Shown here: in pieces, positions 1-64,000 of the stretch | Layout of the letters: every line of letters begins with the position of its first letter | Numbering within the stretch: position 1 is the stretch's first letter | Source of the DNA: an uncultured Alphaproteobacteria bacterium | GTDB taxonomy: Bacteria; Pseudomonadota; Alphaproteobacteria; UBA11222 | NCBI GenBank assembly: GCA_947258435.1 | Contig: CAMYID010000007.1 | Span: forward strand, 1-64,000 | Direction of reading: 5' to 3' | Length of the DNA: 64,000 nucleotides | Made by a program: the position numbers and the translations under genes | Notes under the pieces: generated by a model | The model's database searches: none | What the model was told of the DNA's origin: nothing | The model's input: the letters and a program-made list of their open reading frames with translations, nothing else

Positions 1-687
1 ATGCGCGGCCAGGATCGGTTCGAAGAATTCCTTGATCTCGGAACCGGGCTTGCGCGCGGCGGACACGTCAATCGGGTTGATGACATTGATGCCGTTCTGG
101 ATGAAGGTGCTTTCGCCCCAGCTGATCACCTGATTGCCGAGCTTGATATCGAGTGGCAGGCCGCCCACTTCGAAATTACCCAGCACGAAATAGTCGAACA
201 GCTTGGCGGAGCGTTCCACCTCGCTGCGCTGCGGGCTTTCCAGCTCGCGGAAATCGGTATCGCCAACCAGCGGATCGTAGAAGGCGGAACCACGGACAAA
301 GCCTGTGAAGTTGCGCCAGCCAAGCTGCACCTCGGAGGTGGCTTTCATGGTGCCCGAAAAGACGTCCCACTGATCATAGTTCAGATTGCCGTCATCGCCA
401 CTGACGGCGGCCGAGGACTTGTCGATCCCGGATGCATCGAACCCCTGACAACCGCCATTCGCCTTGGAGATATTCTCGCAATTGCGCTTTGACGTACGCA
501 TTGAGGCACCCGCCGACACGGTCGTATCGATATAGCCCTGAACTTCGCCATAACCGAATTCGATTGCCGATGCGGGTGCGGCTGCAATCACTGCCGCAAC
601 TGCTGTCATGGAACCGCCAATCGCAAAACGGCTCCTCAGCGCCCGACGAGCGGGCGCACCTTCTGATCTGGACACGCGTGCCTCCAT
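1..687 (-). CDS. DUF1302 family outer-membrane protein, 3' end beyond window
   Basis: This frame is open from an ATG at 687 to the left edge (229 codons seen) and has no stop, so the C-terminal part is missing. An arginine-rich start is followed by a hydrophobic stretch ending in APASA, a typical signal peptide cleaved near residue 41. The mature part has features of DUF1302 proteins: a tyrosine/aspartate-rich beta-barrel-like start, FYDPL near residue 128, and a conserved run around residues 190-215 with ISWGES and INVINPIDVSAAR. The family is an outer-membrane group often found beside DUF1329 genes in lipid or steroid degraders, and its exact role is not established. The partner would lie outside this window. 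An in-frame ATG at 609 is a less likely start because it would cut off the basic N-region. Confidence 0.8.
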   Translation of the reverse strand, partial: MEARVSRSEGAPARRALRSRFAIGGSMTAVAAVIAAAPASAIEFGYGEVQGYIDTTVSAGASMRTSKRNCENISKANGGCQGFDASGIDKSSAAVSGDDGNLNYDQWDVFSGTMKATSEVQLGWRNFTGFVRGSAFYDPLVGDTDFRELESPQRSEVERSAKLFDYFVLGNFEVGGLPLDIKLGNQVISWGESTFIQNGINVINPIDVSAARKPGSEIKEFFEPILAAH

Positions 688-1103
688 CCTTGGTTTTTTA
701 CAGATCCACGGTGGCTTTTGTTTATTTGATGCCATCCTGTCGGATCTCATGCCTCAACTTGCAAGACCACATTTTGGTCACGCTTCTGTCAAGAACTTTA
801 GGCAAAAACAGCACGGTTAAAGAAAAACTATGGCATTTTTCCCACGGTTTTCGATGTATCGGGAACTGACTAGGTGAAAATGATGGTGCGCGGGCACCCG
901 ACAGGCGGGCGTATGGCTGTTGATTCGGCTGTTATATTTCTGCCCGGCTGGGAATGATTCGCCGCGGTGATGACGCGGTTGGCAGCCGTTTGTTCCGCGC
1001 TTATGCGGTGGAGTGGGGGAAGGAAAAGGGGCAGTGTTTGTTATGTGATCTGCGGACAGAAAAGCCCGCAGATCATGTTGTTTGTCAGTTGGCGGGATGC
1101 CAA
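688..1103. other. 416-bp gap between divergent-facing ends of the DUF1302 gene and pnp
   Basis: I see no convincing gene here. The half next to the DUF1302 start (about 770-850) is AT-rich and should carry its promoter; read on the minus strand it has a TTGACA at 792-787, but no good -10 at the usual distance. A short inverted repeat GACCA/TGGTC lies at 765-779. The half next to pnp contains the hairpin listed separately. Short frames in the stretch show no family resemblance. Confidence 0.5.
1046..1075 (-). terminator. Hairpin just downstream of pnp
   Basis: A perfect 10-bp inverted repeat (TGATCTGCGG with CCGCAGATCA, 10-nt loop) begins 28 bases after the pnp stop. It has no clear U-tract on the minus strand, so it may be an RNA 3'-end stabiliser or a weak terminator rather than a classical one. 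On the plus strand it is followed by a T-rich stretch, but no plus-strand gene enters it. Confidence 0.4.
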
Positions 1104-3251
1104 TCAGTCGCGGCGCGGGCGGCGGGGCTTACGCTCGCGCGGTTCGACGCCCTCGATTTCCTCGCCGGTTTCCTGATTGACATAGCGCATGGAGAGGCGT
1201 GTTTTTCCCCGGTCATCGGAACCGAGATATTTCACTTTCACCATATCGCCTTCATTGACCACATCGGTCACTTTCTCGACCCGCTCCTCGCATAGTTCAG
1301 AGATGTGGACCAGGCCGTCCTTCTTGCCGATAAAGTTCACAAAGGCCCCGAAATCGAGCACCTTGACGACTTTGCCTTCATAGATCGCGCCTTCTTCGGG
1401 TTCGGCTACGATGTCATTGATCATGGCAAGCGCCTTCTCGACGCTGGCTTCATCGGGTGAGGCAATCTTGATCACCCCATCATCGCCGATATCCACCTTG
1501 GCGCCTGAATCGGCAACGATTCCCTGAATCACCTTGCCGCCCGATCCGATAACTTCGCGAATTTTGTCGGTCGGGATGGTAATCGTGGTGATCCGCGGCG
1601 CATTGACATTCAGATTGCCACGCGATTCGGTCAGTGCCTTTGCCATTTCACCCAGAATATGCATGCGCCCGCCTTTCGCCTGATCCAGGGCGACGCGCAT
1701 GATTTCCTCGGTGATGCCGGTGATCTTGATATCCATCTGAAGCGATGTGATCCCCGCATCACTTCCGGCGACTTTAAAGTCCATATCGCCCAGATGATCC
1801 TCGTCACCCAGAATATCGGACAGCACCGCGAATTTATCGCCTTCCTTGATCAGGCCCATGGCAATGCCCGCCACCGGCCGGCTGATCGGGACGCCCGCAT
1901 CCATCAGCGACAGGGACGTGCCGCAGACCGTTGCCATCGAGGAAGAGCCGTTTGACTCCGTGATTTCCGACACAACACGGATCGTATAGGGGAAATCGTC
2001 ATAATCGGGGAGAATGCCGCGTACCGCACGCCAGGCCAGCTTGCCATGGCCGGTTTCGCGCCGGCTTGTAAAGCCGAACCGTCCTGCTTCACCCACCGAA
2101 TAGGGCGGGAAATTATAATGCAGCAGGAAACGTTCCTTATAAGTCCCTTCCAGCGCATCGATAAATTGTTCGTCATCGCCTGTGCCCAGGGTGGTTACCA
2201 CCAGCGCCTGTGTTTCGCCGCGCGTGAACAGCGCCGCGCCATGGGTGCGGGGCAACACCCCGACTTCGCTGCGAATGGGTCGGACATCGGCAAGGCCGCG
2301 GCCATCGATCCGCTGGCCGGTTTCAAGAATATTGCCGCGCACGACATCTTTTTCCAGCGATTTGAAGTGATCGCCAACCTGGCTGCCTTCCATCTCGATG
2401 CCGATTTCTTCCAGCCCGGCGACGATTTTGTCCTTAACTTTTGCAACTTTCTCCTGCCGCGCGAGCTTGACAACCTCTTCATAGGCACTGCGCAGCAGAT
2501 CCTCGCCGATCTCGCGCACCTTATGGCCGAGCCCGTCATCTTCTTTCGGGGTCAGCTCCCAGGGTTCCTTGGCGCAGCCTTCCGCAAGATCGATGATGGC
2601 ATCGATGACGGGCTGCATCTGCTGATGCCCGAACATAACAGCGCCAAGCATGACGTCTTCAGACAGTTCCTTGGCTTCCGATTCCACCATCAGCACAGCG
2701 TCCTGCGTGCCGGCGACCACCAGATCAAGTTCACTTTCCCTGACCGATTCAATATGCGGATTGAGGACATATTCCCCATCCTTATAACCGACCCGGCAAC
2801 CGCCGATCGGCCCCATGAAGGGGATACCCGAAATCGTCAGGGCGGCGGAGGCCGCGATCATTGCGATAATATCGGGATCGTTTTCAAGATCGTGGCTCAA
2901 AACCGTGCAGATAACCTGCGTTTCGTTGCGAAATCCGTCAACAAAGAGTGGCCGGATCGGGCGGTCGATCAGACGACAGGTCAGAATTTCCTTTTCATTC
3001 GGCCGCCCCTCGCGCTTGAAAAAACCGCCCGGAATTTTGCCGGCTGCATAGGTTCTTTCAACATAATCGACGGTAAGCGGAAAGAAATCGATGCCGGCAC
3101 GCGGCTGTTTCGCCGCAACCACTGTGGCCAGGACAGTGGTTTCCTCATACTGCACGATAACTGCGCCATCCGCCTGCCGGGCTACCCGCCCGGTTTCAAA
3201 ACTCAGCGGGCGACCGCCCCAGGTGATTTCTTTTCGGTGAATATCAAACAT
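1104..3251 (-). CDS. pnp: Polynucleotide phosphorylase
   Basis: This is a 3'-5' exoribonuclease that degrades RNA with phosphate and releases nucleoside diphosphates; it is normally a trimer and works with the RNA degradosome. The 715 residues match the full family length. Two RNase PH-like domains come first, then a KH domain from about residue 550 (GSGG loop near 570), then an S1 domain from about 619, and a short basic tail rich in Arg and Pro. The ATG at 3251 is preceded by a GAGGAAGAAG ribosome-binding site. It lies downstream of rpsO with a 201-bp gap that holds a hairpin, the arrangement in which pnp is often autoregulated through its leader; that regulation is inferred here. Confidence 0.98.
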
Positions 3252-3395
3252 AGCTTCTTCCTCAGCATAACGGCTCCATCAGCTCCCTAGCCAATGTGCC
3301 ACCGGCAAACGACCCCCTGGCCGCGCCAGCCGGTTCCCCTGGAACCTATACGCGTGTCGCTTCGCAATTATGACCGTAAAGCCCGGCCAATAAGG

Positions 3396-3429
3396 ATTGC
3401 GCCGGCACCATATTCGGAACCGGCGCAAT
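3396..3429 (-). terminator. Hairpin between rpsO and pnp
   Basis: A 10-bp perfect stem (ATTGCGCCGG with CCGGCGCAAT, 14-nt loop) lies 23 bases past the rpsO stop. On the minus strand it is followed by CCTTATTGG, a poor U-tract. It could be a partial terminator of rpsO or a processing hairpin in the pnp leader, as known for the rpsO-pnp junction in enterobacteria. Confidence 0.5.
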
Positions 3430-3452
3430 ATGAAGCAGACATCGCCGTAAAA

Positions 3453-3722
3453 CTAACGGCGTATTCCAAGCCGTTTAATGAGCGTTGTATAACGCGCCTC
3501 GTCTTTTTTCTTCACATAATCAAGCAATTTACGGCGCTGACTGACCAGTTTGATCAGGCCGCGTCGTGAGTGATTGTCATGCTTATGCTCTTTGAAATGT
3601 TCGGTCAGATTACTGATCCGTTCGGTCAGGATTGCCACCTGAACTTCGGGTGAACCGGTGTCACCGTCCGCCTGGGCGTATTCAGTAATCAGTTCCTGTT
3701 TGCGTTCAGCTGTAATCGACAT
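3453..3722 (-). CDS. rpsO: 30S ribosomal protein S15
   Basis: S15 binds the central domain of 16S rRNA early in 30S assembly. The 89-residue product is the standard length. It shows the family pattern: [12 protein letters not shown] start, [10 protein letters not shown] near residues 21-30, and the HDNHSRRGL segment near 47-56 that contacts rRNA. An AGGAG lies 12 bases before the ATG at 3722. The start lies inside the last codons of truB (17-bp overlap), so translation of the two genes is probably coupled. Confidence 0.98.
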
Positions 3723-4653
3723 CGGATGTTCTCACTCCTATGGGTAAATTAAATATGCGTCCCGGCACGAACTCGCCGCGCTCAACATGCCCAAGCGCAA
3801 CGATCTGTCCGCGCCAGGTTGTGTAAATGAGCGACTCTTTGGCAAATTCCTGCCCATTGCGGACCAAAATCGGCTGACCGCGTTTCAAACGGCCTGCATC
3901 CTCTCCGGAAATGGCCAACGCCGGGATGTCGTCCAGCGGGGTCTGTACCGGAAGTAGGAAGTCCGACAATTCGGGTTTATGGACCAACTGCTCCAGTTTA
4001 TCCAGTGAAATTGCGTTTTCTTCCGAAAAAGCACCGACCTTGGTGCGCCGAATATTGGCGGCATAGCCATATGTGCCTAATTTCAGCGCCAGGTCGCGCG
4101 CGATCGCCCTGACATAGGCACCTTTGCCGCATATCATTTCCATCTCGCAGCGATCGGGTTCGGAGGTATCAAGAAGCCGCAGATCCTCGATGCGGACAGG
4201 TCGCGGTTCAAGCGCCACATCCTCGCCTTCGCGTGCCAGATCATAGGCGCGCGCGCCATTGATCTTGATTGCGGAAAAGCGCGGCGGCACCTGCTGAATT
4301 TCACCGATAAAATCGGGCAGTGCGGCTTCGATATCGGCTTTTTCAGGTCTGTGATCGCTGCGCGCTATGACCGTGCCTTCGGGATCGTCCGTGCTGCGTT
4401 GTTCACCCCAGACGATTGTGAAGCGGTAGCGCTTTTCGCTGTCCATGGCGAAGGGCACGGTCTTTGTCGCCTCGCCCAGCGCGATTGTCAGAATACCGGT
4501 GGCAAGCGGGTCAAGGGTGCCCGCATGGCCTGCTTTCTGCGCATCGAACGCGTAACGGACCTTGCCGACGATCTGCGTCGAGGTGACGCCGGCCGGTTTG
4601 TCGACACATACCCAGCCGCTGATTGCCTTGCCTTTTTTACGTCGTCTTCCCAT
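3706..4653 (-). CDS. truB: tRNA pseudouridine(55) synthase TruB
   Basis: TruB makes pseudouridine 55 in the T loop of tRNAs. The 315-residue protein has the catalytic motif [12 protein letters not shown] with the active Asp at about residue 48, the N-terminal lysine/proline motif [10 protein letters not shown], and a C-terminal PUA-like region. The start is coupled to rbfA: the rbfA TGA and the truB ATG share one base at 4653. The other end overlaps rpsO. This order is the conserved alphaproteobacterial nusA-infB-rbfA-truB-rpsO-pnp operon. Confidence 0.97.
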
Positions 4654-5063
4654 CAGGAATCGAGATCCCGCGCCACCGGACCCGAGCGCAGCAGCGCATC
4701 GATGGATTGTGCATTGTCGAATGAATTATCCGGCACGAATTTGAGCTGCGGTGTGAACTTTGTCTGGATTTCCCTGCCAAGCTGACCCCGAAAGCGTGCG
4801 GCGCGGCGATTGAGTGCTGCGCCAATCTCTGTCAGTTCAGCCGGGTTGCAGGATAACGCGGAGAAAAATACCGTCGCATGGCGCAAATCGGGCGAGACCT
4901 GCGCTTCTGAAATGGTGATGACCCTGTTCTGCAGCGCCGGATCGTGCAGTTCGTCGCGCCGCAGGATATCGGACAGGGCATGCCGAACCAGCTCGCCCAC
5001 GCGTAATTGCCGTTGCGAACGGGATTTGCCCGCCCGCTTCTGGGAATGTCGATTGGCTGTCAT
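4653..5063 (-). CDS. rbfA: Ribosome-binding factor A
   Basis: RbfA is a KH-like factor that helps mature the 5' end of 16S rRNA and is important in cold adaptation. The 136-residue product has the typical RVGELVRHALSDIL start, the ITISEAQVSPDLRHATVFFS core and the LKFVPDNSFDNA end. A GGAG lies 8 bases before the ATG at 5063. Its stop overlaps the truB start by one base. A 125-bp gap with a strong hairpin separates it from infB, so rbfA-truB-rpsO may be partly uncoupled from infB. Confidence 0.97.
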   Translation of the reverse strand: MTANRHSQKRAGKSRSQRQLRVGELVRHALSDILRRDELHDPALQNRVITISEAQVSPDLRHATVFFSALSCNPAELTEIGAALNRRAARFRGQLGREIQTKFTPQLKFVPDNSFDNAQSIDALLRSGPVARDLDS

Positions 5064-5145
5064 GTGTGTGCTCCGTTTCCTGCCGGATGCCGCCTCTGCA
5101 TCGCCTGCAGACGCCGGATGAGTGAAATCTACGACAGAAATTGCC

Positions 5146-5172
5146 GGGGCCGGTGCGCTCAGCGCCGGCCCC
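5146..5172 (-). terminator. GC-rich hairpin between infB and rbfA
   Basis: GGGGCCGG pairs with CCGGCCCC, extended inward by a further GCG/CGC after a 2-nt bulge. It starts 17 bases beyond the infB stop. The minus-strand downstream tract is only AATTTCTG; the plus-strand side reads CTTTT. It is probably a partial terminator or RNA-stabilising stem within the operon. Confidence 0.45.
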
Positions 5173-5188
5173 CTTTTACCCTCACCAC

Positions 5189-7810
5189 CTATAATGTACG
5201 GGTAACCTCTTCCACTTCATAGCATTCGACGACATCATTGACCTTGATGTCCTGGAAGTTCTCGAATGCCATGCCGCATTCGGTGCCCGCATTGACCTCA
5301 CGCACTTCATCCTTGAAGCGGCGCAGGCTGGATAGCGACCCTTCATGCACCACCACATCATCGCGGATCACCCGCACGCCCGCCCCGCGGCGGACAATAC
5401 CATCCGTCACCAGACAGCCGGCGGCCTTGCCCATCTTGGACGCCTTGAACACGTCGAGCACTTTTGCATTGCCCAGCATGGTTTCGCGCCGTTCGGGAGA
5501 GAGCATGCCCGACAGCATGGCTTTGACGTCATCGATCAGATCGTAGATGACATTGTAATAGCGGATATCGACATTCGCGGTGTCGGCCAGATCCTTGGCC
5601 TGTTTGTTGGCCCTGACGTTAAACCCGAAGACCGGCGCCTGCGATGCCTCGGCCAGGGTGATATCGGATTCGGTAATACCGCCGGCTGCCGCATGCAGGA
5701 TTTTGGCACGCACCTCGTCGGTGCCCAGCTTATCGAGCGAGGCGCGAATGGCCTCCACTGAGCCCTGAACGTCAGCCTTGATGACAATCGGCAGCTCTTC
5801 AATCTCGGCTTCCTTGAGCTTCGCGAACATGTCTTCGACAGAGGAAACGCCACCGGTCGCGACTTCCTGCGCCCGTCGCCGGCGGAATTCGCAGACTTCG
5901 CGCGCGCGGCTTTCGCTGTCCACGACGGCGACGTCATCGCCAGCCTTGGGAACACCCTGAAGTCCCAAGATTTCAACCGGGGTAGAAGGGCCCGCCTGTT
6001 TGCAGGTCTTGCCATGTTCGTCAGTCAATGCGCGCACGCGGCCCCATTCGGCACCCGCAACAATAATATCGCCGCGCTTCAGCGTGCCACCCTGAACCAG
6101 TACGGTAGCAACAGGTCCGCGTGTTTTATCTAGCTGCGCTTCGACGATCACCCCGTTGGCTTCGCGATTTGGGTTGGCTTTCAGTTCAAGAAGCTCCGCC
6201 TGCAGCAAAATGGCATCAACCAGCTTGTCGAGGTTTGTTCCCTTCAATGCGGATACGTCAACCGACAGCACATCGCCGCCCAGATCTTCGGTAAACACTT
6301 CATATTGAAGCAGTTCCTGCCGCGCCTTGTTGGGGTCGGCTTCGGGCCGGTCGATCTTGTTGACCGCGACGATCAGCGGTACTTCGGCCGCTTTTGCATG
6401 ATTGATTGCTTCGATTGTTTGCGGCATGACCCCGTCATCGGCGGCCACGACAAGCACGACAATATCGGTGACGCTTGCGCCACGGGCGCGCATGGCCGTA
6501 AAGGCGGCATGGCCCGGCGTGTCGACAAAGGTCACTTTCTGCCCCTGATCGGTTGTTACCTGATAGGCACCGATATGCTGGGTGATCCCGCCTTTTTCGC
6601 CTGACACCACATTGGTCTTGCGCAGGGCGTCAAGCAGCGATGTCTTGCCATGATCGACATGCCCCATGACGGTGACGACCGGCGGTCGGGTTTCCAGCTC
6701 CGATGCGTCATCCTGCGGGGCTTCCAACCCGTGTTCGACATCGGATTCGGCAACCAGTTTCGCCCGGTGGCCCATTTCTTCAACCACAAGCTGGGCGGTT
6801 ACCGGCTCCAGCACCATATCGGCGGCGACGGCTTCTTCGTCCATCGCGCGAAGTACCCGCAGGACTTCCCTCACACGTACTGCCATACGGTTGGCCAGCT
6901 CCTGCGCCGTGATGGCTTCGGGAATGATAACTTCGCGCACGAATTTCTGGGGTCGGCCGCCATGTTTTGCGGCCTGCTTTTCCTTTTCCCGCGACCGCCG
7001 GATCGAGGCAAGCGAGCGTTGCCGTTCGCCCAGATCCTCATCCAGCGCGGTCTGAATTGTCAGCCGACCGGTGCGGCGACGCGGTTCGCCCTTTGTGCGT
7101 TGCGCAGGTTTGGAATCATCGCCCGTCTTGCGTTTGATGCGCGCGCCCTTCAGCGCTGCGGGCAATCCGTCATCCTCATTGGAAGTTTCAGGCTTGCCTT
7201 TCTGGGTTTCCCGGCGCCGGACAGTGCGCTTCTCGGCTTCCGCACCGGTTTCGCCACCCAGTTCCTGCGCGGCCTCCGCAGCTGCCGCTTCCTGTGCTGC
7301 CTGTTCCCTGGCCTCGGCTTCGCGTTGTGCTTCGGCTTCAGCTTCCGCCTCGCGTTTGGCTTTGGCTTCCAGCTCACGCTGCTGGCGCTCGGCTTCTTCC
7401 TGGGCTGCGATGCGGTTGCGTTCTTCTTCCTCGCTTTTTGCAAGCGCAAGGGCGCGTTCGCGTGCCGCCTGTTCACCCTGGGTCAGCCCGCCGGCGCTCT
7501 TTCGGTCGCCCCGTGCTGCGGATTTGCGGGGTGATTTGCCTGTGCGCTCAACCCTGGGTTTTTGGGCGGTGGGTTTGGCGGCTGGCTTTTGCGGTGCTTT
7601 GGCTTCAGGCTGAGCTGTTTCGGGCGGTGCCGCCGCATCGGCTTTCGGCGTGATGACACGCCGGCGCTTTTTCTCGACGACTACCGATTTTGAGCGGCCA
7701 TGAGAGAAGCTTTGGCGCACCTGTCCCGAGCCCACTGTCTTCTTCAGACTGAGGGTGCGCTGGGGCGTGCCGCCGGTGGTTTCGTTGTCGGAATCTTTCG
7801 ACTCGCTCAT
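5189..7810 (-). CDS. infB: Translation initiation factor IF-2
   Basis: IF-2 is the GTPase that brings fMet-tRNA to the 30S subunit and promotes subunit joining. The 873-residue protein has a long, low-complexity N-terminal region rich in Ala, Glu, Lys and Arg (about residues 60-220, the variable alphaproteobacterial part), an IF2_N module, and the GTPase domain with G1 GHVDHGKTS near residue 385, DTPGHAAF and NKID, followed by the beta-barrel and C-terminal tRNA-binding domains ending in ECYEVEEV. The ATG at 7810 has AGGA just upstream. A 200-bp structured gap separates it from the ylxR-type gene. Confidence 0.98.
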
Positions 7811-7933
7811 TCCTAACCTTCTACCTCTCTAACGCTGCCGGTGCTTCGCCACTTTGCGGCGTTTCTCCTTCCGACAACAGCATGCCAGACCGCTCCGGCA
7901 CAATACATCTCACAATTGGTCGCGGGAAAACCG

Positions 7934-8005
7934 AAACCGGGTGCAGGCCGGTTTTTCACGTGCCGGACCGACCCTCAACACCTGCAGGGTTTTACCCGCC
8001 CTGCA
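7934..8005 (-). promoter_or_regulatory. Two hairpins in the infB leader
   Basis: Reading toward infB, the first stem is TGCAGGG/CCCTGCA (8005-7983, 9-nt loop), starting six bases after the ylxR-type stop. The second is AAACCGG/CCGGTTT (7954-7934, 7-nt loop), followed by CGGTTTTCC. The pair may be a weak terminator or a leader structure that tunes infB. No known riboswitch or protein site is recognised. Confidence 0.35.
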
Positions 8006-8010
8006 AGGTC

Positions 8011-8616
8011 TTACGGGGCAACTCCACCCCGAAAGGCCGACAGGCGCATCGCCGCGTGCAGGATCTGATCGGCCAAGCGTCCCTGCGTGACCGAAGCATG
8101 TATCACATTTTCCGCCCCGAATGCCAAACTCAATTCTGACGAATGCAGCCATTCAATAAATTGCACCGCCGGGTTGAGTGCCCGGGCAAGGCGTTGCAGG
8201 GCCTGTTTGCCATCCTGCGCCGCCTCGGACGCGCAGATCAGCACAGCGGTCTTCCCCTGTCTAATCTGTGCGTCGACCTTGGTTCTTCCAAAGGCAACCG
8301 CGCCGCTCTTGCGCGCAAGCCCGAGTAACTCAACCGAGCGCTGCGCCAGCTGCCCGGCAACCTGTTCCGTCAATCCCTCCGGCAACGCAACCTTCTGTCG
8401 TGCCGCGCGGGCGAAACTGTTCTTTGCAATTGCCTGCTCCAGCGTGGCGGGATCCGCACGCACCCACAAACCGCGGCCAGGCAATTTTTCCGTCACATCG
8501 AAAACCAGCCACCCGTCGGGCGAAACCACGAATCGGATCAGCGTGCCCCTGGGCAGAACCTCACCGCTGACGATACAGCGCCGTTCGGGGTTTCTGGCTT
8601 TTTTGCTGACCTGCAA
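8011..8616 (-). CDS. YlxR-type (DUF448) RNA-binding protein fused to an L7Ae-like domain
   Basis: Residues about 8-80 form a DUF448/YlxR module (ERRCIVSGE, RFVVSPDG, GRGLWVRAD). The second half (LLGLARKSGAVAFGRTKV, AVLICASEAA) is the ribosomal L7Ae/L30e-like RNA-binding fold. Such fusions between nusA and infB are common in alphaproteobacteria. Their role is presumed to be RNA or ribosome binding and is not defined. The open frame starts at a GTG at 8673, but the TTG at 8616 follows GGAAGGA at 8-base spacing and removes a non-conserved extension, so 8616 is preferred (201 residues). Confidence 0.85.
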   Translation of the reverse strand: MQVSKKARNPERRCIVSGEVLPRGTLIRFVVSPDGWLVFDVTEKLPGRGLWVRADPATLEQAIAKNSFARAARQKVALPEGLTEQVAGQLAQRSVELLGLARKSGAVAFGRTKVDAQIRQGKTAVLICASEAAQDGKQALQRLARALNPAVQFIEWLHSSELSLAFGAENVIHASVTQGRLADQILHAAMRLSAFRGGVAP

Positions 8617-8805
8617 AATTCGCGTCCTTCCGTGGCGGTGAAGCGCGCCACAGCTCGCGCTTTTACTGTTCACTTATCAGCTCCGGCCCGGCTTATTTGT
8701 ATCAGGCTGAATTCGCAACTGACGCCCCAAGTGCCGGCCGGGACTGACCTGTTCCGGCAAGCCCCTGTCAGACGCCCATCACCCTTACCGGCCGTTCAAA
8801 GGCCC

Positions 8806-10398
8806 TCAACCATCGCCCGCTTCGTCGACTGCGGGCGCGTCCTCAGGCTCATCCTCGAACCAGTGGGCGCGGGCGGCCATGATAATTTCATTGGCCTCTT
8901 CCTCTCCCAGTTCGAAGTCTTCAAGAATACCGGGCTGTCTTTGCTTTACACCGTCGACGCTTTCGATCCAGCCGACCAGCTCATCCGAAGACAGATCCGC
9001 CAGATCGTCAAGGCTTTGAATGCCTGCCTTGCCCAGTGCCACAAGCATGGCCGAAGTCAGCAGCGGCAGCGCCGCGATCTCGTCGCTGACCCCCAGCTCG
9101 CGCCGTTCGCTATCGGCGCGGTTTTGTTCTTCTTCCAGGAATTCGCGCGCGCGGTTCTGCAGCTCTTCGGCTGTCTCAAGGTCAAAGCCTTCGATTTCGA
9201 CAATTTCGTCGAGTTCGACATAGGCGACTTCCTCGATCGTCGAAAAGCCTTCCGATGCCAACAGCTGCGCAACCACCTCATCGACATTCAGCCCCTTCAT
9301 AAACAGGGCGCTGCGTTCCAGAAACTCCTTCTGGCGGCGGTCGGATTCTTCGGATTCCGTCAGAATGTCGATTTCCCAGCCCGTCAGCTGCGAGGCAAGC
9401 CGGACATTCTGGCCCCGACGACCGATAGCCAGGCTTAACTGGTCATCGGGCACCACGACCTCAATCCGCTGAATATCCTCGTCCATGACAACTTTCATGA
9501 CTTCGGCGGGCGCCAGCGCATTGACGATGAAGGTCGCCGCATCGGGGTTCCACTGAATGATGTCGATTTTCTCGCCCTGCAGCTCATTCACCACCGCCTG
9601 TACCCGGCTGCCGCGCATGCCAACGCAGGCACCCACGGGATCGATCGAGGGATCACTTGAAATAACAGCGATTTTCGCCCGGCTGCCCGGATCGCGCGCA
9701 ACCGCCTTGATTTCAATGATACCATCGTAGATTTCAGGCACTTCCTGGCCAAACAGCAGCGCCATGAATTGCGGATGGCTGCGTGACAGGAAAATCTGCG
9801 GCCCCTTGGGTTCGCGCCGCACATCATAGATATAGGCACGAATTCTGTCCCCGTTGCGGAAATTTTCCCGCGGTAGCAGTTCATCGCGGCGACAGATCGC
9901 CTCGCCCCGGCCCAGATCGACAACCACATTGCCATATTCGACCCGTTTGACCACGCCATTGATGATCTCGCCCACGCGGTCCTTATATTCCTCATATTGC
10001 CTGTCGCGTTCGGCATCGCGTACTTTTTGCACGATGACCTGCTTGGCCGACTGCGCCGCGATCCGGCCGAATTCAAGCGGGGGGAGTTCCTCGCCGATAA
10101 AATTGCCGATCTCGGCCGCCGGATTACGCTGTTTGGCATCCTCAAGCGTGATCTCGCGCGCCGGGGTCTCAACCGTCTCAACGACTTCGAGCAGGCGACT
10201 TATCCTGATCTCGCCATTCTTGCGATCGATCTCCACGCGGATTTCATTTTCTGCCCCGTAGCGGGATTTGGCCGCTTTCTGGATGGCTTCTTCCATGGCG
10301 CCAAGCACGATATCCTGATCGATTGCCTTTTCCCGCGCCACCGCGTCCGCGATCTGCAAAAGTTCCAACCGGTTTGCGCTGACTGCTGACGTTGACAT
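8806..10398 (-). CDS. nusA: Transcription termination/antitermination factor NusA
   Basis: NusA binds RNA polymerase and nascent RNA and controls pausing, termination and antitermination. The 530-residue protein has the NusA N-domain ([14 protein letters not shown] at residues 14-27), an S1 domain around residues 135-200, two KH domains ([15 protein letters not shown] and [13 protein letters not shown]), and C-terminal helix-hairpin-helix repeats with a very acidic end. The ATG at 10398 is preceded by AAGGAG. It is the second gene of the rimP-nusA-ylxR-infB operon. Confidence 0.98.
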
Positions 10399-10478
10399 GC
10401 TTCGCTCCTTAGCTGACCGCCCTTTCGCGGGCGTTCTCTATCCCTTAATTCCGCTCAATATCCCGCCCGACTTCCTGC

Positions 10479-11009
10479 TTAGTCCCGTTGCGTTTCTGGG
10501 GGCGTGTCTTGCGGATCGTTTTTCAATGACTCGCGGATCAGCGCGTCGGTAATGACAAGCTGTGCCTCGGCAATATCGCCAAAGGCGAGCGCGATCTGGC
10601 CAAACGCGTCATTTTCGACCGTTATCGCATCGGCTGACACATGCGCGATCGTGCCGGTCAATTTCCGCCGTCCGTCAACCGGACGGGCCAGTTTGAATTT
10701 GGCCAGATGACCTGCAAACCGCTCAAAATCCTTGTGGCGCGTCAATGGCCGGTCGATACCGGGCGATGACACCTCAAGCATATATTCGCCGTCAATCGGA
10801 TCTTCCACATCCAGCAGAACCGAGATTGTGCGGCTTACTTCCGCGCAGTCATCGACGCTCATCCGGCCATCTGGCCGTTCGGCCATGATCTGCAGTGTCG
10901 CCCTGTCACCACCGGTGAAGCGCAGCCGCACAAGCTCAAACCCCATCGCTTCAATCGCGGGGGAGATGATATCTTCCACTTTCGACAACAAGTCCTGTGC
11001 AGACGCCAC
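10479..11009 (-). CDS. rimP: Ribosome maturation factor RimP
   Basis: RimP is a 30S assembly factor. The sequence VEDIISPAIEAMGFELVRL, then DDCAEVSRTISVLLD and YMLEVSSPGIDRPL, is diagnostic. The longest open frame begins at a GTG at 11129, but that codon lies inside the rho-independent terminator at 11106-11131, so it cannot be the natural start of this transcript. The first in-frame start after the terminator is the GTG at 11009, giving 176 residues, the usual length. A GGAG lies about 14 bases upstream, rather far, so translation initiation may be weak or use another signal. Confidence 0.93.
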   Translation of the reverse strand: MASAQDLLSKVEDIISPAIEAMGFELVRLRFTGGDRATLQIMAERPDGRMSVDDCAEVSRTISVLLDVEDPIDGEYMLEVSSPGIDRPLTRHKDFERFAGHLAKFKLARPVDGRRKLTGTIAHVSADAITVENDAFGQIALAFGDIAEAQLVITDALIRESLKNDPQDTPPETQRD

Positions 11010-11105
11010 GGCAGAAATTAAGTCTCCAAATAGCGGTAATATCCCGAACCCTTGCGGGTAATTTACAGGGCGGCCGCAGTAAAAATTCAGCTTGGCTGCC
11101 ACCAA

Positions 11106-11131
11106 CAAAAAAGTGGGCCGCTGGCCCACTT
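11106..11131 (-). terminator. Strong rho-independent terminator after trmB
   Basis: AGTGGGCC pairs perfectly with GGCCCACT around a 3-nt loop and is followed directly by TTTTTTG on the minus strand. It ends the metK-trmB side of transcription 138 bases after the trmB stop. The rimP-nusA operon therefore needs its own promoter between about 11105 and 11010. Confidence 0.93.
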
Positions 11132-11268
11132 CGATTTCCCGCCCAAAGTGCTACTTCAGGATATATCTACTTTGTTCATCATAACAAGATCCCCTGCGCA
11201 TTCAAGCGGTTTCACATACACCTCTGCCGGGAAAGCGATATGACAGGGCCAGGGACGCGCCAACGGTC

Positions 11269-11970
11269 TCAGATGCGCCGGAAGCGCAGAAACTTTCCCT
11301 GTCGCCCGACAGCCGCAGCCTTTCTTTCATATTTCGTGGCCGGCCAGTCATCGGGGCGGATCTGCCAGTCGCGCGGGCAGTCAGCCATCCAGGCAAAATC
11401 CGCTCTGCCGCGAAACATCGCAAGCGTCCAGCGAATATAATCGTCAATATCGCTGGCAAAACGCAACTCGGCGCCCGGATGCATCAACCGCGCCAGCGCA
11501 TCGATATTCTCATGAGAGATAAAACGCCGTTTATGGTGCTTTTTCTTGGGCCATGGGTCGGGAAACAAAATAAAGATACGGCTGATGCAGCCATCGGGTA
11601 AGCGGCGGAAAATTTGCCGCGCATCGTCGGGATGTACGATGATATTCTCCAGATCGTCGGCGGCAACCTGCATCAGCAGGCCGGCGACACCCGGCTCATA
11701 CGGTTCGCAGCCAATAAACCCGATATCGGGATTGTTTTTTGCCTGCCAGGCCAGATGCCCACCATCGCCAAAACCGATCTCAAGCCAAAGCGCCTCAAAG
11801 CGCCGGCTGAACAGATTGTAAGGATCGGAAACGGGTGCATCGGCTTGCGGAAAAAGCAGTGTGGGCAGCAGCGTTTCCAGCAATTGCTGTCGTTGCTTGC
11901 GCAACCGATGCCCTTTTTTACGCCCGTGCAGTTTCGGCCGGGTAGGGACTGAACTATCCTGCAATGGCAT
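11269..11970 (-). CDS. trmB: tRNA (guanine-N7-)-methyltransferase
   Basis: TrmB methylates G46 in the tRNA variable loop using SAM. The 233-residue protein has an N-terminal basic segment (RPKLHGRKKGHRLRKQ), the SAM-binding motif LEIGFGDGGHL near residue 65, FIGCEPYEPG, and the family signature FPDPWPKKKHHKRR. It lies next to metK, which makes its co-substrate, but a terminator-like hairpin separates the two. The start-codon region is unusual: a 16-bp tandem duplication covers the ATG (see 11966-11997). Confidence 0.96.
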   Translation of the reverse strand: MPLQDSSVPTRPKLHGRKKGHRLRKQRQQLLETLLPTLLFPQADAPVSDPYNLFSRRFEALWLEIGFGDGGHLAWQAKNNPDIGFIGCEPYEPGVAGLLMQVAADDLENIIVHPDDARQIFRRLPDGCISRIFILFPDPWPKKKHHKRRFISHENIDALARLMHPGAELRFASDIDDYIRWTLAMFRGRADFAWMADCPRDWQIRPDDWPATKYERKAAAVGRQGKFLRFRRI

Positions 11971-11997
11971 GTTGTGACCGGGGCATGTTGTGACCGG
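11966..11997. repeat. Perfect 16-bp tandem duplication over the trmB start
   Basis: The 16-mer ggcatgttgtgaccgg occurs twice in direct succession, at 11966-11981 and 11982-11997. Each copy holds an ATG on the minus strand. The copy at 11970 is the trmB start. The upstream ATG at 11986 is in another frame and opens a 10-codon reading frame that stops just inside trmB. Confidence 0.95.
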
Positions 11998-11998
11998 T

Positions 11999-12031
11999 AA
12001 AATTGTCGGGCAGCCGTGAATGACTGCCCGA
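11999..12031 (-). terminator. Hairpin terminator after metK
   Basis: TCGGGCAG pairs with CTGCCCGA (12031-12006, 10-nt loop) and is followed on the minus strand by CAATTTTACC. It begins 15 bases after the metK stop. The U-tract is short, so read-through into trmB is likely. Confidence 0.6.
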
Positions 12032-12046
12032 ATGAGCGCTATGGGG

Positions 12047-13213
12047 TTAACTCAGTGCGGCGCGCAATGCCCCGACAAGATCGGTTTTCTCCCATGAAAA
12101 ACCGCCATCGGCTTCCGGCTCGCGACCAAAATGCCCGTAAGCTGCGGTGCGGCCATAGATCGGGCGTGCAAGGCCCAGCCCCTCGATGATGCCGCGCGGA
12201 CTGAGATCGGCAACCTCGGCAATCGCTTTTTCAAGCTTTGCTTCATCGACATTGCCCGTGCCATGCAGATCAACATAGATGGCCAGCGGTTTGGACACGC
12301 CGATTGCGTAGGCAAGCTGGATTGTGCACCGCTCGGCAAGTTCGGCCGCAACAACGTTCTTGGCCAGATAGCGGGCGGCATAGGCGGCGGACCGGTCGAC
12401 TTTCGTCGGGTCTTTACCTGAGAATGCGCCGCCGCCATGAGGTGCTGCGCCGCCATAGGTATCGACAATGATCTTTCGCCCGGTCAGGCCGGCATCGCCA
12501 TCGGGTCCGCCGATCACGAATGTGCCGGTGGGATTGACGTAAAATTCTTCCTCAGGGCACATCCAGCCGTCCGGTAGAACGCTTTCGACATAGGGGCGAA
12601 CGATTTCGCGTACCGCCTCCTGGCTCAACCCGTCCTGATGCTGGGTCGAGACGACGACCGAGGTCGCACGTACCGGCTTGCCATCGACATATTGCAGTGT
12701 CACCTGGCTTTTTGAATCCGGGGCCAGGCCAGGCTCTTTACCCGAATGCCGCGCCTCCGCCAGTGCGCGCAGGATCTGGTGCGAATAAAGTATCGGTGCG
12801 GGCATCAGCATATCGGTCTCGCGGCAGGCATAACCGAACATAATGCCCTGATCACCGGCACCGACATCCTTGTTCCCGGCAGCATCCACCCCCTGCGCGA
12901 TGTTGGCGGACTGCGCATGCAACCGCACCATCACTTCCGCATTGGCGTGATGAAACCCATCCTGCTCATAGCCGATTTTCTCGACTGTGGCGCGTGCGAT
13001 CTCCTCGATCCGGTCGTGGGAGACTTCCGGGCCGCGTACTTCACCAGCCAGCACGATCAGGTTGGTGGTTGTCAGCGTCTCGCAAGCAACGCGGGAATTG
13101 GGGTCGAGCGACAAAAACTCATCGACAACCGCATCGGAAATCATATCGCAGATTTTGTCAGGATGGCCTTCCGAGACCGATTCACTTGTAAAGAGATAAT
13201 CACCCCTGGGCAC
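12047..13213 (-). CDS. metK: S-adenosylmethionine synthase
   Basis: MetK condenses methionine and ATP into SAM. The 388-residue protein has the three-fold MAT domain structure with [15 protein letters not shown] at residues 9-23, the [12 protein letters not shown] signature near 120 and [19 protein letters not shown] near 260. The start is a GTG at 13213 with GGGAGG about 8 bases upstream, giving the N-terminus [10 protein letters not shown]. It lies downstream of an XRE regulator, separated by a 122-bp leader with hairpins. Confidence 0.98.
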
Positions 13214-13335
13214 CTATACCGCCTCCCAATAAATTGATGTCGTCATTGTGCGACACATAGCATTGATCATACCGCCCTTGCCATGCCTAATGGCAAAGGT
13301 TGAAATCGTCGGATAACACGCCTGATGCGTGATGG
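13214..13335 (-). promoter_or_regulatory. metK leader with hairpins
   Basis: Reading toward metK, a small stem (CACGC/GCGTG, 13331-13317) lies just past the regulator stop, then a 7-bp stem TTGCCAT/ATGGCAA (13296-13278, 5-nt loop) that a bulge would extend. The ribosome-binding site GGGAGG is at the end. SAM-responsive leaders are known upstream of metK in other alphaproteobacteria, but I do not recognise the conserved core of SAM-II, SAM-V or SAM/SAH elements here, so the regulatory role is speculative. Confidence 0.3.
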
Positions 13336-13758
13336 TCACTCCACTGGTTCGGCGTCGTTGCTTTCAGCAAGCGATTTGACCAGATCGACGATACGGCGCC
13401 GCACATCGGCATTGTCGATCCGCGAAAACGAACGGTTCAGCTGCACCCCTTCAGGCGTGCTGACGAAATCCATAATCATCGGGGTCGAATCATTCTCCGA
13501 AAATCCAGCGGATTCTCCCGCAGCTTCTACCGGCATATCGTCGAAGAAGAACTGGACTGAAACGCCCAGTAGCTGGGAAATTTTATATAATCGGCTGGAG
13601 CCGATCCGATTGGCACCTTTTTCATATTTCTGAATTTGCTGGAACGTAAGGTTCAGCGCTTCCCCAAGCTTTTCCTGACTCATCCCGATTAACATGCGGC
13701 GCAACCGCACGCGGCTGCCCACATGGACATCAATTGGGTCCGGTATTTTCTTGATCAC
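13336..13758 (-). CDS. XRE family helix-turn-helix regulator
   Basis: The 140-residue protein has an N-terminal Cro/CI-type helix-turn-helix (GSRVRLRRMLIGMSQEKLGE, then LTFQQIQKYEKGANRI) at residues 14-65 and an uncharacterised C-terminal part. Homologues between lnt and metK are a fixed feature of alphaproteobacteria; in rhizobia the relatives (PraR/PhrR type) affect surface attachment and quorum sensing. Which genes it controls here is unknown. The start is a GTG at 13758 with AGG upstream. Its position just before metK suggests co-transcription. Confidence 0.88.
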   Translation of the reverse strand: MIKKIPDPIDVHVGSRVRLRRMLIGMSQEKLGEALNLTFQQIQKYEKGANRIGSSRLYKISQLLGVSVQFFFDDMPVEAAGESAGFSENDSTPMIMDFVSTPEGVQLNRSFSRIDNADVRRRIVDLVKSLAESNDAEPVE

Positions 13759-13854
13759 GTTTTATTACCTGCAAATTCTTAACAGACACGCATACAGCAT
13801 ATCTATGTATGATTCTGCTTACCGAGGGGTCAAGTCAGAATTCTTAATTTCCCG

Positions 13855-15552
13855 TTATGCGTGTATATTGCGGGAATTCTTCTCTCGCTTTCGTAAAATT
13901 GTAAAGAGTATGAGCACGAAAAATGACAGAAGCAGAAGCGGTATGTCCTGATATAGCGCGTAGGGGGGGCGTGCGACCGGTTTTGGCAGTTTTGCGTCCA
14001 GTATGCCGGTCTGGTTGAGTGGCAGGGCCTGCAGAACGCTGCCCGATGGCGAGATAACGGCCGAAATACCGTTATTTGCCGACCGGATTACCGGAACACC
14101 TTCTTCTACCGCGCGCAGCCTTGCCTGTGCCAGATGTTGCGGCGGGCCCGATGTATCGCCAAACCAGGCATCATTTGTCAGATTGACGATCCAGCCAGGG
14201 GGCTGGGTGGGGTCCGTCACGGCAGCGGGAAAAATTATTTCATAACAGATTAGCGGACTGACAGGGGGCAGCCTGTCAAGACGCAGGGTTTGCGGCCCCG
14301 GGCCCGGCGCGAAGGCGCCGATATCGTTCGTCAGCTTCCTTAAGCCGATCGCCGACAAAAGCGATCTGAACGGCAGATATTCCCCAAACGGGACGAGGTG
14401 GAATTTGTCATAGCGTGCATGAATTTCGCCATCCCCGCCGATAAACAGAATGCTGTTATGGACGGGGCGGTTCTCTACCTCACCCGCGGCAACTGCCATA
14501 TGTCTGTCAGACAGGCGCGGACTGCCGGTAACCAGAAGCCCGTCCCGGGGCAGGAGCTTGCCGATTGCGCGCAACGCCTCGGGCTGTTCGCCCAGGAAAA
14601 AGGGGGTAGCTGCTTCCGGCCAGACAATAATTTGCGGCGGCGTCACGCCGGGAAGCTGCGAAAGCTGAAGCAGCTTTTCAAAATGGGCGCGCCGGTTGCC
14701 CGGCACCCATTTTTCCTGTTGCGCGATACTGGGCTGCACGATGCGTAGCGAGATATCGGGCTTGTCGTCCGTCATGCTGCGATCGACGATCTGTTGCGTG
14801 CGCCAGACGCCCCAGCCGACAAGCACAAGCGCAGAAAGCGGAATGATCGCCATCAGGATCCGTCCGTCCGCGCGTTTCAATTGGTCACCAGGCAACAGGG
14901 CAGGCAAACAGGCCAGCAGCAGCGTGAAGAAGCCAAGCCCGTATACGCCGACAAGTGCCGCCCCCTGCGCCATGCCGCCGTGCAACAGGCTGTTGCCGGT
15001 CCAGATATAGCCCAGCGAATGCCACGGAAAGCCGGTCAGAACATGACCGCGCAGCCATTCAAGCAGGAACCAGGCAACTGCCAGCAGCATAATTCGCACC
15101 GGTCGGTCGGGATCCCAGAACAACCCCGCAAGGCCGAGGGCAAGGCCTGTGAAAAGCGCAAGGCCGGCGGGCAGGGCGATCACGGCAAGCGGGATGAAAT
15201 GCGCAAATTTGTCTGCTTCAACAAGCAGTGCAAAGCCGATCCAGTAAAGCCCCGATACGAAATAGCCGAACCCGAACCACCAGCCGATCAGCCCCGCGCG
15301 TAACAGGCGGCGCTTCGCCCCCCTCTCATATCCGCCATCAAGTGCCCAGATCAAAAGCGGCAGGGTGACAAAAATCACCGGTGTCAGGAAGAACGGGGGA
15401 TGCGCCAGGCTGGTCATGGCACCGCAAAGCCCGATGATGAAATAGCGCAGCAACCATACCCTGCGCCCGGCCGCGCGGTGCCGGAAATTAAGCCAGCCGC
15501 CTATACCGCCATCGTGTGGCGGCCAGGCTGAATGTGTCTTGCCGCGGGGCAC
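13855..15552 (-). CDS. lnt: Apolipoprotein N-acyltransferase
   Basis: Lnt adds the third acyl chain to lipoproteins in the inner membrane. The 565-residue protein has about eight hydrophobic segments in the first half and a C-terminal segment at the end, with a periplasmic nitrilase-like domain between. The catalytic triad can be placed: Glu in VWPEAATPF, a Lys in RYDKFHLVPFGEY, and Cys in LICYEIIFP. It starts with a GTG at 15552, only 3 bases after the corC-type gene, so the two are translated together. The basic N-terminal 30 residues are poorly conserved and the true start could be a little later. Confidence 0.96.
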   Translation of the reverse strand: MPRGKTHSAWPPHDGGIGGWLNFRHRAAGRRVWLLRYFIIGLCGAMTSLAHPPFFLTPVIFVTLPLLIWALDGGYERGAKRRLLRAGLIGWWFGFGYFVSGLYWIGFALLVEADKFAHFIPLAVIALPAGLALFTGLALGLAGLFWDPDRPVRIMLLAVAWFLLEWLRGHVLTGFPWHSLGYIWTGNSLLHGGMAQGAALVGVYGLGFFTLLLACLPALLPGDQLKRADGRILMAIIPLSALVLVGWGVWRTQQIVDRSMTDDKPDISLRIVQPSIAQQEKWVPGNRRAHFEKLLQLSQLPGVTPPQIIVWPEAATPFFLGEQPEALRAIGKLLPRDGLLVTGSPRLSDRHMAVAAGEVENRPVHNSILFIGGDGEIHARYDKFHLVPFGEYLPFRSLLSAIGLRKLTNDIGAFAPGPGPQTLRLDRLPPVSPLICYEIIFPAAVTDPTQPPGWIVNLTNDAWFGDTSGPPQHLAQARLRAVEEGVPVIRSANNGISAVISPSGSVLQALPLNQTGILDAKLPKPVARPPYALYQDIPLLLLSFFVLILFTILRKREKNSRNIHA

Positions 15553-15555
15553 CGC

Positions 15556-16470
15556 TCAGCCCGTCTCACCGACCGATGATTCCTCTGGCTGAATATAGAC
15601 ACGCAATCGCTTGACCGTGCGTGGGTCCGCGTCGAGCACTTCAAATTCCACCCCGCTGGGATGCACCGCCAGTTCGCCCCGCTGCGGCAGATGGCCGAGC
15701 AACGCCGACACAAGTCCGCCCAGCGTTTCGGCGTAATCTTCCTTGCTATCGGGTGTCAGGCTGAGTCCTGTCGCTGCTTCGAGTTCGGGTACCTCGACCC
15801 GCGCATCCGCCTCATAGAGCGTATCGCTGACCTGCGTCAGCATCGGCCCTTCCTCATCATGCTCATCGCGAATTTCGCCGACGATTTCCTCGACAAGATC
15901 CTCGATCGTCAAGAGCCCGTCCGTGCCGCCATACTCGTCGATCACAAGCGCCATATGGGTGCGTGTGTCGCGCATCTTCAACAGCAGATCGACAACCGGC
16001 ATGGAAGGGGGAACAAACAGGACATCGCGCTGGATGGCCGCCAGCGAAAATTTCTGCTGCGCATCAGCCTCCACATTGAACCAGCGGCGCACAAGGTCCT
16101 TGATATGCACCATGCCGACAGGCTCATCCAGTGTATGCCGGTAAATCGGCAGTCGCGAATGCGCCGCCTGATTGAATGTCGCGACAAGTTCCTCGAGTTT
16201 TGTGCCGATTTCCACGGCAATGATATCGGCGCGGGGGACCATGACATCCTCCACCCGGCGATCGCCCACCGCAATCACATTACGCAGCATCTGCCGTTCT
16301 GCGAGGGTAAAGTCCGTTGAATCCTCAAGATGCTCTTCAATGACGACTTCGATCGACTGGCGCAGGCTTTCGTTGCGCGGCCGGAACAGCGCCCAAAGTT
16401 TTTCCATCAGGCTGCGTTGCGCGCTCGCGGTGCCGTTTTGCTGGTCCTTTTGTATTATTGTATCCGCCAT
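15556..16470 (-). CDS. CorC/HlyC family CBS-domain protein
   Basis: The 304-residue protein carries two CBS domains (from DVMVPRADIIAVE to the DEYGGTDGLLTIEDLVEEIVGEI block, residues about 75-200) and a C-terminal CorC_HlyC domain. It has no transmembrane part. Relatives (YbeX/CorC) are linked to Mg/Co efflux or ribosome metabolism, and its neighbour ybeY agrees with the ybeZ-ybeY-ybeX-lnt cluster of other proteobacteria. The exact role is unsettled. Start ATG 16470. Confidence 0.92.
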   Translation of the reverse strand: MADTIIQKDQQNGTASAQRSLMEKLWALFRPRNESLRQSIEVVIEEHLEDSTDFTLAERQMLRNVIAVGDRRVEDVMVPRADIIAVEIGTKLEELVATFNQAAHSRLPIYRHTLDEPVGMVHIKDLVRRWFNVEADAQQKFSLAAIQRDVLFVPPSMPVVDLLLKMRDTRTHMALVIDEYGGTDGLLTIEDLVEEIVGEIRDEHDEEGPMLTQVSDTLYEADARVEVPELEAATGLSLTPDSKEDYAETLGGLVSALLGHLPQRGELAVHPSGVEFEVLDADPRTVKRLRVYIQPEESSVGETG

Positions 16471-16488
16471 GATGCGCGGTCTGATCCT

Positions 16489-16995
16489 TTAACCCGATGA
16501 TGCCGTGCGGACCGGATCCGCATAAGGGTCGGCAACCCCCAATTGTGCCAGTATGCGGCTTTCCCACGCTTCCATCTGTTCAGCTTCCGCGTCATTCTGA
16601 TGGTCAAGGCCGAAAAGATGCAAGACCCCGTGTACGATCAGATGCGATAAATGATCCGATAAACTCTTGTCGGCTTCCGCAGCCTCGCGCGTCACGGTCT
16701 GGAAACCAATGATGATATCCCCAAGCATGACGCCGCCATCGCATGGTTCCTCCCCGGCCGGAAACGCCAATACATTGGTTGGCTTGTCAATGCCACGAAA
16801 TTGTTTGTTCAGCTGTCGGAGTGTCGCGTCATCGGCAAGCGCGATGCTGAGTTCAATATTGGCAGGCACCCCGTCGCAGCCGGCTGACAGACAGGCCTTT
16901 GCGGTCTGTTCGGCTGTATGCTGAACAAGTGCCGGCGCCTCATCGACAGCCTCTGTCCATTCAGGGCATAAGAGCGCAATGTCAATCTGCATCAT
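16489..16995 (-). CDS. ybeY: Endoribonuclease/rRNA maturation factor YbeY
   Basis: YbeY is a metal-dependent RNase in 16S rRNA 3'-end maturation and ribosome quality control. The zinc motif [11 protein letters not shown] gives His122, His126 and His132. The open frame extends up to 17184, but that extension lies within phoH in another frame and is low in complexity. The ATG at 16995 (MMQIDIAL) gives 168 residues, the family length, and overlaps the phoH stop by 14 bases, which fits coupled translation. Confidence 0.94.
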
Positions 16996-18058
16996 CGCTT
17001 GAGTGCGCGGGCGCGCTGCGCGGCCGGCGCTGTCTGTTGCCGGCGGGTTTCCCCTTGCCGGGCTGTGGCTGGCTGTCATAGGCCTGTACGATGCGGCTGA
17101 CAAGCGGATGGCGTACAACGTCGGAATGGGAGAAGCGCACAAACTCAAGCCCCTCGATACCATCGAGTATCTGCATGGCGTCACTGAGCCCCGAATAGGT
17201 GCCTGGCGGCAAATCGGTCTGGCTGGGGTCGCCGGTTACAACCATCTGCGAATTCTCCCCCAGCCGGGTCAGGAACATTTTCAGCTGCATCGGCGTGCAG
17301 TTTTGCGCTTCGTCCAGAATGATGAACGAGTTGGTCAGCGTACGCCCGCGCATAAAGGCCAGGGGCGCGACCTCGATTTCCCCGCTTGAGAGCTTCCGTT
17401 CGATCTGATCGCCTGAATACATGTCATGCAGCGCGTCATACAAGGGGCGCAAATAGGGATCGATCTTCTCTTTCATGTCGCCGGGCAGAAAGCCGAGCCT
17501 TTCGCCGGCCTCGACCGCCGGGCGCGACAGGATCAGCCTGTCGACCTTGCCTTCCGCCAGTTTGGAGACGCCGAATGCGACGGCAAGATATGTCTTGCCG
17601 GTACCCGCCGGGCCCAGCCCGAAAACAAGATCCTCCGACTTCAGTGCCTGGATATAGCGCGCCTGTGTCGGCGAGCGTGGGGTGATCTGACGACGCCGGA
17701 GTTTGATCTGCAGATTCTGGCTGGCGCTGGCATAACTTGTACTCGTGTCGTCAGCCATACGGATTGCACCATTGATATCGGCGGCGGACAGGTTCATGCC
17801 GCCCAATGCGCTGCGATACAGGTCGCGCAGAATATCGGCGGCCGTCACCCGCGCCTCATGCGGTCCGGTGATCAGCAACCGGTTGCCGCGCGGTACGCAG
17901 GCAACGCCCAAACGATCCTCAATGATCGCAAGATGGCGGTCATGTTCGCCGTAAAGTTCAGGCAGGATGCGGTTTTCATCGAATTCGAGGATCAGCTCAT
18001 TGGGATTGTCCGCCAGCCGAACATCCTGATCCCCGGCAATTTTGGGTGAGATGCTCAA
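16982..18058 (-). CDS. PhoH-family ATPase (YbeZ type)
   Basis: This is a PhoH-like P-loop NTPase, the usual partner of YbeY in RNA metabolism. Walker [13 protein letters not shown], the Walker B segment FIILDEAQN and [13 protein letters not shown] are clear. The C-terminal tail is basic and Pro-rich. The frame is open from an ATG at 18151, which would overlap miaB by 62 bases. The TTG at 18058 has AAGGGG six bases before it, starts 31 bases past miaB and gives 358 residues beginning at SISPKIAG, so it is preferred. Confidence 0.92.
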
Positions 18059-18089
18059 AGCATACCCCTTATCTTGCCGTTCAGCCCCG

Positions 18090-19481
18090 TCATGCGCGGG
18101 CACCGGCTTGCCGCGTGCTGTCCAGCGGGGTGGCGTCGCGATCAACGACACGTGTTCCTGACAGGCTGTTCGCGCTATGTGCGGTAATGCGCACCTGGGT
18201 GATGTTACCGATCAGATCTGCGGTTCCTTCGATATGTACCGGCTGCAGATAAGGGCTGCGCCCCACGATTTGGCCGGCGCCCCGGCCGGGCTTTTCAAAT
18301 AGTATATCGAAATCCTGGCCGACGCACGCGGCATTAAACGCCTGCTGCTGTTCATTCAAAAGCTGTTGCAATATCTGCAGCCGGTCGGATTTTTCGGCCT
18401 CATCTATCTGATAGGGCATCGCAGCCGCCGGCGTGCCCGGACGTGCGCTGTATTTGAACGAATAGGCCTGCGCAAAACCGACGTTGGCGACAAGTTCCAT
18501 GGTCGCCTCGAAATCGCGCTGGTTTTCGCCGGGAAATCCGACAATGAAATCCGATGACAGGGCGATATCGGGGCGCGCGGCGCGAATTTGCTCGACAAGT
18601 GCGAGATATTCAGCTGCCGTGTGCCGGCGGTTCATTGCCTCAAGAACCCGGTCCGAGCCTGACTGCACCGGCAAGTGCAGATAAGGCATTAATTGCGGCA
18701 CCTCGGCATGGGCACTGATCAGGTCCCGATCCATTTCGCTGGGATAGCTGGTGGTGTAGCGGATGCGTTCAATTCCCGAAATCCCGGCAATCTCACGGAT
18801 CAGCCGCCCCAGGCTCCAGTTGCGGCCATCCGCCGCTTCCCCGTGATAGGCGTTGACATTCTGACCAAGCAGGGTGATCTCGCGCACCCCCGCACCCGCC
18901 AGCCTGCGCGCCTCGGCCAGCACATCGGGAACCGGTCGGGAAAATTCCGCCCCCCGCGTATAGGGAACGACGCAATAGGTGCAGAACTTGTCGCAGCCTT
19001 CCTGCACGGTCAGGAAGGCTGTCACCCCGCCATGGTTGCCTGCGCTGTTCAGCGTGTCGAACTTTTCCTCCACCGGAAAGTCGGTCTCGACGATCTTGCG
19101 GCGCGCGCCCTCACGGTCGAGTTGGGCAAGCATTTCGGGCAGGCGATGGTAGGTTTGCGGCCCGAAGACCATATCGACAACCGGCGCGCGGCGGATGATT
19201 TCACTGCCTTCCGCCTGCGCAACGCAGCCCGCCACGGCAATTGTCATGTCAGAACCCTGCGCGCGGCGCGCCTGCTGTGTGCGGCGCATCCGGCCCAGTT
19301 CGGAATAGACTTTCTCAGCCGCCTTTTCGCGAATATGGCAGGTGTTCAGAATGACGAGATCCGCCTCATCGGGCTGATCGGCCAGGCTATAGCCATGCGG
19401 ACTCAGAATGTCTGCCATCCTTTCGGAATCATAGACATTCATCTGGCAACCGTAAGTCTTGATGAACAGCTTCTTTGGCAA
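18090..19481 (-). CDS. miaB: tRNA-2-methylthio-N6-dimethylallyladenosine synthase
   Basis: MiaB is a radical-SAM enzyme that adds methylthio to i6A37 in tRNA. Its 463 residues contain the N-terminal [4Fe-4S] cysteines C12, C48 and C86, the radical-SAM triad C163/C167/C170 (CDKFCTYC), and a C-terminal TRAM domain. It is the first gene of a minus-strand series with phoH and ybeY, and a candidate promoter lies about 95 bases upstream. Confidence 0.98.
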
Positions 19482-19575
19482 TTTGACGCGGTATTACAGC
19501 ACCGAAACGGCGGTTAACAATCAACCCGGTCTCAAAGCGGCATCTTCCGCCCGCCGAGTGATCCGGTTCCGGTGA

Positions 19576-19603
19576 ACAGTAGCACCGGCATGGTCTGTGT
19601 CAA
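19576..19603 (-). promoter_or_regulatory. Candidate sigma-70 promoter for miaB
   Basis: On the minus strand a perfect TTGACA (19603-19598) is followed after 16 bases by TACTGT (19581-19576). It lies in the 169-bp fur-miaB gap, about 95 bases before the miaB ATG, so the miaB-phoH-ybeY group can be expressed apart from fur. Confidence 0.5.
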
Positions 19604-19650
19604 GCAAATCGGCAAGGCCGGGGCAGGGGGCGGTTGCAGACGGTGTTTGC

Positions 19651-20073
19651 TCAGGAATTCTTCTTGCTGTCGATCGGCACACAATAGAGCTCAAGCCGAT
19701 GGCCAACCAGCTTGTAGCCCAGCCGCTCGGCGATTTCATGCTGCAGCTCCTCGATCTTCTTGTCGGTGAATTCAGTGACTTCGCCGCTTTGAATATCGAT
19801 CAGATGGTCATGATGTTTTTCAGGTGCCTGCTCATAGCGCGCGCGCCCATCGCCGAATTCGTGCCGTTCGAGGATGCCGGCTTCCTCAAACAGCCGGACG
19901 GTGCGATAGACGGTTGCGATACTGATCCTGGGATCTTTTTCGGAGGCGCGCTGATAGACCTCCTCGACATCGGGGTGGTCGTCGGCTTCGGAAAGCACCT
20001 GGGCAATCACCCGCCGCTGCGCGGTCATCCGCATGCCACGCTCTTCGCACATTTGCTCGATTTCCCGTGCCAT
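19651..20073 (-). CDS. fur: Fur-family metalloregulator
   Basis: The 140-residue repressor has the winged-helix domain (MTAQRRVIAQVL; ISIATVYRTVRLFEEAGI) and a dimerisation domain with metal ligands visible as His33, His87, His88, His90, Glu101 and His125. There is no CxxC zinc pair (only C9 and C131), the pattern of alphaproteobacterial Fur/Mur, several of which respond to manganese rather than iron; the metal cannot be decided here. The stop of rimI is 3 bases upstream, so rimI and fur are co-transcribed. Confidence 0.93.
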   Translation of the reverse strand: MAREIEQMCEERGMRMTAQRRVIAQVLSEADDHPDVEEVYQRASEKDPRISIATVYRTVRLFEEAGILERHEFGDGRARYEQAPEKHHDHLIDIQSGEVTEFTDKKIEELQHEIAERLGYKLVGHRLELYCVPIDSKKNS

Positions 20074-20076
20074 CGC

Positions 20077-20607
20077 CTAATCTCCTGTCGAATTCCCATT
20101 TTCCGATGCGGGATTTGCGTTCGGCAGCCGCCGCCGCATTACAATCGCATCTGTCCTTATACCGTTTTTTCCAACGGTCGTATAATAGTCCGGACGTCGG
20201 CCGACATCCGTAAATCCCTGTGCTGCATAAAGCGCAATGGCCGGGTGATTGTCCACTGCGACCTCCAAAAAAATTTCCGCAATTTGTTGTGCCGACAACC
20301 GCAGGAGATAGTCACCAAGAAGGGCGGTCGCTATGCCTGTGGCGCGTGCGGCCGGTATTACGCCGATGGTGATGATTTCGGCTTCCTGCGCGACTTGCCG
20401 ACCGACCAGAAATCCGACCGGTTCGCCGCGCACGGCGATCAGCCCCAGGCTGCCGGGCATGGCTAGCAGACGCGCCATGTCGCGCGCCGACCAGCCAGGT
20501 GTGAAACAGCGCGTATGTAATGCTGCAAGCAGGCCCATGCTGCCGGCATGCGCGATCTGTATTTCAGGCAATGATGCGGGGTGTCCGGGCATCGGGTAGT
20601 TTTGCAT
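20077..20607 (-). CDS. rimI: Ribosomal protein S18-alanine N-acetyltransferase
   Basis: This GNAT protein (176 residues) has the acetyl-CoA loop PAARATGIATALL and the RimI-like segment FLEVAVDNHPAIALYAAQGF. Its place between tsaB and fur supports RimI. The start at 20607 overlaps the tsaB end by 44 bases; a second ATG at 20592 (MPGHPASL) is also possible. RimI acetylates the N-terminus of S18, though homologues may act on other proteins. Confidence 0.88.
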   Translation of the reverse strand: MQNYPMPGHPASLPEIQIAHAGSMGLLAALHTRCFTPGWSARDMARLLAMPGSLGLIAVRGEPVGFLVGRQVAQEAEIITIGVIPAARATGIATALLGDYLLRLSAQQIAEIFLEVAVDNHPAIALYAAQGFTDVGRRPDYYTTVGKNGIRTDAIVMRRRLPNANPASENGNSTGD

Positions 20608-21247
20608 CGGGGGGTCTGAGATAAAGCGGACGGATCATTTCCGCGCGCTGCCCGTGACGCTTTTCGGCAAGTTGCGCAATCACGCGCGGATCAGGCGTAA
20701 GGGCAGGCGCAATTTTCGGCTGACCGGAAGAGTGTGCGGCGATGGCCGTCGCAAGTGCCGGCGCGCCGGGGCCGGTCAGGCTTGCCTTGGTATCGGCAAT
20801 CAGCGTGACCAGCGCGCCCGTTTGCAGAATTTGGGGGGGTGTGAGCGGATGGCGGTCTGCCGCAAAAAGCTGCGCATAGAACTGCTCGTTGCGTGCATCG
20901 ATCACAGCCGCAACCGGCTGGTGTGCGGTCTCCCGCTCTACCGTTGCCGCCAATGCGTCAAGGGTGGTGATGGCTGTCACCGGAATGTCCAGAGCAAGAC
21001 TGAAGGCCCGTGCCGCCGCAACACCCACGCGAATGCCGACAAAGGTGCCCGGCCCCACCGTCACAGCAATGCGGTCGACATCGGCAAGGGACATCCCGGC
21101 TTGGGCGCAGACCCGCATCACCATCGGCAATAAAGCCTCGGCATGGCCGCGCTCGATATTGTCGCTGCTACAACCGGCAACCTTGCTGTCGGCCAGCAAC
21201 GCTACAGAGCATGCCGATAATGTCGTATCGAGCGCGAGTATGCGCAA
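20564..21247 (-). CDS. tsaB: tRNA threonylcarbamoyladenosine biosynthesis protein TsaB
   Basis: TsaB is the ASKHA-fold, catalytically inactive partner of TsaD in t6A37 synthesis. The 227-residue protein starts with ILALDTTLSACSVAL and has the VTVGPGTFVGIRVGVAAARAF block near residues 62-82 and VIDARNEQFYAQLF near 115. It is the leading gene of the tsaB-rimI-fur set and overlaps rimI. Confidence 0.95.
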   Translation of the reverse strand: MRILALDTTLSACSVALLADSKVAGCSSDNIERGHAEALLPMVMRVCAQAGMSLADVDRIAVTVGPGTFVGIRVGVAAARAFSLALDIPVTAITTLDALAATVERETAHQPVAAVIDARNEQFYAQLFAADRHPLTPPQILQTGALVTLIADTKASLTGPGAPALATAIAAHSSGQPKIAPALTPDPRVIAQLAEKRHGQRAEMIRPLYLRPPDAKLPDARTPRIIA

Positions 21248-21277
21248 ATGCGGATCCTTTATCCGTCTACCGATTTC

Positions 21278-21868
21278 CTAGAGTATTTCACACACGTCAT
21301 CGAAGTCGAAACGTGGCGCGCGCGCAGGTGTCGGTTCGGCGCGGATACCAAGCCCGCACAGCAGGTTCGACTTGACTTTCCCGTCGGGGAAGAATTCGGC
21401 GTCGACCGCGGCATTGTCAAAGCCTGACATGGGCGCGGCATCAAGTCCCAAAGCGCGCGCCGCGATAATGAAATAGCCGCTTTGTAATGTGCCGTTGCGG
21501 AATGCAGTGGTTGTCGCGTGATCGACGCTCCAGTTGAACCAGGTCTTCGCTGACGGTTCGTCGGGAAACAGGCGCGGCAGATGTTCGTAAAATTCGATAT
21601 CGTAGGAAAGCAGGGCGCAGACAGGTGCGGAAATTGTCTTTTCGATATTGCTTTCGGCGACAAACGGGCGCAGCTTTTCTTTTGCTGCCGCGCTTTTGAA
21701 AAACTTGATGCGCGCGGGCAGGCAGTTGGCGCTTGTCGGGCCCCACTTCACCAGGTCCCATAACTTCTGCAGAATATCGTCACCGACCGGTTCGTCGCTC
21801 CAGTGCATCGGGGTGCGTGCGTCCCGGAAAATGATGTCGAGTGCCTTATCGTCCAAACTGGCGTGCAT
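21278..21868 (-). CDS. Nitroreductase-family oxidoreductase (RutE/HadB-like)
   Basis: A 196-residue FMN-dependent reductase of the malonic semialdehyde reductase (RutE) subfamily: DIIFRDARTPMHWSDEPV, WGPTSANCLPAR (flavin phosphate contacts), LQSGYFIIAARALGLDAAPMSGF. RutE reduces 3-oxopropanoate in the pyrimidine Rut pathway, but no other rut genes are near, so the substrate is open. It ends 30 bases upstream of the tsaB start on the same strand and is divergent from the deacetylase gene. Confidence 0.88.
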   Translation of the reverse strand: MHASLDDKALDIIFRDARTPMHWSDEPVGDDILQKLWDLVKWGPTSANCLPARIKFFKSAAAKEKLRPFVAESNIEKTISAPVCALLSYDIEFYEHLPRLFPDEPSAKTWFNWSVDHATTTAFRNGTLQSGYFIIAARALGLDAAPMSGFDNAAVDAEFFPDGKVKSNLLCGLGIRAEPTPARAPRFDFDDVCEIL

Positions 21869-22021
21869 GGTGTCCTCTCTCGCATGCTAAGCTGATCCCG
21901 CTGAGCAGCATGTTTACGGTTTATATGTCAATATGTTGCAAAGCATACAGACTTCAGCCGGTGGCGTAAATTCACTGCGGGATGCAACTGGCGGCGAAAT
22001 ACAAGAATATGGGGAGCGAGA

Positions 22022-23107
22022 TTGGTGAGCTTCAGGGAAAAAATGGCGGGTGTCCGCGCCGGGATGTTTTTCTTGTTAGGGGTTCTGCTGTGCGGTTTTG
22101 GGGATCTTGCCGCGACGGCCTCCGAAACCGGGCAGACTGCTCCGGGGTCGGCAACGATATTCATCTATCACCGGTTTGGTGAGGATGACATTCCGCGCAC
22201 CAACACGACGATCAAGCAGTTTGAGGCGCATCTGGCGGAAATACGTGCGGGCGATTACACGCCGATGGCCCTGCCGGATATTGTCGCAGCGCTTGAGAAG
22301 GGGATGCCGCTGCCTGACCGGGCCGTCGCCATAACGATTGATGACGGCTATCTGTCGGTTTACCGGGAAGCGTGGCCGCGTCTGCGCGATGCCGCCATTC
22401 CCTTTACCCTGTTCCTGTCAACCGATTCCATCGACGCGGAATATAAAAGCTTCATGCGATGGGAGCATGTGCGCGAAATGGTTGCCGCGGGCAATGTCAC
22501 CATCGGACATCACGGTGCGGCGCACCAACATATGCCGCATTATAGTGACGCACGGAATCTGGCCGACATCCGGCGTGCCTCGCTGCGTTTCAAGGAAGAG
22601 CTGGGCTTTGTGCCCGATCTTTTTGCCTATCCCTATGGCGAATACAGCATGGCCAACAGGAAGCAGATTGCCGAGCTGGGCTTTCGCGCAGCGTTTGGGC
22701 AGCATTCCGGGGCGGTTTATCCGGGCATGCCTTTGTTTGAATTGCCCCGTTTTCCGATGAATCAGCGTTTTGGCGATATCGACCGGTTTCAACTGGCGGC
22801 CGATGCCCTGCCATTTCCGGTCACCGATGTGACCCCATCGGATACTTATATCGTGACAGACCCGAATCCACCGCGTTTCGGTTTTACGGTGGCTGGCGAA
22901 TTGCGCGGACTGGATCGGCTGAACTGCTTTGCCAGCGGGCATGAGGGCCCGGTAAAGGTCGAGTTTCTTGGCGACAAGCGCGTGGAAGTGCGGATGCGCA
23001 GTCCGTTTGCGCCAGGCCGCGGGCGGATCAACTGTACCTTGCTGGATCGTTCGGGGCGCTGGCACTGGCTGGGGCGGCAATTTGTGATCGCCCCCCCGCG
23101 CGGCTGA
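22022..23107 (+). CDS. Exported polysaccharide deacetylase (CE4 family)
   Basis: A signal-peptide-like segment (residues about 10-34) precedes a NodB-homology domain. The catalytic Asp pair is in ITIDDGYLSVY (D107/D108) and the metal histidines fit H164xxxH168 in IGHHGAAHQH; a further motif is LFAYPYGEYS. CE4 enzymes remove N-acetyl groups from peptidoglycan or exopolysaccharide. The C-terminal 90 residues form a separate beta-rich region with two Cys. The start is TTG 22022 or GTG 22025 with GGGGAG upstream. It is alone on the plus strand among minus-strand genes; the target polymer is unknown. Confidence 0.9.
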   Translation: MVSFREKMAGVRAGMFFLLGVLLCGFGDLAATASETGQTAPGSATIFIYHRFGEDDIPRTNTTIKQFEAHLAEIRAGDYTPMALPDIVAALEKGMPLPDRAVAITIDDGYLSVYREAWPRLRDAAIPFTLFLSTDSIDAEYKSFMRWEHVREMVAAGNVTIGHHGAAHQHMPHYSDARNLADIRRASLRFKEELGFVPDLFAYPYGEYSMANRKQIAELGFRAAFGQHSGAVYPGMPLFELPRFPMNQRFGDIDRFQLAADALPFPVTDVTPSDTYIVTDPNPPRFGFTVAGELRGLDRLNCFASGHEGPVKVEFLGDKRVEVRMRSPFAPGRGRINCTLLDRSGRWHWLGRQFVIAPPRG

Positions 23108-23118
23108 CAAGCGCGCGG

Positions 23119-24144
23119 TCAGAGCATCGACAGGCTTGTCCGATAGTCCGCTTCGGCCGCGGCCCGCAATATCGCTTTATCCAGCTTGTCGAGCCCGTTT
23201 ATGCGGATGATTTTGCGCAGTTCGGTAATATAAGCGACACCGCGTTGCGAGTAGGACTGCAAGTGTCCGGCCAGTGCCCAGCCGCGCGGCTCGACCCCTT
23301 CGGCGCGCATTTGCAGACGGTTTTGCCGCAAGGCCCGATAGGCGCGATGGGTGTTGAGATTGCGCAGATAGGAGCGCACCGAAATCGATAGCCGCTGAAA
23401 TGCGCGGATTTCGTAGCTTGCGCCTTCGGGGCGGCCTTCCGGGACGATGCCGCTGCCCGGTTTCCAGCTCCACTGCCCGAAAATAGCATTCCCCTGCTGT
23501 GCGAATCGGGAGGTGCCCCACCCCGATTCGATGGCGCCCTGTGCCAGTGCCAGGGAGACCGGAATGACATCCACCCGGCCCAGCAGACGGCGCCAGTCTT
23601 CCTCCCGTTCAACCGAAAAGTCGGGCAGCCTGTAATAGTTCGCCAGATCACGCAGCCAGTCTGCCTGTTCGGGCTGGAGTGCCTCACCGGCGCTATGGCG
23701 GGTGCGCAGCACCGTGACATGGCGGCGATCATTCAGGATCTTCTCATTTTCCGCGAGAATCAGCGGCAGCATGATCTGGATGAAGGCGGTCTTGCGTTGC
23801 CGGTAATCGACAAGCTGGGAAATGTCCTGCGGGATGGTATGCAGGAACAGCCTTGGAACCTCCTCCCCCTGACGTATGGCGGCCAGGGTGTAGCCAAGCG
23901 TGTCGAAATGGTTTTCCAGTTGCTGGTGATTGTGGGCATGGGTCGCCGGCAGCGCGCCGATCAGGCGGTTATGCAGGCTGGATGTGCCGGCAATCTGTTC
24001 AACCGATCCGATAGCATGCGCCTGCCGTTCGCTGTCGGTGCTGCCGAAAATGCCCACGCCGATCGCGACCGGCACGGCAAGTCCGAGCAGACACAGACCC
24101 ATCCCCGCTGCGCGCTGTTTCAGGCGGTCAAACATATTAAACAA
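23119..24144 (-). CDS. Bax-like glucosaminidase domain protein
   Basis: This 341-residue protein has an N-terminal membrane anchor (residues about 14-33) and a C-terminal glucosaminidase domain of the Bax (COG2992) type: LALAQGAIESGWGTSRFAQ with the likely catalytic Glu, then NAIFGQW and SYEIRAFQRLSISVRSYLRNLNTH. It should cut the glycan strands of peptidoglycan in the periplasm. Its stop lies 11 bases from the stop of the convergent deacetylase, a plausible cell-wall partnership. Confidence 0.9.
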   Translation of the reverse strand: MFNMFDRLKQRAAGMGLCLLGLAVPVAIGVGIFGSTDSERQAHAIGSVEQIAGTSSLHNRLIGALPATHAHNHQQLENHFDTLGYTLAAIRQGEEVPRLFLHTIPQDISQLVDYRQRKTAFIQIMLPLILAENEKILNDRRHVTVLRTRHSAGEALQPEQADWLRDLANYYRLPDFSVEREEDWRRLLGRVDVIPVSLALAQGAIESGWGTSRFAQQGNAIFGQWSWKPGSGIVPEGRPEGASYEIRAFQRLSISVRSYLRNLNTHRAYRALRQNRLQMRAEGVEPRGWALAGHLQSYSQRGVAYITELRKIIRINGLDKLDKAILRAAAEADYRTSLSML

Positions 24145-24302
24145 ATTATGAATATCTGTGCCTAATGCAAGATGTCGAAAGACAGCTTTCCCGGTTTCAG
24201 GTCACCTGCACAGGGCAGGCGGCACGGCTTTTACGCAATACCGGCGAAAAAGGCAAGTATAGTTACAATTGGTTACCAGTGGGACATGCCGCCGCGGGCG
24301 TT

Positions 24303-24866
24303 TTACTGATTGACCGCGCGGACTTCTTCGATTTCAGGCACGAAATGGCGCAACATATTCTCGATCCCCTGTTTCAGGGTCATGGTCGCGCTGGGGCAGC
24401 CGGCGCAGGCGCCCTGCATATGCAGATACACAACACCATCCTCATAACCGTGGAAGACGATATCGCCGCCATCCTGGGCGACCGCCGGGCGGACCCGCGT
24501 ATCGAGCAGTTCGACGATCTGCGTCACGATTTCGGAATCGGTGCCGTCGCCCGCAAGGTTATGGGCATCGCCGGCCGGTGCCTCGTCAAGCAAAGTGGGA
24601 TGGCCGGCAGAGAAATGCTCCATGATCGCGCCAAGCAGGGCGGGTTTAAGATGGTGCCACTCGCCGGAATTCTTGGTGATGGTGATGAAGTCGCTACCCA
24701 GATAGACCGCTTCGACTTCGGCAATGTCAAACAGCCGTGCCGCAAGTGGCGAGCGCGTCGCGGCTTCGCGATTTGGAAAATCCGCCGCCCGGTCCCCCAG
24801 CACCGTGCAGCCGGGCAGGAATTTCAATGTCGCCGGATTGGGTGTCGATTCGGTCTGAATAAACAT
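24303..24866 (-). CDS. NifU-family (Nfu) iron-sulfur scaffold protein
   Basis: The protein has an N-terminal Nfu domain (MFIQTESTPNPATLKFLPG) and a C-terminal NifU-type domain with the cluster cysteines CAGC at C154 and C157. Proteins of this kind deliver Fe-S clusters to targets. The open frame begins further upstream at 24914, but the ATG at 24866 matches the universal start of the family and has GGAG six bases before it, giving 187 residues. Confidence 0.95.
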   Translation of the reverse strand: MFIQTESTPNPATLKFLPGCTVLGDRAADFPNREAATRSPLAARLFDIAEVEAVYLGSDFITITKNSGEWHHLKPALLGAIMEHFSAGHPTLLDEAPAGDAHNLAGDGTDSEIVTQIVELLDTRVRPAVAQDGGDIVFHGYEDGVVYLHMQGACAGCPSATMTLKQGIENMLRHFVPEIEEVRAVNQ

Positions 24867-24999
24867 GAAACGCTCCATCTTCTGCGGGGCAGCATCGCGG
24901 CACCGGGCGCGCATGCATGATTACCGATCATAGATGGCCGATCGCCGTGACGATATCAACCCTCCAGAAAATAAGGCTATTGGCGGGGCGCGTCCGGTT

Positions 25000-25461
25000 T
25001 CAGGCCAGCGCGTCGAGCTGATCAAGGGTCAAATCGCCAGGCACGATGGTCACCGGGATCGGCAAGGAGCCGGACATCTGCCCTGCGAAGCTGCTGACAA
25101 GCGGACCGGGACCGTCCTTGCCGGCAGCCGCGCCAAGCACCAGAATCCGGATATCGGGATCACTACGGATCAGTTTGAGCAGCACATCGGCACGCTTGCC
25201 TTCGTGGATCTGGAATTCGGGCAGAATATGGGCGATGCGGTTCACCTCCCCCGCCAGATCGTGAAGCACCGCTTCCGCCTCCGCGCGGGCCTCTGACTGC
25301 ATCACCTTTCCGACCGACAGCCAGTGCTGAAAACCCGCCGGCTCAATCACATAAAGCAAAGTGACCTGGCCCCCCGTATGCAGGGCGCGGCGGCTCGCAT
25401 AATAAAGTGCGAGTTTGCATTCTGGAGAGCCGTCAACAACGACCAGGAATTTTTTACGCAC
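25000..25461 (-). CDS. Universal stress protein family protein
   Basis: A single UspA domain of about 153 residues: RKKFLVVVDGSPECKLALYYA at the start, VTLLYVIEP, and a C-terminal ILVLGAAAGKDGPGPLVSSF that corresponds to the nucleotide-binding GxxG region. The open frame runs upstream to 25566, but the GTG at 25461 (VRKKF) fits the family N-terminus and length; no clear ribosome-binding site marks either choice. The role is likely stress survival, with the ligand unknown. Confidence 0.85.
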   Translation of the reverse strand: MRKKFLVVVDGSPECKLALYYASRRALHTGGQVTLLYVIEPAGFQHWLSVGKVMQSEARAEAEAVLHDLAGEVNRIAHILPEFQIHEGKRADVLLKLIRSDPDIRILVLGAAAGKDGPGPLVSSFAGQMSGSLPIPVTIVPGDLTLDQLDALA

Positions 25462-25589
25462 GTGCTTTGCGCCACACTGTTTATCGGAACGGCGAGTCTG
25501 CCACCGGACAGGGCAGGCCGCAACGATCTTGCGCCGCTCTGATGCGCCGCCGATTGCAGCCCCCACCCCTGTATCCGGTGTGGTTTGGG

Positions 25590-26567
25590 TTATTTCAGCA
25601 GGATATTGGTGATTTCTTTCAACTGGGTGCGCGCGCGCAGCAGATAAAAGCCCTGCACCGCAAGATGACTGTTCAGGAGCATCCCGTCCGGTTCGCCATT
25701 GGTCACGACAATCGGCTGCAGCATGACAATGCGGTGCATGCTGTCAAGCAATTGTCCGTACACGGTTTCAAGGTCGCGTTCGCCGATCACATTGGCGAAA
25801 TCGTCGCGCAGGGCCCGCAGCACCAGATAATAGCCATAGCTCTGGCCCTTGACATTATAGAAGATGTCGTCGGCCTCGGTATCGATGAAGTCATTGGCAT
25901 GTTCGGCGATCTGCCGGTCGATGACGGCGGAAGAGGAACCGATATCAAGTGCGATCCGGTCAAGCGTCGCCAGCAGATTGTCGGCGCGCCGCTCGAATAT
26001 CGCATCGTCCGCGGCAAGCCGCCGGTTGTAACTTTCCAGCGCCTTGCGGGCCTTGTTATATTGCGCTTCCGATGTAGCGGTAGGCGTCAGGCTGACAGAG
26101 GGATCCCACACCCACACCTCACCTGAATATTGCAGCAGCCCGGAGGCATCCTTGAGGTCGGGGTCAAGCTGGCTTGAACCGCGTGAGCGGCCGATCTGAT
26201 CGGCCAGCTCGAATGCAAAGCGCGCCAGCGCGCCGACAACCCCCTGCTGGTAGGCGGGCATATTGTCAAGCAGGGAGGACGGCATGAAAAACGGATCATT
26301 GGCTACCCAGCCCACCTCATTGACCTCCCGATCGAGCAGGGCCGCGGCAATTGCAACCGCACGGCTTTGGCCCGGCTGCAACTGGCTGGCAGGCAGCGCA
26401 AATTCGGGGTCATCGGCAATTTCATAGCTCAGCAGCATGCCGATCGGATAATAAAGCAGCAGCAGAACAAGCAGGATCGCGCCAAGTCCGATGAGAGGGC
26501 GTCTTGCGCCGCTGTCTTCGCCGTAAAATGGCAGACGCTCGCGAATGGTATCGGTGATCCGCATCAT
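25590..26567 (-). CDS. DUF2333 family membrane-anchored protein
   Basis: The 325-residue product has one transmembrane helix at about residues 24-47 and a long soluble part that matches DUF2333: AVAIAAALLDREVNEVGWVANDPFF, a Tyr/Asp-rich middle and an end with DGMLLNSHLAVQGFYLLRAR. No function is known for the family. It lies between usp and trpS on the same strand. Confidence 0.85.
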   Translation of the reverse strand: MMRITDTIRERLPFYGEDSGARRPLIGLGAILLVLLLLYYPIGMLLSYEIADDPEFALPASQLQPGQSRAVAIAAALLDREVNEVGWVANDPFFMPSSLLDNMPAYQQGVVGALARFAFELADQIGRSRGSSQLDPDLKDASGLLQYSGEVWVWDPSVSLTPTATSEAQYNKARKALESYNRRLAADDAIFERRADNLLATLDRIALDIGSSSAVIDRQIAEHANDFIDTEADDIFYNVKGQSYGYYLVLRALRDDFANVIGERDLETVYGQLLDSMHRIVMLQPIVVTNGEPDGMLLNSHLAVQGFYLLRARTQLKEITNILLK

Positions 26568-26693
26568 GTCCCCTTCAATTGCCGTCCCGGATTGTGAACC
26601 CCTTGCAGATGGGCGGTCGTCGCCCCTGGTTCAAGCGACGCCGCGTCCTGACCGTAGGGCTGGCCGCATCTGCCGCTCAACCGGTGCTGTGGC

Positions 26694-27707
26694 TCAGCGA
26701 TGCACTATGCCCATGGTCTGATAGACCTCGGCCATAACAGGTGCGGCGATGGCGCGGGCGCGATCCGCACCGCGTGCAAGAACGTCTTCCACATAGCCGG
26801 GGTCCGCTGTCAGCCGTTTCATTTCGGCACCCATGGGGCCCAGTTTTTCAACACAAAGCTCGGTAAGGGCGGATTTGAAGTCGGCAAAATTTCTGCCGCC
26901 GAATTCGCTCAGCACCCTCTCCATGCTGCTGTCGCCGAGGGCGGCGTAAATCCCGACAAGGTTCCGCGCCTCGGGCCGTTCGGCAAGCCCGGCCGGATCA
27001 CCGGGCAAGGGTTCCGGGTCGGTGCGGGCCTTGCGGACTTTCCTGGCGATCAGATCGGCATCATCGGACAAATTGATCCGTGCCAGATCGGACGGGTCGG
27101 ATTTGCTCATCTTCTTGCTGCCGTCTTTGAGCGACATGATCCGCGCGCCTTCCGCCTGCAGCAGGGGTTCAGGCAGGGGAAAGAAGTCCGGCGCATTGAA
27201 ATCATTGTTGAATTTCTGGGCGATGTCGCGTGCCAGCTCAAGATGCTGTGTCTGATCCTCGCCGATCGGCACATGGGTGGCGCGATAGGCCAGAATGTCT
27301 GCGGCCATCAGATTGGGATAAGCATAAAGTCCCACGCTCGCCTTTTCGCGGTTCTTTCCCGCCTTGTCCTTGAACTGGGTCATCCGGTTCAGCCAGCCAA
27401 GCCGCGCCACGCAGTTGAATATCCAGGCGAGCTCGGCATGTGCGGAAACCTGGCTCTGATTGAATATGATCTGCTTTTCCGGATCGATCCCCGCGGCGAT
27501 AAAGGCGGATGCGACCTCCAATGTCGCAGCGCGCAGTTCCGCCGGTTCCTGCCAGATGGTGACGGCATGCAGATCGACGACGCAGTAAAGGCAGTCATAC
27601 TCTTCCTGCAACCGCACGAAATTGCGGATTGCGCCAAGATAATTGCCGAGATGCAGATTGCCGGTGGGTTGAACTCCGGAAAACACCCGAGGGGAATGGG
27701 CGCTCAT
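26694..27707 (-). CDS. trpS: Tryptophan-tRNA ligase
   Basis: A class I aminoacyl-tRNA synthetase with the HIGH-like motif [13 protein letters not shown] and the KMSKS motif exactly as KMSKSD. The frame is open from 27761, but the ATG at 27707 has CAGGAG nearby and gives the family start [16 protein letters not shown] (337 residues). It follows murJ, the usual alphaproteobacterial murJ-trpS pair. Confidence 0.97.
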
Positions 27708-27826
27708 AACTAACTCCTGATCGCTTTGGACACGGCCCTTGAGTGCGGCTTTCAAGTGCATTTTTTGCGGGCGCTGCGGTTATGGCCTGTGGAGCGCAGC
27801 CGGGTCAAGCGATCTGGCTCGCGCGT

Positions 27827-29371
27827 TCAGCCGCGCCCGAATGCGGTGCGCAGTTCGGCAAGCTTGAGCCCGCCGCTCACAATCGCGCAGGCAAAAAAGG
27901 TTGCGCCACCACCGCATACAAGTAGTGCAAGTGCGGCGATGCGGATGGTCTCGGTCGCGCTGTCAAGCCAGGGGGCCAGCAGCCATTCGCCTGCCCATAA
28001 CACGCCCCCAAGACACAGGGTCGCACCGGCGATGCGCGGCAACCGGGCTTTGTTACGGCTGTCCAGCCGCATTTCCCCCTTGCGCCACAGAAGCTGCGCC
28101 AGCAACGCGGCGTTCAGCCAGGCCGCGGCCGAGGTGGCGAGCGCTATTCCGACAAAGCCGATCACAAAGAACAGGGCAATCGACAGGATGATGTTGAGCG
28201 CCACGCCTGCGCTTGCAAATTTCAGCGGGGTCAGCGTGTTCTCGCGCGCGAAGTAGGCAGGCGTCAGAAGCTTGATCGCAATATAGGCGGGCAGGCCGAT
28301 GGCGAAGGCGGCCACCGCCTGCGCGGTTGCAATCGCGTCCTGGGCACTGAATGCGCCGCGGGTGAAAAGGACATCCACGATCGTGCCGGGAATGACCAGC
28401 AGTGCAACGGTCGCCGGCAGGCAAAGCAACATCGCAAATTCAAGGGCACGGTTCTGACTGTCGCGCGCGCCCCGGGCATCGCCGGCGCGCAGCCGGCGCG
28501 ACAGATCGGGCAGCAGGACAATTCCGATCGCTGTGCCGACAACCCCGAGCGGCAGCTGATAAAGCCTGTCCGCGTAATAGAGATAGGAGATGGCGCTGTC
28601 CTGCAGCGAGGCGATAATATTGCCGATAAACAGATTGAGCTGGGCGATGCCGCCGGCAATTGCGCCGGGCACCGCCAGAACCAGCAGCCGTTTCACATCG
28701 TCACTCAGGCGCGGCCATGGCAGGCGCAGGCGAATGCCGCTGCGCCAGGCGGCAAAGGCAACCATCAAAAACTGCGCGACACCGGCTATCGCCACTGCAA
28801 GCGACAGGGTCCTGCCCGGTGTGCCCGTCAGCGGGATGATCACCATCAGCGCGATAATGAAAATGATATTCAGCAGAACAGGCGCAAAAGCCGGGGCGGC
28901 GAATTTGTACAGCGAATTCAGCACGCCGCCATAAAGTGCGACAAGCGATACAAACAGCAGATAGGGGAACATGATGCGCGCGAACAGGACGCTGTCGGCG
29001 AATTTGTCGGGATCGTCTGCAAAACCGGGTGCGAGCGCGTGCATCAGCCACGGCATGCCAAGCTGCGCAAGAACCGTCAGGATAACGAGCGTCAACAACA
29101 GGACGGACAGCACCCGTTCGGCAAACAGCCGCGCCTGCGCTTCGCCTTCGGTTTCAAGCCGGCCGGAAAAAAGCGGAATGAAGGCTGCGTTAAAGGCCCC
29201 CTCCGCAAACAGCCGGCGGAACAGGTTGGGCAGTTTGAAGGCCACGAAGAACGCATCCGCCACCGGTCCCGCGCCGACGATGGCCGCCATCATGATATCG
29301 CGCACGAAACCCAGCACGCGGCTGAGCATCGTGGCCGCACCCACCGTCATGGCCGATCTCAATAAAGACAT
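27827..29371 (-). CDS. murJ: Lipid II flippase MurJ
   Basis: MurJ (MviN) moves lipid-linked peptidoglycan precursors across the inner membrane. The 514 residues form about 14 hydrophobic helices; TMLSRVLGFVRDIMMAAIVGAGPVADAFFVAFKLPN-type sequence at residues 14-50 and RRLFAEGAFNAAFIPLF at 52-68 are diagnostic. It is followed by trpS after 119 bases. The 178-bp region upstream is shared with the divergent MBL-fold gene; I see no clear promoter there. Confidence 0.96.
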   Translation of the reverse strand: MSLLRSAMTVGAATMLSRVLGFVRDIMMAAIVGAGPVADAFFVAFKLPNLFRRLFAEGAFNAAFIPLFSGRLETEGEAQARLFAERVLSVLLLTLVILTVLAQLGMPWLMHALAPGFADDPDKFADSVLFARIMFPYLLFVSLVALYGGVLNSLYKFAAPAFAPVLLNIIFIIALMVIIPLTGTPGRTLSLAVAIAGVAQFLMVAFAAWRSGIRLRLPWPRLSDDVKRLLVLAVPGAIAGGIAQLNLFIGNIIASLQDSAISYLYYADRLYQLPLGVVGTAIGIVLLPDLSRRLRAGDARGARDSQNRALEFAMLLCLPATVALLVIPGTIVDVLFTRGAFSAQDAIATAQAVAAFAIGLPAYIAIKLLTPAYFARENTLTPLKFASAGVALNIILSIALFFVIGFVGIALATSAAAWLNAALLAQLLWRKGEMRLDSRNKARLPRIAGATLCLGGVLWAGEWLLAPWLDSATETIRIAALALLVCGGGATFFACAIVSGGLKLAELRTAFGRG

Positions 29372-29549
29372 GGTTTCTGTTACGCCGAATTCAGGGGGAT
29401 GGGAAGCGGCAAGACTATGTAATTTTGTGCCGACAGGCGGCCAGGGATATGGCAGGGTTTACGCCGTAGAAAATCAACAAGCATGAAATCCGCCGCCTGC
29501 GGGCAATCCTGACAGGGCGCACGGAAATCCGCGAGGGGAGACAGTTCCG

Positions 29550-30440
29550 ATGACCAGCTTGCCGTTCAAGCCATTGCAGTTTGGCGAAATCACCATCGAT
29601 CGCTGTGTGGAATCGGAAGGCGATTTCTTCCCGGCCGCAATGTTTTTCCCAGATTCGACGGAAGAAATGATCGATGCGCAGCGCGACTGGCTGGAGCCGC
29701 ATTTCATGAAGCCAAAGTCAATCGGCGGCGGCATGCTGGGAGGTATTTTTACCTATGTGATCGATACCGGCCAGCACACCATCCTGATCGATACCTGTGT
29801 CGGAAACGACAAGGAACGGACGATGACCCCGAACTGGCATATGAAGCAGACAGGCTGGCTCGACGATCTGCGGGCCATGGGGGTGGCGCCCGAAGCTGTT
29901 GATTTTGTGATGTGTACCCATCTGCATGTGGATCATGTGGGCTGGAATACGCAGCTTGTGGACGGGCGCTGGGTGCCCACTTTCCCCAATGCACGCTATA
30001 TTTTTCACAAGACGGAATATGAGGCCTGGGAAAAGTCACAGGATAACCCGGCAATGGATGGCTGTTTCAGGGATAGCGTGCTGCCTGTTGTCGAAGCGGG
30101 CAATGCGGATCTTGTGACAAGCGATTACGCGATCAATGATGCAATCTGGCTTGAGCCGAGCCCGGGACATACGCCGGGGCATGTGTGCATCAATCTGAAG
30201 GGGGGCGGCAAGCATGCGCTGTTTACCGGCGACAGTTTTCACCATCCGCTGCAGGTTGCCTATCCCGAATGGTCCAGCGCGTTTTGTTCCGACAAACAGA
30301 TGTCGGCGGACACGCGGCACAGGATTGTCGATAAATTATGCGATACCGACAGCTATATGATGGCGGCGCATTTTGCCGCGCCCACCGCGGGGCGGGTTGT
30401 CAGCAACGGCGATCGCTGCAAATTGCGGGTGGATGAATAG
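29550..30440 (+). CDS. Metallo-beta-lactamase-fold hydrolase
   Basis: A 296-residue MBL-fold protein with the metal motif HLHVDH (H124, H126, D128, H129), a later GHTPGHV and FTGDSFHHPLQ. It lacks a signal peptide. Relatives include lactonases and hydrolases of unknown substrate, and nothing nearby identifies one. The ATG has GAGGGGAG upstream. It is convergent with the diguanylate cyclase gene (21-bp gap). Confidence 0.88.
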   Translation: MTSLPFKPLQFGEITIDRCVESEGDFFPAAMFFPDSTEEMIDAQRDWLEPHFMKPKSIGGGMLGGIFTYVIDTGQHTILIDTCVGNDKERTMTPNWHMKQTGWLDDLRAMGVAPEAVDFVMCTHLHVDHVGWNTQLVDGRWVPTFPNARYIFHKTEYEAWEKSQDNPAMDGCFRDSVLPVVEAGNADLVTSDYAINDAIWLEPSPGHTPGHVCINLKGGGKHALFTGDSFHHPLQVAYPEWSSAFCSDKQMSADTRHRIVDKLCDTDSYMMAAHFAAPTAGRVVSNGDRCKLRVDE

Positions 30441-30461
30441 GGCGCGTCTCCTGGCGGCGAC

Positions 30462-31637
30462 CTATTGCTCCATTTCGCTCGCGGCCAGGCGGATATGCGA
30501 AGGGGGGAGGTCGCTGGCCGTCGCGTTTTCGGCAGATATTGGCGCCAGGTTGAGATTGCATTTTCTGTTGGTGCGACCGCTTTCCTTGGCACGGTACATG
30601 GCCGCATCCGCCGCCGCGATAAATCTATCGATGTCGAGAAATTCTTTCGGCCCGTTTTGCGCTATCCCGATAGAAAAGCGCACCCCGGATTCGATGAATT
30701 GCGGCGCCTGGCGGATCATCCTGCGGGCGGTTGTCTGTGCATCGGCAATCGTGGCGGCGGGCAAAATGATGCAGAATTCATCGCCGCCGTAGCGGCAGGC
30801 AATGTCGTTGGCGCGGATTTGGCTGAGCGTCAGTTTACCGACCATCTCCAGTATTTTATCGCCATGCTTGTGGCCTTTGCTGTCATTTACTTCCTTAAAC
30901 CGGTCGATATCGAAATAGATCAGGGAAATCGGTCGCGCATTGCGCTGGGCATCCGAGAGACAGCGGCGCAGATGTTCGTGAAATGCATGGTGATTAGCCA
31001 GCCCCGTCAGCGCATCGTGACGTGACATCTGTTCAAGCTGTTCGGTTCTTTTTGCAACTTCGTTTTCAAGGCTTGAGGCGTAATTTTCGACTTGCTGCTT
31101 GCTGATATGCACTTCATTCAGCATGCTGGCGATATAGGTATCGAAGACAAGGTGAATATCGAACAGGAAAATATTCTGAATGGCTTGCAGTCGGCTCTCC
31201 CGGGTCAGCGCTTTTTCCCGATTGTCGGGAATTGCCTCGACAAAGGGGGTCAGCACCGCCTGTAGCTGGGCAATCGCGGAAATATAAAGTTTCGGGGAAA
31301 CGCCGATATTCTTGTGGACCTTGCCGATCCGCAACCGCTTGTTGACATAGTCTGCGTCGTAATAGCCTTCGAACAGTTCAAGTAAATATCCGCGCATTGC
31401 CTGCGACAGACGCATCAGCGTCTCAGCATCGCCAATCACCAGTTCGACTTCGGGAACGCTTGTCTGATACTGGTAGAATTTATCGACGATCTCGTCGATT
31501 TTCGGGTAGATATAGCTGCGACAATCGGTCAGGGCTTCAACACATTGCTCAGTAATACCGAACAGTATTTTCCGTTCGGTAATTTCACGGTCGGTGATCT
31601 TGAGCTGTCCTGCCAGCGTTTGCCGTGTCATCTGCAT
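30462..31637 (-). CDS. Globin-coupled sensor diguanylate cyclase
   Basis: This 391-residue cytoplasmic protein joins an N-terminal globin-sensor domain (residues about 20-170) to a GGDEF domain by a coiled-coil-like linker (about 175-205). In the globin part RIGKVHKNIGVSPKLYIS places the proximal haem His at about 108. The active site is intact: RYGGDEF at 282-288, and an RxxD inhibitory site (R275-D278) five residues before it, so product inhibition is likely. By analogy with DosC-type proteins it should bind haem, sense O2 (or NO/CO) and make c-di-GMP. It has its own upstream region of 232 bp after the chemoreceptor gene. Confidence 0.93.
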   Translation of the reverse strand: MQMTRQTLAGQLKITDREITERKILFGITEQCVEALTDCRSYIYPKIDEIVDKFYQYQTSVPEVELVIGDAETLMRLSQAMRGYLLELFEGYYDADYVNKRLRIGKVHKNIGVSPKLYISAIAQLQAVLTPFVEAIPDNREKALTRESRLQAIQNIFLFDIHLVFDTYIASMLNEVHISKQQVENYASSLENEVAKRTEQLEQMSRHDALTGLANHHAFHEHLRRCLSDAQRNARPISLIYFDIDRFKEVNDSKGHKHGDKILEMVGKLTLSQIRANDIACRYGGDEFCIILPAATIADAQTTARRMIRQAPQFIESGVRFSIGIAQNGPKEFLDIDRFIAAADAAMYRAKESGRTNRKCNLNLAPISAENATASDLPPSHIRLAASEMEQ

Positions 31638-31661
31638 TTTCTTCGTGTCCTTTGGCGGTCC

Positions 31662-31678
31662 TTCGCGATATGCGCGAA
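31662..31678 (-). promoter_or_regulatory. Inverted repeat before the diguanylate cyclase gene
   Basis: TTCGCG and CGCGAA flank a 5-base spacer, ending about 25 bases before the ATG. It may be an operator or a small leader hairpin. No matching regulator is recognised. Confidence 0.3.
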
Positions 31679-31799
31679 TGAATTACACTTAATGCGGTAT
31701 TCAGTTTATTGTTTTCGACTTTTAAGAGCATATTCTGTCCAAAACTTAAAAAATGGCTTAACAGGCAAAGGGGGTGCCCGGCTGTGCTGCGCGGACGCT

Positions 31800-31831
31800 C
31801 AGACAGAAGCCTGACATGTGGCTTCTGTCTG
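31800..31831 (-). terminator. Hairpin after the chemoreceptor gene
   Basis: CAGACAGAAGCC pairs with GGCTTCTGTCTG (12 bp, 8-nt loop), starting 39 bases past the stop at 31870. It lacks a U-tract on either strand, so it may block exonucleases rather than terminate alone. Confidence 0.45.
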
Positions 31832-31869
31832 GTGGTCCGATCTGTATCATTGCGTGCGCACTTCAGGGG

Positions 31870-33651
31870 CTATGCCGCCGAGCGGAGGTTGTTCACAACC
31901 CGGCTGACGGTTGTACGCAGGGATTCTGACTGTTCGAACAAGGTATCGCCCAGGCTTGTCACCCGGCCGACAGATTCGCCGGTTTGTGCGGTTTTGCCCG
32001 ATACGGTCTGCACATTTTCGGCGACCCGCTGCGTGCCCATGGAGGCATCCTGGATATTACGGGCAATTTCCCGTGTAGCTTCGGATTGTTCATCCACCGC
32101 GCCGCGGACGGAGATTGATACCTCGCTGACCTGTTGCAGGGCTGCCACGATCTTGGTGGAGGCTTCGACGGTTTGCGCAATCACCGCGCGCATGCCGTTG
32201 ACCTGGGTGGAGATTTCATCGGTGGCCTTTGCGGTCTGGTCGGCCAGCGCCTTGACCTCATTCGCCACCACCGCAAAGCCCTTGCCCGCTTCGCCGGCGC
32301 GGGCCGCCTCAATTGTGGCATTGAGCGCCAGAAGATTGGTCTGTGATGCTACTTCACTAATCAGGGCGACAACATCGCCGATCCGTTCGGCGCTGCGCGA
32401 CAGTTCCTCGACCGTTGCGCTTGTCTCGCCGGCATGGCCCACCGCCTGGTCCGTCACGTCATTGGACAGCACAACCTGGCGGCTGATTTCCTCAATCGAG
32501 ACCGACAGTTCTTCCGAGGCGGAGGCGACAGCCTGAATATTGGCCGAGGCTTCCGACGTCGCGCCATTGGCTGCGGAAGCCTGATCGTTCGTTTCGGTCG
32601 CGATGCTGGTCATCAGATCGGTTTCATTGCGCATCTGTGCTGTGGCTTCGCCCAGCGCATCGGCAACTTCCATCACGCTGCGTTCCAGCTCTTGGGCAAG
32701 CTCCGCCATCGTCTGACGCCGCTGCGATTCCGCTTTTTCCTGCAGGGCCTGTTGTTCCTCACGCATCGCCGCGATCCGTGCGATATTGTCCTTGAATACC
32801 TGCAGGGAAGTGACGATCGCACCCAGCTCGTCGCGGCGGGCCAGGCGGTTGATATCCACCGCATCGGTATCTTCGCCCTTGGCCAGGGTCAGGGTTGCCG
32901 CGGCGATATGCGAGATCGAGCGTGTAGTGCCGATCGCCACAGTGAAAGCAACCGCCGCGCTGACTGCGAGCCCGATACCGGCAGCGGCCAGCAGCAGCAT
33001 CACGGTGGTGCCGGCGTCAGCGGCGGCACGTTCCGCGCTGTTCTGGGAATCCGCGACCACGCCGGCCACCATCCCGTCGATGATGCCGATCATCTTTTTG
33101 TAATTTTCATCGAAGGGGGCCACAAAGGAAACCGCGCTTGCAAAATCAATTTCAAGCATCGAGGCAACCCAGTCAATCGCGCCTTTATAGTTGGTCAACT
33201 CTTCCTTCACCGCCTGTGTCTGGGGCAGTTGCGCTTGCGTTGCCAGTTCAGTTTCGAATTTGGTGAGTTCTTCGATCACACCGTCGATGCGGCGCGACAG
33301 CCCGGTGATATCCTCAACCGTTTGGGTGGCATCTGTCTCACCCGCCGATTGAAAGACCATGAGACGGAACAAGGTGCCGTTGATATCGCGGACCTCAGCG
33401 GCAATTTGGTCCAGCTGCTTGATGGCGCCAAAATCCTGCTCCACGATATTATTCGTCAGCGCAACCTGCTCGGACAAGGCATTGCGCGCAAACAGCGACA
33501 GCCCGCAGATCACTGCCACGGCAACCGCTGCGGGCAGCCCGATTTTCAAATAGAATGGCCAGTTGGATAACGACCAGATTCGCTGCAACATGTTTCGCCT
33601 CATAGATTGCGCGTGATTACTCATTCCCGTTTGCCGGAGATGATACGCCAA
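31870..33651 (-). CDS. Methyl-accepting chemotaxis protein, transmembrane
   Basis: A 593-residue chemoreceptor. TM1 lies at about residues 33-51, a helical periplasmic sensor of four-helix-bundle type follows to about 205, then TM2 ([20 protein letters not shown]), a HAMP domain and the signalling domain with the conserved hairpin tip ([19 protein letters not shown], then [13 protein letters not shown]). There is no CheR-docking pentapeptide at the C-terminus. The frame opens at a TTG (33651); ATGs at 33624 and 33603 are possible starts. It follows the TonB receptor/YfiR pair on the same strand but after a strong terminator. Confidence 0.95.
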
Positions 33652-33688
33652 TAATAATTATTAATTAGTTACTGTGTGCCGGTTTTAA

Positions 33689-33720
33689 TAAACAATATTC
33701 ACTATAGTTAATATTGTTTA
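33689..33720 (-). promoter_or_regulatory. Perfect 11-bp inverted repeat upstream of the chemoreceptor
   Basis: TAAACAATATT (33689-33699) and AATATTGTTTA (33710-33720) are exact inverted copies with a 10-base spacer. They sit in an AT-rich island 38-69 bases before the open frame of the chemoreceptor, a good place for a dimeric activator or repressor. I cannot assign the binding protein. Confidence 0.6.
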
Positions 33721-33794
33721 GGATTTGACCGCTTCCAGCCGGGGTGATCTTCCGGACTTGTTTTCTCTTCGAATATTGCTGTTTCCGTTGAGCG

Positions 33795-33834
33795 CAAAAA
33801 CGAAAAGGCCCCGCCGACGGATAGCGGGGCCTTT
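33795..33834 (-). terminator. Rho-independent terminator after the TonB receptor
   Basis: An 11-bp perfect stem, AAAGGCCCCGC with GCGGGGCCTTT, 9-nt loop, is followed on the minus strand by TCGTTTTTG. It begins 40 bases past the receptor stop and separates the receptor operon from the chemoreceptor. Confidence 0.9.
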
Positions 33835-33873
33835 GCAGAGATTGAGTGTTTTATGCGTTCGGGCGCTGTGCGC

Positions 33874-35874
33874 TCAGAAATCCGCACTCAGAGTAAGCAG
33901 CACACGGCGTTCCACCTTCTGTGCCGCATTCTGCCGCTGCTCATCGGTGATGAAGTCCTGCCCCTGCAGTGAGAGGGTCAGCTGATCATCGATTTTATAG
34001 GCAGCCCGGCCGCTGACCGAGATATAATCGCCTACCGGTTCCAGGAAATTGACCGGAGGCGCGGCCTGATTGCGCAGCCGGTCGGAACTGCTGACATAGC
34101 TGCCGAACAGATCGATTTCCCACTTGTCTTTGGCATAGCCGATCTGCGCGTTCACCGTATGCTCGGGATTGGTGTCCTCGAATTCCTTGGCAACGACAAT
34201 CGCCCCGGCCGCATTGCGGTTGCGCAGGCTGTCGTCGATCGTTTCAAACGTATAGTCCGCGCGCCAGTTCCAATGCTGGTTGAATGCGCCGGAAAAGCCG
34301 AGCTCAAGGCCCCACAGCTCCGAATCGCCGATATTGTCGGCCACCACCGCGACACCGGCGGGTGAAACGACGGTATTGACCGCAATGCCTTTTACATCTT
34401 CGGATTCCTGATAGAAGATCGCGGAGCGGAACTTGCCGTTGATCGCGTCGACCGGACGTTCCCAGGCCGCTTCATAGTTGGTGACCACGGTCGAATCGAT
34501 GAAGGGTGAGCCGCCAAGCGCCACGGGACCGCTGACGATCTGAAAACCGAAATCGATCAGGCTCGGCGCGCCGATGCCGCGCGCATAGCTCAGGCGGATT
34601 GTGTTGATGTCATCGGGTTTCCACACAAGGCCACTATTGACGCTGACTTCCAGAAGGTCGGCGTCATACTGGCTGTTTGCAAACGGAATGGGCGCAAGGC
34701 GACCGCCTTCGCGATCGAGTTTCAGATTATCGACCCGCACCGCGTTGGTCAGGCTGAACTTCTCATTGATTGGCCAGTTCCACATGCCGCCCGCCGAGAA
34801 GACGTCGAATGATACCTCTCCGCCCGCGCCACTTGATGTATCCATCGCATTATGCCGGTATTCCGCGGAAAGACGCATATTGTGCTTGCCGCCGATTTTG
34901 AAGACGTCCTGCAATTTCGCGACTGTCACCTGATTGTCGATCTGCAGGCCGGTGCTCGGGATCGTGAGATCCAGGATATTTGTATAGAGATCCGCTTCAA
35001 TCCGGCCGATACCTGTGTCCGACAGCAGTCGTATACGTCCCGACTGGGTCGCATAATCCATTGCTGACAGACGCATGGTCGGCAGGAAGTCCACCGTATC
35101 GAGCGAGCTGCTCGTCAGTTCCACGCCAAGCTGTGTCTTATCCGTCAACTGAGTAAGGCTGTCGATCGAAAGCGAACGGCGTTCGACATCGACAAGGCCG
35201 GCAAGTTCGGCCGCCGGCGCATTTTCAAAATGATCCGCATCGGTCACGCCGCCTGAAACGCGCACGCCCACCTTGTCGTTCAGCTTGAAGCTGCCAACGA
35301 AGCTGCCCTGCTGGTTGGCCTGGGTGCCTGCGGTCGCGCTTGCGCGATCGACATCGTCAAGCAGGGGATTATAGGTCACGATATTGACCACGCCGCCGAC
35401 CGCGTTAAAGCCGAACAATGCGGTATTGGGGCCCTTCACGATTTCGATCTGCCGGATTTCATTCAGCTCGACCGGGATCGAGCTCCACGACACCAGCCCG
35501 AAATGGTCCAGATAAACCTGACGGCCATTGACAAGCACGAGCAACCTGTTGGTGCCGCCCTGATTATAGCCGCGAACCGATATATCCGCTGAACCGAGGC
35601 TGTGCTGCCATACCTCGACGCCACCGCGATATTTCAGCACGCCCGACAAATCGCTTGCTGCTGAGCGGCGAATTTCATCGGCCGTAATGATTTCCATCGT
35701 AACCGGTACGTCGGTGGCGCGCTGCGGAACGCCGATCGCGCTCGTCGTCACCGACTCGCCGAACAGCATTTCGAGCGAGCCGTAATCCATGCTTTGTGCA
35801 CTGGCGTTCTGCGCGGTCATCAATGCCGCGAGGGCCGTTGCGGTGCCTAAGATCTTCCGTTTCCTGTTGATCAT
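33874..35874 (-). CDS. TonB-dependent outer-membrane receptor
   Basis: A signal peptide (MINRKRKILGTATALAALM, cleaved near NASA) is followed by a plug domain (VPVTMEIITADEIRRS, DISVRGYNQGG, LLVLVNGRQVYLDH, IRQIEIVKGPNTALFGFNAVGGVVNIVTYNP) and a beta-barrel ending in a C-terminal Phe. There is no N-terminal secretin/TonB short domain, so it is not a FecA-type transducer. The ligand is unknown. The frame opens at 35913; the ATG at 35874 has AGGA eight bases before it and a clean signal peptide, giving 666 residues. The YfiR-like gene is 45-85 bases upstream and is probably in the same operon. Confidence 0.93.
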   Translation of the reverse strand: MINRKRKILGTATALAALMTAQNASAQSMDYGSLEMLFGESVTTSAIGVPQRATDVPVTMEIITADEIRRSAASDLSGVLKYRGGVEVWQHSLGSADISVRGYNQGGTNRLLVLVNGRQVYLDHFGLVSWSSIPVELNEIRQIEIVKGPNTALFGFNAVGGVVNIVTYNPLLDDVDRASATAGTQANQQGSFVGSFKLNDKVGVRVSGGVTDADHFENAPAAELAGLVDVERRSLSIDSLTQLTDKTQLGVELTSSSLDTVDFLPTMRLSAMDYATQSGRIRLLSDTGIGRIEADLYTNILDLTIPSTGLQIDNQVTVAKLQDVFKIGGKHNMRLSAEYRHNAMDTSSGAGGEVSFDVFSAGGMWNWPINEKFSLTNAVRVDNLKLDREGGRLAPIPFANSQYDADLLEVSVNSGLVWKPDDINTIRLSYARGIGAPSLIDFGFQIVSGPVALGGSPFIDSTVVTNYEAAWERPVDAINGKFRSAIFYQESEDVKGIAVNTVVSPAGVAVVADNIGDSELWGLELGFSGAFNQHWNWRADYTFETIDDSLRNRNAAGAIVVAKEFEDTNPEHTVNAQIGYAKDKWEIDLFGSYVSSSDRLRNQAAPPVNFLEPVGDYISVSGRAAYKIDDQLTLSLQGQDFITDEQRQNAAQKVERRVLLTLSADF

Positions 35875-35958
35875 TTCATCCATCCTGGTAATCGGCAATG
35901 TCGTGGTGCGCAAAGCGCTGTTATCGACATGCGGAAATTGAAAATGTGCCGGGGGCGC

Positions 35959-36510
35959 CTAAAGTTCGGTAATCATCATCCGGAACGCCGAATCGAATGT
36001 GATGTTCAGGGCCGATGCGGCACCGCCATTCACGATGATTTCCACTTTCGGGCTGGAGGCGACGAACATCGCGCATTTGCCCGAATTCACGCAGCCGCGA
36101 TCATCGGTGATTGTCACAAGACCGTTCGCTTGCGATGCGCCCTGGATTGCGCCGTGATGTGCGTCCGTACCGGTGGTCACGAAAATCGCACCGGTTCCTG
36201 CGACCTTGCCCAGATCGCTGACTGGAACCATGACCGGTTGCAATGTCAGGGCGCCGGCTTTGAAACCACCTGCCAGAACATTCTGCGCCGCCTGGGCGTC
36301 GGCCATCGAGGCCGGATTGCCCGGATCATGCACAATTGCCAAATCGACCGTCCCTTTTGGTCCGTTCTGCACAAAACTCAGGGCGCGTGCGATCACCTGA
36401 AAATCTTTCTTGGTGACTTCGGCCTGAGCTGCCTGGGGGATCGCGGTCAGCAAGAGGGGCACTGCCAGCAGTCCCGTACGCCACCGTGTTCCAATAAGTT
36501 TTTTCATCAT
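35959..36510 (-). CDS. YfiR-like (DUF4154) periplasmic protein
   Basis: A 183-residue exported protein with a signal peptide cut after AQA near residue 30. The C-terminal half resembles YfiR/DUF4154: a cysteine-flanked loop (C140, C146), a beta-strand VEIIVNG, and an end with FDSAFRMMITEL. In Pseudomonas, YfiR is a redox-sensitive periplasmic repressor of the YfiN diguanylate cyclase. Genes of this family also occur next to TonB-dependent receptors in other proteobacteria, as here. The two Cys could form a disulfide that controls activity. The start is one of two adjacent ATGs with GGGAG upstream. Confidence 0.75.
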   Translation of the reverse strand: MMKKLIGTRWRTGLLAVPLLLTAIPQAAQAEVTKKDFQVIARALSFVQNGPKGTVDLAIVHDPGNPASMADAQAAQNVLAGGFKAGALTLQPVMVPVSDLGKVAGTGAIFVTTGTDAHHGAIQGASQANGLVTITDDRGCVNSGKCAMFVASSPKVEIIVNGGAASALNITFDSAFRMMITEL

Positions 36511-36723
36511 CTAAGAGTTCTCCCGCAAATATGAGAACAGCAGATAGATAAAACTAATTAATCAACTACTAATCAGCTTTAACTAGATGCTGGCCCATAT
36601 GGAGTGGCCAAATTCCAACAGTTCTTGTGCTGATTACCGGCGCAGCCACAAATTACAGGGGTTTTGCCACGCATAACGCGCATAATCAGGTGTAAATACA
36701 CGCTAAGATAGGTATAATGGTGA

Positions 36724-36739
36724 TTAATAAACCCTTAAC
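36724..36739 (+). promoter_or_regulatory. Perfect CtrA-type binding sequence
   Basis: TTAA, seven bases, then TTAAC: the full consensus for the alphaproteobacterial cell-cycle and motility regulator CtrA. It lies 214 bases upstream of the YfiR-like gene start. That distance is long for direct control of a mapped start, but no promoter has been located within the gap. Confidence 0.5.
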
Positions 36740-36902
36740 GGTAAAGATTCGATGCGGGTGGATGATAAGGATCAGTGCGGAAATTTTTCTACTTAAGCGG
36801 GATTGTGTCCCTGCTGTTGCAGGAAGGTTACAGTTTTGCGGGGAGCGGGCAGCAGATTCCGCCGGCCTCAGGCGCGAAGTGATTCGTCGGCGCGTTCGGC
36901 AT

Positions 36903-36930
36903 CGGGGAAGTAAAATCGGGGAAGTAAAAT
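36903..36930. repeat. 14-bp tandem direct repeat
   Basis: The sequence cggggaagtaaaat occurs twice head to tail at 36903-36916 and 36917-36930, downstream of the SDR gene stop. It may be a replication-slippage duplication or a pair of binding sites. Confidence 0.9.
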
Positions 36931-37034
36931 ATTGAATTTGCCGCTGTCTGAAGCCCGGCCAGCGGCAGCGGAACGCCCGCAGCGGCAGGCGGACAATCCT
37001 TTAAGCGATGCGGGGCGTGGATCTGCTGGTTGCC

Positions 37035-37784
37035 CTAAACATGTTGTCCGCCATTGATGTGCAGTTCGGATCCGGTGACGTAGCTTGCCTGTTCCGAACA
37101 CAGAAAGTAGATCGCCTTTGCAACCTCTTCAGGCGCGCCAAGCCGGCGCAGGGGGATATCCTCGATCAGCTCTTCGGTGCCCGGCGACAGGATCGCGGTT
37201 TCGATTTCACCCGGTGAGATCGCATTGACACGAATGCCCAGCGGCCCGAAATCCGCCGCCATCTCCCGCGTCAGCGCGGCAAGCGCCGCCTTTGACGTCG
37301 AATAAGCGGCGCCTGCAAATGGATGTACCCGGCTGCCGGCGATCGAGGTGACATTCACGATCGCGCCCCTGGCGGCCTGCAATTCCGCGACAAGCCCGCG
37401 CGCCAACATCATTGGTGCAAAGAAATTGACCTGAAAGACGTCGGTCCAGATCCGCGCGCCGGTATCGAGTGTGCCAAGCCGCGATCCGCCCTCGCCTTTG
37501 GGTGAGATCGCCGCATTATTGACAAGCGCGTCAAGCCGACCATCCGTCAGTCTGTGCCGCATTTCCTGAATAGCCAGTGTCAGCCCTTGCGGATCGGACA
37601 AATCCAGCTGCACATGATCTTCGGGCCCGGCTTCCCAGGGGCAATCCTCCGAAAAGGCCGTGCGCGAGCAGGTGATTACCCGCCAGCCCGCGCTTGAAAA
37701 GCGCTTGACCGCAGCATGACCGATGCCCCGGCTTGCGCCCGTCAGGACCAGTGTTTTGCGGTTTTTATCATTGCGGTCGGCCAT
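37035..37784 (-). CDS. SDR-family oxidoreductase
   Basis: A classical short-chain dehydrogenase of 249 residues: TGASRGIG near residues 15-22 for NAD(P) binding, the NNAAIS segment, a catalytic Ser in NVTSIAGS and the YSTSK (YxxxK) motif, and a C-terminal ISPGEIETAILSPG. The substrate cannot be inferred. It is divergent from the antiporter gene and isolated by the 524-bp gap downstream. Confidence 0.93.
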   Translation of the reverse strand: MADRNDKNRKTLVLTGASRGIGHAAVKRFSSAGWRVITCSRTAFSEDCPWEAGPEDHVQLDLSDPQGLTLAIQEMRHRLTDGRLDALVNNAAISPKGEGGSRLGTLDTGARIWTDVFQVNFFAPMMLARGLVAELQAARGAIVNVTSIAGSRVHPFAGAAYSTSKAALAALTREMAADFGPLGIRVNAISPGEIETAILSPGTEELIEDIPLRRLGAPEEVAKAIYFLCSEQASYVTGSELHINGGQHV

Positions 37785-37928
37785 GCGCTAAAACCTAGTG
37801 AATGACGGGCTTGCGCGCCAGCCCTATTATTGCCATCGGTCGCATTTAGCTATCGGCCCACATGACAGGGCAGGCTTGTATCGTATGGGTTTGTCGCGCG
37901 CGTGCGGCGACAGGGTGGAGGAACGACT

Positions 37929-39302
37929 ATGCATGGAAACGCGGATGCGCTGACCGATATTGCATTGGTCTGCCTCATCGCGCTGATCTGCGGGCTGGCC
38001 CTGATCAGGGCCCGCCAGCCCGCGATCGTGGGTTATATCCTTGCAGGTGTTTTGCTGGGGCCGGCGGGGCTTGGCCTTGTCGATAACAGCGGTGCGATCC
38101 GGTTGCTGGCCGAGGTTGGCGTGCTGCTGCTGCTGTTTATTATCGGGCTTGAGCTGAATTTGCAGGAATTCCGCGCCGTTCTGGGTACGGCACTGGCAAC
38201 AGTCGGATTGCAGATACTGGGCTCGGCCGGGTTGATAGCCGCGCTTGGCTGGCTGTTTGACTGGCCGTTGCTGCAGATTGTCGTGCTCAGTTTCGCGATC
38301 ACCCTGTCAAGCACCGCGGTTGCCGTAAAGATGCTGGAGGATGTGGGTGAGGCGGACAGCCTTGTCGGGCGGCTGACCCTTGGTGTGCTGATCGGCCAGG
38401 ATCTGGCGCTTGTGCCGATGCTGATTATCCTCGGCGCGCTGGGGACGGGTGCAACTGCGGGGCCCGAAGGGGCGGCGCATGCGGGGGCGGGTGAACCGGT
38501 CTGGCTGCTTCTGGGCAAGCTGCTGCTGGCGATGGCGGGGCTTGTTGCGCTGATCGCAGTTCTGACCCGACGCGGGCGGATCCGGTTGCCCTTCAGTCGT
38601 ACAATGCTGGGCCCCGATATTGCGACGCTTGCGATCATGGCTTTTTGTTTCGCGCTGGCCAGCCTGTCGGGTCTGGCGGGTCTTTCCCCGGCGCTGGGCG
38701 CCTTTATCGCGGGTATAATTATTGGTAACTCCACAGGGCGGTTGTGGGCGATCCGGCTGTCGGTGCCGATACAGAGCATCCTGATGGTCATATTCTTCCT
38801 GTCGGTGGGCTTGCTGATAGACAGCCGGTTCCTGATCGCGCATTGGGCGCAGATCCTGATGCTGCTGTTCGGTCTCGTGCTTGCCAAGACGGTATTGAAT
38901 ACAGCGATCCTTATGGTGTTGCGCCGCCCCTGGTCGGAAGCTTTTCCCGCCAGCCTGTTCATGGCGCATGTGGGGGAGTTTTCCTTTGTGCTGATCGGTG
39001 CGGGGCTGGCCGCGGGCGCGCTTGACCAGTCAGGCTACAAGCTGGCCCTTACCGTGATTGCGCTCAGCCTTGTGATCAGCCCGCTCTGGTATGTCAGTCT
39101 GCGCAGGTTTCATGATCTCGCCGCCAACCGGATACCGGGACTGCGGCAGGGTCTGTCTGCAATCTATCGGGGTGAATTGAACCTGTTGTCGGCTGGCGGT
39201 CAGCGTGTGATGCGCGCCGGACATCGCCTCCGCACCGGTCGGTGGCGGCGGCGCGGCGCCGGGCGCAAAGGGGGCCCGCCCTCCGCGGCACCCGATGCCT
39301 GA
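37929..39302 (+). CDS. Kef-type (CPA2) cation:proton antiporter
   Basis: The product (457 residues from the ATG at 37929, which has a strong GGAGGAACG site) has about 12 transmembrane helices with the CPA2 patterns RQPAIVGYILAGVLLGPAGLG, GVLLLLFIIGLELN and SSTAVAVKMLEDVGE. Unlike KefB/KefC it ends after the membrane domain, with no TrkA-N or TrkA-C domain, and has a strongly basic Arg/Gly/Pro tail of about 25 residues. The likely cations are K+ or Na+. The open frame extends to 37902, but the later ATG is better placed. Confidence 0.92.
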   Translation: MHGNADALTDIALVCLIALICGLALIRARQPAIVGYILAGVLLGPAGLGLVDNSGAIRLLAEVGVLLLLFIIGLELNLQEFRAVLGTALATVGLQILGSAGLIAALGWLFDWPLLQIVVLSFAITLSSTAVAVKMLEDVGEADSLVGRLTLGVLIGQDLALVPMLIILGALGTGATAGPEGAAHAGAGEPVWLLLGKLLLAMAGLVALIAVLTRRGRIRLPFSRTMLGPDIATLAIMAFCFALASLSGLAGLSPALGAFIAGIIIGNSTGRLWAIRLSVPIQSILMVIFFLSVGLLIDSRFLIAHWAQILMLLFGLVLAKTVLNTAILMVLRRPWSEAFPASLFMAHVGEFSFVLIGAGLAAGALDQSGYKLALTVIALSLVISPLWYVSLRRFHDLAANRIPGLRQGLSAIYRGELNLLSAGGQRVMRAGHRLRTGRWRRRGAGRKGGPPSAAPDA

Positions 39303-39401
39303 GCTGCGTCAAATCGGCCCTTTACAGCCCTGTCGGCTTGTCTTGCACCGCGCCTTGAGGCAGTCTGGCAAAAAACAAAGCGGTTAAGGGAGTGAGGGCC
39401 G

Positions 39402-40721
39402 ATGGGTGAGGCGGGCAGAAAGAAATATGCCGACTATATCGATGTTGAGGAAGGCTGGGTTGATCGCCGGATTTTCTGGGACCAGGAGATTTACGACAGG
39501 GAGCTGGAGCAGGTTTTTGCCCGTTCCTGGCTGTTTGTCGGCCATGAATCGCAGATCGCAAAGCCGGGCGACTTTCTGACGACCTATATGGGGCAGGATG
39601 CGGTGATCCTGTCGCGCCGCAAGGATGGCGGGATCGGCGTTTTTCTCAATAGTTGCCCGCATCGGGGCAACCGCGTTTGCTTTGCCGATGCGGGCAATAC
39701 GCGCCAGTTCGTCTGCAATTATCATGGCTGGTCATTCGGCAATGGCGGTGAGCTGCTCGGCATGCATGAGGAATATGTCTATCGCGAGGCATCGAAGAAC
39801 TTCGACAAGCAGAAGCTCGGTCTCGTGCAGGCGCGGGTTGGCACCTATAAGGGACTGATCTTCGCGACCTTTGACCCTGATGCGCCCGAACTGCTCGACT
39901 ATATGGGAGATTTTGCCTGGTATCTCGACATGCTCGTCGATGCCGATGAAGGGGGCACCGAGGTGATCGGCGGTGCGGTTCGCAATGTGCTCAACTGCAA
40001 CTGGAAATTCCCGGCGGAAAATTTTCACGGCGATGCCTATCATGTCGGCTGGAACCATCTGGCGGGATCGATGGCGTTTGGCGGATCGGGTTTCAAGGCG
40101 GATCAGAACAGCTCGTTCCAGATGAACAGCAACGGTCATGGCTGGGAAACCGCGATGGGCGGCGGCGCCATGATCACCGCCCATAATAGCGGGCCGGTGC
40201 TTGAGTATGTGCTGGAGAATCTGCCCAATATTGAAAAGCGGCTGGGCAAGGAACGGGCTGAAATCTATGGCGCGATCTCGTCTGTGACGATGTTCCCGAA
40301 CTTTTCCTTCCTGCCCGGGCTGAATGCGATCCGCGTCTGGCAGCCCAAGGGGCCGGCCAAAACCGAAATCTGGGCCTGGGTGCTGGTGAACAAGAACGCA
40401 CCCGATACCGTCAAGCAGGATATGCGGCGCGGTGTGATGCGGACATTTTCACCCGGCGGCATGCTTGAAATGGATGACGGAGAGAATTGGGAGAATGCCA
40501 CCCTGTCCAATGCCGGCGTCGTGACCCGGCGGCAAAAGTTGTATTACGGCATGAATCTGAATGCTCCCGAAGGCCCCGACTATCTGCCCGGCAATGTGCG
40601 GATGGGCCAGATCGGCGATAATAATCAGCTGGCGATGTATCAGCGCTGGGCCGATCTGATGGACGCGCCGGGCTGGGGCGATGTGCCCGACCGGCGGCAG
40701 GCGAAAAAGGCGGCGGAGTAG
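39402..40721 (+). CDS. Aromatic-ring-hydroxylating dioxygenase, alpha subunit
   Basis: A 439-residue Rieske non-haem iron oxygenase. The Rieske ligands are C85, H87, C105 and H108 (CPHRGN and CNYHGW). The catalytic domain has D211, H214 and H219 in NFHGDAYHVGWNH, plus a third iron ligand in the EMDDGENW segment (D358/D359), the arrangement of naphthalene/biphenyl-type dioxygenases. GGGAGTGAGG precedes the ATG. The beta subunit follows 5 bases later. No ferredoxin, reductase, diol dehydrogenase or extradiol dioxygenase lies adjacent, so the electron donors must be encoded elsewhere; the substrate is unknown. Confidence 0.95.
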   Translation: MGEAGRKKYADYIDVEEGWVDRRIFWDQEIYDRELEQVFARSWLFVGHESQIAKPGDFLTTYMGQDAVILSRRKDGGIGVFLNSCPHRGNRVCFADAGNTRQFVCNYHGWSFGNGGELLGMHEEYVYREASKNFDKQKLGLVQARVGTYKGLIFATFDPDAPELLDYMGDFAWYLDMLVDADEGGTEVIGGAVRNVLNCNWKFPAENFHGDAYHVGWNHLAGSMAFGGSGFKADQNSSFQMNSNGHGWETAMGGGAMITAHNSGPVLEYVLENLPNIEKRLGKERAEIYGAISSVTMFPNFSFLPGLNAIRVWQPKGPAKTEIWAWVLVNKNAPDTVKQDMRRGVMRTFSPGGMLEMDDGENWENATLSNAGVVTRRQKLYYGMNLNAPEGPDYLPGNVRMGQIGDNNQLAMYQRWADLMDAPGWGDVPDRRQAKKAAE

Positions 40722-40726
40722 ACGCG

Positions 40727-41272
40727 ATGACCATCACCGATAGCCGGCAGCCCGCGGCAGCAGGTGCGCCTGATGCAGATCTGATCCGCGAGGTGGAGCA
40801 GTTCCTCTATCGCGAGGCGCGGATCCTTGATGCGGAGGAGCTTGAAGAATGGCTCACAATGCTGACCGATGATATCCATTACTGGATGCCCTCGATTCAG
40901 AACCGCTACCGCAAGGATAAGCAGCCCGCCTTCTCCGAGGAAACGGTAGCGCTGTTTGAAGAGGATATGGACAGCTTGAAGATCCGTGTACGGCGTTTTT
41001 ATACAGGCTTTGCCTGGCCCGAGGATCCGCCGACCCGGCATTGCCATATTATCACCAACATCGAAGTGGCGCTGACCGATAATCCGGATGAATATCGTGT
41101 CTATTCGGCTTTTCTCAATCACCGTAGCCGGCTGGAGAAGGACGAGGACTGGATGGTCGGCCGGCGCGAGGATCTGTTGCGCCGCGTGGGGGGGGAGCTG
41201 AAGCTCGCCCGCCGCAAGATCGTGACCACGCAAAGCACGGTGCTTGCCAAGAATTTAAGCGCTTTTCTCTGA
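40727..41272 (+). CDS. Aromatic-ring-hydroxylating dioxygenase, beta subunit
   Basis: The 181-residue small subunit of the same oxygenase: EVEQFLYREARILDAEELEEWL at the start, DDIHYWMP, RHCHIITNIEV and a C-terminal DLLRRVGGELKLARRKIV, all standard for the beta-subunit family that assembles as alpha3beta3. The gene begins 5 bases after the alpha stop. It ends 52 bases from the convergent COG2187-type gene; no terminator is seen between them. Confidence 0.95.
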   Translation: MTITDSRQPAAAGAPDADLIREVEQFLYREARILDAEELEEWLTMLTDDIHYWMPSIQNRYRKDKQPAFSEETVALFEEDMDSLKIRVRRFYTGFAWPEDPPTRHCHIITNIEVALTDNPDEYRVYSAFLNHRSRLEKDEDWMVGRREDLLRRVGGELKLARRKIVTTQSTVLAKNLSAFL

Positions 41273-41324
41273 TCGGGCGCGGGCCTGCTGCGGGTCTCAT
41301 GCGGGCCTCATGGTTGTCGTGAAT

Positions 41325-42899
41325 CTATACGGCGTTCGGGATCCGGATTGCGGTGCGCGCCCGGGCCAGCGTTTCCTCTGGCGTGCCGGCGGCGCTGATC
41401 TTGTGCCAGGCGATTTCCGCAAGCGGGTAGTTCTGCTGCTGGCGTACCACGCGCGCATCGGCGTCTGACGCATCGCCGCGCCGGGCATCGACCCGTGCGC
41501 TCAGCGTTTCTTCAGCGGCCTCAAGCCATAGCCCGTCGAAGCGCGCCCCCTCTTGCGCCGCAATCTGTTCCAGTGCCTGCCGCTCTTCAGGGCGTGCATG
41601 CACGGCATCTGCGATCACGCTGTGTCCGGCGCGCAATGCGATGCGCGCGCGGTGCCGCATGGTGTCATAGACCTCTTCGCCCGCCGCCTGGCTATAGGCT
41701 TCAGCGGGTAGTCTCTCGGTCAGCGCCTGGCCCCGGAGCTGTTTGCGGATTTCGTCGCTGCGCAGCAGCACCGCACCGGGTGCCGCGCCGATCGCAGGGG
41801 CAAGCGCGCGCGCCAGAACCGATTTGCCGCTGCCCGACAGCCCACCCACCGCGACAAGCTGCACAGGCGCGGGTGTCAGAAATTGTCCGGCAAGCGCGAA
41901 ATAGGCGCGCGCGGTTTCCGGCAGCGCGGCATTTTCGGGCTGCGACCGGCTGGTCCGGGCCAGCACAAAAGCGCGCACCCCCGCGCGGCAGGACAGAAAC
42001 AGCGGCAGCAGCGCAAGCCCGGCAAGCGTCGCCGCGCAGGCAGAAGGCGTCAGGCTGACAAGATAACGGTTGAGGCAGGCATTGGCATGCCCGTAAAGCT
42101 CGCGATGCCAAAGGTCCATCAGCAGAAAACCAAGATCGTAAAGCAGGTCGATCCGTGCGATCGGGTCGCTGAATTCGATACAGTCAAACGGTGTGGGCAC
42201 CCCGTCCAGGCAGCAGATATTGCCCAGATGCAGATCCCCGTGGCAGTGCCGCACCCAACCCGCCCGCCGCCGCTCCTCGAGGATCGGTGCAAGCCTGTCG
42301 AGCATAGCCTTGCTGGCCGTACGCAGCCCGTCAATTTCAGCAAGCGGGAAGATCGTGCCGGCAAAATCACGATATTGCGCGTCATTGAGCGCAAGCGTGC
42401 GCGCGAAATTTTCCGCCCCGCCCCAATCGGGTTCAGGGGGTAACGCCTCGTGGAAGCGGGCGATGTCGGTGGCCAGCCGTTCAATGGTGGCAGTCGTCAG
42501 CACACCGCGATCGGCCTGCGCGTCAAGCATTCGGGTACGCTCAAAGCGGCGCATCCTGACGACCCATTCAATCGGTGTGCCCTCGCCATCAAGCGAGACG
42601 GCGCCCCCCGCATCGCGCGTTACAGGCAGGATGTCGAGATAAAGCGCGGGCGCGGTGCGCCGGTTAAGGGCAAGCTCCCGCTCGCAATCGCGTTGCCGCA
42701 GTTGCACGGTGCTGAAATCGAGGAAATTCAGCTTTATCGGCTTGCGCAGCTTGTAGGCATATTCTCCCGCAAGAAACAGTGCGGAGATTGAGGTGTCGAT
42801 CCGTTCGACATTTTCGCCCGCAAGCCCGTAGGTCGCCGGATCCGCGAGCAGATCGTAACTGGCCTGCCAGTCCCCGTCCGTCGGTATATCAGGCGGCAT
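41325..42899 (-). CDS. COG2187/COG0645-type two-domain kinase-like protein
   Basis: The first 330 residues are an aminoglycoside-phosphotransferase-like domain (YKLRKPIKLNFLDF with a probable ATP Lys, then RHCHGDLHLGNICCLDG with the HGDLHxxN catalytic loop and DCIEFSDPIARID). The last 170 residues are a P-loop kinase domain with Walker A GGLSGSGKS. The fusion is a known but uncharacterised bacterial architecture. It could phosphorylate a small molecule, but no substrate is known. The gene overlaps nothing and starts 11 bases past the end of the cation-efflux gene. Confidence 0.88.
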   Translation of the reverse strand: MPPDIPTDGDWQASYDLLADPATYGLAGENVERIDTSISALFLAGEYAYKLRKPIKLNFLDFSTVQLRQRDCERELALNRRTAPALYLDILPVTRDAGGAVSLDGEGTPIEWVVRMRRFERTRMLDAQADRGVLTTATIERLATDIARFHEALPPEPDWGGAENFARTLALNDAQYRDFAGTIFPLAEIDGLRTASKAMLDRLAPILEERRRAGWVRHCHGDLHLGNICCLDGVPTPFDCIEFSDPIARIDLLYDLGFLLMDLWHRELYGHANACLNRYLVSLTPSACAATLAGLALLPLFLSCRAGVRAFVLARTSRSQPENAALPETARAYFALAGQFLTPAPVQLVAVGGLSGSGKSVLARALAPAIGAAPGAVLLRSDEIRKQLRGQALTERLPAEAYSQAAGEEVYDTMRHRARIALRAGHSVIADAVHARPEERQALEQIAAQEGARFDGLWLEAAEETLSARVDARRGDASDADARVVRQQQNYPLAEIAWHKISAAGTPEETLARARTAIRIPNAV

Positions 42900-42910
42900 G
42901 CCGATTGCCG

Positions 42911-43852
42911 TCAGTCCGGAAAAGCCGGGTCTTTTTCAAACCCGACCGGGTCCTGATGAATGATAACTTCCGCGCCCGGAAATGCGGCCTTGACTTCCTC
43001 CTCAACCTCATCGGCGATTTCATGGGCCCGGTAAAGCGGCAGATCGGCTTTCATCTCCACATGTAGCTGGATGAAGGGGGTAATTCCCGACAAGCGCGAG
43101 CGGACGTCGTGTATCGAATGAACCTCGGAATGGGACAGCGCGATCTCGCGCAGTTTTTCGCGATCTTCTTCAGGAAGTTCACGGTCCATGATCTGATCAA
43201 GCGCCTGCCGGAAGATGCGGATGGCGCTCCACCCGATCCAGCCCGCGATCAACAGCGCAATCAGCGGGTCGGCAATTGCAATGCCATGGAAGCCGCTCAG
43301 GACAAGGCCGACAATAACCCCGATATTGAGCAGCAGATCGCTGCCGTAATGTATGGAATCGGCGCTGATGGCAAGCGAACCGGTTCGCCGCGCCACATAG
43401 CGCTGCAGACCGACAAGGCCGATCGTCAGCACAATTGCGAAAACGGTAACCGCGATCCCGATCTCACTCTGTGTCACCGGTTCGGGGTCGAGCATGCGGC
43501 GCGTCGACTCAAAGGCAAGGAATGCGGCTGAACCGCCGATAAAGGCCGCCTGGCCAAGTGCGGCTACCGCTTCCGCCTTCCCATGACCGAAACGGTGCTC
43601 GTCATCGGCGGGTTGCAGCGAATGCCGCACCGCGATGAAGTTCAGGATCGAGGCGCCGCCATCCAGGATTGAATCGATCAGGGTAGCCAGGATCACCGCC
43701 GACCCGGTGGCAAGCAGCGCCCCGGCTTTTGTGGCAACTAAAATGGCCGCGACCAGAATCGATGCCATGGCCGCAATGCGCATCCATCGCCCCGCCGCCG
43801 CGCCATGCAAACGGGAAATTTCGTGGATTGTTTCGGTGTCCGATAAGGGCAT
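42911..43852 (-). CDS. Cation diffusion facilitator (FieF-like)
   Basis: The protein has six transmembrane helices and a C-terminal cytoplasmic domain (AHEIADEVEEEVKAAFPGAEVIIHQDP), typical of CDF divalent-metal/proton antiporters. Metal-site motifs are visible as DSILD in TM2 and HYGSD in TM5, the FieF-type arrangement for Fe/Zn. The open frame begins at 44023, but this includes a long non-conserved stretch; the ATG at 43852 (MPLSDTETIHEI) gives the normal 313 residues. It lies 143 bases downstream of pdxH. Confidence 0.92.
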   Translation of the reverse strand: MPLSDTETIHEISRLHGAAAGRWMRIAAMASILVAAILVATKAGALLATGSAVILATLIDSILDGGASILNFIAVRHSLQPADDEHRFGHGKAEAVAALGQAAFIGGSAAFLAFESTRRMLDPEPVTQSEIGIAVTVFAIVLTIGLVGLQRYVARRTGSLAISADSIHYGSDLLLNIGVIVGLVLSGFHGIAIADPLIALLIAGWIGWSAIRIFRQALDQIMDRELPEEDREKLREIALSHSEVHSIHDVRSRLSGITPFIQLHVEMKADLPLYRAHEIADEVEEEVKAAFPGAEVIIHQDPVGFEKDPAFPD

Positions 43853-43995
43853 GAAATACTCGGTTGGTACGATTAGTCCGACTTTACTTAATCCTGTCGC
43901 CCGGTGCCAGCCGCTGTTGCCCCGCAGACCTGCCGGTTGCTGTTGGCCTGTTGGCGTCCTGCCACGGTCCCTTGCTGAGCTGAACGGGCAGTAGT

Positions 43996-44625
43996 CTAGG
44001 GGTAAAGCTGGCCTGTTTCCCATTCCCGGTCTGGCGCGGTGCGTGTGAATACCCGCCGCTCATGCAGCCGGAAGGGACGATTTTCCCAGAATTCGATCCT
44101 GAGCGGCACAAGCCGGAAACCTGACCAGAAATCCGGCCGTGGCGTAGCGCCAATCGCAAAGCGGGCGGCAAATTTTGCGACCCTGCGCTCAAGCTCAAGC
44201 CGGCTTGTCAGCGGATGCGACTGGTGCGAGGCCCAGGCACCGATCTGGCTTTGCTTCGGGCGGCTGGCAAAATAGGCATCCGCTTCTGCCACGGCAACCG
44301 GCCGCACCTCTCCTGTCACACGCACCTGCCGTTTCAGGCTCTTCCAGTGGAAACACAAGGCCGCGCGCGGATTTTCCGTCAGTTCATGCGCCTTCACGCT
44401 GTCGAGGTTTGTGTAAAACAGGAAGCCACGCCCGGTTGCTGGTTCTTCTGGTCCGTCGACACCCTTGAGCAGGACCATCCGCACATTCGGCCAGCCATCG
44501 GCGGAGCTTGTGGCAAGGGCTGCCGCATCGGGGACATCGGGTTCCTGCGCCCTGGCGGCGCTGAACCAGTCTTCAAAGTTCAACAGCGGATCCGGTGTCG
44601 TTTTTTTGTCCAAGGGATCTCTCAA
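43996..44625 (-). CDS. pdxH: Pyridoxamine 5'-phosphate oxidase
   Basis: PdxH oxidises pyridoxine/pyridoxamine phosphate to PLP using FMN. The 209-residue protein has the FMN-binding pattern [28 protein letters not shown] and [18 protein letters not shown], and the C-terminal signature [11 protein letters not shown]...WETGQLYP. The ATG is at 44625 and its leader contains a long imperfect hairpin (44678-44725). Confidence 0.97.
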
Positions 44626-44677
44626 CTTTCATGGGCCGCACCCGTGCGCGACCGTGTTTTGAATGTCTTTGCCTTAA

Positions 44678-44725
44678 TTTAGCCGATTTGTCGCATAAGC
44701 CTGCGACGGAATAAATGCGGCTAAA
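44678..44725. promoter_or_regulatory. Long imperfect hairpin between pdxH and the lipoprotein gene
   Basis: Nested inverted repeats: outer TTTAGCCG (44678-44685) with CGGCTAAA (44718-44725), middle ATTT with AAAT, inner GTCGCA (44690-44695) with TGCGAC (44702-44707), loop TAAGCC. That is 18 paired positions with a 5-base and a 1-base bulge on one side. It sits 53 bases upstream of the pdxH start and about 170 bases upstream of the lipoprotein start. It could be a leader RNA fold or a DNA element; no known family is recognised. Confidence 0.6.
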
Positions 44726-44894
44726 ACGTATCAGTCGCTACGGTTTCAGATAGCTGACTTGTTATAAGCTGGTAATAACCCGGTTACAGCACATATAGGA
44801 CGTAATTTGTAGATCGATAGATCGACATTCCTGCGAAGCGGCTGGCCCGATCTGGCGCTTGACAATTTGCAAGAGATTCAAGGTGAGGTGGAAC

Positions 44895-45371
44895 ATGAAA
44901 AAGCTATTGGCATTGGCAACCGCGGGGCTGATGGGTGTGTCGGTTGCGGCCTGCTCGTCCGATGCGGGCCAGAAAGAACAGGTCGGCACATTGCTGGGTG
45001 CGGGCGTTGGCGCATTGGCCGGTTCCAAGATCGGCGGCGGCGGCGGGCGCGATATCGCGATTGCGGCAGGTGCGCTGCTTGGTGCGGGGCTTGGCAATCA
45101 GATTGGTAAGTCGCTTGACCGCGCCGACCGGCTGGCGCTGCAGCAAACGACCCAGCGCAGTCTTGAAAGCTCGCCCTCCGGGCAGACGACAAGCTGGTCA
45201 AATCCCGATTCGGGGAATTCCGGCACCGTTACGCCGCAGCCCGCTTATACAAATGCCAGCGGTCAGTATTGCCGTGAATTCCAGCAGACGATCACCGTCG
45301 GCGGCGAACAGCAAAGCGGTTATGGCACCGCCTGCCGTCAGCCGGACGGCAGTTGGGAAATCAAGAGTTGA
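44895..45371 (+). CDS. Glycine-zipper lipoprotein (17-kDa surface antigen type)
   Basis: A lipoprotein of 158 residues: signal MKKLLALATAGLMGVSVAAC with the lipobox Cys at about 20, a glycine-zipper segment (GTLLGAGVGALAGSKIGGGG, then GALLGAGLGNQIG), and a C-terminal domain YCREFQQTITVGGE with a later ACRQPDGSWEI, as in the rickettsial 17-kDa antigen family. It should be anchored in the outer membrane. AGGTGG is just before the ATG at 44895; the frame opens at 44859. A TTGACA at 44858-44863 lies too close to serve this start. Confidence 0.9.
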   Translation: MKKLLALATAGLMGVSVAACSSDAGQKEQVGTLLGAGVGALAGSKIGGGGGRDIAIAAGALLGAGLGNQIGKSLDRADRLALQQTTQRSLESSPSGQTTSWSNPDSGNSGTVTPQPAYTNASGQYCREFQQTITVGGEQQSGYGTACRQPDGSWEIKS

Positions 45372-45398
45372 TCGTTGCATCCTGAAGATCATGCTATG

Positions 45399-45438
45399 AG
45401 CGGGGAATCTGGTGTATATCAGGTTCCCCGCTTTTTTT
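45399..45438 (+). terminator. Rho-independent terminator of the lipoprotein gene
   Basis: AGCGGGGAA pairs with TTCCCCGCT (16-nt loop) and is followed by a run of seven T (45432-45438). It lies 28 bases past the lipoprotein stop. Confidence 0.92.
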
Positions 45439-45609
45439 CGGGGTCGTCCCGCCGGTTCCCGCAATCGCGCCGAATTTCATGCGGGGCGTTGTTTCTGGCA
45501 GCGGGCGAAGGCAATCTTCCGCTATTGGTTGTTCGCGGTCATGTTTACACGGGCTGTTTGAACCGGAAGAGATGATTTGTTCCGAGGGGGAGGCGGTGCT
45601 CAGCCGTTA

Positions 45610-46560
45610 ATGATTGTGCGGACTTTTATTTGTTTGTTTATTTTCTGCTTTGTGTTGCTGACCGGGCCGGCGCGGGCGGATTTTGCCGAAGCGCTCAGCG
45701 CTTTTGATGCCGGTGATTATCAGACGGCCTATGATAAATGGCTGCCGCTCGCCAATAATGGCGACAGCGCGGCGCAACGTAATATCGGCCATCTGCTGCG
45801 GCGCGGGCTTGGTATTCCGCAGGACTTGCAGAATGCCGCGTTATGGTATGAGCGCGCGGCCCAGGCGGGGCAAATCGGGGCGGCAGTCAATCTGGCCTTT
45901 ATGTATCTGGACGGCACAGGAGTACCGCAGGATATCCGCAAGGCGGCGGACTGGTTTCGCGTTGCCGCAAGGCGGGGGCATGCGCTTGCAAGTTATAATC
46001 TGGGTGTTCTGTACGATCGTGGCTGGGGTGTTGTGCGCGATTCGCGACGTGCGCGGGACCTTTACATACAGGCGGACCGGCTCGGCCTGACCCTGGCCGA
46101 TACCCGGCTGGCGCAATTGTCGATGGAACCGCCCGAGCTTGTCATCCCCGAGCAGGATAATCCGGTGCTGTCGGCGGTTGAGACGGTTTCAGCCGATCCG
46201 GTGCTGGATCGCTGGCGCACCTCGAAATTCCAGATCCAGGCGCTGGCGTCCGATCCGCAGGCCCGGCGTGAACTGCTGCTGGCCGGGCGGACGGCCTATC
46301 TGCAGGGGGAATTTCTGACCGCCGCCGAAAAATGGTACCGTGCCGCCGAAGCCGGGGATCGGGATGCGCAATATGGGCTGGGGCAGCTCTATATGCGTGG
46401 GCAGGGGGTCGATATAAACAAGAATCTCGCCTATCTCTGGTTATCGCGTGCGGTTGCCGCAGGGCATGCGGAGGCGAGTGGTGTCTTGCAGGAACTGCTG
46501 CGGACAATGACACGGCAGGAAATTGCCGCCGCCGCTGCGGCGGCGGCAGCGCCGCAATGA
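45610..46560 (+). CDS. Exported Sel1-repeat protein
   Basis: A signal peptide (MIVRTFICLFIFCFVLLTGP, cut near ARA) precedes at least three Sel1-like TPR repeats in the N-terminal half (residues about 25-155; e.g. GDSAAQRNIGHLLRRGLGIPQD and AGQIGAAVNLAFMYLDGTGV) and two more toward the C-terminus (residues about 230-290; e.g. AGDRDAQYGLGQLYMRGQGV), then an Ala-rich tail. Such proteins are periplasmic scaffolds or regulators of envelope processes. The frame opens at a TTG at 45577 that has a GGAAGAG site; the ATG at 45610 gives a cleaner signal peptide, so the start is not settled. Confidence 0.85.
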   Translation: MIVRTFICLFIFCFVLLTGPARADFAEALSAFDAGDYQTAYDKWLPLANNGDSAAQRNIGHLLRRGLGIPQDLQNAALWYERAAQAGQIGAAVNLAFMYLDGTGVPQDIRKAADWFRVAARRGHALASYNLGVLYDRGWGVVRDSRRARDLYIQADRLGLTLADTRLAQLSMEPPELVIPEQDNPVLSAVETVSADPVLDRWRTSKFQIQALASDPQARRELLLAGRTAYLQGEFLTAAEKWYRAAEAGDRDAQYGLGQLYMRGQGVDINKNLAYLWLSRAVAAGHAEASGVLQELLRTMTRQEIAAAAAAAAAPQ

Positions 46561-46596
46561 ATTCGGCTTGCCGGTGAAACAGGCTTTGTACTTTAA

Positions 46597-46624
46597 TTGT
46601 TCTTATCGATTCCCTATTTAATAT
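46597..46624 (+). promoter_or_regulatory. Candidate sigma-70 promoter before the J-domain gene
   Basis: TTGTTC (46597-46602) and TAATAT (46619-46624) are 16 bases apart, ending about 54 bases before the J-domain gene ATG at 46678. Confidence 0.4.
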
Positions 46625-46677
46625 AGCGGCAGGGATTGTTGTGGCTTTTTGATGCAAGTTATGATTGTGAGTTGGTG

Positions 46678-47619
46678 ATGCGCGATCCGTATCAGGTTTT
46701 GGGTGTTTCAAAGACCGCCAGTGCTGCGGAGATCAAGCAGGCATTTCGCAAGCTGGCGAAGGAATATCATCCTGACTCCCGCCCGAACGACCCCAAGGTT
46801 GCCGAGCGGTTCAAGGAGATTTCGGCTGCACATCAATTGCTGGGCAATGCTGAAAAGCGCGGCCAGTACGACCGGGGCGAAATCAATGCTGATGGCACGC
46901 CGCGTGCGCCGCAATTTCATGGCTTTCAGCATGCAGGCGGTGGCGGCGGCGCGCCGTTCGAGTTCGAATTTTCAAGCGGCGGCGCCCGCCCTGGCGGGGC
47001 AGGTGGTGCAGGCGGTCCGGATGATTTCCTGTCGGAATTTTTCAGCGGCATTCGCGGTGCCGGCCGTCGTGCCTTTCGCAGCAGGGGCGAGGATCTGAAA
47101 TATACCCTGGCGGTGTCATTTCTCGATGCGGCGCGCGGCGGTAAGGAGCGCATCAAGCTGCCCAATGGCAAGACGCTGGATGTTGCGATTCCGGCCGGGG
47201 TGAAAGACGGGCAGCAGATCCGGTTGCGTGGGCAGGGCGGTGAAGGCAGCGGTGGCGGTCCGGCAGGCGATGCGCTGGTTCAGATTACCGTCAAGCCACA
47301 CCCGTTTTTCGAACGCGATGGTGATCATATACGCGTCAGCTTGCCGATTTCCCTGCCTGAAGCCGTTTTGGGCGGCAAGGTCGAGGTGCCGACGATCGAC
47401 GGCAATGTAACCATGAGCGTTCCTGAAAACGCCAATAGCGGTGACAAGCTCCGGCTCAAGGGTAAGGGGCTGCCGCAGGCGGGTGGAAAAGGGCGCGGCG
47501 ATCAGCTTGTTACCCTGCAGATCCGGTTGCCTGACGGCGGCGATAGGAAGCTGCGCGACTTTGTGGAGGAATGGGGAAAGCAACAGGTCTATAATCCCCG
47601 CGCCGGACTTAAGATTTGA
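46678..47619 (+). CDS. DnaJ-type co-chaperone (CbpA-like)
   Basis: The 313-residue protein has an N-terminal J domain with the HPD motif at about residues 31-33, a Gly-rich linker (about 85-125), and two C-terminal substrate-binding domains (LPNGKTLDVAIPAGVKDGQQIRLRGQG; LPISLPEAVLGGKVEVPT). It lacks the zinc-finger of DnaJ, so it is a CbpA/DnaJ2 type that stimulates DnaK. The frame opens at 46636; the ATG at 46678 fits the family start. Confidence 0.93.
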   Translation: MRDPYQVLGVSKTASAAEIKQAFRKLAKEYHPDSRPNDPKVAERFKEISAAHQLLGNAEKRGQYDRGEINADGTPRAPQFHGFQHAGGGGGAPFEFEFSSGGARPGGAGGAGGPDDFLSEFFSGIRGAGRRAFRSRGEDLKYTLAVSFLDAARGGKERIKLPNGKTLDVAIPAGVKDGQQIRLRGQGGEGSGGGPAGDALVQITVKPHPFFERDGDHIRVSLPISLPEAVLGGKVEVPTIDGNVTMSVPENANSGDKLRLKGKGLPQAGGKGRGDQLVTLQIRLPDGGDRKLRDFVEEWGKQQVYNPRAGLKI

Positions 47620-47702
47620 GGGGTTGAATGACCCGCCGATCAGCTTCCGCTGTTGTTTGTTCTGACCAGCCGGATCATGTTCTGGGGCTGTTGTTACAGG
47701 TC

Positions 47703-48275
47703 ATGGGGGTGAGAACCCTGTTTGCCGGGGCTCTTGCCCTGACCATGGCGCTTGTTTTTACGGTGACGCCTGCGCGTGCGGATCAGACAGATGCCGCGCT
47801 GATGCCCCTGTTTGACAAACTGGCGCAGCCGGGACTGACGGAGGCGGCGGCAAGGCGGCTTGAGCTTGAAATCTGGGTTTTATGGGGGCAGTCGGGCAGT
47901 CCGACCATCGATCTTCTGATGGGGCGAGGCAGCCAGTTCGGCGATTCACCGCAGGAGTTGTCGCAGGCGATTGCCCTGTTTGACGCAGCCGTTGTGCTGG
48001 CACCTGACTTTGCCGAAGCATGGAACAAGCGCGCAACTGCCCATTATCTGCTGGGCGATTATGACGCTTCTATCCGCGATATCGAGCAGACCTTGCGCCT
48101 TGAACCGCGGCATTTCGGCGCGCTATCGGGGCTTGGTATGATCATGGTGGAACTGGGTGAAGCGGAAAAGGCGTTGCGGGCCTTTCGCCTTGCGCTTGAG
48201 ATCAATCCGCATCTCAGCGACATCTCTGAGGAAGTTCGCCGCCTTGAAACCGATGTTGAAGGGCAGGGTATTTAG
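47703..48275 (+). CDS. Exported TPR protein
   Basis: A signal peptide-like segment (VRTLFAGALALTMALVFTV, cut near ARA) is followed by tetratricopeptide repeats (AEAWNKRATAHYLLGDYDASIRDIEQTLRLEPRH; FGALSGLGMIMVELGEAEKALRAFRLALEINPH). 190 residues from the ATG at 47703, which has CAGG upstream; the frame opens earlier at 47628. The partner proteins are unknown. It ends 2 bases before the alpha/beta-hydrolase frame, so they are likely co-expressed. Confidence 0.85.
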   Translation: MGVRTLFAGALALTMALVFTVTPARADQTDAALMPLFDKLAQPGLTEAAARRLELEIWVLWGQSGSPTIDLLMGRGSQFGDSPQELSQAIALFDAAVVLAPDFAEAWNKRATAHYLLGDYDASIRDIEQTLRLEPRHFGALSGLGMIMVELGEAEKALRAFRLALEINPHLSDISEEVRRLETDVEGQGI

Positions 48276-48277
48276 CT

Positions 48278-49417
48278 TTGGCGAAGGTGCGGGGGGATCG
48301 CGGTGATCAAGCACGACAGGCCGGTGGCAGGCGCCGCGGAAAGTCCGGCCGGGGCAGAAAGTTTAATTATATGATAACATCGGTTTTGCTCGTGCTTGCG
48401 GGTCTTTCGGGTGGGTTGTTTGCGTATAGCTACGATGTGAGCCGGCGCGCGGAGGCTGATTTTCCCCCGCTTGGCAGCTTCGTCGCAGTGGACGGGATCA
48501 GGCTGCATTACCTCGATAGTGCGCCCCGCGATGACAGCCGGCAGGCGATTGTGATGATCCATGGGGCAAGCGGCAATCTGCGCGATTTCGCGGCCAGCAT
48601 TTTTGACGAGCTGGCGCAGACATACAGGGTGATTGCCTTTGACCGGCCCGGCCATGGCTATAGCGAACGGCCGAATGCGGATGCGCTCGATGCGGAATGG
48701 GTGACGCCCGCAATCCAGGCGCGGCTGATCCATGGCGCGTTGCGTGAAATCGGTGTGGAAAAGCCCGTTATTCTGGGACATAGCTGGGGCGGGGCGGTGG
48801 TGCTTGCCTATGCGCTTGACTTCCCCGGTGACACTGGCGGGGTTGTCGTTCTTTCCGGCGCTTCTTATCCCTGGCGCAGCAAGCCTGCCTTTCACAATCG
48901 CTGGCCGGCCATTCCGCTGCTTGGGGATGTTTTCGTCAATACGCTTGTGACGCCGGGTTTCAAGCTGTTGTCGGAAGCAGCGGTCAAGCGCAATTTCGCC
49001 CCCAATTCCGCGCCGCCCGACTATGCGCGCAAGATTGGGCTGCCGCTGCTGACACGGCCCGGCAACTGGCGTGCCAATGCCGAGGATATGCGGAATCTGG
49101 CCGCCTTTCTGGCGCAGCAGAAACAGCGTTATCCCACGATCGATCTGCCGATGACGATCATCACGGGCGATGCGGACCGGTCTGTTTCGCCCGAAATCCA
49201 TTCCAAAAGGCTGCATCAGGCGGTGCCCAATTCACGGCTGGTTCTACTGCCGGGGATCGGACATGCCCCCCACCATGCGGATTCGGATGCGGTGATCGCG
49301 GCGGTCGATACGCTGGCGCAACATGTCGCAAAACTGTCGCAAACCGGTGCATCCGCGGTGCAAAAGATGCAACAGGGTGTTGCAACTGTTGCATCCGATG
49401 GGCTTCCCGCGCGCTAG
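48278..49417 (+). CDS. Membrane-anchored alpha/beta-hydrolase
   Basis: A basic N-terminus and one transmembrane helix (residues about 32-52) precede an alpha/beta-hydrolase domain: HGASGNLRDF oxyanion segment, nucleophile Ser in GHSWGG, and a likely late Asp/His pair (DADRSV, GIGHAPHH). The soluble part probably faces the periplasm. The start is either TTG 48278 or ATG 48371. The substrate is unknown. Confidence 0.87.
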   Translation: MAKVRGDRGDQARQAGGRRRGKSGRGRKFNYMITSVLLVLAGLSGGLFAYSYDVSRRAEADFPPLGSFVAVDGIRLHYLDSAPRDDSRQAIVMIHGASGNLRDFAASIFDELAQTYRVIAFDRPGHGYSERPNADALDAEWVTPAIQARLIHGALREIGVEKPVILGHSWGGAVVLAYALDFPGDTGGVVVLSGASYPWRSKPAFHNRWPAIPLLGDVFVNTLVTPGFKLLSEAAVKRNFAPNSAPPDYARKIGLPLLTRPGNWRANAEDMRNLAAFLAQQKQRYPTIDLPMTIITGDADRSVSPEIHSKRLHQAVPNSRLVLLPGIGHAPHHADSDAVIAAVDTLAQHVAKLSQTGASAVQKMQQGVATVASDGLPAR

Positions 49418-49447
49418 CGGTTCAGCATCGCAGGGAAATTCGGGGTA

Positions 49448-50890
49448 TCAGGGGATTTCGGGACGCTGACCGCCCATTCCGACCATGGCGATATGCAGCA
49501 CATTGGTTGCGCCCGGTGTGCCGAAGGGGACCCCGGCGGTAATCACGATCCGCTGGCCGCTGCGGGCAAATCGTTCCTGAAAGGCGATCCGGGAGGCGCG
49601 GTCGACCATGCCGTGAAACTCGCTGACATCTTCTGACTGCACGCAGTGCAGACCCCAGACGAGCGACAGGCGCCGCGCGGTCCCCAGATTGGGCGTCAGC
49701 GCGAGAATCGGGACGAGCGGCCGGGTGCGCGCGACCCGCATGCCCGTTGAGCCCGAGTTGGTGAAGCTGACGATGGCGGCGGCATTGATAGTATGGGTGA
49801 CCTGACGTGCCGCATCGGCGATGGCATCGGCGGAGGTCGCGCGCGGCGTGCTCATCTGCGCGGCGATGATCTGCGGATAATTGGGGTCGCTTTCCACCGT
49901 CTGGGCGACCCGGTCCATCATGGCGACCGCTTCGCGCGGATGTTTGCCGGCTGCCGATTCGGCAGACAGCATAACGGCATCTGCCCCCTCGAATACGGCG
50001 GTCGCGACATCGGAAACTTCCGCGCGTGTCGGGAACGGCGCTTCGATCATCGATTCAAGCATCTGCGTCGCGATGACAACCGGCAGGCCCGCACCGCGCG
50101 CGCGGCGGGTGATGCGCTTCTGCCAGCCGGGCACCTGTTCGATCGGCAGCTCAACCCCAAGATCGCCGCGCGCCACCATGATCGCGTCGCTCAGTTCCAT
50201 AATCTCATCAAGATGTTCGAGGGCCGAAGGTTTTTCAATCTTGGCAAGGATGGCTGCCCGCCCCGCGATAGCCTGCTTTGCCTCGGCAATATCGTCGGGC
50301 CGCTGCACGAAGGACAGGGCGATCCAGTCAACGCCGGTGCGCGCCACATGCTCCAGATCGGCACGATCCTTCGGCGACAGCGCGCTGAGCGACAGAAGCG
50401 TATCGGGCAGGTTGACGCCCTTGCGCGATTTGATCGCACCCGCGACCAGAACCGCGGTGATCGCGTAATCGCGCCCGACTTCGGTCACCTCAAGCCGAAT
50501 CCGGCCGTCATCGATCAGCAAATGCGCGCCGATCGCAAGGCTCTGGAAGATTTCAGGATGCGGCAGCGGCGCGCGGTCGCTGTCGCCGGGCGCGGCCTCC
50601 AGGTCAAGCCGGTAGCTTTGTCCGTGCTGTAATTCAGCCGCGCCACCGGCAATCTCACCGATCCTGAGTTTCGGGCCCTGAAGATCGGCAAGAATGCCGA
50701 TCGGCCGGTCAAGTTCGGCTTCCGCGTCACGGATCATCTGGCAAAGCGCGGTTGCGGTGGCGTGATCTGTATGGCTCATATTGATGCGGAATACATCCGC
50801 GCCCGCCAGAAACAGTTCACGGATCATTTCCGGGCTGCTGCTGGCGGGGCCAAGCGTGGCAAGGATCTTTACTTTACGGTCGCGATGCAT
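49448..50890 (-). CDS. pyk: Pyruvate kinase
   Basis: The last enzyme of glycolysis: phosphoenolpyruvate plus ADP to pyruvate plus ATP. The 480-residue protein shows KILATLGPASSSPEMIRELFLAGADVFRINMSH at the start, the active-site block IMVARGDLGVELP near residues 235-250 and an AVMLSAESAAGKHP segment. The glycerate 2-kinase gene lies 47 bases upstream on the same strand, so the pair can turn glycerate into 2-phosphoglycerate and on (through enolase, not in this window) to pyruvate. Confidence 0.97.
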   Translation of the reverse strand: MHRDRKVKILATLGPASSSPEMIRELFLAGADVFRINMSHTDHATATALCQMIRDAEAELDRPIGILADLQGPKLRIGEIAGGAAELQHGQSYRLDLEAAPGDSDRAPLPHPEIFQSLAIGAHLLIDDGRIRLEVTEVGRDYAITAVLVAGAIKSRKGVNLPDTLLSLSALSPKDRADLEHVARTGVDWIALSFVQRPDDIAEAKQAIAGRAAILAKIEKPSALEHLDEIMELSDAIMVARGDLGVELPIEQVPGWQKRITRRARGAGLPVVIATQMLESMIEAPFPTRAEVSDVATAVFEGADAVMLSAESAAGKHPREAVAMMDRVAQTVESDPNYPQIIAAQMSTPRATSADAIADAARQVTHTINAAAIVSFTNSGSTGMRVARTRPLVPILALTPNLGTARRLSLVWGLHCVQSEDVSEFHGMVDRASRIAFQERFARSGQRIVITAGVPFGTPGATNVLHIAMVGMGGQRPEIP

Positions 50891-50937
50891 GGTTGCTTCT
50901 GTCAGTAGGCGGATGCGTTTCCTGCGGTATCCGGAGC

Positions 50938-52266
50938 TTACGCCGGACCGGGTGCCGGCAAAATCAGTATCGCGCGGAAATCGTTGACATTCGTTCCCGT
51001 GGGACCTGGACGAAGCAACCCGCCGACGCGATCAAAGAAATCATAGCTGTCATGATGGTTAATAAACCGTTCCGCATCAATTTCCAATCGATCCGCGCGG
51101 GCAAGCGTTTCGGGGGTAACAAGCGCCCCGGCCGCCGCCTGTCCCACGGGCGCACTACCGTCGATCCCGTCCGTATCTGCGGCAAGCGCATATATGTGTG
51201 TCGCCCCCTTGAGTGCGGCGGCAAGCGTCAGCGCATATTCAAGATTGGGGCCGCCATGGCCAGATTGCGCCCCAAGCCGGACGGTCAGTTCGCCCCCCGA
51301 CAATATCAGGGTTGGCCTGTCCGGCTTGCAGGTGCGGGCCAACGCCGCATGACGGGCAGCGATCTGCCCTGCCTCCCCCGTGACCGCGGCGCCCAGATTG
51401 ATGACAGCGCAGCCCGCCTGTTCGCCACGGGCCGCCGCCGCTGTGAGTGCGGCTTCACCATTCATCACGATGCGATAGCCGGTCGTTGCAAACAGCGGAT
51501 CGCCCGGTTTCGGCGTTTCGGAGCGCGGGTCGCGCAGATGGCGCAAAACCGATGCGGGTGCTGCGGGGCAATGGCGCGCCACGATCGCCAGTGCCATGGC
51601 GCGCGTGGTGGGGTCCGGTACGGTCGGTCCCGAGGCGATGACCGCGGGATCGTCGCCAACCACATCCGATATTGCGAGCGTTGCAAGCGGTGCGGGCGAG
51701 GCTGCCTGGGCAAGCCGTCCGCCCTTGACCGCCGACAGATGTTTGCGGACGCAGTTGATCTCCGCAATCTCCGCCCCCGAGGCTAGCAATGAGCGTGTCA
51801 CGGCCTGCTTTTCTGCCAGCGTAATCCCGGCTGCCGGCAAACAAAGCAGTGCCGATCCGCCCCCTGACAGAAGGCACAAAACCCGGTCCCTGGGCCCCGC
51901 AGCCTGAACGTGCGAGAGAATCTGCCGTGTGGCATCGACCGCACGCTTGTCGGGGATGGGGTGGGCGGCCTGTGCAATTCCGATCCGGTTTGCGGGCGGG
52001 GTGTGCCCGTCCCGGTCGATGACAAGCCCGCTCACCTGGGTAAGCCGCGAATCATCGCGCCAGTGCTGCTCGGCGCAACAGGCCATTGCGGCGGCGGCTT
52101 TGCCGGCACCGACAATAATGAGCTTGCCATCTTGCGGCAGTGCCGCCAGCGAAGGCAGGGCCTGGGGCAGAAAATGCGCCGGCCTGGCTGCGGCGATCGC
52201 AGCCTCGTAAAGGCTGTGCAGCAGGCTTTCGGGTGACCCCGGCATTGTGTCGGTCGCTGATCCCAC
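50938..52266 (-). CDS. Glycerate 2-kinase (TtuD/GckA family, DUF4147)
   Basis: The 442-residue protein has the MOFRL/DUF4147 pattern: LIIVGAGKAAAAMA, LLSGGGSALLCLPA, NCVRKHLSAVKGGRLA, TLAISDVVGDDPAVIASGPT and a late LAADTDGIDGS. It is the enzyme that phosphorylates D-glycerate to 2-phosphoglycerate (older names: hydroxypyruvate reductase). The start is a GTG at 52266 with AAAGGA upstream. It is divergent from the N-formylglutamate amidohydrolase-like gene. Confidence 0.92.
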   Translation of the reverse strand: MGSATDTMPGSPESLLHSLYEAAIAAARPAHFLPQALPSLAALPQDGKLIIVGAGKAAAAMACCAEQHWRDDSRLTQVSGLVIDRDGHTPPANRIGIAQAAHPIPDKRAVDATRQILSHVQAAGPRDRVLCLLSGGGSALLCLPAAGITLAEKQAVTRSLLASGAEIAEINCVRKHLSAVKGGRLAQAASPAPLATLAISDVVGDDPAVIASGPTVPDPTTRAMALAIVARHCPAAPASVLRHLRDPRSETPKPGDPLFATTGYRIVMNGEAALTAAAARGEQAGCAVINLGAAVTGEAGQIAARHAALARTCKPDRPTLILSGGELTVRLGAQSGHGGPNLEYALTLAAALKGATHIYALAADTDGIDGSAPVGQAAAGALVTPETLARADRLEIDAERFINHHDSYDFFDRVGGLLRPGPTGTNVNDFRAILILPAPGPA

Positions 52267-52325
52267 ATGAAGTCCTTTGCGAAACAGGCCTTATTTCCGC
52301 GTCAGAATGGCTTATATTGCTGGCT

Positions 52326-53132
52326 ATGCGAAGCGTTGACGAAAATCTGTCGTCCGAAGCGGGGGCGGCCTCTGATCTCCACCCGCCTGTTACCGTGCTG
52401 CGGCCACAAGGCGATCCCCGAATTCTGCTGATCTGCGATCATGCGTGCAATTATGTGCCCCCTGAATATGACAATCTGGGGCTGCCATCGACTGAATTTC
52501 ACCGCCACATTGCATGGGATATCGGGGCGGCCGATGTGACCGAAGCCTTGTCTGACTGTCTCGACGCGCCGGCGGTTCTGTCGGGCTTTTCGCGGCTGTT
52601 GATCGACCCCAATCGCGGCAGCGACGATCCGACAATGGTGATGAAGCTGTCTGACGGGGCGATCATCCCCGCCAACAGGCATGTGGATGAGGCGGAGCTG
52701 TCGCACCGCGTCAGTGCATTTTATCAGCCCTATCACGATGCGATAAGCGAACGTCTGCGTATCGCGCGCGCGGCGGGGGTGACCCCGGCACTGATTTCCA
52801 TTCACAGCTTCACACCGGTGTTTCATGGTCATGAACGGCCCTGGCATGTCGGTGTTCTGTGGGACCGGGATGCGCGGATTGCCAGGCCGCTGATTGATGC
52901 GCTACGGCGCGATCCGCAGTTATGCGTCGGCGACAATGCCCCTTATTCGGGCGAGCTTGTCGGCGACAGCATGAACCGGCATGGCACCAATACCGGGCTT
53001 CCTCATGTGCTGATCGAGTTGCGGCAGGATCTGATCGATACCCCCGCAGATGCGCAGTACTGGGCAAAACGGCTTGCCGGTGAATTGCAGCCAATTCTTG
53101 CGCGGCTGCGGGCTGCAAGCGGAGGGGGTTGA
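52326..53132 (+). CDS. N-formylglutamate amidohydrolase-like protein
   Basis: A 268-residue protein of the FGase (HutG2) fold: ILLICDHACNYVPPEY with a probable metal His near the start, HIAWDIGAADV, SRLLIDPNRGSDDPTM, ISIHSFTPVFHG. The open frame continues far upstream through the promoter region of the glycerate kinase, but the ATG at 52326 is the first sensible start. Histidine-degradation genes are absent nearby, so it may act on another N-acyl or N-formyl amide. A GCS2 ligase gene follows after 6 bases. Confidence 0.87.
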   Translation: MRSVDENLSSEAGAASDLHPPVTVLRPQGDPRILLICDHACNYVPPEYDNLGLPSTEFHRHIAWDIGAADVTEALSDCLDAPAVLSGFSRLLIDPNRGSDDPTMVMKLSDGAIIPANRHVDEAELSHRVSAFYQPYHDAISERLRIARAAGVTPALISIHSFTPVFHGHERPWHVGVLWDRDARIARPLIDALRRDPQLCVGDNAPYSGELVGDSMNRHGTNTGLPHVLIELRQDLIDTPADAQYWAKRLAGELQPILARLRAASGGG

Positions 53133-53138
53133 TATCCC

Positions 53139-54299
53139 ATGGCGCAGCTTCCGGATCTGACAATCGGGATCGAGGAGGAATATCTGCTTGTCGATCGCAA
53201 CAGCCGCGATTTGGCGACTTCTCCCCCCGAAGCATTCATGCGCGAATGCGAGAAGCGGTTGCCTGGCCGGGTTGCCAATGAGCTGATGCAATGTCAGGTG
53301 GAGGTGGAGACAAGCCCTTGCCGGACAGTGGCTGAGGCGCGGCAGGAGCTGCGGTTCCTGCGCGGCACGATTGCAGAAATCGCCGATCAATTCGGAATGG
53401 CGCCGATTGCCGCCTCGACCCACCCGAAAGCGGACTGGGCCGATCAGGAAGTGACCCATAAAGCCCGTTATGAAGGGCTGGCCAGCGATCTTGGCGTCGT
53501 TGCCGGGCGTTTGCTGATTTGCGGCATGCATGTGCATGCGGGGATTGCCAAGCCTGATCTTCGCATCGATCTGATGAATCAGATGACCTATTTTCTGCCG
53601 CATCTGCTTGCGCTCAGCACATCTTCCCCATTCTGGCAGGGGCGCGATACGGGGCTGATGTCCTACCGGCTGTCGGTATTTGACAGCCTGCCGCGCAGCG
53701 GGCTGCCGGACCGGTTCGATTCATTCATGGACTATCGCAACTGCGTCGACCATCTGGTCAAAACCGGGGTGATCGAGAACGGCACCAAAATCTGGTGGGA
53801 TATCCGGCCGAGCGAGAATTTTCCGACCCTCGAAAGCCGGGTAACCGATATCTGCACCCGACTTGAGGATTGTCTGACGATTGCCGCACTCTACCAGTGT
53901 CTGCTGCATATGCTGATACGGCTGAAATCGCGCAATCAGCACTGGAGGATCTATCCGCGCACCCTGATTGCGGAAAATCGCTGGCGGGCGCAACGTTACG
54001 GCATTACCGAAACACTGATCGATTTCGGACGCGGCGAACTGGTGCCCGCGGCAGAGCTTGTGGATGAACTGATCGCCCTGCTTGCAGAAGATGCCCAGGC
54101 GCTGCAATGCGTTGATGAGGTCAACCGGGCGCGCGATATTGTCGCGCTTGGCACAAGTGCGCAGATCCAGCGTCGGATTTTTCAGCAGTCATCAGGCCAG
54201 CAGTCATCGGGCCAGCAGTCATCCGGGCAGGCCGGTGAGCAGCAGGCTTTGCGCGATGTCGTCGACTGGCTGATTGCCGAGACAGTCGCGGGGGTTTAG
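53139..54299 (+). CDS. Carboxylate-amine ligase, GCS2 family (YbdK-like)
   Basis: A 386-residue ATP-grasp-related glutamate-cysteine ligase 2 family protein: LTIGIEEEYLLVD (ATP/metal Glu cluster), ANELMQCQVEVETSP, ICGMHVHAGI, KIWWDIRPSENFPTLESRVTD. YbdK of E. coli is a weak gamma-glutamylcysteine synthetase and other members join different carboxylates and amines. It lies directly downstream of the N-formylglutamate amidohydrolase-like gene. Near the C-terminus is a triple QQSSG repeat (see 54183-54227). Confidence 0.88.
   Translation: MAQLPDLTIGIEEEYLLVDRNSRDLATSPPEAFMRECEKRLPGRVANELMQCQVEVETSPCRTVAEARQELRFLRGTIAEIADQFGMAPIAASTHPKADWADQEVTHKARYEGLASDLGVVAGRLLICGMHVHAGIAKPDLRIDLMNQMTYFLPHLLALSTSSPFWQGRDTGLMSYRLSVFDSLPRSGLPDRFDSFMDYRNCVDHLVKTGVIENGTKIWWDIRPSENFPTLESRVTDICTRLEDCLTIAALYQCLLHMLIRLKSRNQHWRIYPRTLIAENRWRAQRYGITETLIDFGRGELVPAAELVDELIALLAEDAQALQCVDEVNRARDIVALGTSAQIQRRIFQQSSGQQSSGQQSSGQAGEQQALRDVVDWLIAETVAGV
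54183..54227 (+). repeat. Three 15-bp coding repeats in the GCS2 gene
   Basis: Units at 54183-54197, 54198-54212 and 54213-54227 share cagcagtcatc and differ only in the last bases; each encodes QQSSG. The array keeps the reading frame and lies in a tail that precedes the last 20 residues. Confidence 0.92.
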
Positions 54300-54325
54300 A
54301 CACAACAGGCAAAAGGGAGAGCGAA

Positions 54326-54622
54326 ATGGATAAAGCACAACAAACCGAACTGGAAGCTGCGGCGTTCCGCCGTCTTGTGAGCCATCTGGGCGCGCGTACC
54401 GATGTGCAGAATATCGATCTGATGATTTTGGCGGGTTTCTGCCGCAACTGTCTGTCGGACTGGTACCGCGAGGCGGCTGAGGCAGAAGGCGTGGCGATGA
54501 CGCGGGATCAGGCGCGCGAGCATGTCTATGGCATGCCTTACGCGGAATGGAAGGACAAGTACCAGACCGAGGCAACGCCCGAGCAGCTTGAGGCCATGGC
54601 CAAGGCGAAAAAACACGATTAG
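54326..54622 (+). CDS. DUF1244 family protein
   Basis: A 98-residue protein with the full DUF1244 pattern: AAAFRRLVSHLGARTDVQNIDLM, LAGFCRNCLSDWYREAAE with a Cys pair (C39 and C42), and YGMPYAEWKDKYQ. Found in most alphaproteobacteria and some other proteobacteria; function unknown, and the two Cys with nearby His could bind a metal. GGGAGAGCG precedes the ATG. It lies upstream of gapR with 65 bases between. Confidence 0.9.
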   Translation: MDKAQQTELEAAAFRRLVSHLGARTDVQNIDLMILAGFCRNCLSDWYREAAEAEGVAMTRDQAREHVYGMPYAEWKDKYQTEATPEQLEAMAKAKKHD

Positions 54623-54687
54623 CAGCAAACCCTTCCGCAATCCTGCGGGCGGGGCTGTCATGTCATTTACGGAAGGAACAGGAATTT

Positions 54688-54939
54688 ATGTCCGATGTGG
54701 GCGGGATTGCGGTAGAGCATCTCAACGCATTCATTCAGCGTATCGAACGGTTGGAAGAAGAAAAGGCAGCGATTGCGGAAGATATCAAGGAAGTTTATGC
54801 CGAAGCGAAAGGCACGGGTTTTGATCCGAAAATCATGCGCCAGATCATCCGTTTCCGGAAGATGGACACAGCCGATTATCAGGAACAGCAGGCGTTGCTT
54901 GACCTTTACAAGGCGGCGGTCGGCCTGCCCGATACATGA
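54688..54939 (+). CDS. gapR: Nucleoid-associated protein GapR (DUF2312)
   Basis: The 83-residue protein matches GapR: LNAFIQRIERLEEEKAAIAEDIKEVY coiled-coil, AKGTGFDPKIMRQIIRFRKMD with basic DNA contacts, and a short C-terminal helix. In Caulobacter GapR binds overtwisted, AT-rich DNA ahead of forks and transcription and is needed for chromosome replication and division. AGGA is near the ATG. Its TGA overlaps the next gene's ATG by ATGA. Confidence 0.93.
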   Translation: MSDVGGIAVEHLNAFIQRIERLEEEKAAIAEDIKEVYAEAKGTGFDPKIMRQIIRFRKMDTADYQEQQALLDLYKAAVGLPDT

Positions 54940-55283
54940 AGCCGGTGTTGATGCGAGCGGGCGTTTTGGCGGGCAGTATATTGCTTGGCGTCATTTTGTT
55001 GCTGTCGCCGCCCACACCGTTTGCTGCCGCTGAAGCAGGCCAGCAATGGCTTGCCGCGGATGAAAGCGAGACGGAGCAGGCGCCGCAGCCGCTTGATGAA
55101 GCGCTGCGCGAGACGGCCGAACGGGTTGTCACGGCCTTGCGGCTTTTGCTGATGGCGATCCCGCAATATGAGGCGCCTGAAATTCTCGATAATGGCGATA
55201 TCCTGATCCGCCGCAGCCGGCCTGAACCGGGCCCGGCGCCGCAGGACGAACCGATGGGCGAGGCCTATCAGCAGGATTTGTAA
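54936..55283 (+). CDS. Small exported protein of unknown function
   Basis: 115 residues with a signal/anchor segment (VLAGSILLGVILLLSPP at about 9-25) and a soluble part containing LRLLLMAIPQYEAPEILDNGDILIRR, which looks like a conserved alphaproteobacterial motif. The start shares four bases with the gapR stop, so translation is coupled. The last third is Pro/Glu-rich. No function can be given. Confidence 0.75.
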   Translation: MKPVLMRAGVLAGSILLGVILLLSPPTPFAAAEAGQQWLAADESETEQAPQPLDEALRETAERVVTALRLLLMAIPQYEAPEILDNGDILIRRSRPEPGPAPQDEPMGEAYQQDL

Positions 55284-55301
55284 CGCGCGGAAGGAACGAT
55301 T

Positions 55302-57107
55302 ATGGCACAGACACGGAAACAGCCGCCGGCCGATATGGCGAATTTGCCCGAATGGGATCTGAGCGCGCTTTATCGCGGTATCGAGGATCCGAAATTCGCC
55401 GCTGATTTCGACGCGGCGGAGGCGGAAGCAGAAGCGTTCGCCGAGCGTTACCGGGGGCAGGTGGCAAACCTCGATGCGGCGGCGCTGGCTGAAGCCATCG
55501 GGCGGTACGAGACGCTTGAGGATCTGATCGGGCGGATCATGTCATTTGCCTCGCTTGCCTATGTCACGCGGATGAACGAGCCTGCGCTGGCGCAGTTTCA
55601 GGGCAATGCCCAGGCGCGGATGAGCCGGATCGGGTCGACGCTTGTTTTCTTCACGCTGGAGATTAACCGGATCGGGGATGCGCGGCTGTCGGAGATGTTG
55701 ACAGAAAATGACGCGCTTGCGGCCTATCGCCCGTGGATTGACGATCTGCGCGTCTATCGCCCTTATCAGCTTTCGGACGAGCTTGAGCAGATGCTTGTCG
55801 AAAAATCTGTGTCCGGAAGGGCGGCATGGAACCGGCTGTTTGACGAGACGCTCGCCGGATTGCAATTCGAGGTGCGCGGCAAATCCCTGACAGAGGAGGA
55901 GACATTGCACCTTCTGTCGGATGCCGATGCGGGGCTGCGCGCCGATGCGGCGGCGGCGTTGTCCAGGGTGTTTGCGGAAAATATCGGCCTGTTTACCCAT
56001 ATTACCAACACCCTTGCCAGGGACAAGCAGGTCGAGGATCGCTGGCGCAACTATCCCGACCCCGCGACCGCGCGGCATTTGTCCAATCAGGTCGAAGCGG
56101 AAGTGGTGGAAGCGCTGGTCACCGCGGTGCGCGAGGCTTATCCGCGCCTGTCGCACCGCTACTATGGCTTGAAGGCGCGCTGGATGGGGATGGACAAGCT
56201 TTCCTTCTGGGATCGCAATGCGCCGGTGCCCGATCAGCCCGATCAGGCAATCGGCTGGGACGAGGCGCGTGAGACGGTGCTGTCCGCCTATCACCGGTTT
56301 GCGCCCGAAATGGCGGCGATCGGGCGGCGCTTTTTCGATGAAAACTGGATCCACGCGCCGGTACGGCCGGGCAAGACCGGGGGCGCGTTCGCTCACCCCA
56401 CGACCCCCAGCGCACATCCTTTCGTGCTTGTGAATTATCAGGGGCGGACGCGCGATGTGATGACGCTTGCCCATGAGCTGGGTCATGGGGTGCATCAGGT
56501 GCTGGCCGCCGGGCAGGGACCGTTGCTTGCCGATACGCCCCTAACGCTTGCCGAAACCGCCAGTGTGTTCGGTGAGATGCTGACCTTCCAGAGCCTGTTG
56601 AGCGCGGCGTCGACGCCGGCGGAACGGCGCGGGCTTCTGGCTGCCAAGATCGAGGACATGCTCAACACGGTCGTGCGTCAGATTGCGTTCTACTGCTTCG
56701 AGCGGCGGGTGCATACCGAATGCCGCGAGGGGGAGCTGACCGCCGACAGGCTGGGTGAAATCTGGCTTGAGGTGCAGCGCGAGAGCCTTGGCCCCGCAAT
56801 CGATCTGGGCCCCGGATATGAGAATTACTGGTGCTATATTCCGCATTTCATCCATTCACCCTTCTATGTCTATGCCTACGCATTCGGGGATTGCCTGGTG
56901 AATTCGCTGTTTGCGGTTTATCAGCAGGCGGAGGACGGCTTTCAGGAGAAATATTTCGATATGCTGCGCGCGGGCGGCAGCAAGCGGCATGGGGAATTGC
57001 TGGCACCCTTCGGGCTTGACGCCGGGGACCCGGCCTTCTGGCAGACCGGGCTTGCGATGATTTCAGGCTTTATCGACGAACTTGAAGCGGAACTTGGCGC
57101 AAACTGA
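55302..57107 (+). CDS. pepF: Oligoendopeptidase F family metallopeptidase
   Basis: A 601-residue M3-family peptidase that cleaves short peptides in the cytoplasm. The zinc motif HELGH is at about residues 391-395, with a downstream Glu in LAETASVFGEM. Other family features are WDLSALYRGIEDPKF at the start and RIMSFASLAYVTRM. GGAAGGA precedes the ATG. Its stop abuts the ATG of the ABC1 kinase gene with no gap. Confidence 0.94.
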   Translation: MAQTRKQPPADMANLPEWDLSALYRGIEDPKFAADFDAAEAEAEAFAERYRGQVANLDAAALAEAIGRYETLEDLIGRIMSFASLAYVTRMNEPALAQFQGNAQARMSRIGSTLVFFTLEINRIGDARLSEMLTENDALAAYRPWIDDLRVYRPYQLSDELEQMLVEKSVSGRAAWNRLFDETLAGLQFEVRGKSLTEEETLHLLSDADAGLRADAAAALSRVFAENIGLFTHITNTLARDKQVEDRWRNYPDPATARHLSNQVEAEVVEALVTAVREAYPRLSHRYYGLKARWMGMDKLSFWDRNAPVPDQPDQAIGWDEARETVLSAYHRFAPEMAAIGRRFFDENWIHAPVRPGKTGGAFAHPTTPSAHPFVLVNYQGRTRDVMTLAHELGHGVHQVLAAGQGPLLADTPLTLAETASVFGEMLTFQSLLSAASTPAERRGLLAAKIEDMLNTVVRQIAFYCFERRVHTECREGELTADRLGEIWLEVQRESLGPAIDLGPGYENYWCYIPHFIHSPFYVYAYAFGDCLVNSLFAVYQQAEDGFQEKYFDMLRAGGSKRHGELLAPFGLDAGDPAFWQTGLAMISGFIDELEAELGAN

Positions 57108-58469
57108 ATGGCCGCGGGCGATCAGGATCGCGAACGTAACCGGCTTGGTGCGCGGGCGCGGCGCTATGCAAAGGTGTCGGCCAATGTCGGCGGGGTGGCC
57201 GCGCGCGTTGCGGGCAGCCGGCTGCGCGGGGAAGGCGGCGACCGGCGGGCCAATGCGGTCGCGCTGAAGCAGGCGTTGGGCGGGCTCAAGGGACCGGTGA
57301 TGAAAGTGGCGCAACTGCTTGCCACGATTCCCGAAGCCCTGCCGCCCGAATATGCGCAGGAGTTGAGCCAGCTTCAGATGAATGCGCCTGCGATGGGCTG
57401 GCCCTTCGTGAAACGGCGCATGCGCGCCGAGCTTGGCCCCGATTGGCAGACCGGATTTTCCGAATTCGGGCGCGTGGCCGCGGCAGCCGCGTCCCTTGGG
57501 CAGGTGCATCGCGCGCGGCTTTCGGATGGAACCGTGCTGGCCTGCAAGTTGCAATATCCCGATATGCGGTCCGCGGTTGAGGCTGATCTTGTGCAGCTCA
57601 GGGCGATTTTCGCGCTGCACCGCCGGATCGAGCGGACGGTCGACACGCGCGAGATCGAGCACGAAATCGGCAGCCGCCTGCGCGAAGAACTCGATTATCA
57701 GCGCGAAGGGCGGCATATGGCGCTATACGCAGCGATGCTGGACGATGAGCCTGATATCCACGTGCCGCGCTGGTTTCGGGATCTGTCGACCGAACGGTTG
57801 CTCTGCATGGGCTGGCTTGCGGGCGAACCGCTGATGTCCTTCCGGCGCGCGCCGCAGGAAACCCGCAACCGGATTGCGCGGAATCTGTTTACCGCCTGGT
57901 GGAAACCGTTTGTGCGATATGGGGTGATCCATGGCGACCCGCATCCGGGTAACTATACGCTTGCACCGGAGGGCGGGCTCAATCTGCTCGATTATGGCTG
58001 TGTCAGGATCTTCAGGCCCGATTTCGTCGCCGGTGTGGTCGATCTCTACCGCGCGCTGCGCGACGACGACCGGGCGCTTGCAGCGGCGGCTTATGCGGGT
58101 TGGGGGTTCGAGGATTTGTCCGATGAACTTGTCGATGCGCTCAATATCTGGGCGCGTTTTATTTACCGCCCGATGCTTGATGACCGGGTGCGCTCGGTTG
58201 CCGACGGGGTCGCGCCGGGGGAGTATGGCCGGGCCGAGGCCGAACAGGTGCGGCAGGCGCTGAAGCGGCTTGGCCCCGTGCGGCCGCCGCGCGAATTTGT
58301 CTTCATGGACCGTGCCGCCATCGGGCTTGGCGGGGTATTCCTGCATCTGGGGGCCGAGCTTAACTGGCATACATTGTTTGAATCAGCGCTTGCCGGTTTC
58401 GATATCGGGCGATTGGCCACCCGGCAGGGTGCGGCGCTCACGGCTGCCGGCCTTGCGCTGCCCGAATAA
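57108..58469 (+). CDS. ABC1/AarF (UbiB-like) atypical kinase
   Basis: A 453-residue protein kinase-like protein: an N-terminal LKGPVMKVAQ segment at the place of the KxGQ motif (Ala replaces Gly in this copy), an Ala-rich loop AAAASLGQVHRA, catalytic IHGDPHPGNY and the metal motif LLDYG. The hydrophobic C-terminal helices of UbiB are not evident. Members support ubiquinone synthesis or lipid homeostasis. Starts directly at the pepF stop. Confidence 0.9.
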   Translation: MAAGDQDRERNRLGARARRYAKVSANVGGVAARVAGSRLRGEGGDRRANAVALKQALGGLKGPVMKVAQLLATIPEALPPEYAQELSQLQMNAPAMGWPFVKRRMRAELGPDWQTGFSEFGRVAAAAASLGQVHRARLSDGTVLACKLQYPDMRSAVEADLVQLRAIFALHRRIERTVDTREIEHEIGSRLREELDYQREGRHMALYAAMLDDEPDIHVPRWFRDLSTERLLCMGWLAGEPLMSFRRAPQETRNRIARNLFTAWWKPFVRYGVIHGDPHPGNYTLAPEGGLNLLDYGCVRIFRPDFVAGVVDLYRALRDDDRALAAAAYAGWGFEDLSDELVDALNIWARFIYRPMLDDRVRSVADGVAPGEYGRAEAEQVRQALKRLGPVRPPREFVFMDRAAIGLGGVFLHLGAELNWHTLFESALAGFDIGRLATRQGAALTAAGLALPE

Positions 58470-58497
58470 AAACCGCGCCTCCGGAGAGACGCGGTTT
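58470..58497. terminator. Bidirectional terminator between convergent genes
   Basis: AAACCGCG (58470-58477) pairs with CGCGGTTT (58490-58497), 12-nt loop. Plus strand: TTTCCTT follows the stem after the ABC1 kinase stop. Minus strand: the stem is followed by TTATTC, 57 bases past the nitronate monooxygenase stop at 58554. Confidence 0.75.
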
Positions 58498-58553
58498 CCT
58501 TGAAAGTCTTTATTGCTAGCAGGCGCGGTTTCCCGCGCCATTGTCTGCAATTC

Positions 58554-59696
58554 TCAGACGGCGTGGGGCGCGCTGTCGAAGGCGCGTTTGCAGCCATCCA
58601 CCAGGTCCTGGAAGATTTCCCTTGCCGGGCGGACGCTGCGGATCATGCCGATGCCCTGACCGGCAAAGCCCGGCGCGATATCGCCACGTTTGGCGATCTG
58701 GCCCGAGGCGAGGATCTGACCCGAGACCATCGACTGGAACGGCATGGGCAGCGGTTCCATTTTCGCATCCACATAGGCCTGCGCCCATTTGGTGCGGATG
58801 ATCCGCGCCGGCTTGCCGGTGACCGAGCGCGACACCATGGTGCCTTCTTCGGTGCTGTCGACGATCGCCTGCTTCTGATAGGGCTGGATGCCGGCTTCCT
58901 CACTGGCGAGGAACGCGCTACCGACCCAGGCGCCTTCCGCGCCCAGACACAAGGCAGCGGCGACGCCGCGCCCGTCGACAATGCCGCCCGCGCCGAGCAC
59001 GGGGATGCCGTTCGGGCCGCCGACCGCGTCGACCACCTGCGGAATCAGCGCAAGCGTGCCGATCGGCGAGTTGTGGCCGCCGCCATCATGGCCCTGCGCA
59101 ACGATTACGTCGATGCCGGAGGAAACAACCTGCACCGCATGGCGCACCGCGCCGACAACCGCCATTACCTTGGTGCCGTTACGGTGCATGTCTTCCATCC
59201 AGGGGCCCGGATTGCCAAGACCCGCGGCGTAAACGGGGACTTTCTCCTCGATCACGACCTGCATCTGCGCATCGAAGAATTCCTTGGTCAGGAATTGCGG
59301 CTCGCCCGGCGCGCGGCCCGATGCGCCCATATGTTCGGCAAGCTGTTCCTTGGTTGGCGGGGTCAGCCCTTCCTTTTTCATGAATTCTTCTGCGAATTTC
59401 ATGTGTTCGGGCAATAGATCCATGGGCGAGGGGCCATCGGCATTGCCGCCGCCGCCTTCACGGCGGACAGAGGCCGGCAGCAGCGTGTCGACGCCGAACG
59501 GCTTGTCGGTCAGGCTGCGCACCTCGTCGATCCATTCACGCAGCATTTTGGGGCCGCAGGCCGCCGCGCCCAGAATGCCAAGCCCGCCGGCTTCCGACAC
59601 CGCCGCAGCCAGTGCCGGGGTCGATGCCCCGCCCATACCAGCAAGCAGGATGGGATGTTCGATCCCGAAAATTTCACATACACGATTAGCAGCCAT
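58554..59696 (-). CDS. Nitronate monooxygenase family protein
   Basis: An FMN-dependent TIM-barrel enzyme (2-nitropropane dioxygenase family): HPILLAGMGGASTPALAAAVSEAGGLGILGA at the start, IVAQGHDGGGHNS with the catalytic-loop His, GIPVLGAGGIVDGRGVAAALCLGAEGAWVGSAFLA. The frame opens at 59957, but the ATG at 59696 has GGGGAG at proper spacing and gives 380 residues. These enzymes oxidise nitronates such as propionate-3-nitronate; some relatives are enoyl reductases. Confidence 0.92.
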   Translation of the reverse strand: MAANRVCEIFGIEHPILLAGMGGASTPALAAAVSEAGGLGILGAAACGPKMLREWIDEVRSLTDKPFGVDTLLPASVRREGGGGNADGPSPMDLLPEHMKFAEEFMKKEGLTPPTKEQLAEHMGASGRAPGEPQFLTKEFFDAQMQVVIEEKVPVYAAGLGNPGPWMEDMHRNGTKVMAVVGAVRHAVQVVSSGIDVIVAQGHDGGGHNSPIGTLALIPQVVDAVGGPNGIPVLGAGGIVDGRGVAAALCLGAEGAWVGSAFLASEEAGIQPYQKQAIVDSTEEGTMVSRSVTGKPARIIRTKWAQAYVDAKMEPLPMPFQSMVSGQILASGQIAKRGDIAPGFAGQGIGMIRSVRPAREIFQDLVDGCKRAFDSAPHAV

Positions 59697-59995
59697 TGGC
59701 CGTCTCCCCTTGAGATTTTGAATTCTTATACTGGTTTTAGCAAACAAGTTGGCTGGCGGTAAATGGCTAGTGTCGGGGTTGCGCAAAGTTGTGCGAAAAC
59801 TTGCGATTGTGGCATTTGGACGCAGGCCATATCCGGGGGCTGTGCGATAACCATTTCGAAAGGTTGCTTTTCTCATATTCGGCGCGAATAGAGGTAACGG
59901 TATTGTTCGACCGGATGAGGGCGAGGATCCGTTGCGGACAGGGCGGGGCGTTGCCATCGGGGGAGTGGCGGCAGGTCCCCGAAGTGGAGCAGGTA
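59697..59995. other. 299-bp gap between the nitronate monooxygenase and globin chemoreceptor genes
   Basis: This divergent region should hold both promoters. AT-rich sequence lies near 59710-59745, and the repeat-like pair gcgcaaagttgtgcgaaaact is at 59778-59798. An open frame upstream of 59996 belongs to the chemoreceptor reading frame but has no family resemblance, so I treat it as untranslated. No tRNA or hairpin with a U-tract is seen. Confidence 0.4.
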
Positions 59996-61330
59996 ATGCG
60001 TAATCAGACTCTCGACATTGACGGACGTTTGCAGTTTATCGGCCTGGGATCAGCGGACAGGGAAGCGATCAGGCAATGCGGCCCGATTGTCCTTGCGAAA
60101 CTCGATGACATTCTCGACGACCTTTACGCCGCTATCTTCACGATGCCCCAGACGGCGGCGATCATTGGCGACAAATCGCGCGTTCCGGGGTTGAAGGCGG
60201 CGCAGGAAGCACATTGGCGGCAGCTTTTTGCGGCGGAATTCGACCATGACTATGCGGAACGGGTGCAGGCGATCGGACGCGCGCATGCGCGGATCGGCCT
60301 GGAACCGCGTTGGTACATCGGCATCTACAATTTCGCCTATGCGCAAATGGTCGCGCTTCTGGTTCCCGCCTTTCGAAAAAGACCGGAATTTCTGGCGCGT
60401 GCAATTTCCGCATTCGGTAAGGCATTGATGCTGGATATGGAGATCGCGACCTCGGTTTATTTTGATGAACAAGAAGACGCGCGGCAGCGTCAGACCGAGA
60501 ATTTGGCGGCGGCGCTGGAGACTGCGGTCAAGTCAACGCTCGAGAAGACGCGCGCGCGCGGTGATGAAATCGGAAATGCAAGCAGCAGCCTGACAGCGGC
60601 GGTGACGCAGGTCGGAGCCTGTGCGCAGATCGTGACCGGTCTGTCGCAGAATACAGCAAGCAATATCGCCACTGTTGCAGCGGCGACCGAGGAGCTCAGC
60701 GCGTCCGAGCGGGAAATCTCGACCCAGGTCGCGCATTCGGCCGGGGTTGCGCGTGAGGCTGTCGCCCGTAGCCGGGAAGCGGGGAATGCCATGGCGGTGC
60801 TTGACAGGGCGGGACTTCAGATTGGCGAGGTGGCGAAACTGATTTCCGAAATTGCGAGCCAGACCAATCTGCTGGCGCTCAACGCAACGATCGAGGCAGC
60901 GCGTGCGGGGGAAGCGGGCAAGGGCTTCGCCGTGGTGGCGGGGGAGGTCAAGAACCTTGCCGCGCAAACCGCCAGGGCCACTGACGAGATCTCGGGCAAT
61001 ATCACGGCGATTCAGGCGGCGACGAAAGAGGCTGTCGCCGCGATCGGTGAAATCGACACGACAATCGGGCAGCTTGACGAAAGCTCAACGGCAATTGCTG
61101 CGGCGGTCGAACAACAGACGGCCGCAACAGGCGAGATTGCGCGGAATATCGATGCAGGGTCGCGTGGTACCGCGGAAGTGACGCAGAATGTGGAAGATGT
61201 TACCCGGCAGATCAGCGATGCGGGCGCCATCTGTACGCAGCTTGATCATACATTCGGTGCCATGTCCGATGAGATTGCCGCCCTTGGGCGCAATGTGGAC
61301 GGGCTGTTGCAGGAACTGCGGGCAGGTTAG
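59996..61330 (+). CDS. Soluble globin-coupled chemoreceptor
   Basis: A 444-residue cytoplasmic sensor: a globin domain (residues about 10-165) with proximal haem His97 in [19 protein letters not shown], then a methyl-accepting signalling domain with the tip [21 protein letters not shown] at about 288-308 and [13 protein letters not shown]. There are no transmembrane helices and no HAMP domain, the HemAT architecture for aerotaxis. The ATG at 59996 has GGAGCAGG upstream; the frame is open from 59789. It is the second globin-coupled sensor in the window, after the diguanylate cyclase at 30462. Confidence 0.93.
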
Positions 61331-61360
61331 GCCTTTTATCGCCTTATCGGCTTGGTTGGC

Positions 61361-61789
61361 CTATTTGTCGAGCCAGCGGGACATCACAACAACCGGCTCT
61401 TCCGCGTAACCGATTTTTTGGTAAAAGCCGGTTGCCGCCACATTGCTTGCACGCACCATCAGTTCCAGTTTGCGGATGTCATGCTTGTCGAGAAACGCTT
61501 CGGCGGCGCGCATCATCTTCTGGCCAAGTCCCTGCCCCTGCCGGTCGGGGGCAACAGAAAGATAGTAAACCCAACCGCGATGGCCATCATGGCCAACCAT
61601 GACTGAACTGATGATTTCTCCCTTGAGCTCGGCAACCAGCACATCCGAATTCGCCTTGCCGCGGGCAAGGGCGATATCCTGGTAAGGATCATTATGCGGG
61701 CGGGTCAGCTCGCATGCCTGCCACAGCGATATGGTTGCATCAATGTCCGCATCGGTCAGCGGACGGATGACTGGCGTGTCGTCTGTCAT
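61361..61789 (-). CDS. GNAT acetyltransferase (YpeA-like)
   Basis: A 142-residue N-acetyltransferase: LWQACELTRPHNDP, SSVMVGHDGHRGWVYYLSVAPDRQGQGLGQKMM (acetyl-CoA loop QGQGLG) and VAATGFYQKIGYA. The pattern follows E. coli YpeA, whose substrate is unknown. Its ATG overlaps the FAD-oxidoreductase stop by four bases. Confidence 0.9.
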   Translation of the reverse strand: MTDDTPVIRPLTDADIDATISLWQACELTRPHNDPYQDIALARGKANSDVLVAELKGEIISSVMVGHDGHRGWVYYLSVAPDRQGQGLGQKMMRAAEAFLDKHDIRKLELMVRASNVAATGFYQKIGYAEEPVVVMSRWLDK

Positions 61790-63195
61790 GGCAGCACGAG
61801 TTTTCCCGGATTCATGATGTTTTGGGGGTCGAGGGCACGCTTGACCGCCCGCATCATGTCGATTTCCACAGCGCTTTTGTAATGGGTGATCTCGTCGCGT
61901 TTCATGAAGCCGAGCCCGTGTTCGGCGCTGATGCTGCCGCCAAGCCCGGCTGCGATATCATGCACGATGCGGTTGAATTCCGCCCACCGGTCAAGAAATG
62001 CTTCGCGATCCATCGCCGGCGGCTGGCTCAGGTTGAAATGCACATTGCCATCGCCGATATGGCCGAACGGTACTGGCCGGATGCCGGGCAGGGCGGCGGT
62101 AACCGCCTTGCTCGCCTCGGTAATGAAGGCGGGGATCGCCGAAATCGGTACGGAGATATCATGCTTGATACTGCCCCCTTCGAGTTTCTGCACATCCGAC
62201 AGATTTTCGCGCAGCGCCCACAGGGCCGATGCCTGCGCCCCGCTTTCCGCGATCGCCGCATCACTGGCCAGCCCTTCCTCGAGCGCGGCGGCAAGCGCTG
62301 CTTCCAGCCTGTGGCGCAAATCCTCCTCGCCCGCGGAAGACAGCTCCGCCAGCACATACCAGTCAACGGCTTTGGTCAGCGGATCGCGCGCGCCGGGGAT
62401 ATGCCGGGTGACGAAATCGATGCCGATACGGGGGATAAGTTCAAACGCGGTGAGCCGGTCGCCGCTTGTCTGCTTCAGCCGGCCAAACAGGCTGACCGCC
62501 GCCGCCACATCGGGCACCGCGACAAGCGCGGTCGCCACTGTGCGCGGCCGGGGAAACAGTTTGCATACGGCTGCCGTCACAATGCCAAGCGTGCCTTCAC
62601 CGCCGATGAAAAGCTGCTTCAGATCGTAGCCTGTATTATCCTTGCGCAGCCCGCGCAGCCCGTTCCAGACGCGCCCGTCGGGCAGCACCGCCTCGATCCC
62701 CAGCACAAGCTCGCGCATATTACCGTAACGCAGTACCGCATTGCCCCCGGCATTGGTCGCGATATTGCCGCCGATCTGGCAGCTGCCTTCTGAGGCAAGG
62801 CTGAGCGGGAACAGCCGGCCAGCCGTTTCTGCCGCCGCCTGCAACGCGGCAAGGGTGCAGCCCGCCTCCACCGTGATCGTGTCATTATCGGGATCGATCG
62901 CGCGGACCCTGTTCATCCGCGACAGGTTAAGAAGGATCGCATGGGTGCCGGGAAACGGGATCTGCCCGCCGACAAGCCCGGTATTGCCGCCCTGGGGTAC
63001 GATGGCGATCCTGTGTTGTGCGCAGATGCGGACGACTTTCGCGACTTGTTCTGTGCTTGCGGGTTGCACGAAAAGCGCGGTCTCCCCCTGATAAAGGCCG
63101 CGATGTTCGCGCAGGAAGGGGGCAATCCGGTCAGGGTCGTCCGAAAAACCCCGAGGGCCCACCGCTGCGCGGATTTCGTCAAGCGCCGCGCTCAT
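61786..63195 (-). CDS. FAD-linked oxidoreductase (D-2-hydroxyglutarate dehydrogenase-like)
   Basis: A 469-residue protein of the FAD-binding oxidase/type 2 family: IVPQGGNTGLVGGQIP (FAD), LFPLSLASEGSCQIGGNIATNAGG, and the C-terminal region VPFGHIGDGNVHFNLSQP and SAEHGLGFMKRDE. Related enzymes oxidise D-2-hydroxyglutarate, D-lactate or other 2-hydroxy acids. The frame opens at 63312, but the ATG at 63195 gives the conserved MSAALDEIRAAVGP start and overlaps the upstream serine hydrolase stop by four bases. Confidence 0.92.
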   Translation of the reverse strand: MSAALDEIRAAVGPRGFSDDPDRIAPFLREHRGLYQGETALFVQPASTEQVAKVVRICAQHRIAIVPQGGNTGLVGGQIPFPGTHAILLNLSRMNRVRAIDPDNDTITVEAGCTLAALQAAAETAGRLFPLSLASEGSCQIGGNIATNAGGNAVLRYGNMRELVLGIEAVLPDGRVWNGLRGLRKDNTGYDLKQLFIGGEGTLGIVTAAVCKLFPRPRTVATALVAVPDVAAAVSLFGRLKQTSGDRLTAFELIPRIGIDFVTRHIPGARDPLTKAVDWYVLAELSSAGEEDLRHRLEAALAAALEEGLASDAAIAESGAQASALWALRENLSDVQKLEGGSIKHDISVPISAIPAFITEASKAVTAALPGIRPVPFGHIGDGNVHFNLSQPPAMDREAFLDRWAEFNRIVHDIAAGLGGSISAEHGLGFMKRDEITHYKSAVEIDMMRAVKRALDPQNIMNPGKLVLP

Positions 63196-64000
63196 GCCAG
63201 CCGCCGATAGGCACGCAGGCCCATATGCAGAAAGGCGGGCCGGCCATCCGCGCCGAAGTCGAGAAACCGTATCGGATAGGGGGCGGCGCTGTCGGGAACG
63301 CGTGCCAGCCATACTGCCGCGTCAACCGGTTCAAGCTGCAGGGTCATGGGACGAAATCCCCCCATAAAATCGATATTCACCTCCGAGCGGGACTGAAGCG
63401 CCCCGTCCACCTCGTTTATATATATGCGCGCGCTCAGTTTCTCGTAGGTGCCGGCGTAGGGCGCACGGTCGGTAATCGCGCGCGGATCGGGCGCGGGCAG
63501 TTGCGGCAGGCGGATATCGGCAAGCTCGGCAAGCAGCGCGCCAATCAGATCTTCATACAGACTGTTGGCATCGCCGCCATTGGTCAGCAATATGATCGCA
63601 AGATCCCGTTCGGGGATGACGCGCAGATAGGATTGCTGCCCGATGGTCACCCCGTCATGGCCAAAGCCGCGCACCCCGTCCCAATCGAAGATTTTCGGCC
63701 CAAGTCCCCAATCTCGCATCGGATAATGGGGCGGCAGGGTAATCTGCGCTGTCTGCATTTCCTGCGTCAGGGCGGCGGGGAGCGGCGCGGCGCTGTCTTC
63801 CCCGATGCCGAACAGGGCGCGCGCAAAGCCGATGACATCCCGCGCGCTCGCCATCACCGTCGATCCCGCCGGGGCGTTCGATTGCGCCAGATAGGCGAGG
63901 GGGGTGATATCCATTTCGCCGGTGTCGGGATGGGGCGCATGGCCGATGGCGCAGCGGAAGCGAATGGCCTCCTCGGGCAGGCTTTTCGTCTCGCGCAGGC
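63192..64000 (-). CDS. Serine hydrolase, class C beta-lactamase family, 5' end beyond window
   Basis: The frame is open to the right edge and read-through continues without stop (269 codons), so the N-terminal part with the SxxK motif is missing. The visible part resembles the PF00144 family: an AIGHAP segment, APAGSTVMASARDVIGFA and GFGHDGVTIGQQSYL (candidate for the HxG-like motif), followed by a C-terminal beta-domain. It may be a D-aminopeptidase or esterase type, and no specific substrate is supported. Confidence 0.82.
   Translation of the reverse strand, partial: LRETKSLPEEAIRFRCAIGHAPHPDTGEMDITPLAYLAQSNAPAGSTVMASARDVIGFARALFGIGEDSAAPLPAALTQEMQTAQITLPPHYPMRDWGLGPKIFDWDGVRGFGHDGVTIGQQSYLRVIPERDLAIILLTNGGDANSLYEDLIGALLAELADIRLPQLPAPDPRAITDRAPYAGTYEKLSARIYINEVDGALQSRSEVNIDFMGGFRPMTLQLEPVDAAVWLARVPDSAAPYPIRFLDFGADGRPAFLHMGLRAYRRLA

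Follow-up and report, generated by a model that had tools for sequence, protein, structure and literature searches.

Three genes that occur together in several alphaproteobacterial groups, encoding a TonB-type outer-membrane receptor, a secreted YfiR-like protein and a chemoreceptor (MCP), probably specify an envelope relay that runs from receptor to adaptor to chemoreceptor and on to chemotaxis. The co-inheritance of the three genes is observed; the probability of the relay itself is put at roughly 0.6, and we infer both the contacts between its members and the direction of the signal. A ligand would be bound by the outer-membrane receptor, and this binding would alter how the receptor's conserved N-terminus, on the periplasmic side, grips the YfiR-like protein. 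The latter, either free or loaded with ligand, could then dock on the MCP at the membrane-distal tip of its four-helix domain; the docking would set CheA activity and make the cell swim up or down a gradient of the compound bound at its outer membrane. The adaptor might act by sequestration, the mode of YfiR in YfiBNR, or serve as a ligand carrier like the solute-binding proteins that work with Tar and Trg. A broader view is put forward tentatively, at slightly less than even odds: TonB-type receptors would serve as chemotaxis sensors whose state is relayed by YfiR-fold adaptors to four-helix domains with a partner-reading tip, as a plug-and-play module joined to chemoreceptors and histidine kinases alike.

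The set was found in the window, the whole 64,000-nucleotide stretch of DNA analysed here. The original prediction had placed four signalling-type genes on the minus strand between 30462 and 36510, and an ORF check of the window recovered all four at the coordinates first assigned to them, with matching Pfam domains. The YfiR-like gene (36510-35959, 183 aa) is followed by the TonB-type receptor gene (35913-33874), the MCP gene (33651-31870, 593 aa, with a likely start at 33591) and a protoglobin-GGDEF diguanylate cyclase gene (31637-30462), the successive gaps being 46, 223 and 233 bp. Between receptor and chemoreceptor lies a minus-strand intrinsic terminator (33804..33834; 12 pairs, 8 of them G-C), noted as strong in the original prediction; no stronger one was found on either strand of the stretch scanned. 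A similar hairpin occupies the equivalent position in a genus sibling (L005). Since it divides the receptor from the MCP in both genomes, the genes may not form a single transcript. The grouping is more than chance: the sibling has all four genes in the same order, and other families also carry the YfiR-TonB-chemoreceptor core. The predicted lack of a kinase also holds, as a domain scan of positions 27001-43000 found no histidine-kinase domain; the neighbours recognised were the TonB receptor, the MCP, the globin-GGDEF protein, an SDR, a lactamase-fold protein and a Na/H exchanger. Neither the membrane cyclase YfiN nor an OmpA-like YfiB was present among the scanned neighbours of the YfiR-like gene, nor was a FecR or an ECF sigma factor. 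The genome encodes CheA, three flagellins and eight MCPs.

The core trio is not confined to one genome, which the original prediction had named as a refuting outcome for the neighbourhood. Among 385 genomes drawn across the class, 12 contained 15 YfiR-like matches in all; a TonB receptor adjoins 13 of these 15 genes, and an MCP gene adjoins 7 of the 13 pairs, versus 0.10 expected from MCP counts when phylogeny is ignored. Those seven trios fall in four families (numbered f1, f52, f160 and f84). Over all 53 loci collected, most of them from one family (f52), the YfiR-like gene is paired with a TonB receptor gene in 45. At 31 of these, an MCP bearing the sensor domain described below stands alongside on the same strand, 12 of the MCP loci lying outside the set used to build the profile and one (L085) being ended by a contig edge before the MCP domain. 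The other 14 pairs adjoin a different MCP (2), a kinase (4, two with the domain), a GGDEF-EAL protein (2) or nothing recognised (6). The order shifts between YfiR-TonB-MCP, TonB-YfiR-MCP and MCP-YfiR-TonB, while the genes remain together. Among 82 genomes of one order, 27 have both the YfiR-like gene and the sensor domain, 3 the former only, 4 the latter only and 48 neither, again with phylogeny ignored. Searches of the window's own family and order covered 6 genomes, 3 with a match. The draft genome of a sister genus (G005) gave no sensor-domain match, and its pair is accompanied by a divergent MCP without the domain. When 398 genomes were drawn from the phylum, the YfiR-like profile matched in 6, all of the same class; few candidates per genome are scored at the first pass, so that absence there counts as weak. 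Two YfiR-like queries against plasmids gave a single match, on a Roseomonas haemaphysalidis plasmid where YfiR-like and TonB receptor genes are flanked by EAL and PAS proteins, and two MCP sensor-domain queries gave none. Outside the genus, a check for a hairpin plus T-run found clear hairpins upstream of the MCP at a few loci only; it covered the 160 bases preceding the longest frame, did not pick up the terminator of the window itself, and is therefore not taken as evidence on operon structure.

The Pfam DUF4154 (YfiR/HmsC-like, PF13689) score of the proposed adaptor, 21.8 bits, lies under the curated cut-off of 24.9, and a sister protein, 62% identical, reaches 30.1 bits. The AlphaFold model (pLDDT 88.3) adopts the YfiR fold, with TM-scores of up to 0.63/0.77 against Pseudomonas aeruginosa YfiR chains (Z 15.3, rmsd 2.6, 140 residues aligned). 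The nearest solved folds also include solute-binding proteins (3lkv, Z 16.8; 3lft, Z 16.0; and Rhodothermus 5z6v), and a profile search of solved structures by sequence gave no significant relative (best E 0.22). The only two cysteines of the window protein, Cys140 and Cys146, are kept in 13 and 16 of 16 relatives, respectively, and form a candidate counterpart of the YfiR Cys145-Cys152 disulfide. The second YfiR pair (Cys71-Cys110) has no counterpart, and the protein is for this reason called YfiR-like rather than YfiR. In a tree of these proteins, the four included members linked to kinases make up a single clade (100/99) and those linked to MCPs are scattered over several places. As 17 of the 47 inner branches are not settled and long branches meet, no direction is claimed for the switch of output; this tree excludes loci whose matches were all short, among them L075 and L100.

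The receptor scores 69.9 for the Pfam Plug family and 99.9 for the TonB barrel, and its sequence matches the plug regions of Cir and BtuB in a search of solved structures. Pfam reports these two families only and no STN, in agreement with the original prediction that the receptor lacks an extra N-terminal signalling domain. What stands before the plug is a TonB-box-like signature of the mature N-terminus (35719..35796, minus strand; YGxLExLFGEPVTTSATGKPQR type), near-invariant across 47 aligned receptors and with a putative role in the relay. On the inner-membrane side, the chemoreceptor is an MCP (MCPsignal 102.1 bits against a cut-off of 34.6; cytoplasmic signalling domain at residues 409-556, positions 31984..32427), with a HAMP match of 18.5 bits that falls below its own cut-off. 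The structure model and profile searches place a periplasmic four-helix fold between two membrane helices (32908..33591, covered by profile A3), and the MCPs at the 31 loci counted above have this domain in common. Its best Foldseek matches are the Vc1313, Tar, Tsr and PcaY domains, the best E being 2.8e-3 and none reaching 0.001. By sequence, solved structures returned only helical or coiled-coil proteins, taken as chance likeness (best E 5.8e-5, to an engineered helical mimic). Conservation is highest in one stretch (33097..33174), with a mean of 2.83 bits versus 1.88-2.37 for the other segments of the domain; the model predicts that this stretch forms the turn from helix 3 to helix 4, at the membrane-distal tip.

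The company kept by this domain suggests what it reads. In a genome-wide scan of 35 genomes, each of the 26 matches of at least 200 bits has a YfiR-like gene no more than 4.5 kb away, a figure that is partly circular, since 19 such MCPs served to build the profile. Between 115 and 200 bits, 13 of 17 matches have no YfiR-like gene nearby, including a second MCP of the window genome (G000:C17). A test on non-seed proteins comes from histidine kinases that carry the domain beside YfiR-like genes at five loci (L080, L081, L082, L089 and L100; 163-185 bits). More distant copies adjoin genes for other secreted proteins, SBP_bac_5 at six loci and sCache_2 at two. It follows from these kinases and distant copies that partner proteins in the periplasm are probably what the domain reads.

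Could the genes instead travel together merely because they serve one nutrient? The receptor and the YfiR-like protein would then work as a pair in uptake or in the envelope, with the MCP sensing the same nutrient independently. Genes for transport of a compound are familiar neighbours of those for chemotaxis to it, the terminator separates receptor from MCP in this genus, related domains adjoin transporter-type SBP_bac_5 proteins, and among the structures that the sensor domain resembles are MCP domains with small molecules bound (Vc1313, PcaY). Such an arrangement is nevertheless unlikely: three of the kinase loci (L080, L081 and L082) have a YfiR-like gene and no recognised TonB receptor, which ties the domain to YfiR and not to transport; no inner-membrane transporter recurs among the seven kinds of domain profiled; and conservation peaks at the predicted tip, whereas one would expect a pocket for a small molecule to lie along the helices. 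Somewhat less doubtful is a relay in which the ligand, once imported by the receptor, is captured by the YfiR-like protein and handed to the MCP in the manner of a solute-binding protein. This could account for the solute-binding proteins among the nearest folds and for the SBP_bac_5 and sCache_2 neighbours of related sensor domains, but in a two-lobed binding protein the YfiR fold corresponds to one of the halves, according to PMC4655355.

The original prediction had the YfiR-like protein passing the signal to chemotaxis, c-di-GMP or both, and the two limbs fare differently. The chemotaxis limb is well supported by comparative genomics, namely by recurrence, reshuffled gene orders, a shared sensor domain and the presence of that domain on kinases. 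That receptor and adaptor also steer c-di-GMP through the adjoining cyclase is very improbable, even though the genus sibling keeps the four-gene order, GGDEF-EAL proteins adjoin YfiR-TonB pairs at two loci (L023 and L031, without the sensor domain) and YfiR controls a cyclase in Pseudomonas, as PMC4655355 states. The cyclase (Protoglobin 113.5, GGDEF 132.8, with an intact GGDEF motif) has the domain content of a globin-coupled diguanylate cyclase, with no other domain found and no predicted periplasmic part, and in the scanned loci a protoglobin match stands next to YfiR in the window and L005 only, both of this genus. The gene is probably a bystander rather than part of the unit.

Chemoreceptors are understood to read what is already in the periplasm, either small molecules or binding proteins. 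If the three-protein relay is true, cells could steer by what their outer surface binds, towards large or scarce compounds such as siderophores, haem, B12-like cofactors and glycans. The tip motif and the receptor's N-terminal signature would be sequence handles with which to look for further relays of this kind and to assign partners to orphan chemoreceptors. No description of a YfiR/TonB receptor/chemoreceptor relay was found in the literature at abstract level, most subscription journals and bioRxiv being outside the coverage, and the seven-residue string of the tip motif had no literature match.

Globin-coupled diguanylate cyclases are a known class, which the neighbouring gene resembles in domain content while lying outside the proposed unit. 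TonB-dependent transducers such as FecA-FecR and FpvA have transcription as their output. They share with the present system a TonB-type outer-membrane receptor as input; here, in contrast, no STN was found, the scanned neighbours include no FecR or ECF sigma factor, and the proposed output is chemotaxis. As in YfiBNR of Pseudomonas aeruginosa, a YfiR-fold periplasmic protein stands between an outer-membrane component and an inner-membrane signalling protein, but the OmpA-like lipoprotein of that system is replaced by a TonB-type receptor, and its PAS/GGDEF cyclase by a chemoreceptor or a kinase. Finally, Tar with MalE and Trg with RbsB are chemoreceptors that depend on solute-binding proteins. 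Here too a periplasmic protein would be what engages a four-helix MCP sensor domain, although that protein has the YfiR fold and its gene is paired with one for an outer-membrane receptor.

The four minus-strand genes announced by the original prediction are all present in the window, as identified from ORFs and Pfam matches: a secreted YfiR-like protein of 183 aa (36510-35959), a TonB-type receptor (35913-33874), a chemoreceptor or MCP (33651-31870) and a protoglobin-GGDEF protein (31637-30462). The intergenic gaps along this row are 46, 223 and 233 bp, and a 12-pair terminator lies between the receptor and MCP genes. No second DUF4154 match occurs in the genome besides the YfiR-like protein, whose score of 21.8 is below the Pfam cut-off of 24.9; its sister-genus counterpart scores 30.1, over that cut-off. 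The genus sibling (L005, MAG contig CALAQW010000162.1) carries all four genes with the order and flanks of the window, including a similar hairpin at the position of the terminator. In the sister genus (G005, L006) the YfiR-TonB pair is retained next to a divergently oriented MCP gene, and the contig stops past the receptor. The cyclase, whose domains are Protoglobin and GGDEF only, stands beside the trio only in the window and L005 among the 53 loci read, and is regarded as a neighbour of the unit. At L121, a protoglobin-MCP gene (6333-7955) adjoins a sensor-domain MCP, an echo of the window's globin neighbour.

The YfiR-like, TonB receptor and MCP genes form a co-inherited unit. Among 385 genomes drawn across the class, 12 carried 15 YfiR-like matches between them; further loci came from the order of G350, where 30 of 82 genomes had a match, and from a phylum draw (6 of 398), for a total of 53 neighbourhoods, window and L005 included. 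Within the class draw, a TonB receptor adjoins the YfiR-like gene in 13 of 15 cases, and the next gene on one side is an MCP in seven of these 13 pairs, on the same strand in six. These seven pairs are spread over four families, and 0.10 would be expected from the MCP counts per genome at one gene per kb (Poisson-binomial tail 1e-12, a statistic that ignores relatedness). Overall, the pair occurs at 45 of the 53 loci. Beside it lies a same-strand MCP with the sensor domain in 31 (among them L085, whose contig ends before the MCP domain), another MCP in two (L006, L026), a kinase with the sensor domain in two (L089, L100), another kinase in two (L027, L028), a GGDEF-EAL protein in two (L023, L031), and something else or nothing recognised in six (L024, L033, L090, L099, L104, L105, with contig ends at L033 and L105). 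L089 has an additional upstream MCP without the sensor domain. At the eight other loci (L029, L030, L080, L081, L082, L101, L102, L106), no TonB partner was recognised, L102 being at a contig end. The orders seen are YfiR-TonB-MCP, TonB-YfiR-MCP and MCP-YfiR-TonB, and two YfiR-TonB pairs precede a single MCP at L087 and L088. In one MCP-YfiR-TonB row, an SBP_bac_5 gene (L025, 11533-13224) overlaps the end of the receptor gene. On a Roseomonas haemaphysalidis plasmid (L137, NZ_CP061178.1), genes for a TonB receptor and for a YfiR-like protein annotated as hypothetical are flanked by those of EAL and PAS proteins. Across 82 genomes of one order, at E 1e-8 for the YfiR-like profile and 1e-20 for the sensor domain, 27 hold both, three the YfiR-like protein only, four the domain only and 48 neither; among the domain-only genomes, an SBP_bac_5-kinase version is present in G445 and G449 and was not found in G427 and G442.

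The periplasmic part of chemoreceptors usually changes fast; that of the unit's MCPs is held in common (window 32908-33591, with the membrane helices on either side), and this one sensor domain is shared by chemoreceptors and kinases. In its 19-sequence alignment (A3), residues 140-165 average 2.83 bits of conservation vs 1.88-2.37 in other segments. AlphaFold models the domain as a four-helix bundle (pLDDT 80.8). In the model, these residues lie where helix 3 turns into helix 4, a position that the topology would place at the membrane-distal tip. The best named Foldseek relatives are the MCP four-helix domains of Vc1313, Tar, Tsr and PcaY, all with E values above 0.001. When 35 genomes were scanned with A3, each of the 26 matches of at least 200 bits had a YfiR-like gene no more than 4.5 kb away, an association that is partly circular because 19 such MCPs built the profile; 12 of the 31 pair-adjacent sensor-domain MCPs were outside the building set. 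The 115-200-bit tier from the same genomes is a less circular test: four of its 17 matches lie beside YfiR-like genes, all histidine kinases (L080, L081, L082, L089) and none an MCP. A fifth such kinase (L100, 163 bits) stands in a YfiR-TonB-kinase row. The remaining 13 are MCPs or kinases with no YfiR-like gene nearby, including the second sensor-domain MCP of the window genome (L117, contig C17 of G000, 42025-42708) and its sibling copy (L118, contig C186 of G001). The former may share the window's YfiR-like protein. In the class draw, the domain occurs in 18 of 385 genomes at E 1e-10, several without a YfiR-like match.

Other secreted proteins accompany some copies of this domain. An SBP_bac_5 gene lies directly upstream of a sensor-domain kinase at L119, L120, L125, L136, L144 and L145, with GAF domains in the kinases of L119 and L125; these are probably binding-protein-dependent kinases. 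No such gene is seen at L141, L142 and L143 (the first two near contig ends), and L124 is too short to judge. At L128 and L134, MCPs whose copies of the domain are more distant adjoin small secreted sCache_2 proteins. No secreted partner was recognised in the ORF listings of L117, L118, L121, L122, L123, L126 and L140. Given the SBP_bac_5, sCache_2 and YfiR-like neighbours, part of the domain family therefore adjoins secreted-protein genes, and the YfiR-like protein is one kind of such neighbour.

The AlphaFold model of the YfiR-like protein (pLDDT 88.3) matches Pseudomonas aeruginosa YfiR (4zhu; Z 15.3, rmsd 2.6, 140 aligned). It fits one domain of solute-binding proteins at least as closely (3lkv, Z 16.8; 3lft, Z 16.0), a likeness also described for YfiR itself (PMC4655355). 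All 16 relatives have Cys146, and 13 of the 16 have Cys140. The C-terminal part is slightly more conserved (2.59 vs 2.26 bits); in YfiR, a conserved C-terminal face contacts YfiB and probably YfiN (PMC4655355). The mature receptors (47 aligned) begin with a near-invariant stretch before the plug; the core of this stretch is TonB-box-like. A Pfam search gave no STN domain in the window receptor, in agreement with the prediction that it lacks an extra N-terminal signalling domain.

In the proposed relay, ligand binding would alter how the receptor holds the YfiR-like protein, this protein would then act on the sensor-domain tip, and the signal would be carried onward by the CheA, flagellins and eight MCPs that the window genome encodes. 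As to the adaptor's mode, the SBP and sCache neighbours incline us towards ligand carriage; the YfiR precedent inclines towards sequestration, the model given for YfiB and YfiR (PMC4655355). The proposal that this wiring is previously undescribed fits the literature searched, of incomplete coverage, in which no relay of YfiR, TonB receptor and chemoreceptor was found. The individual parts are of known kinds, and it is their wiring that appears new.
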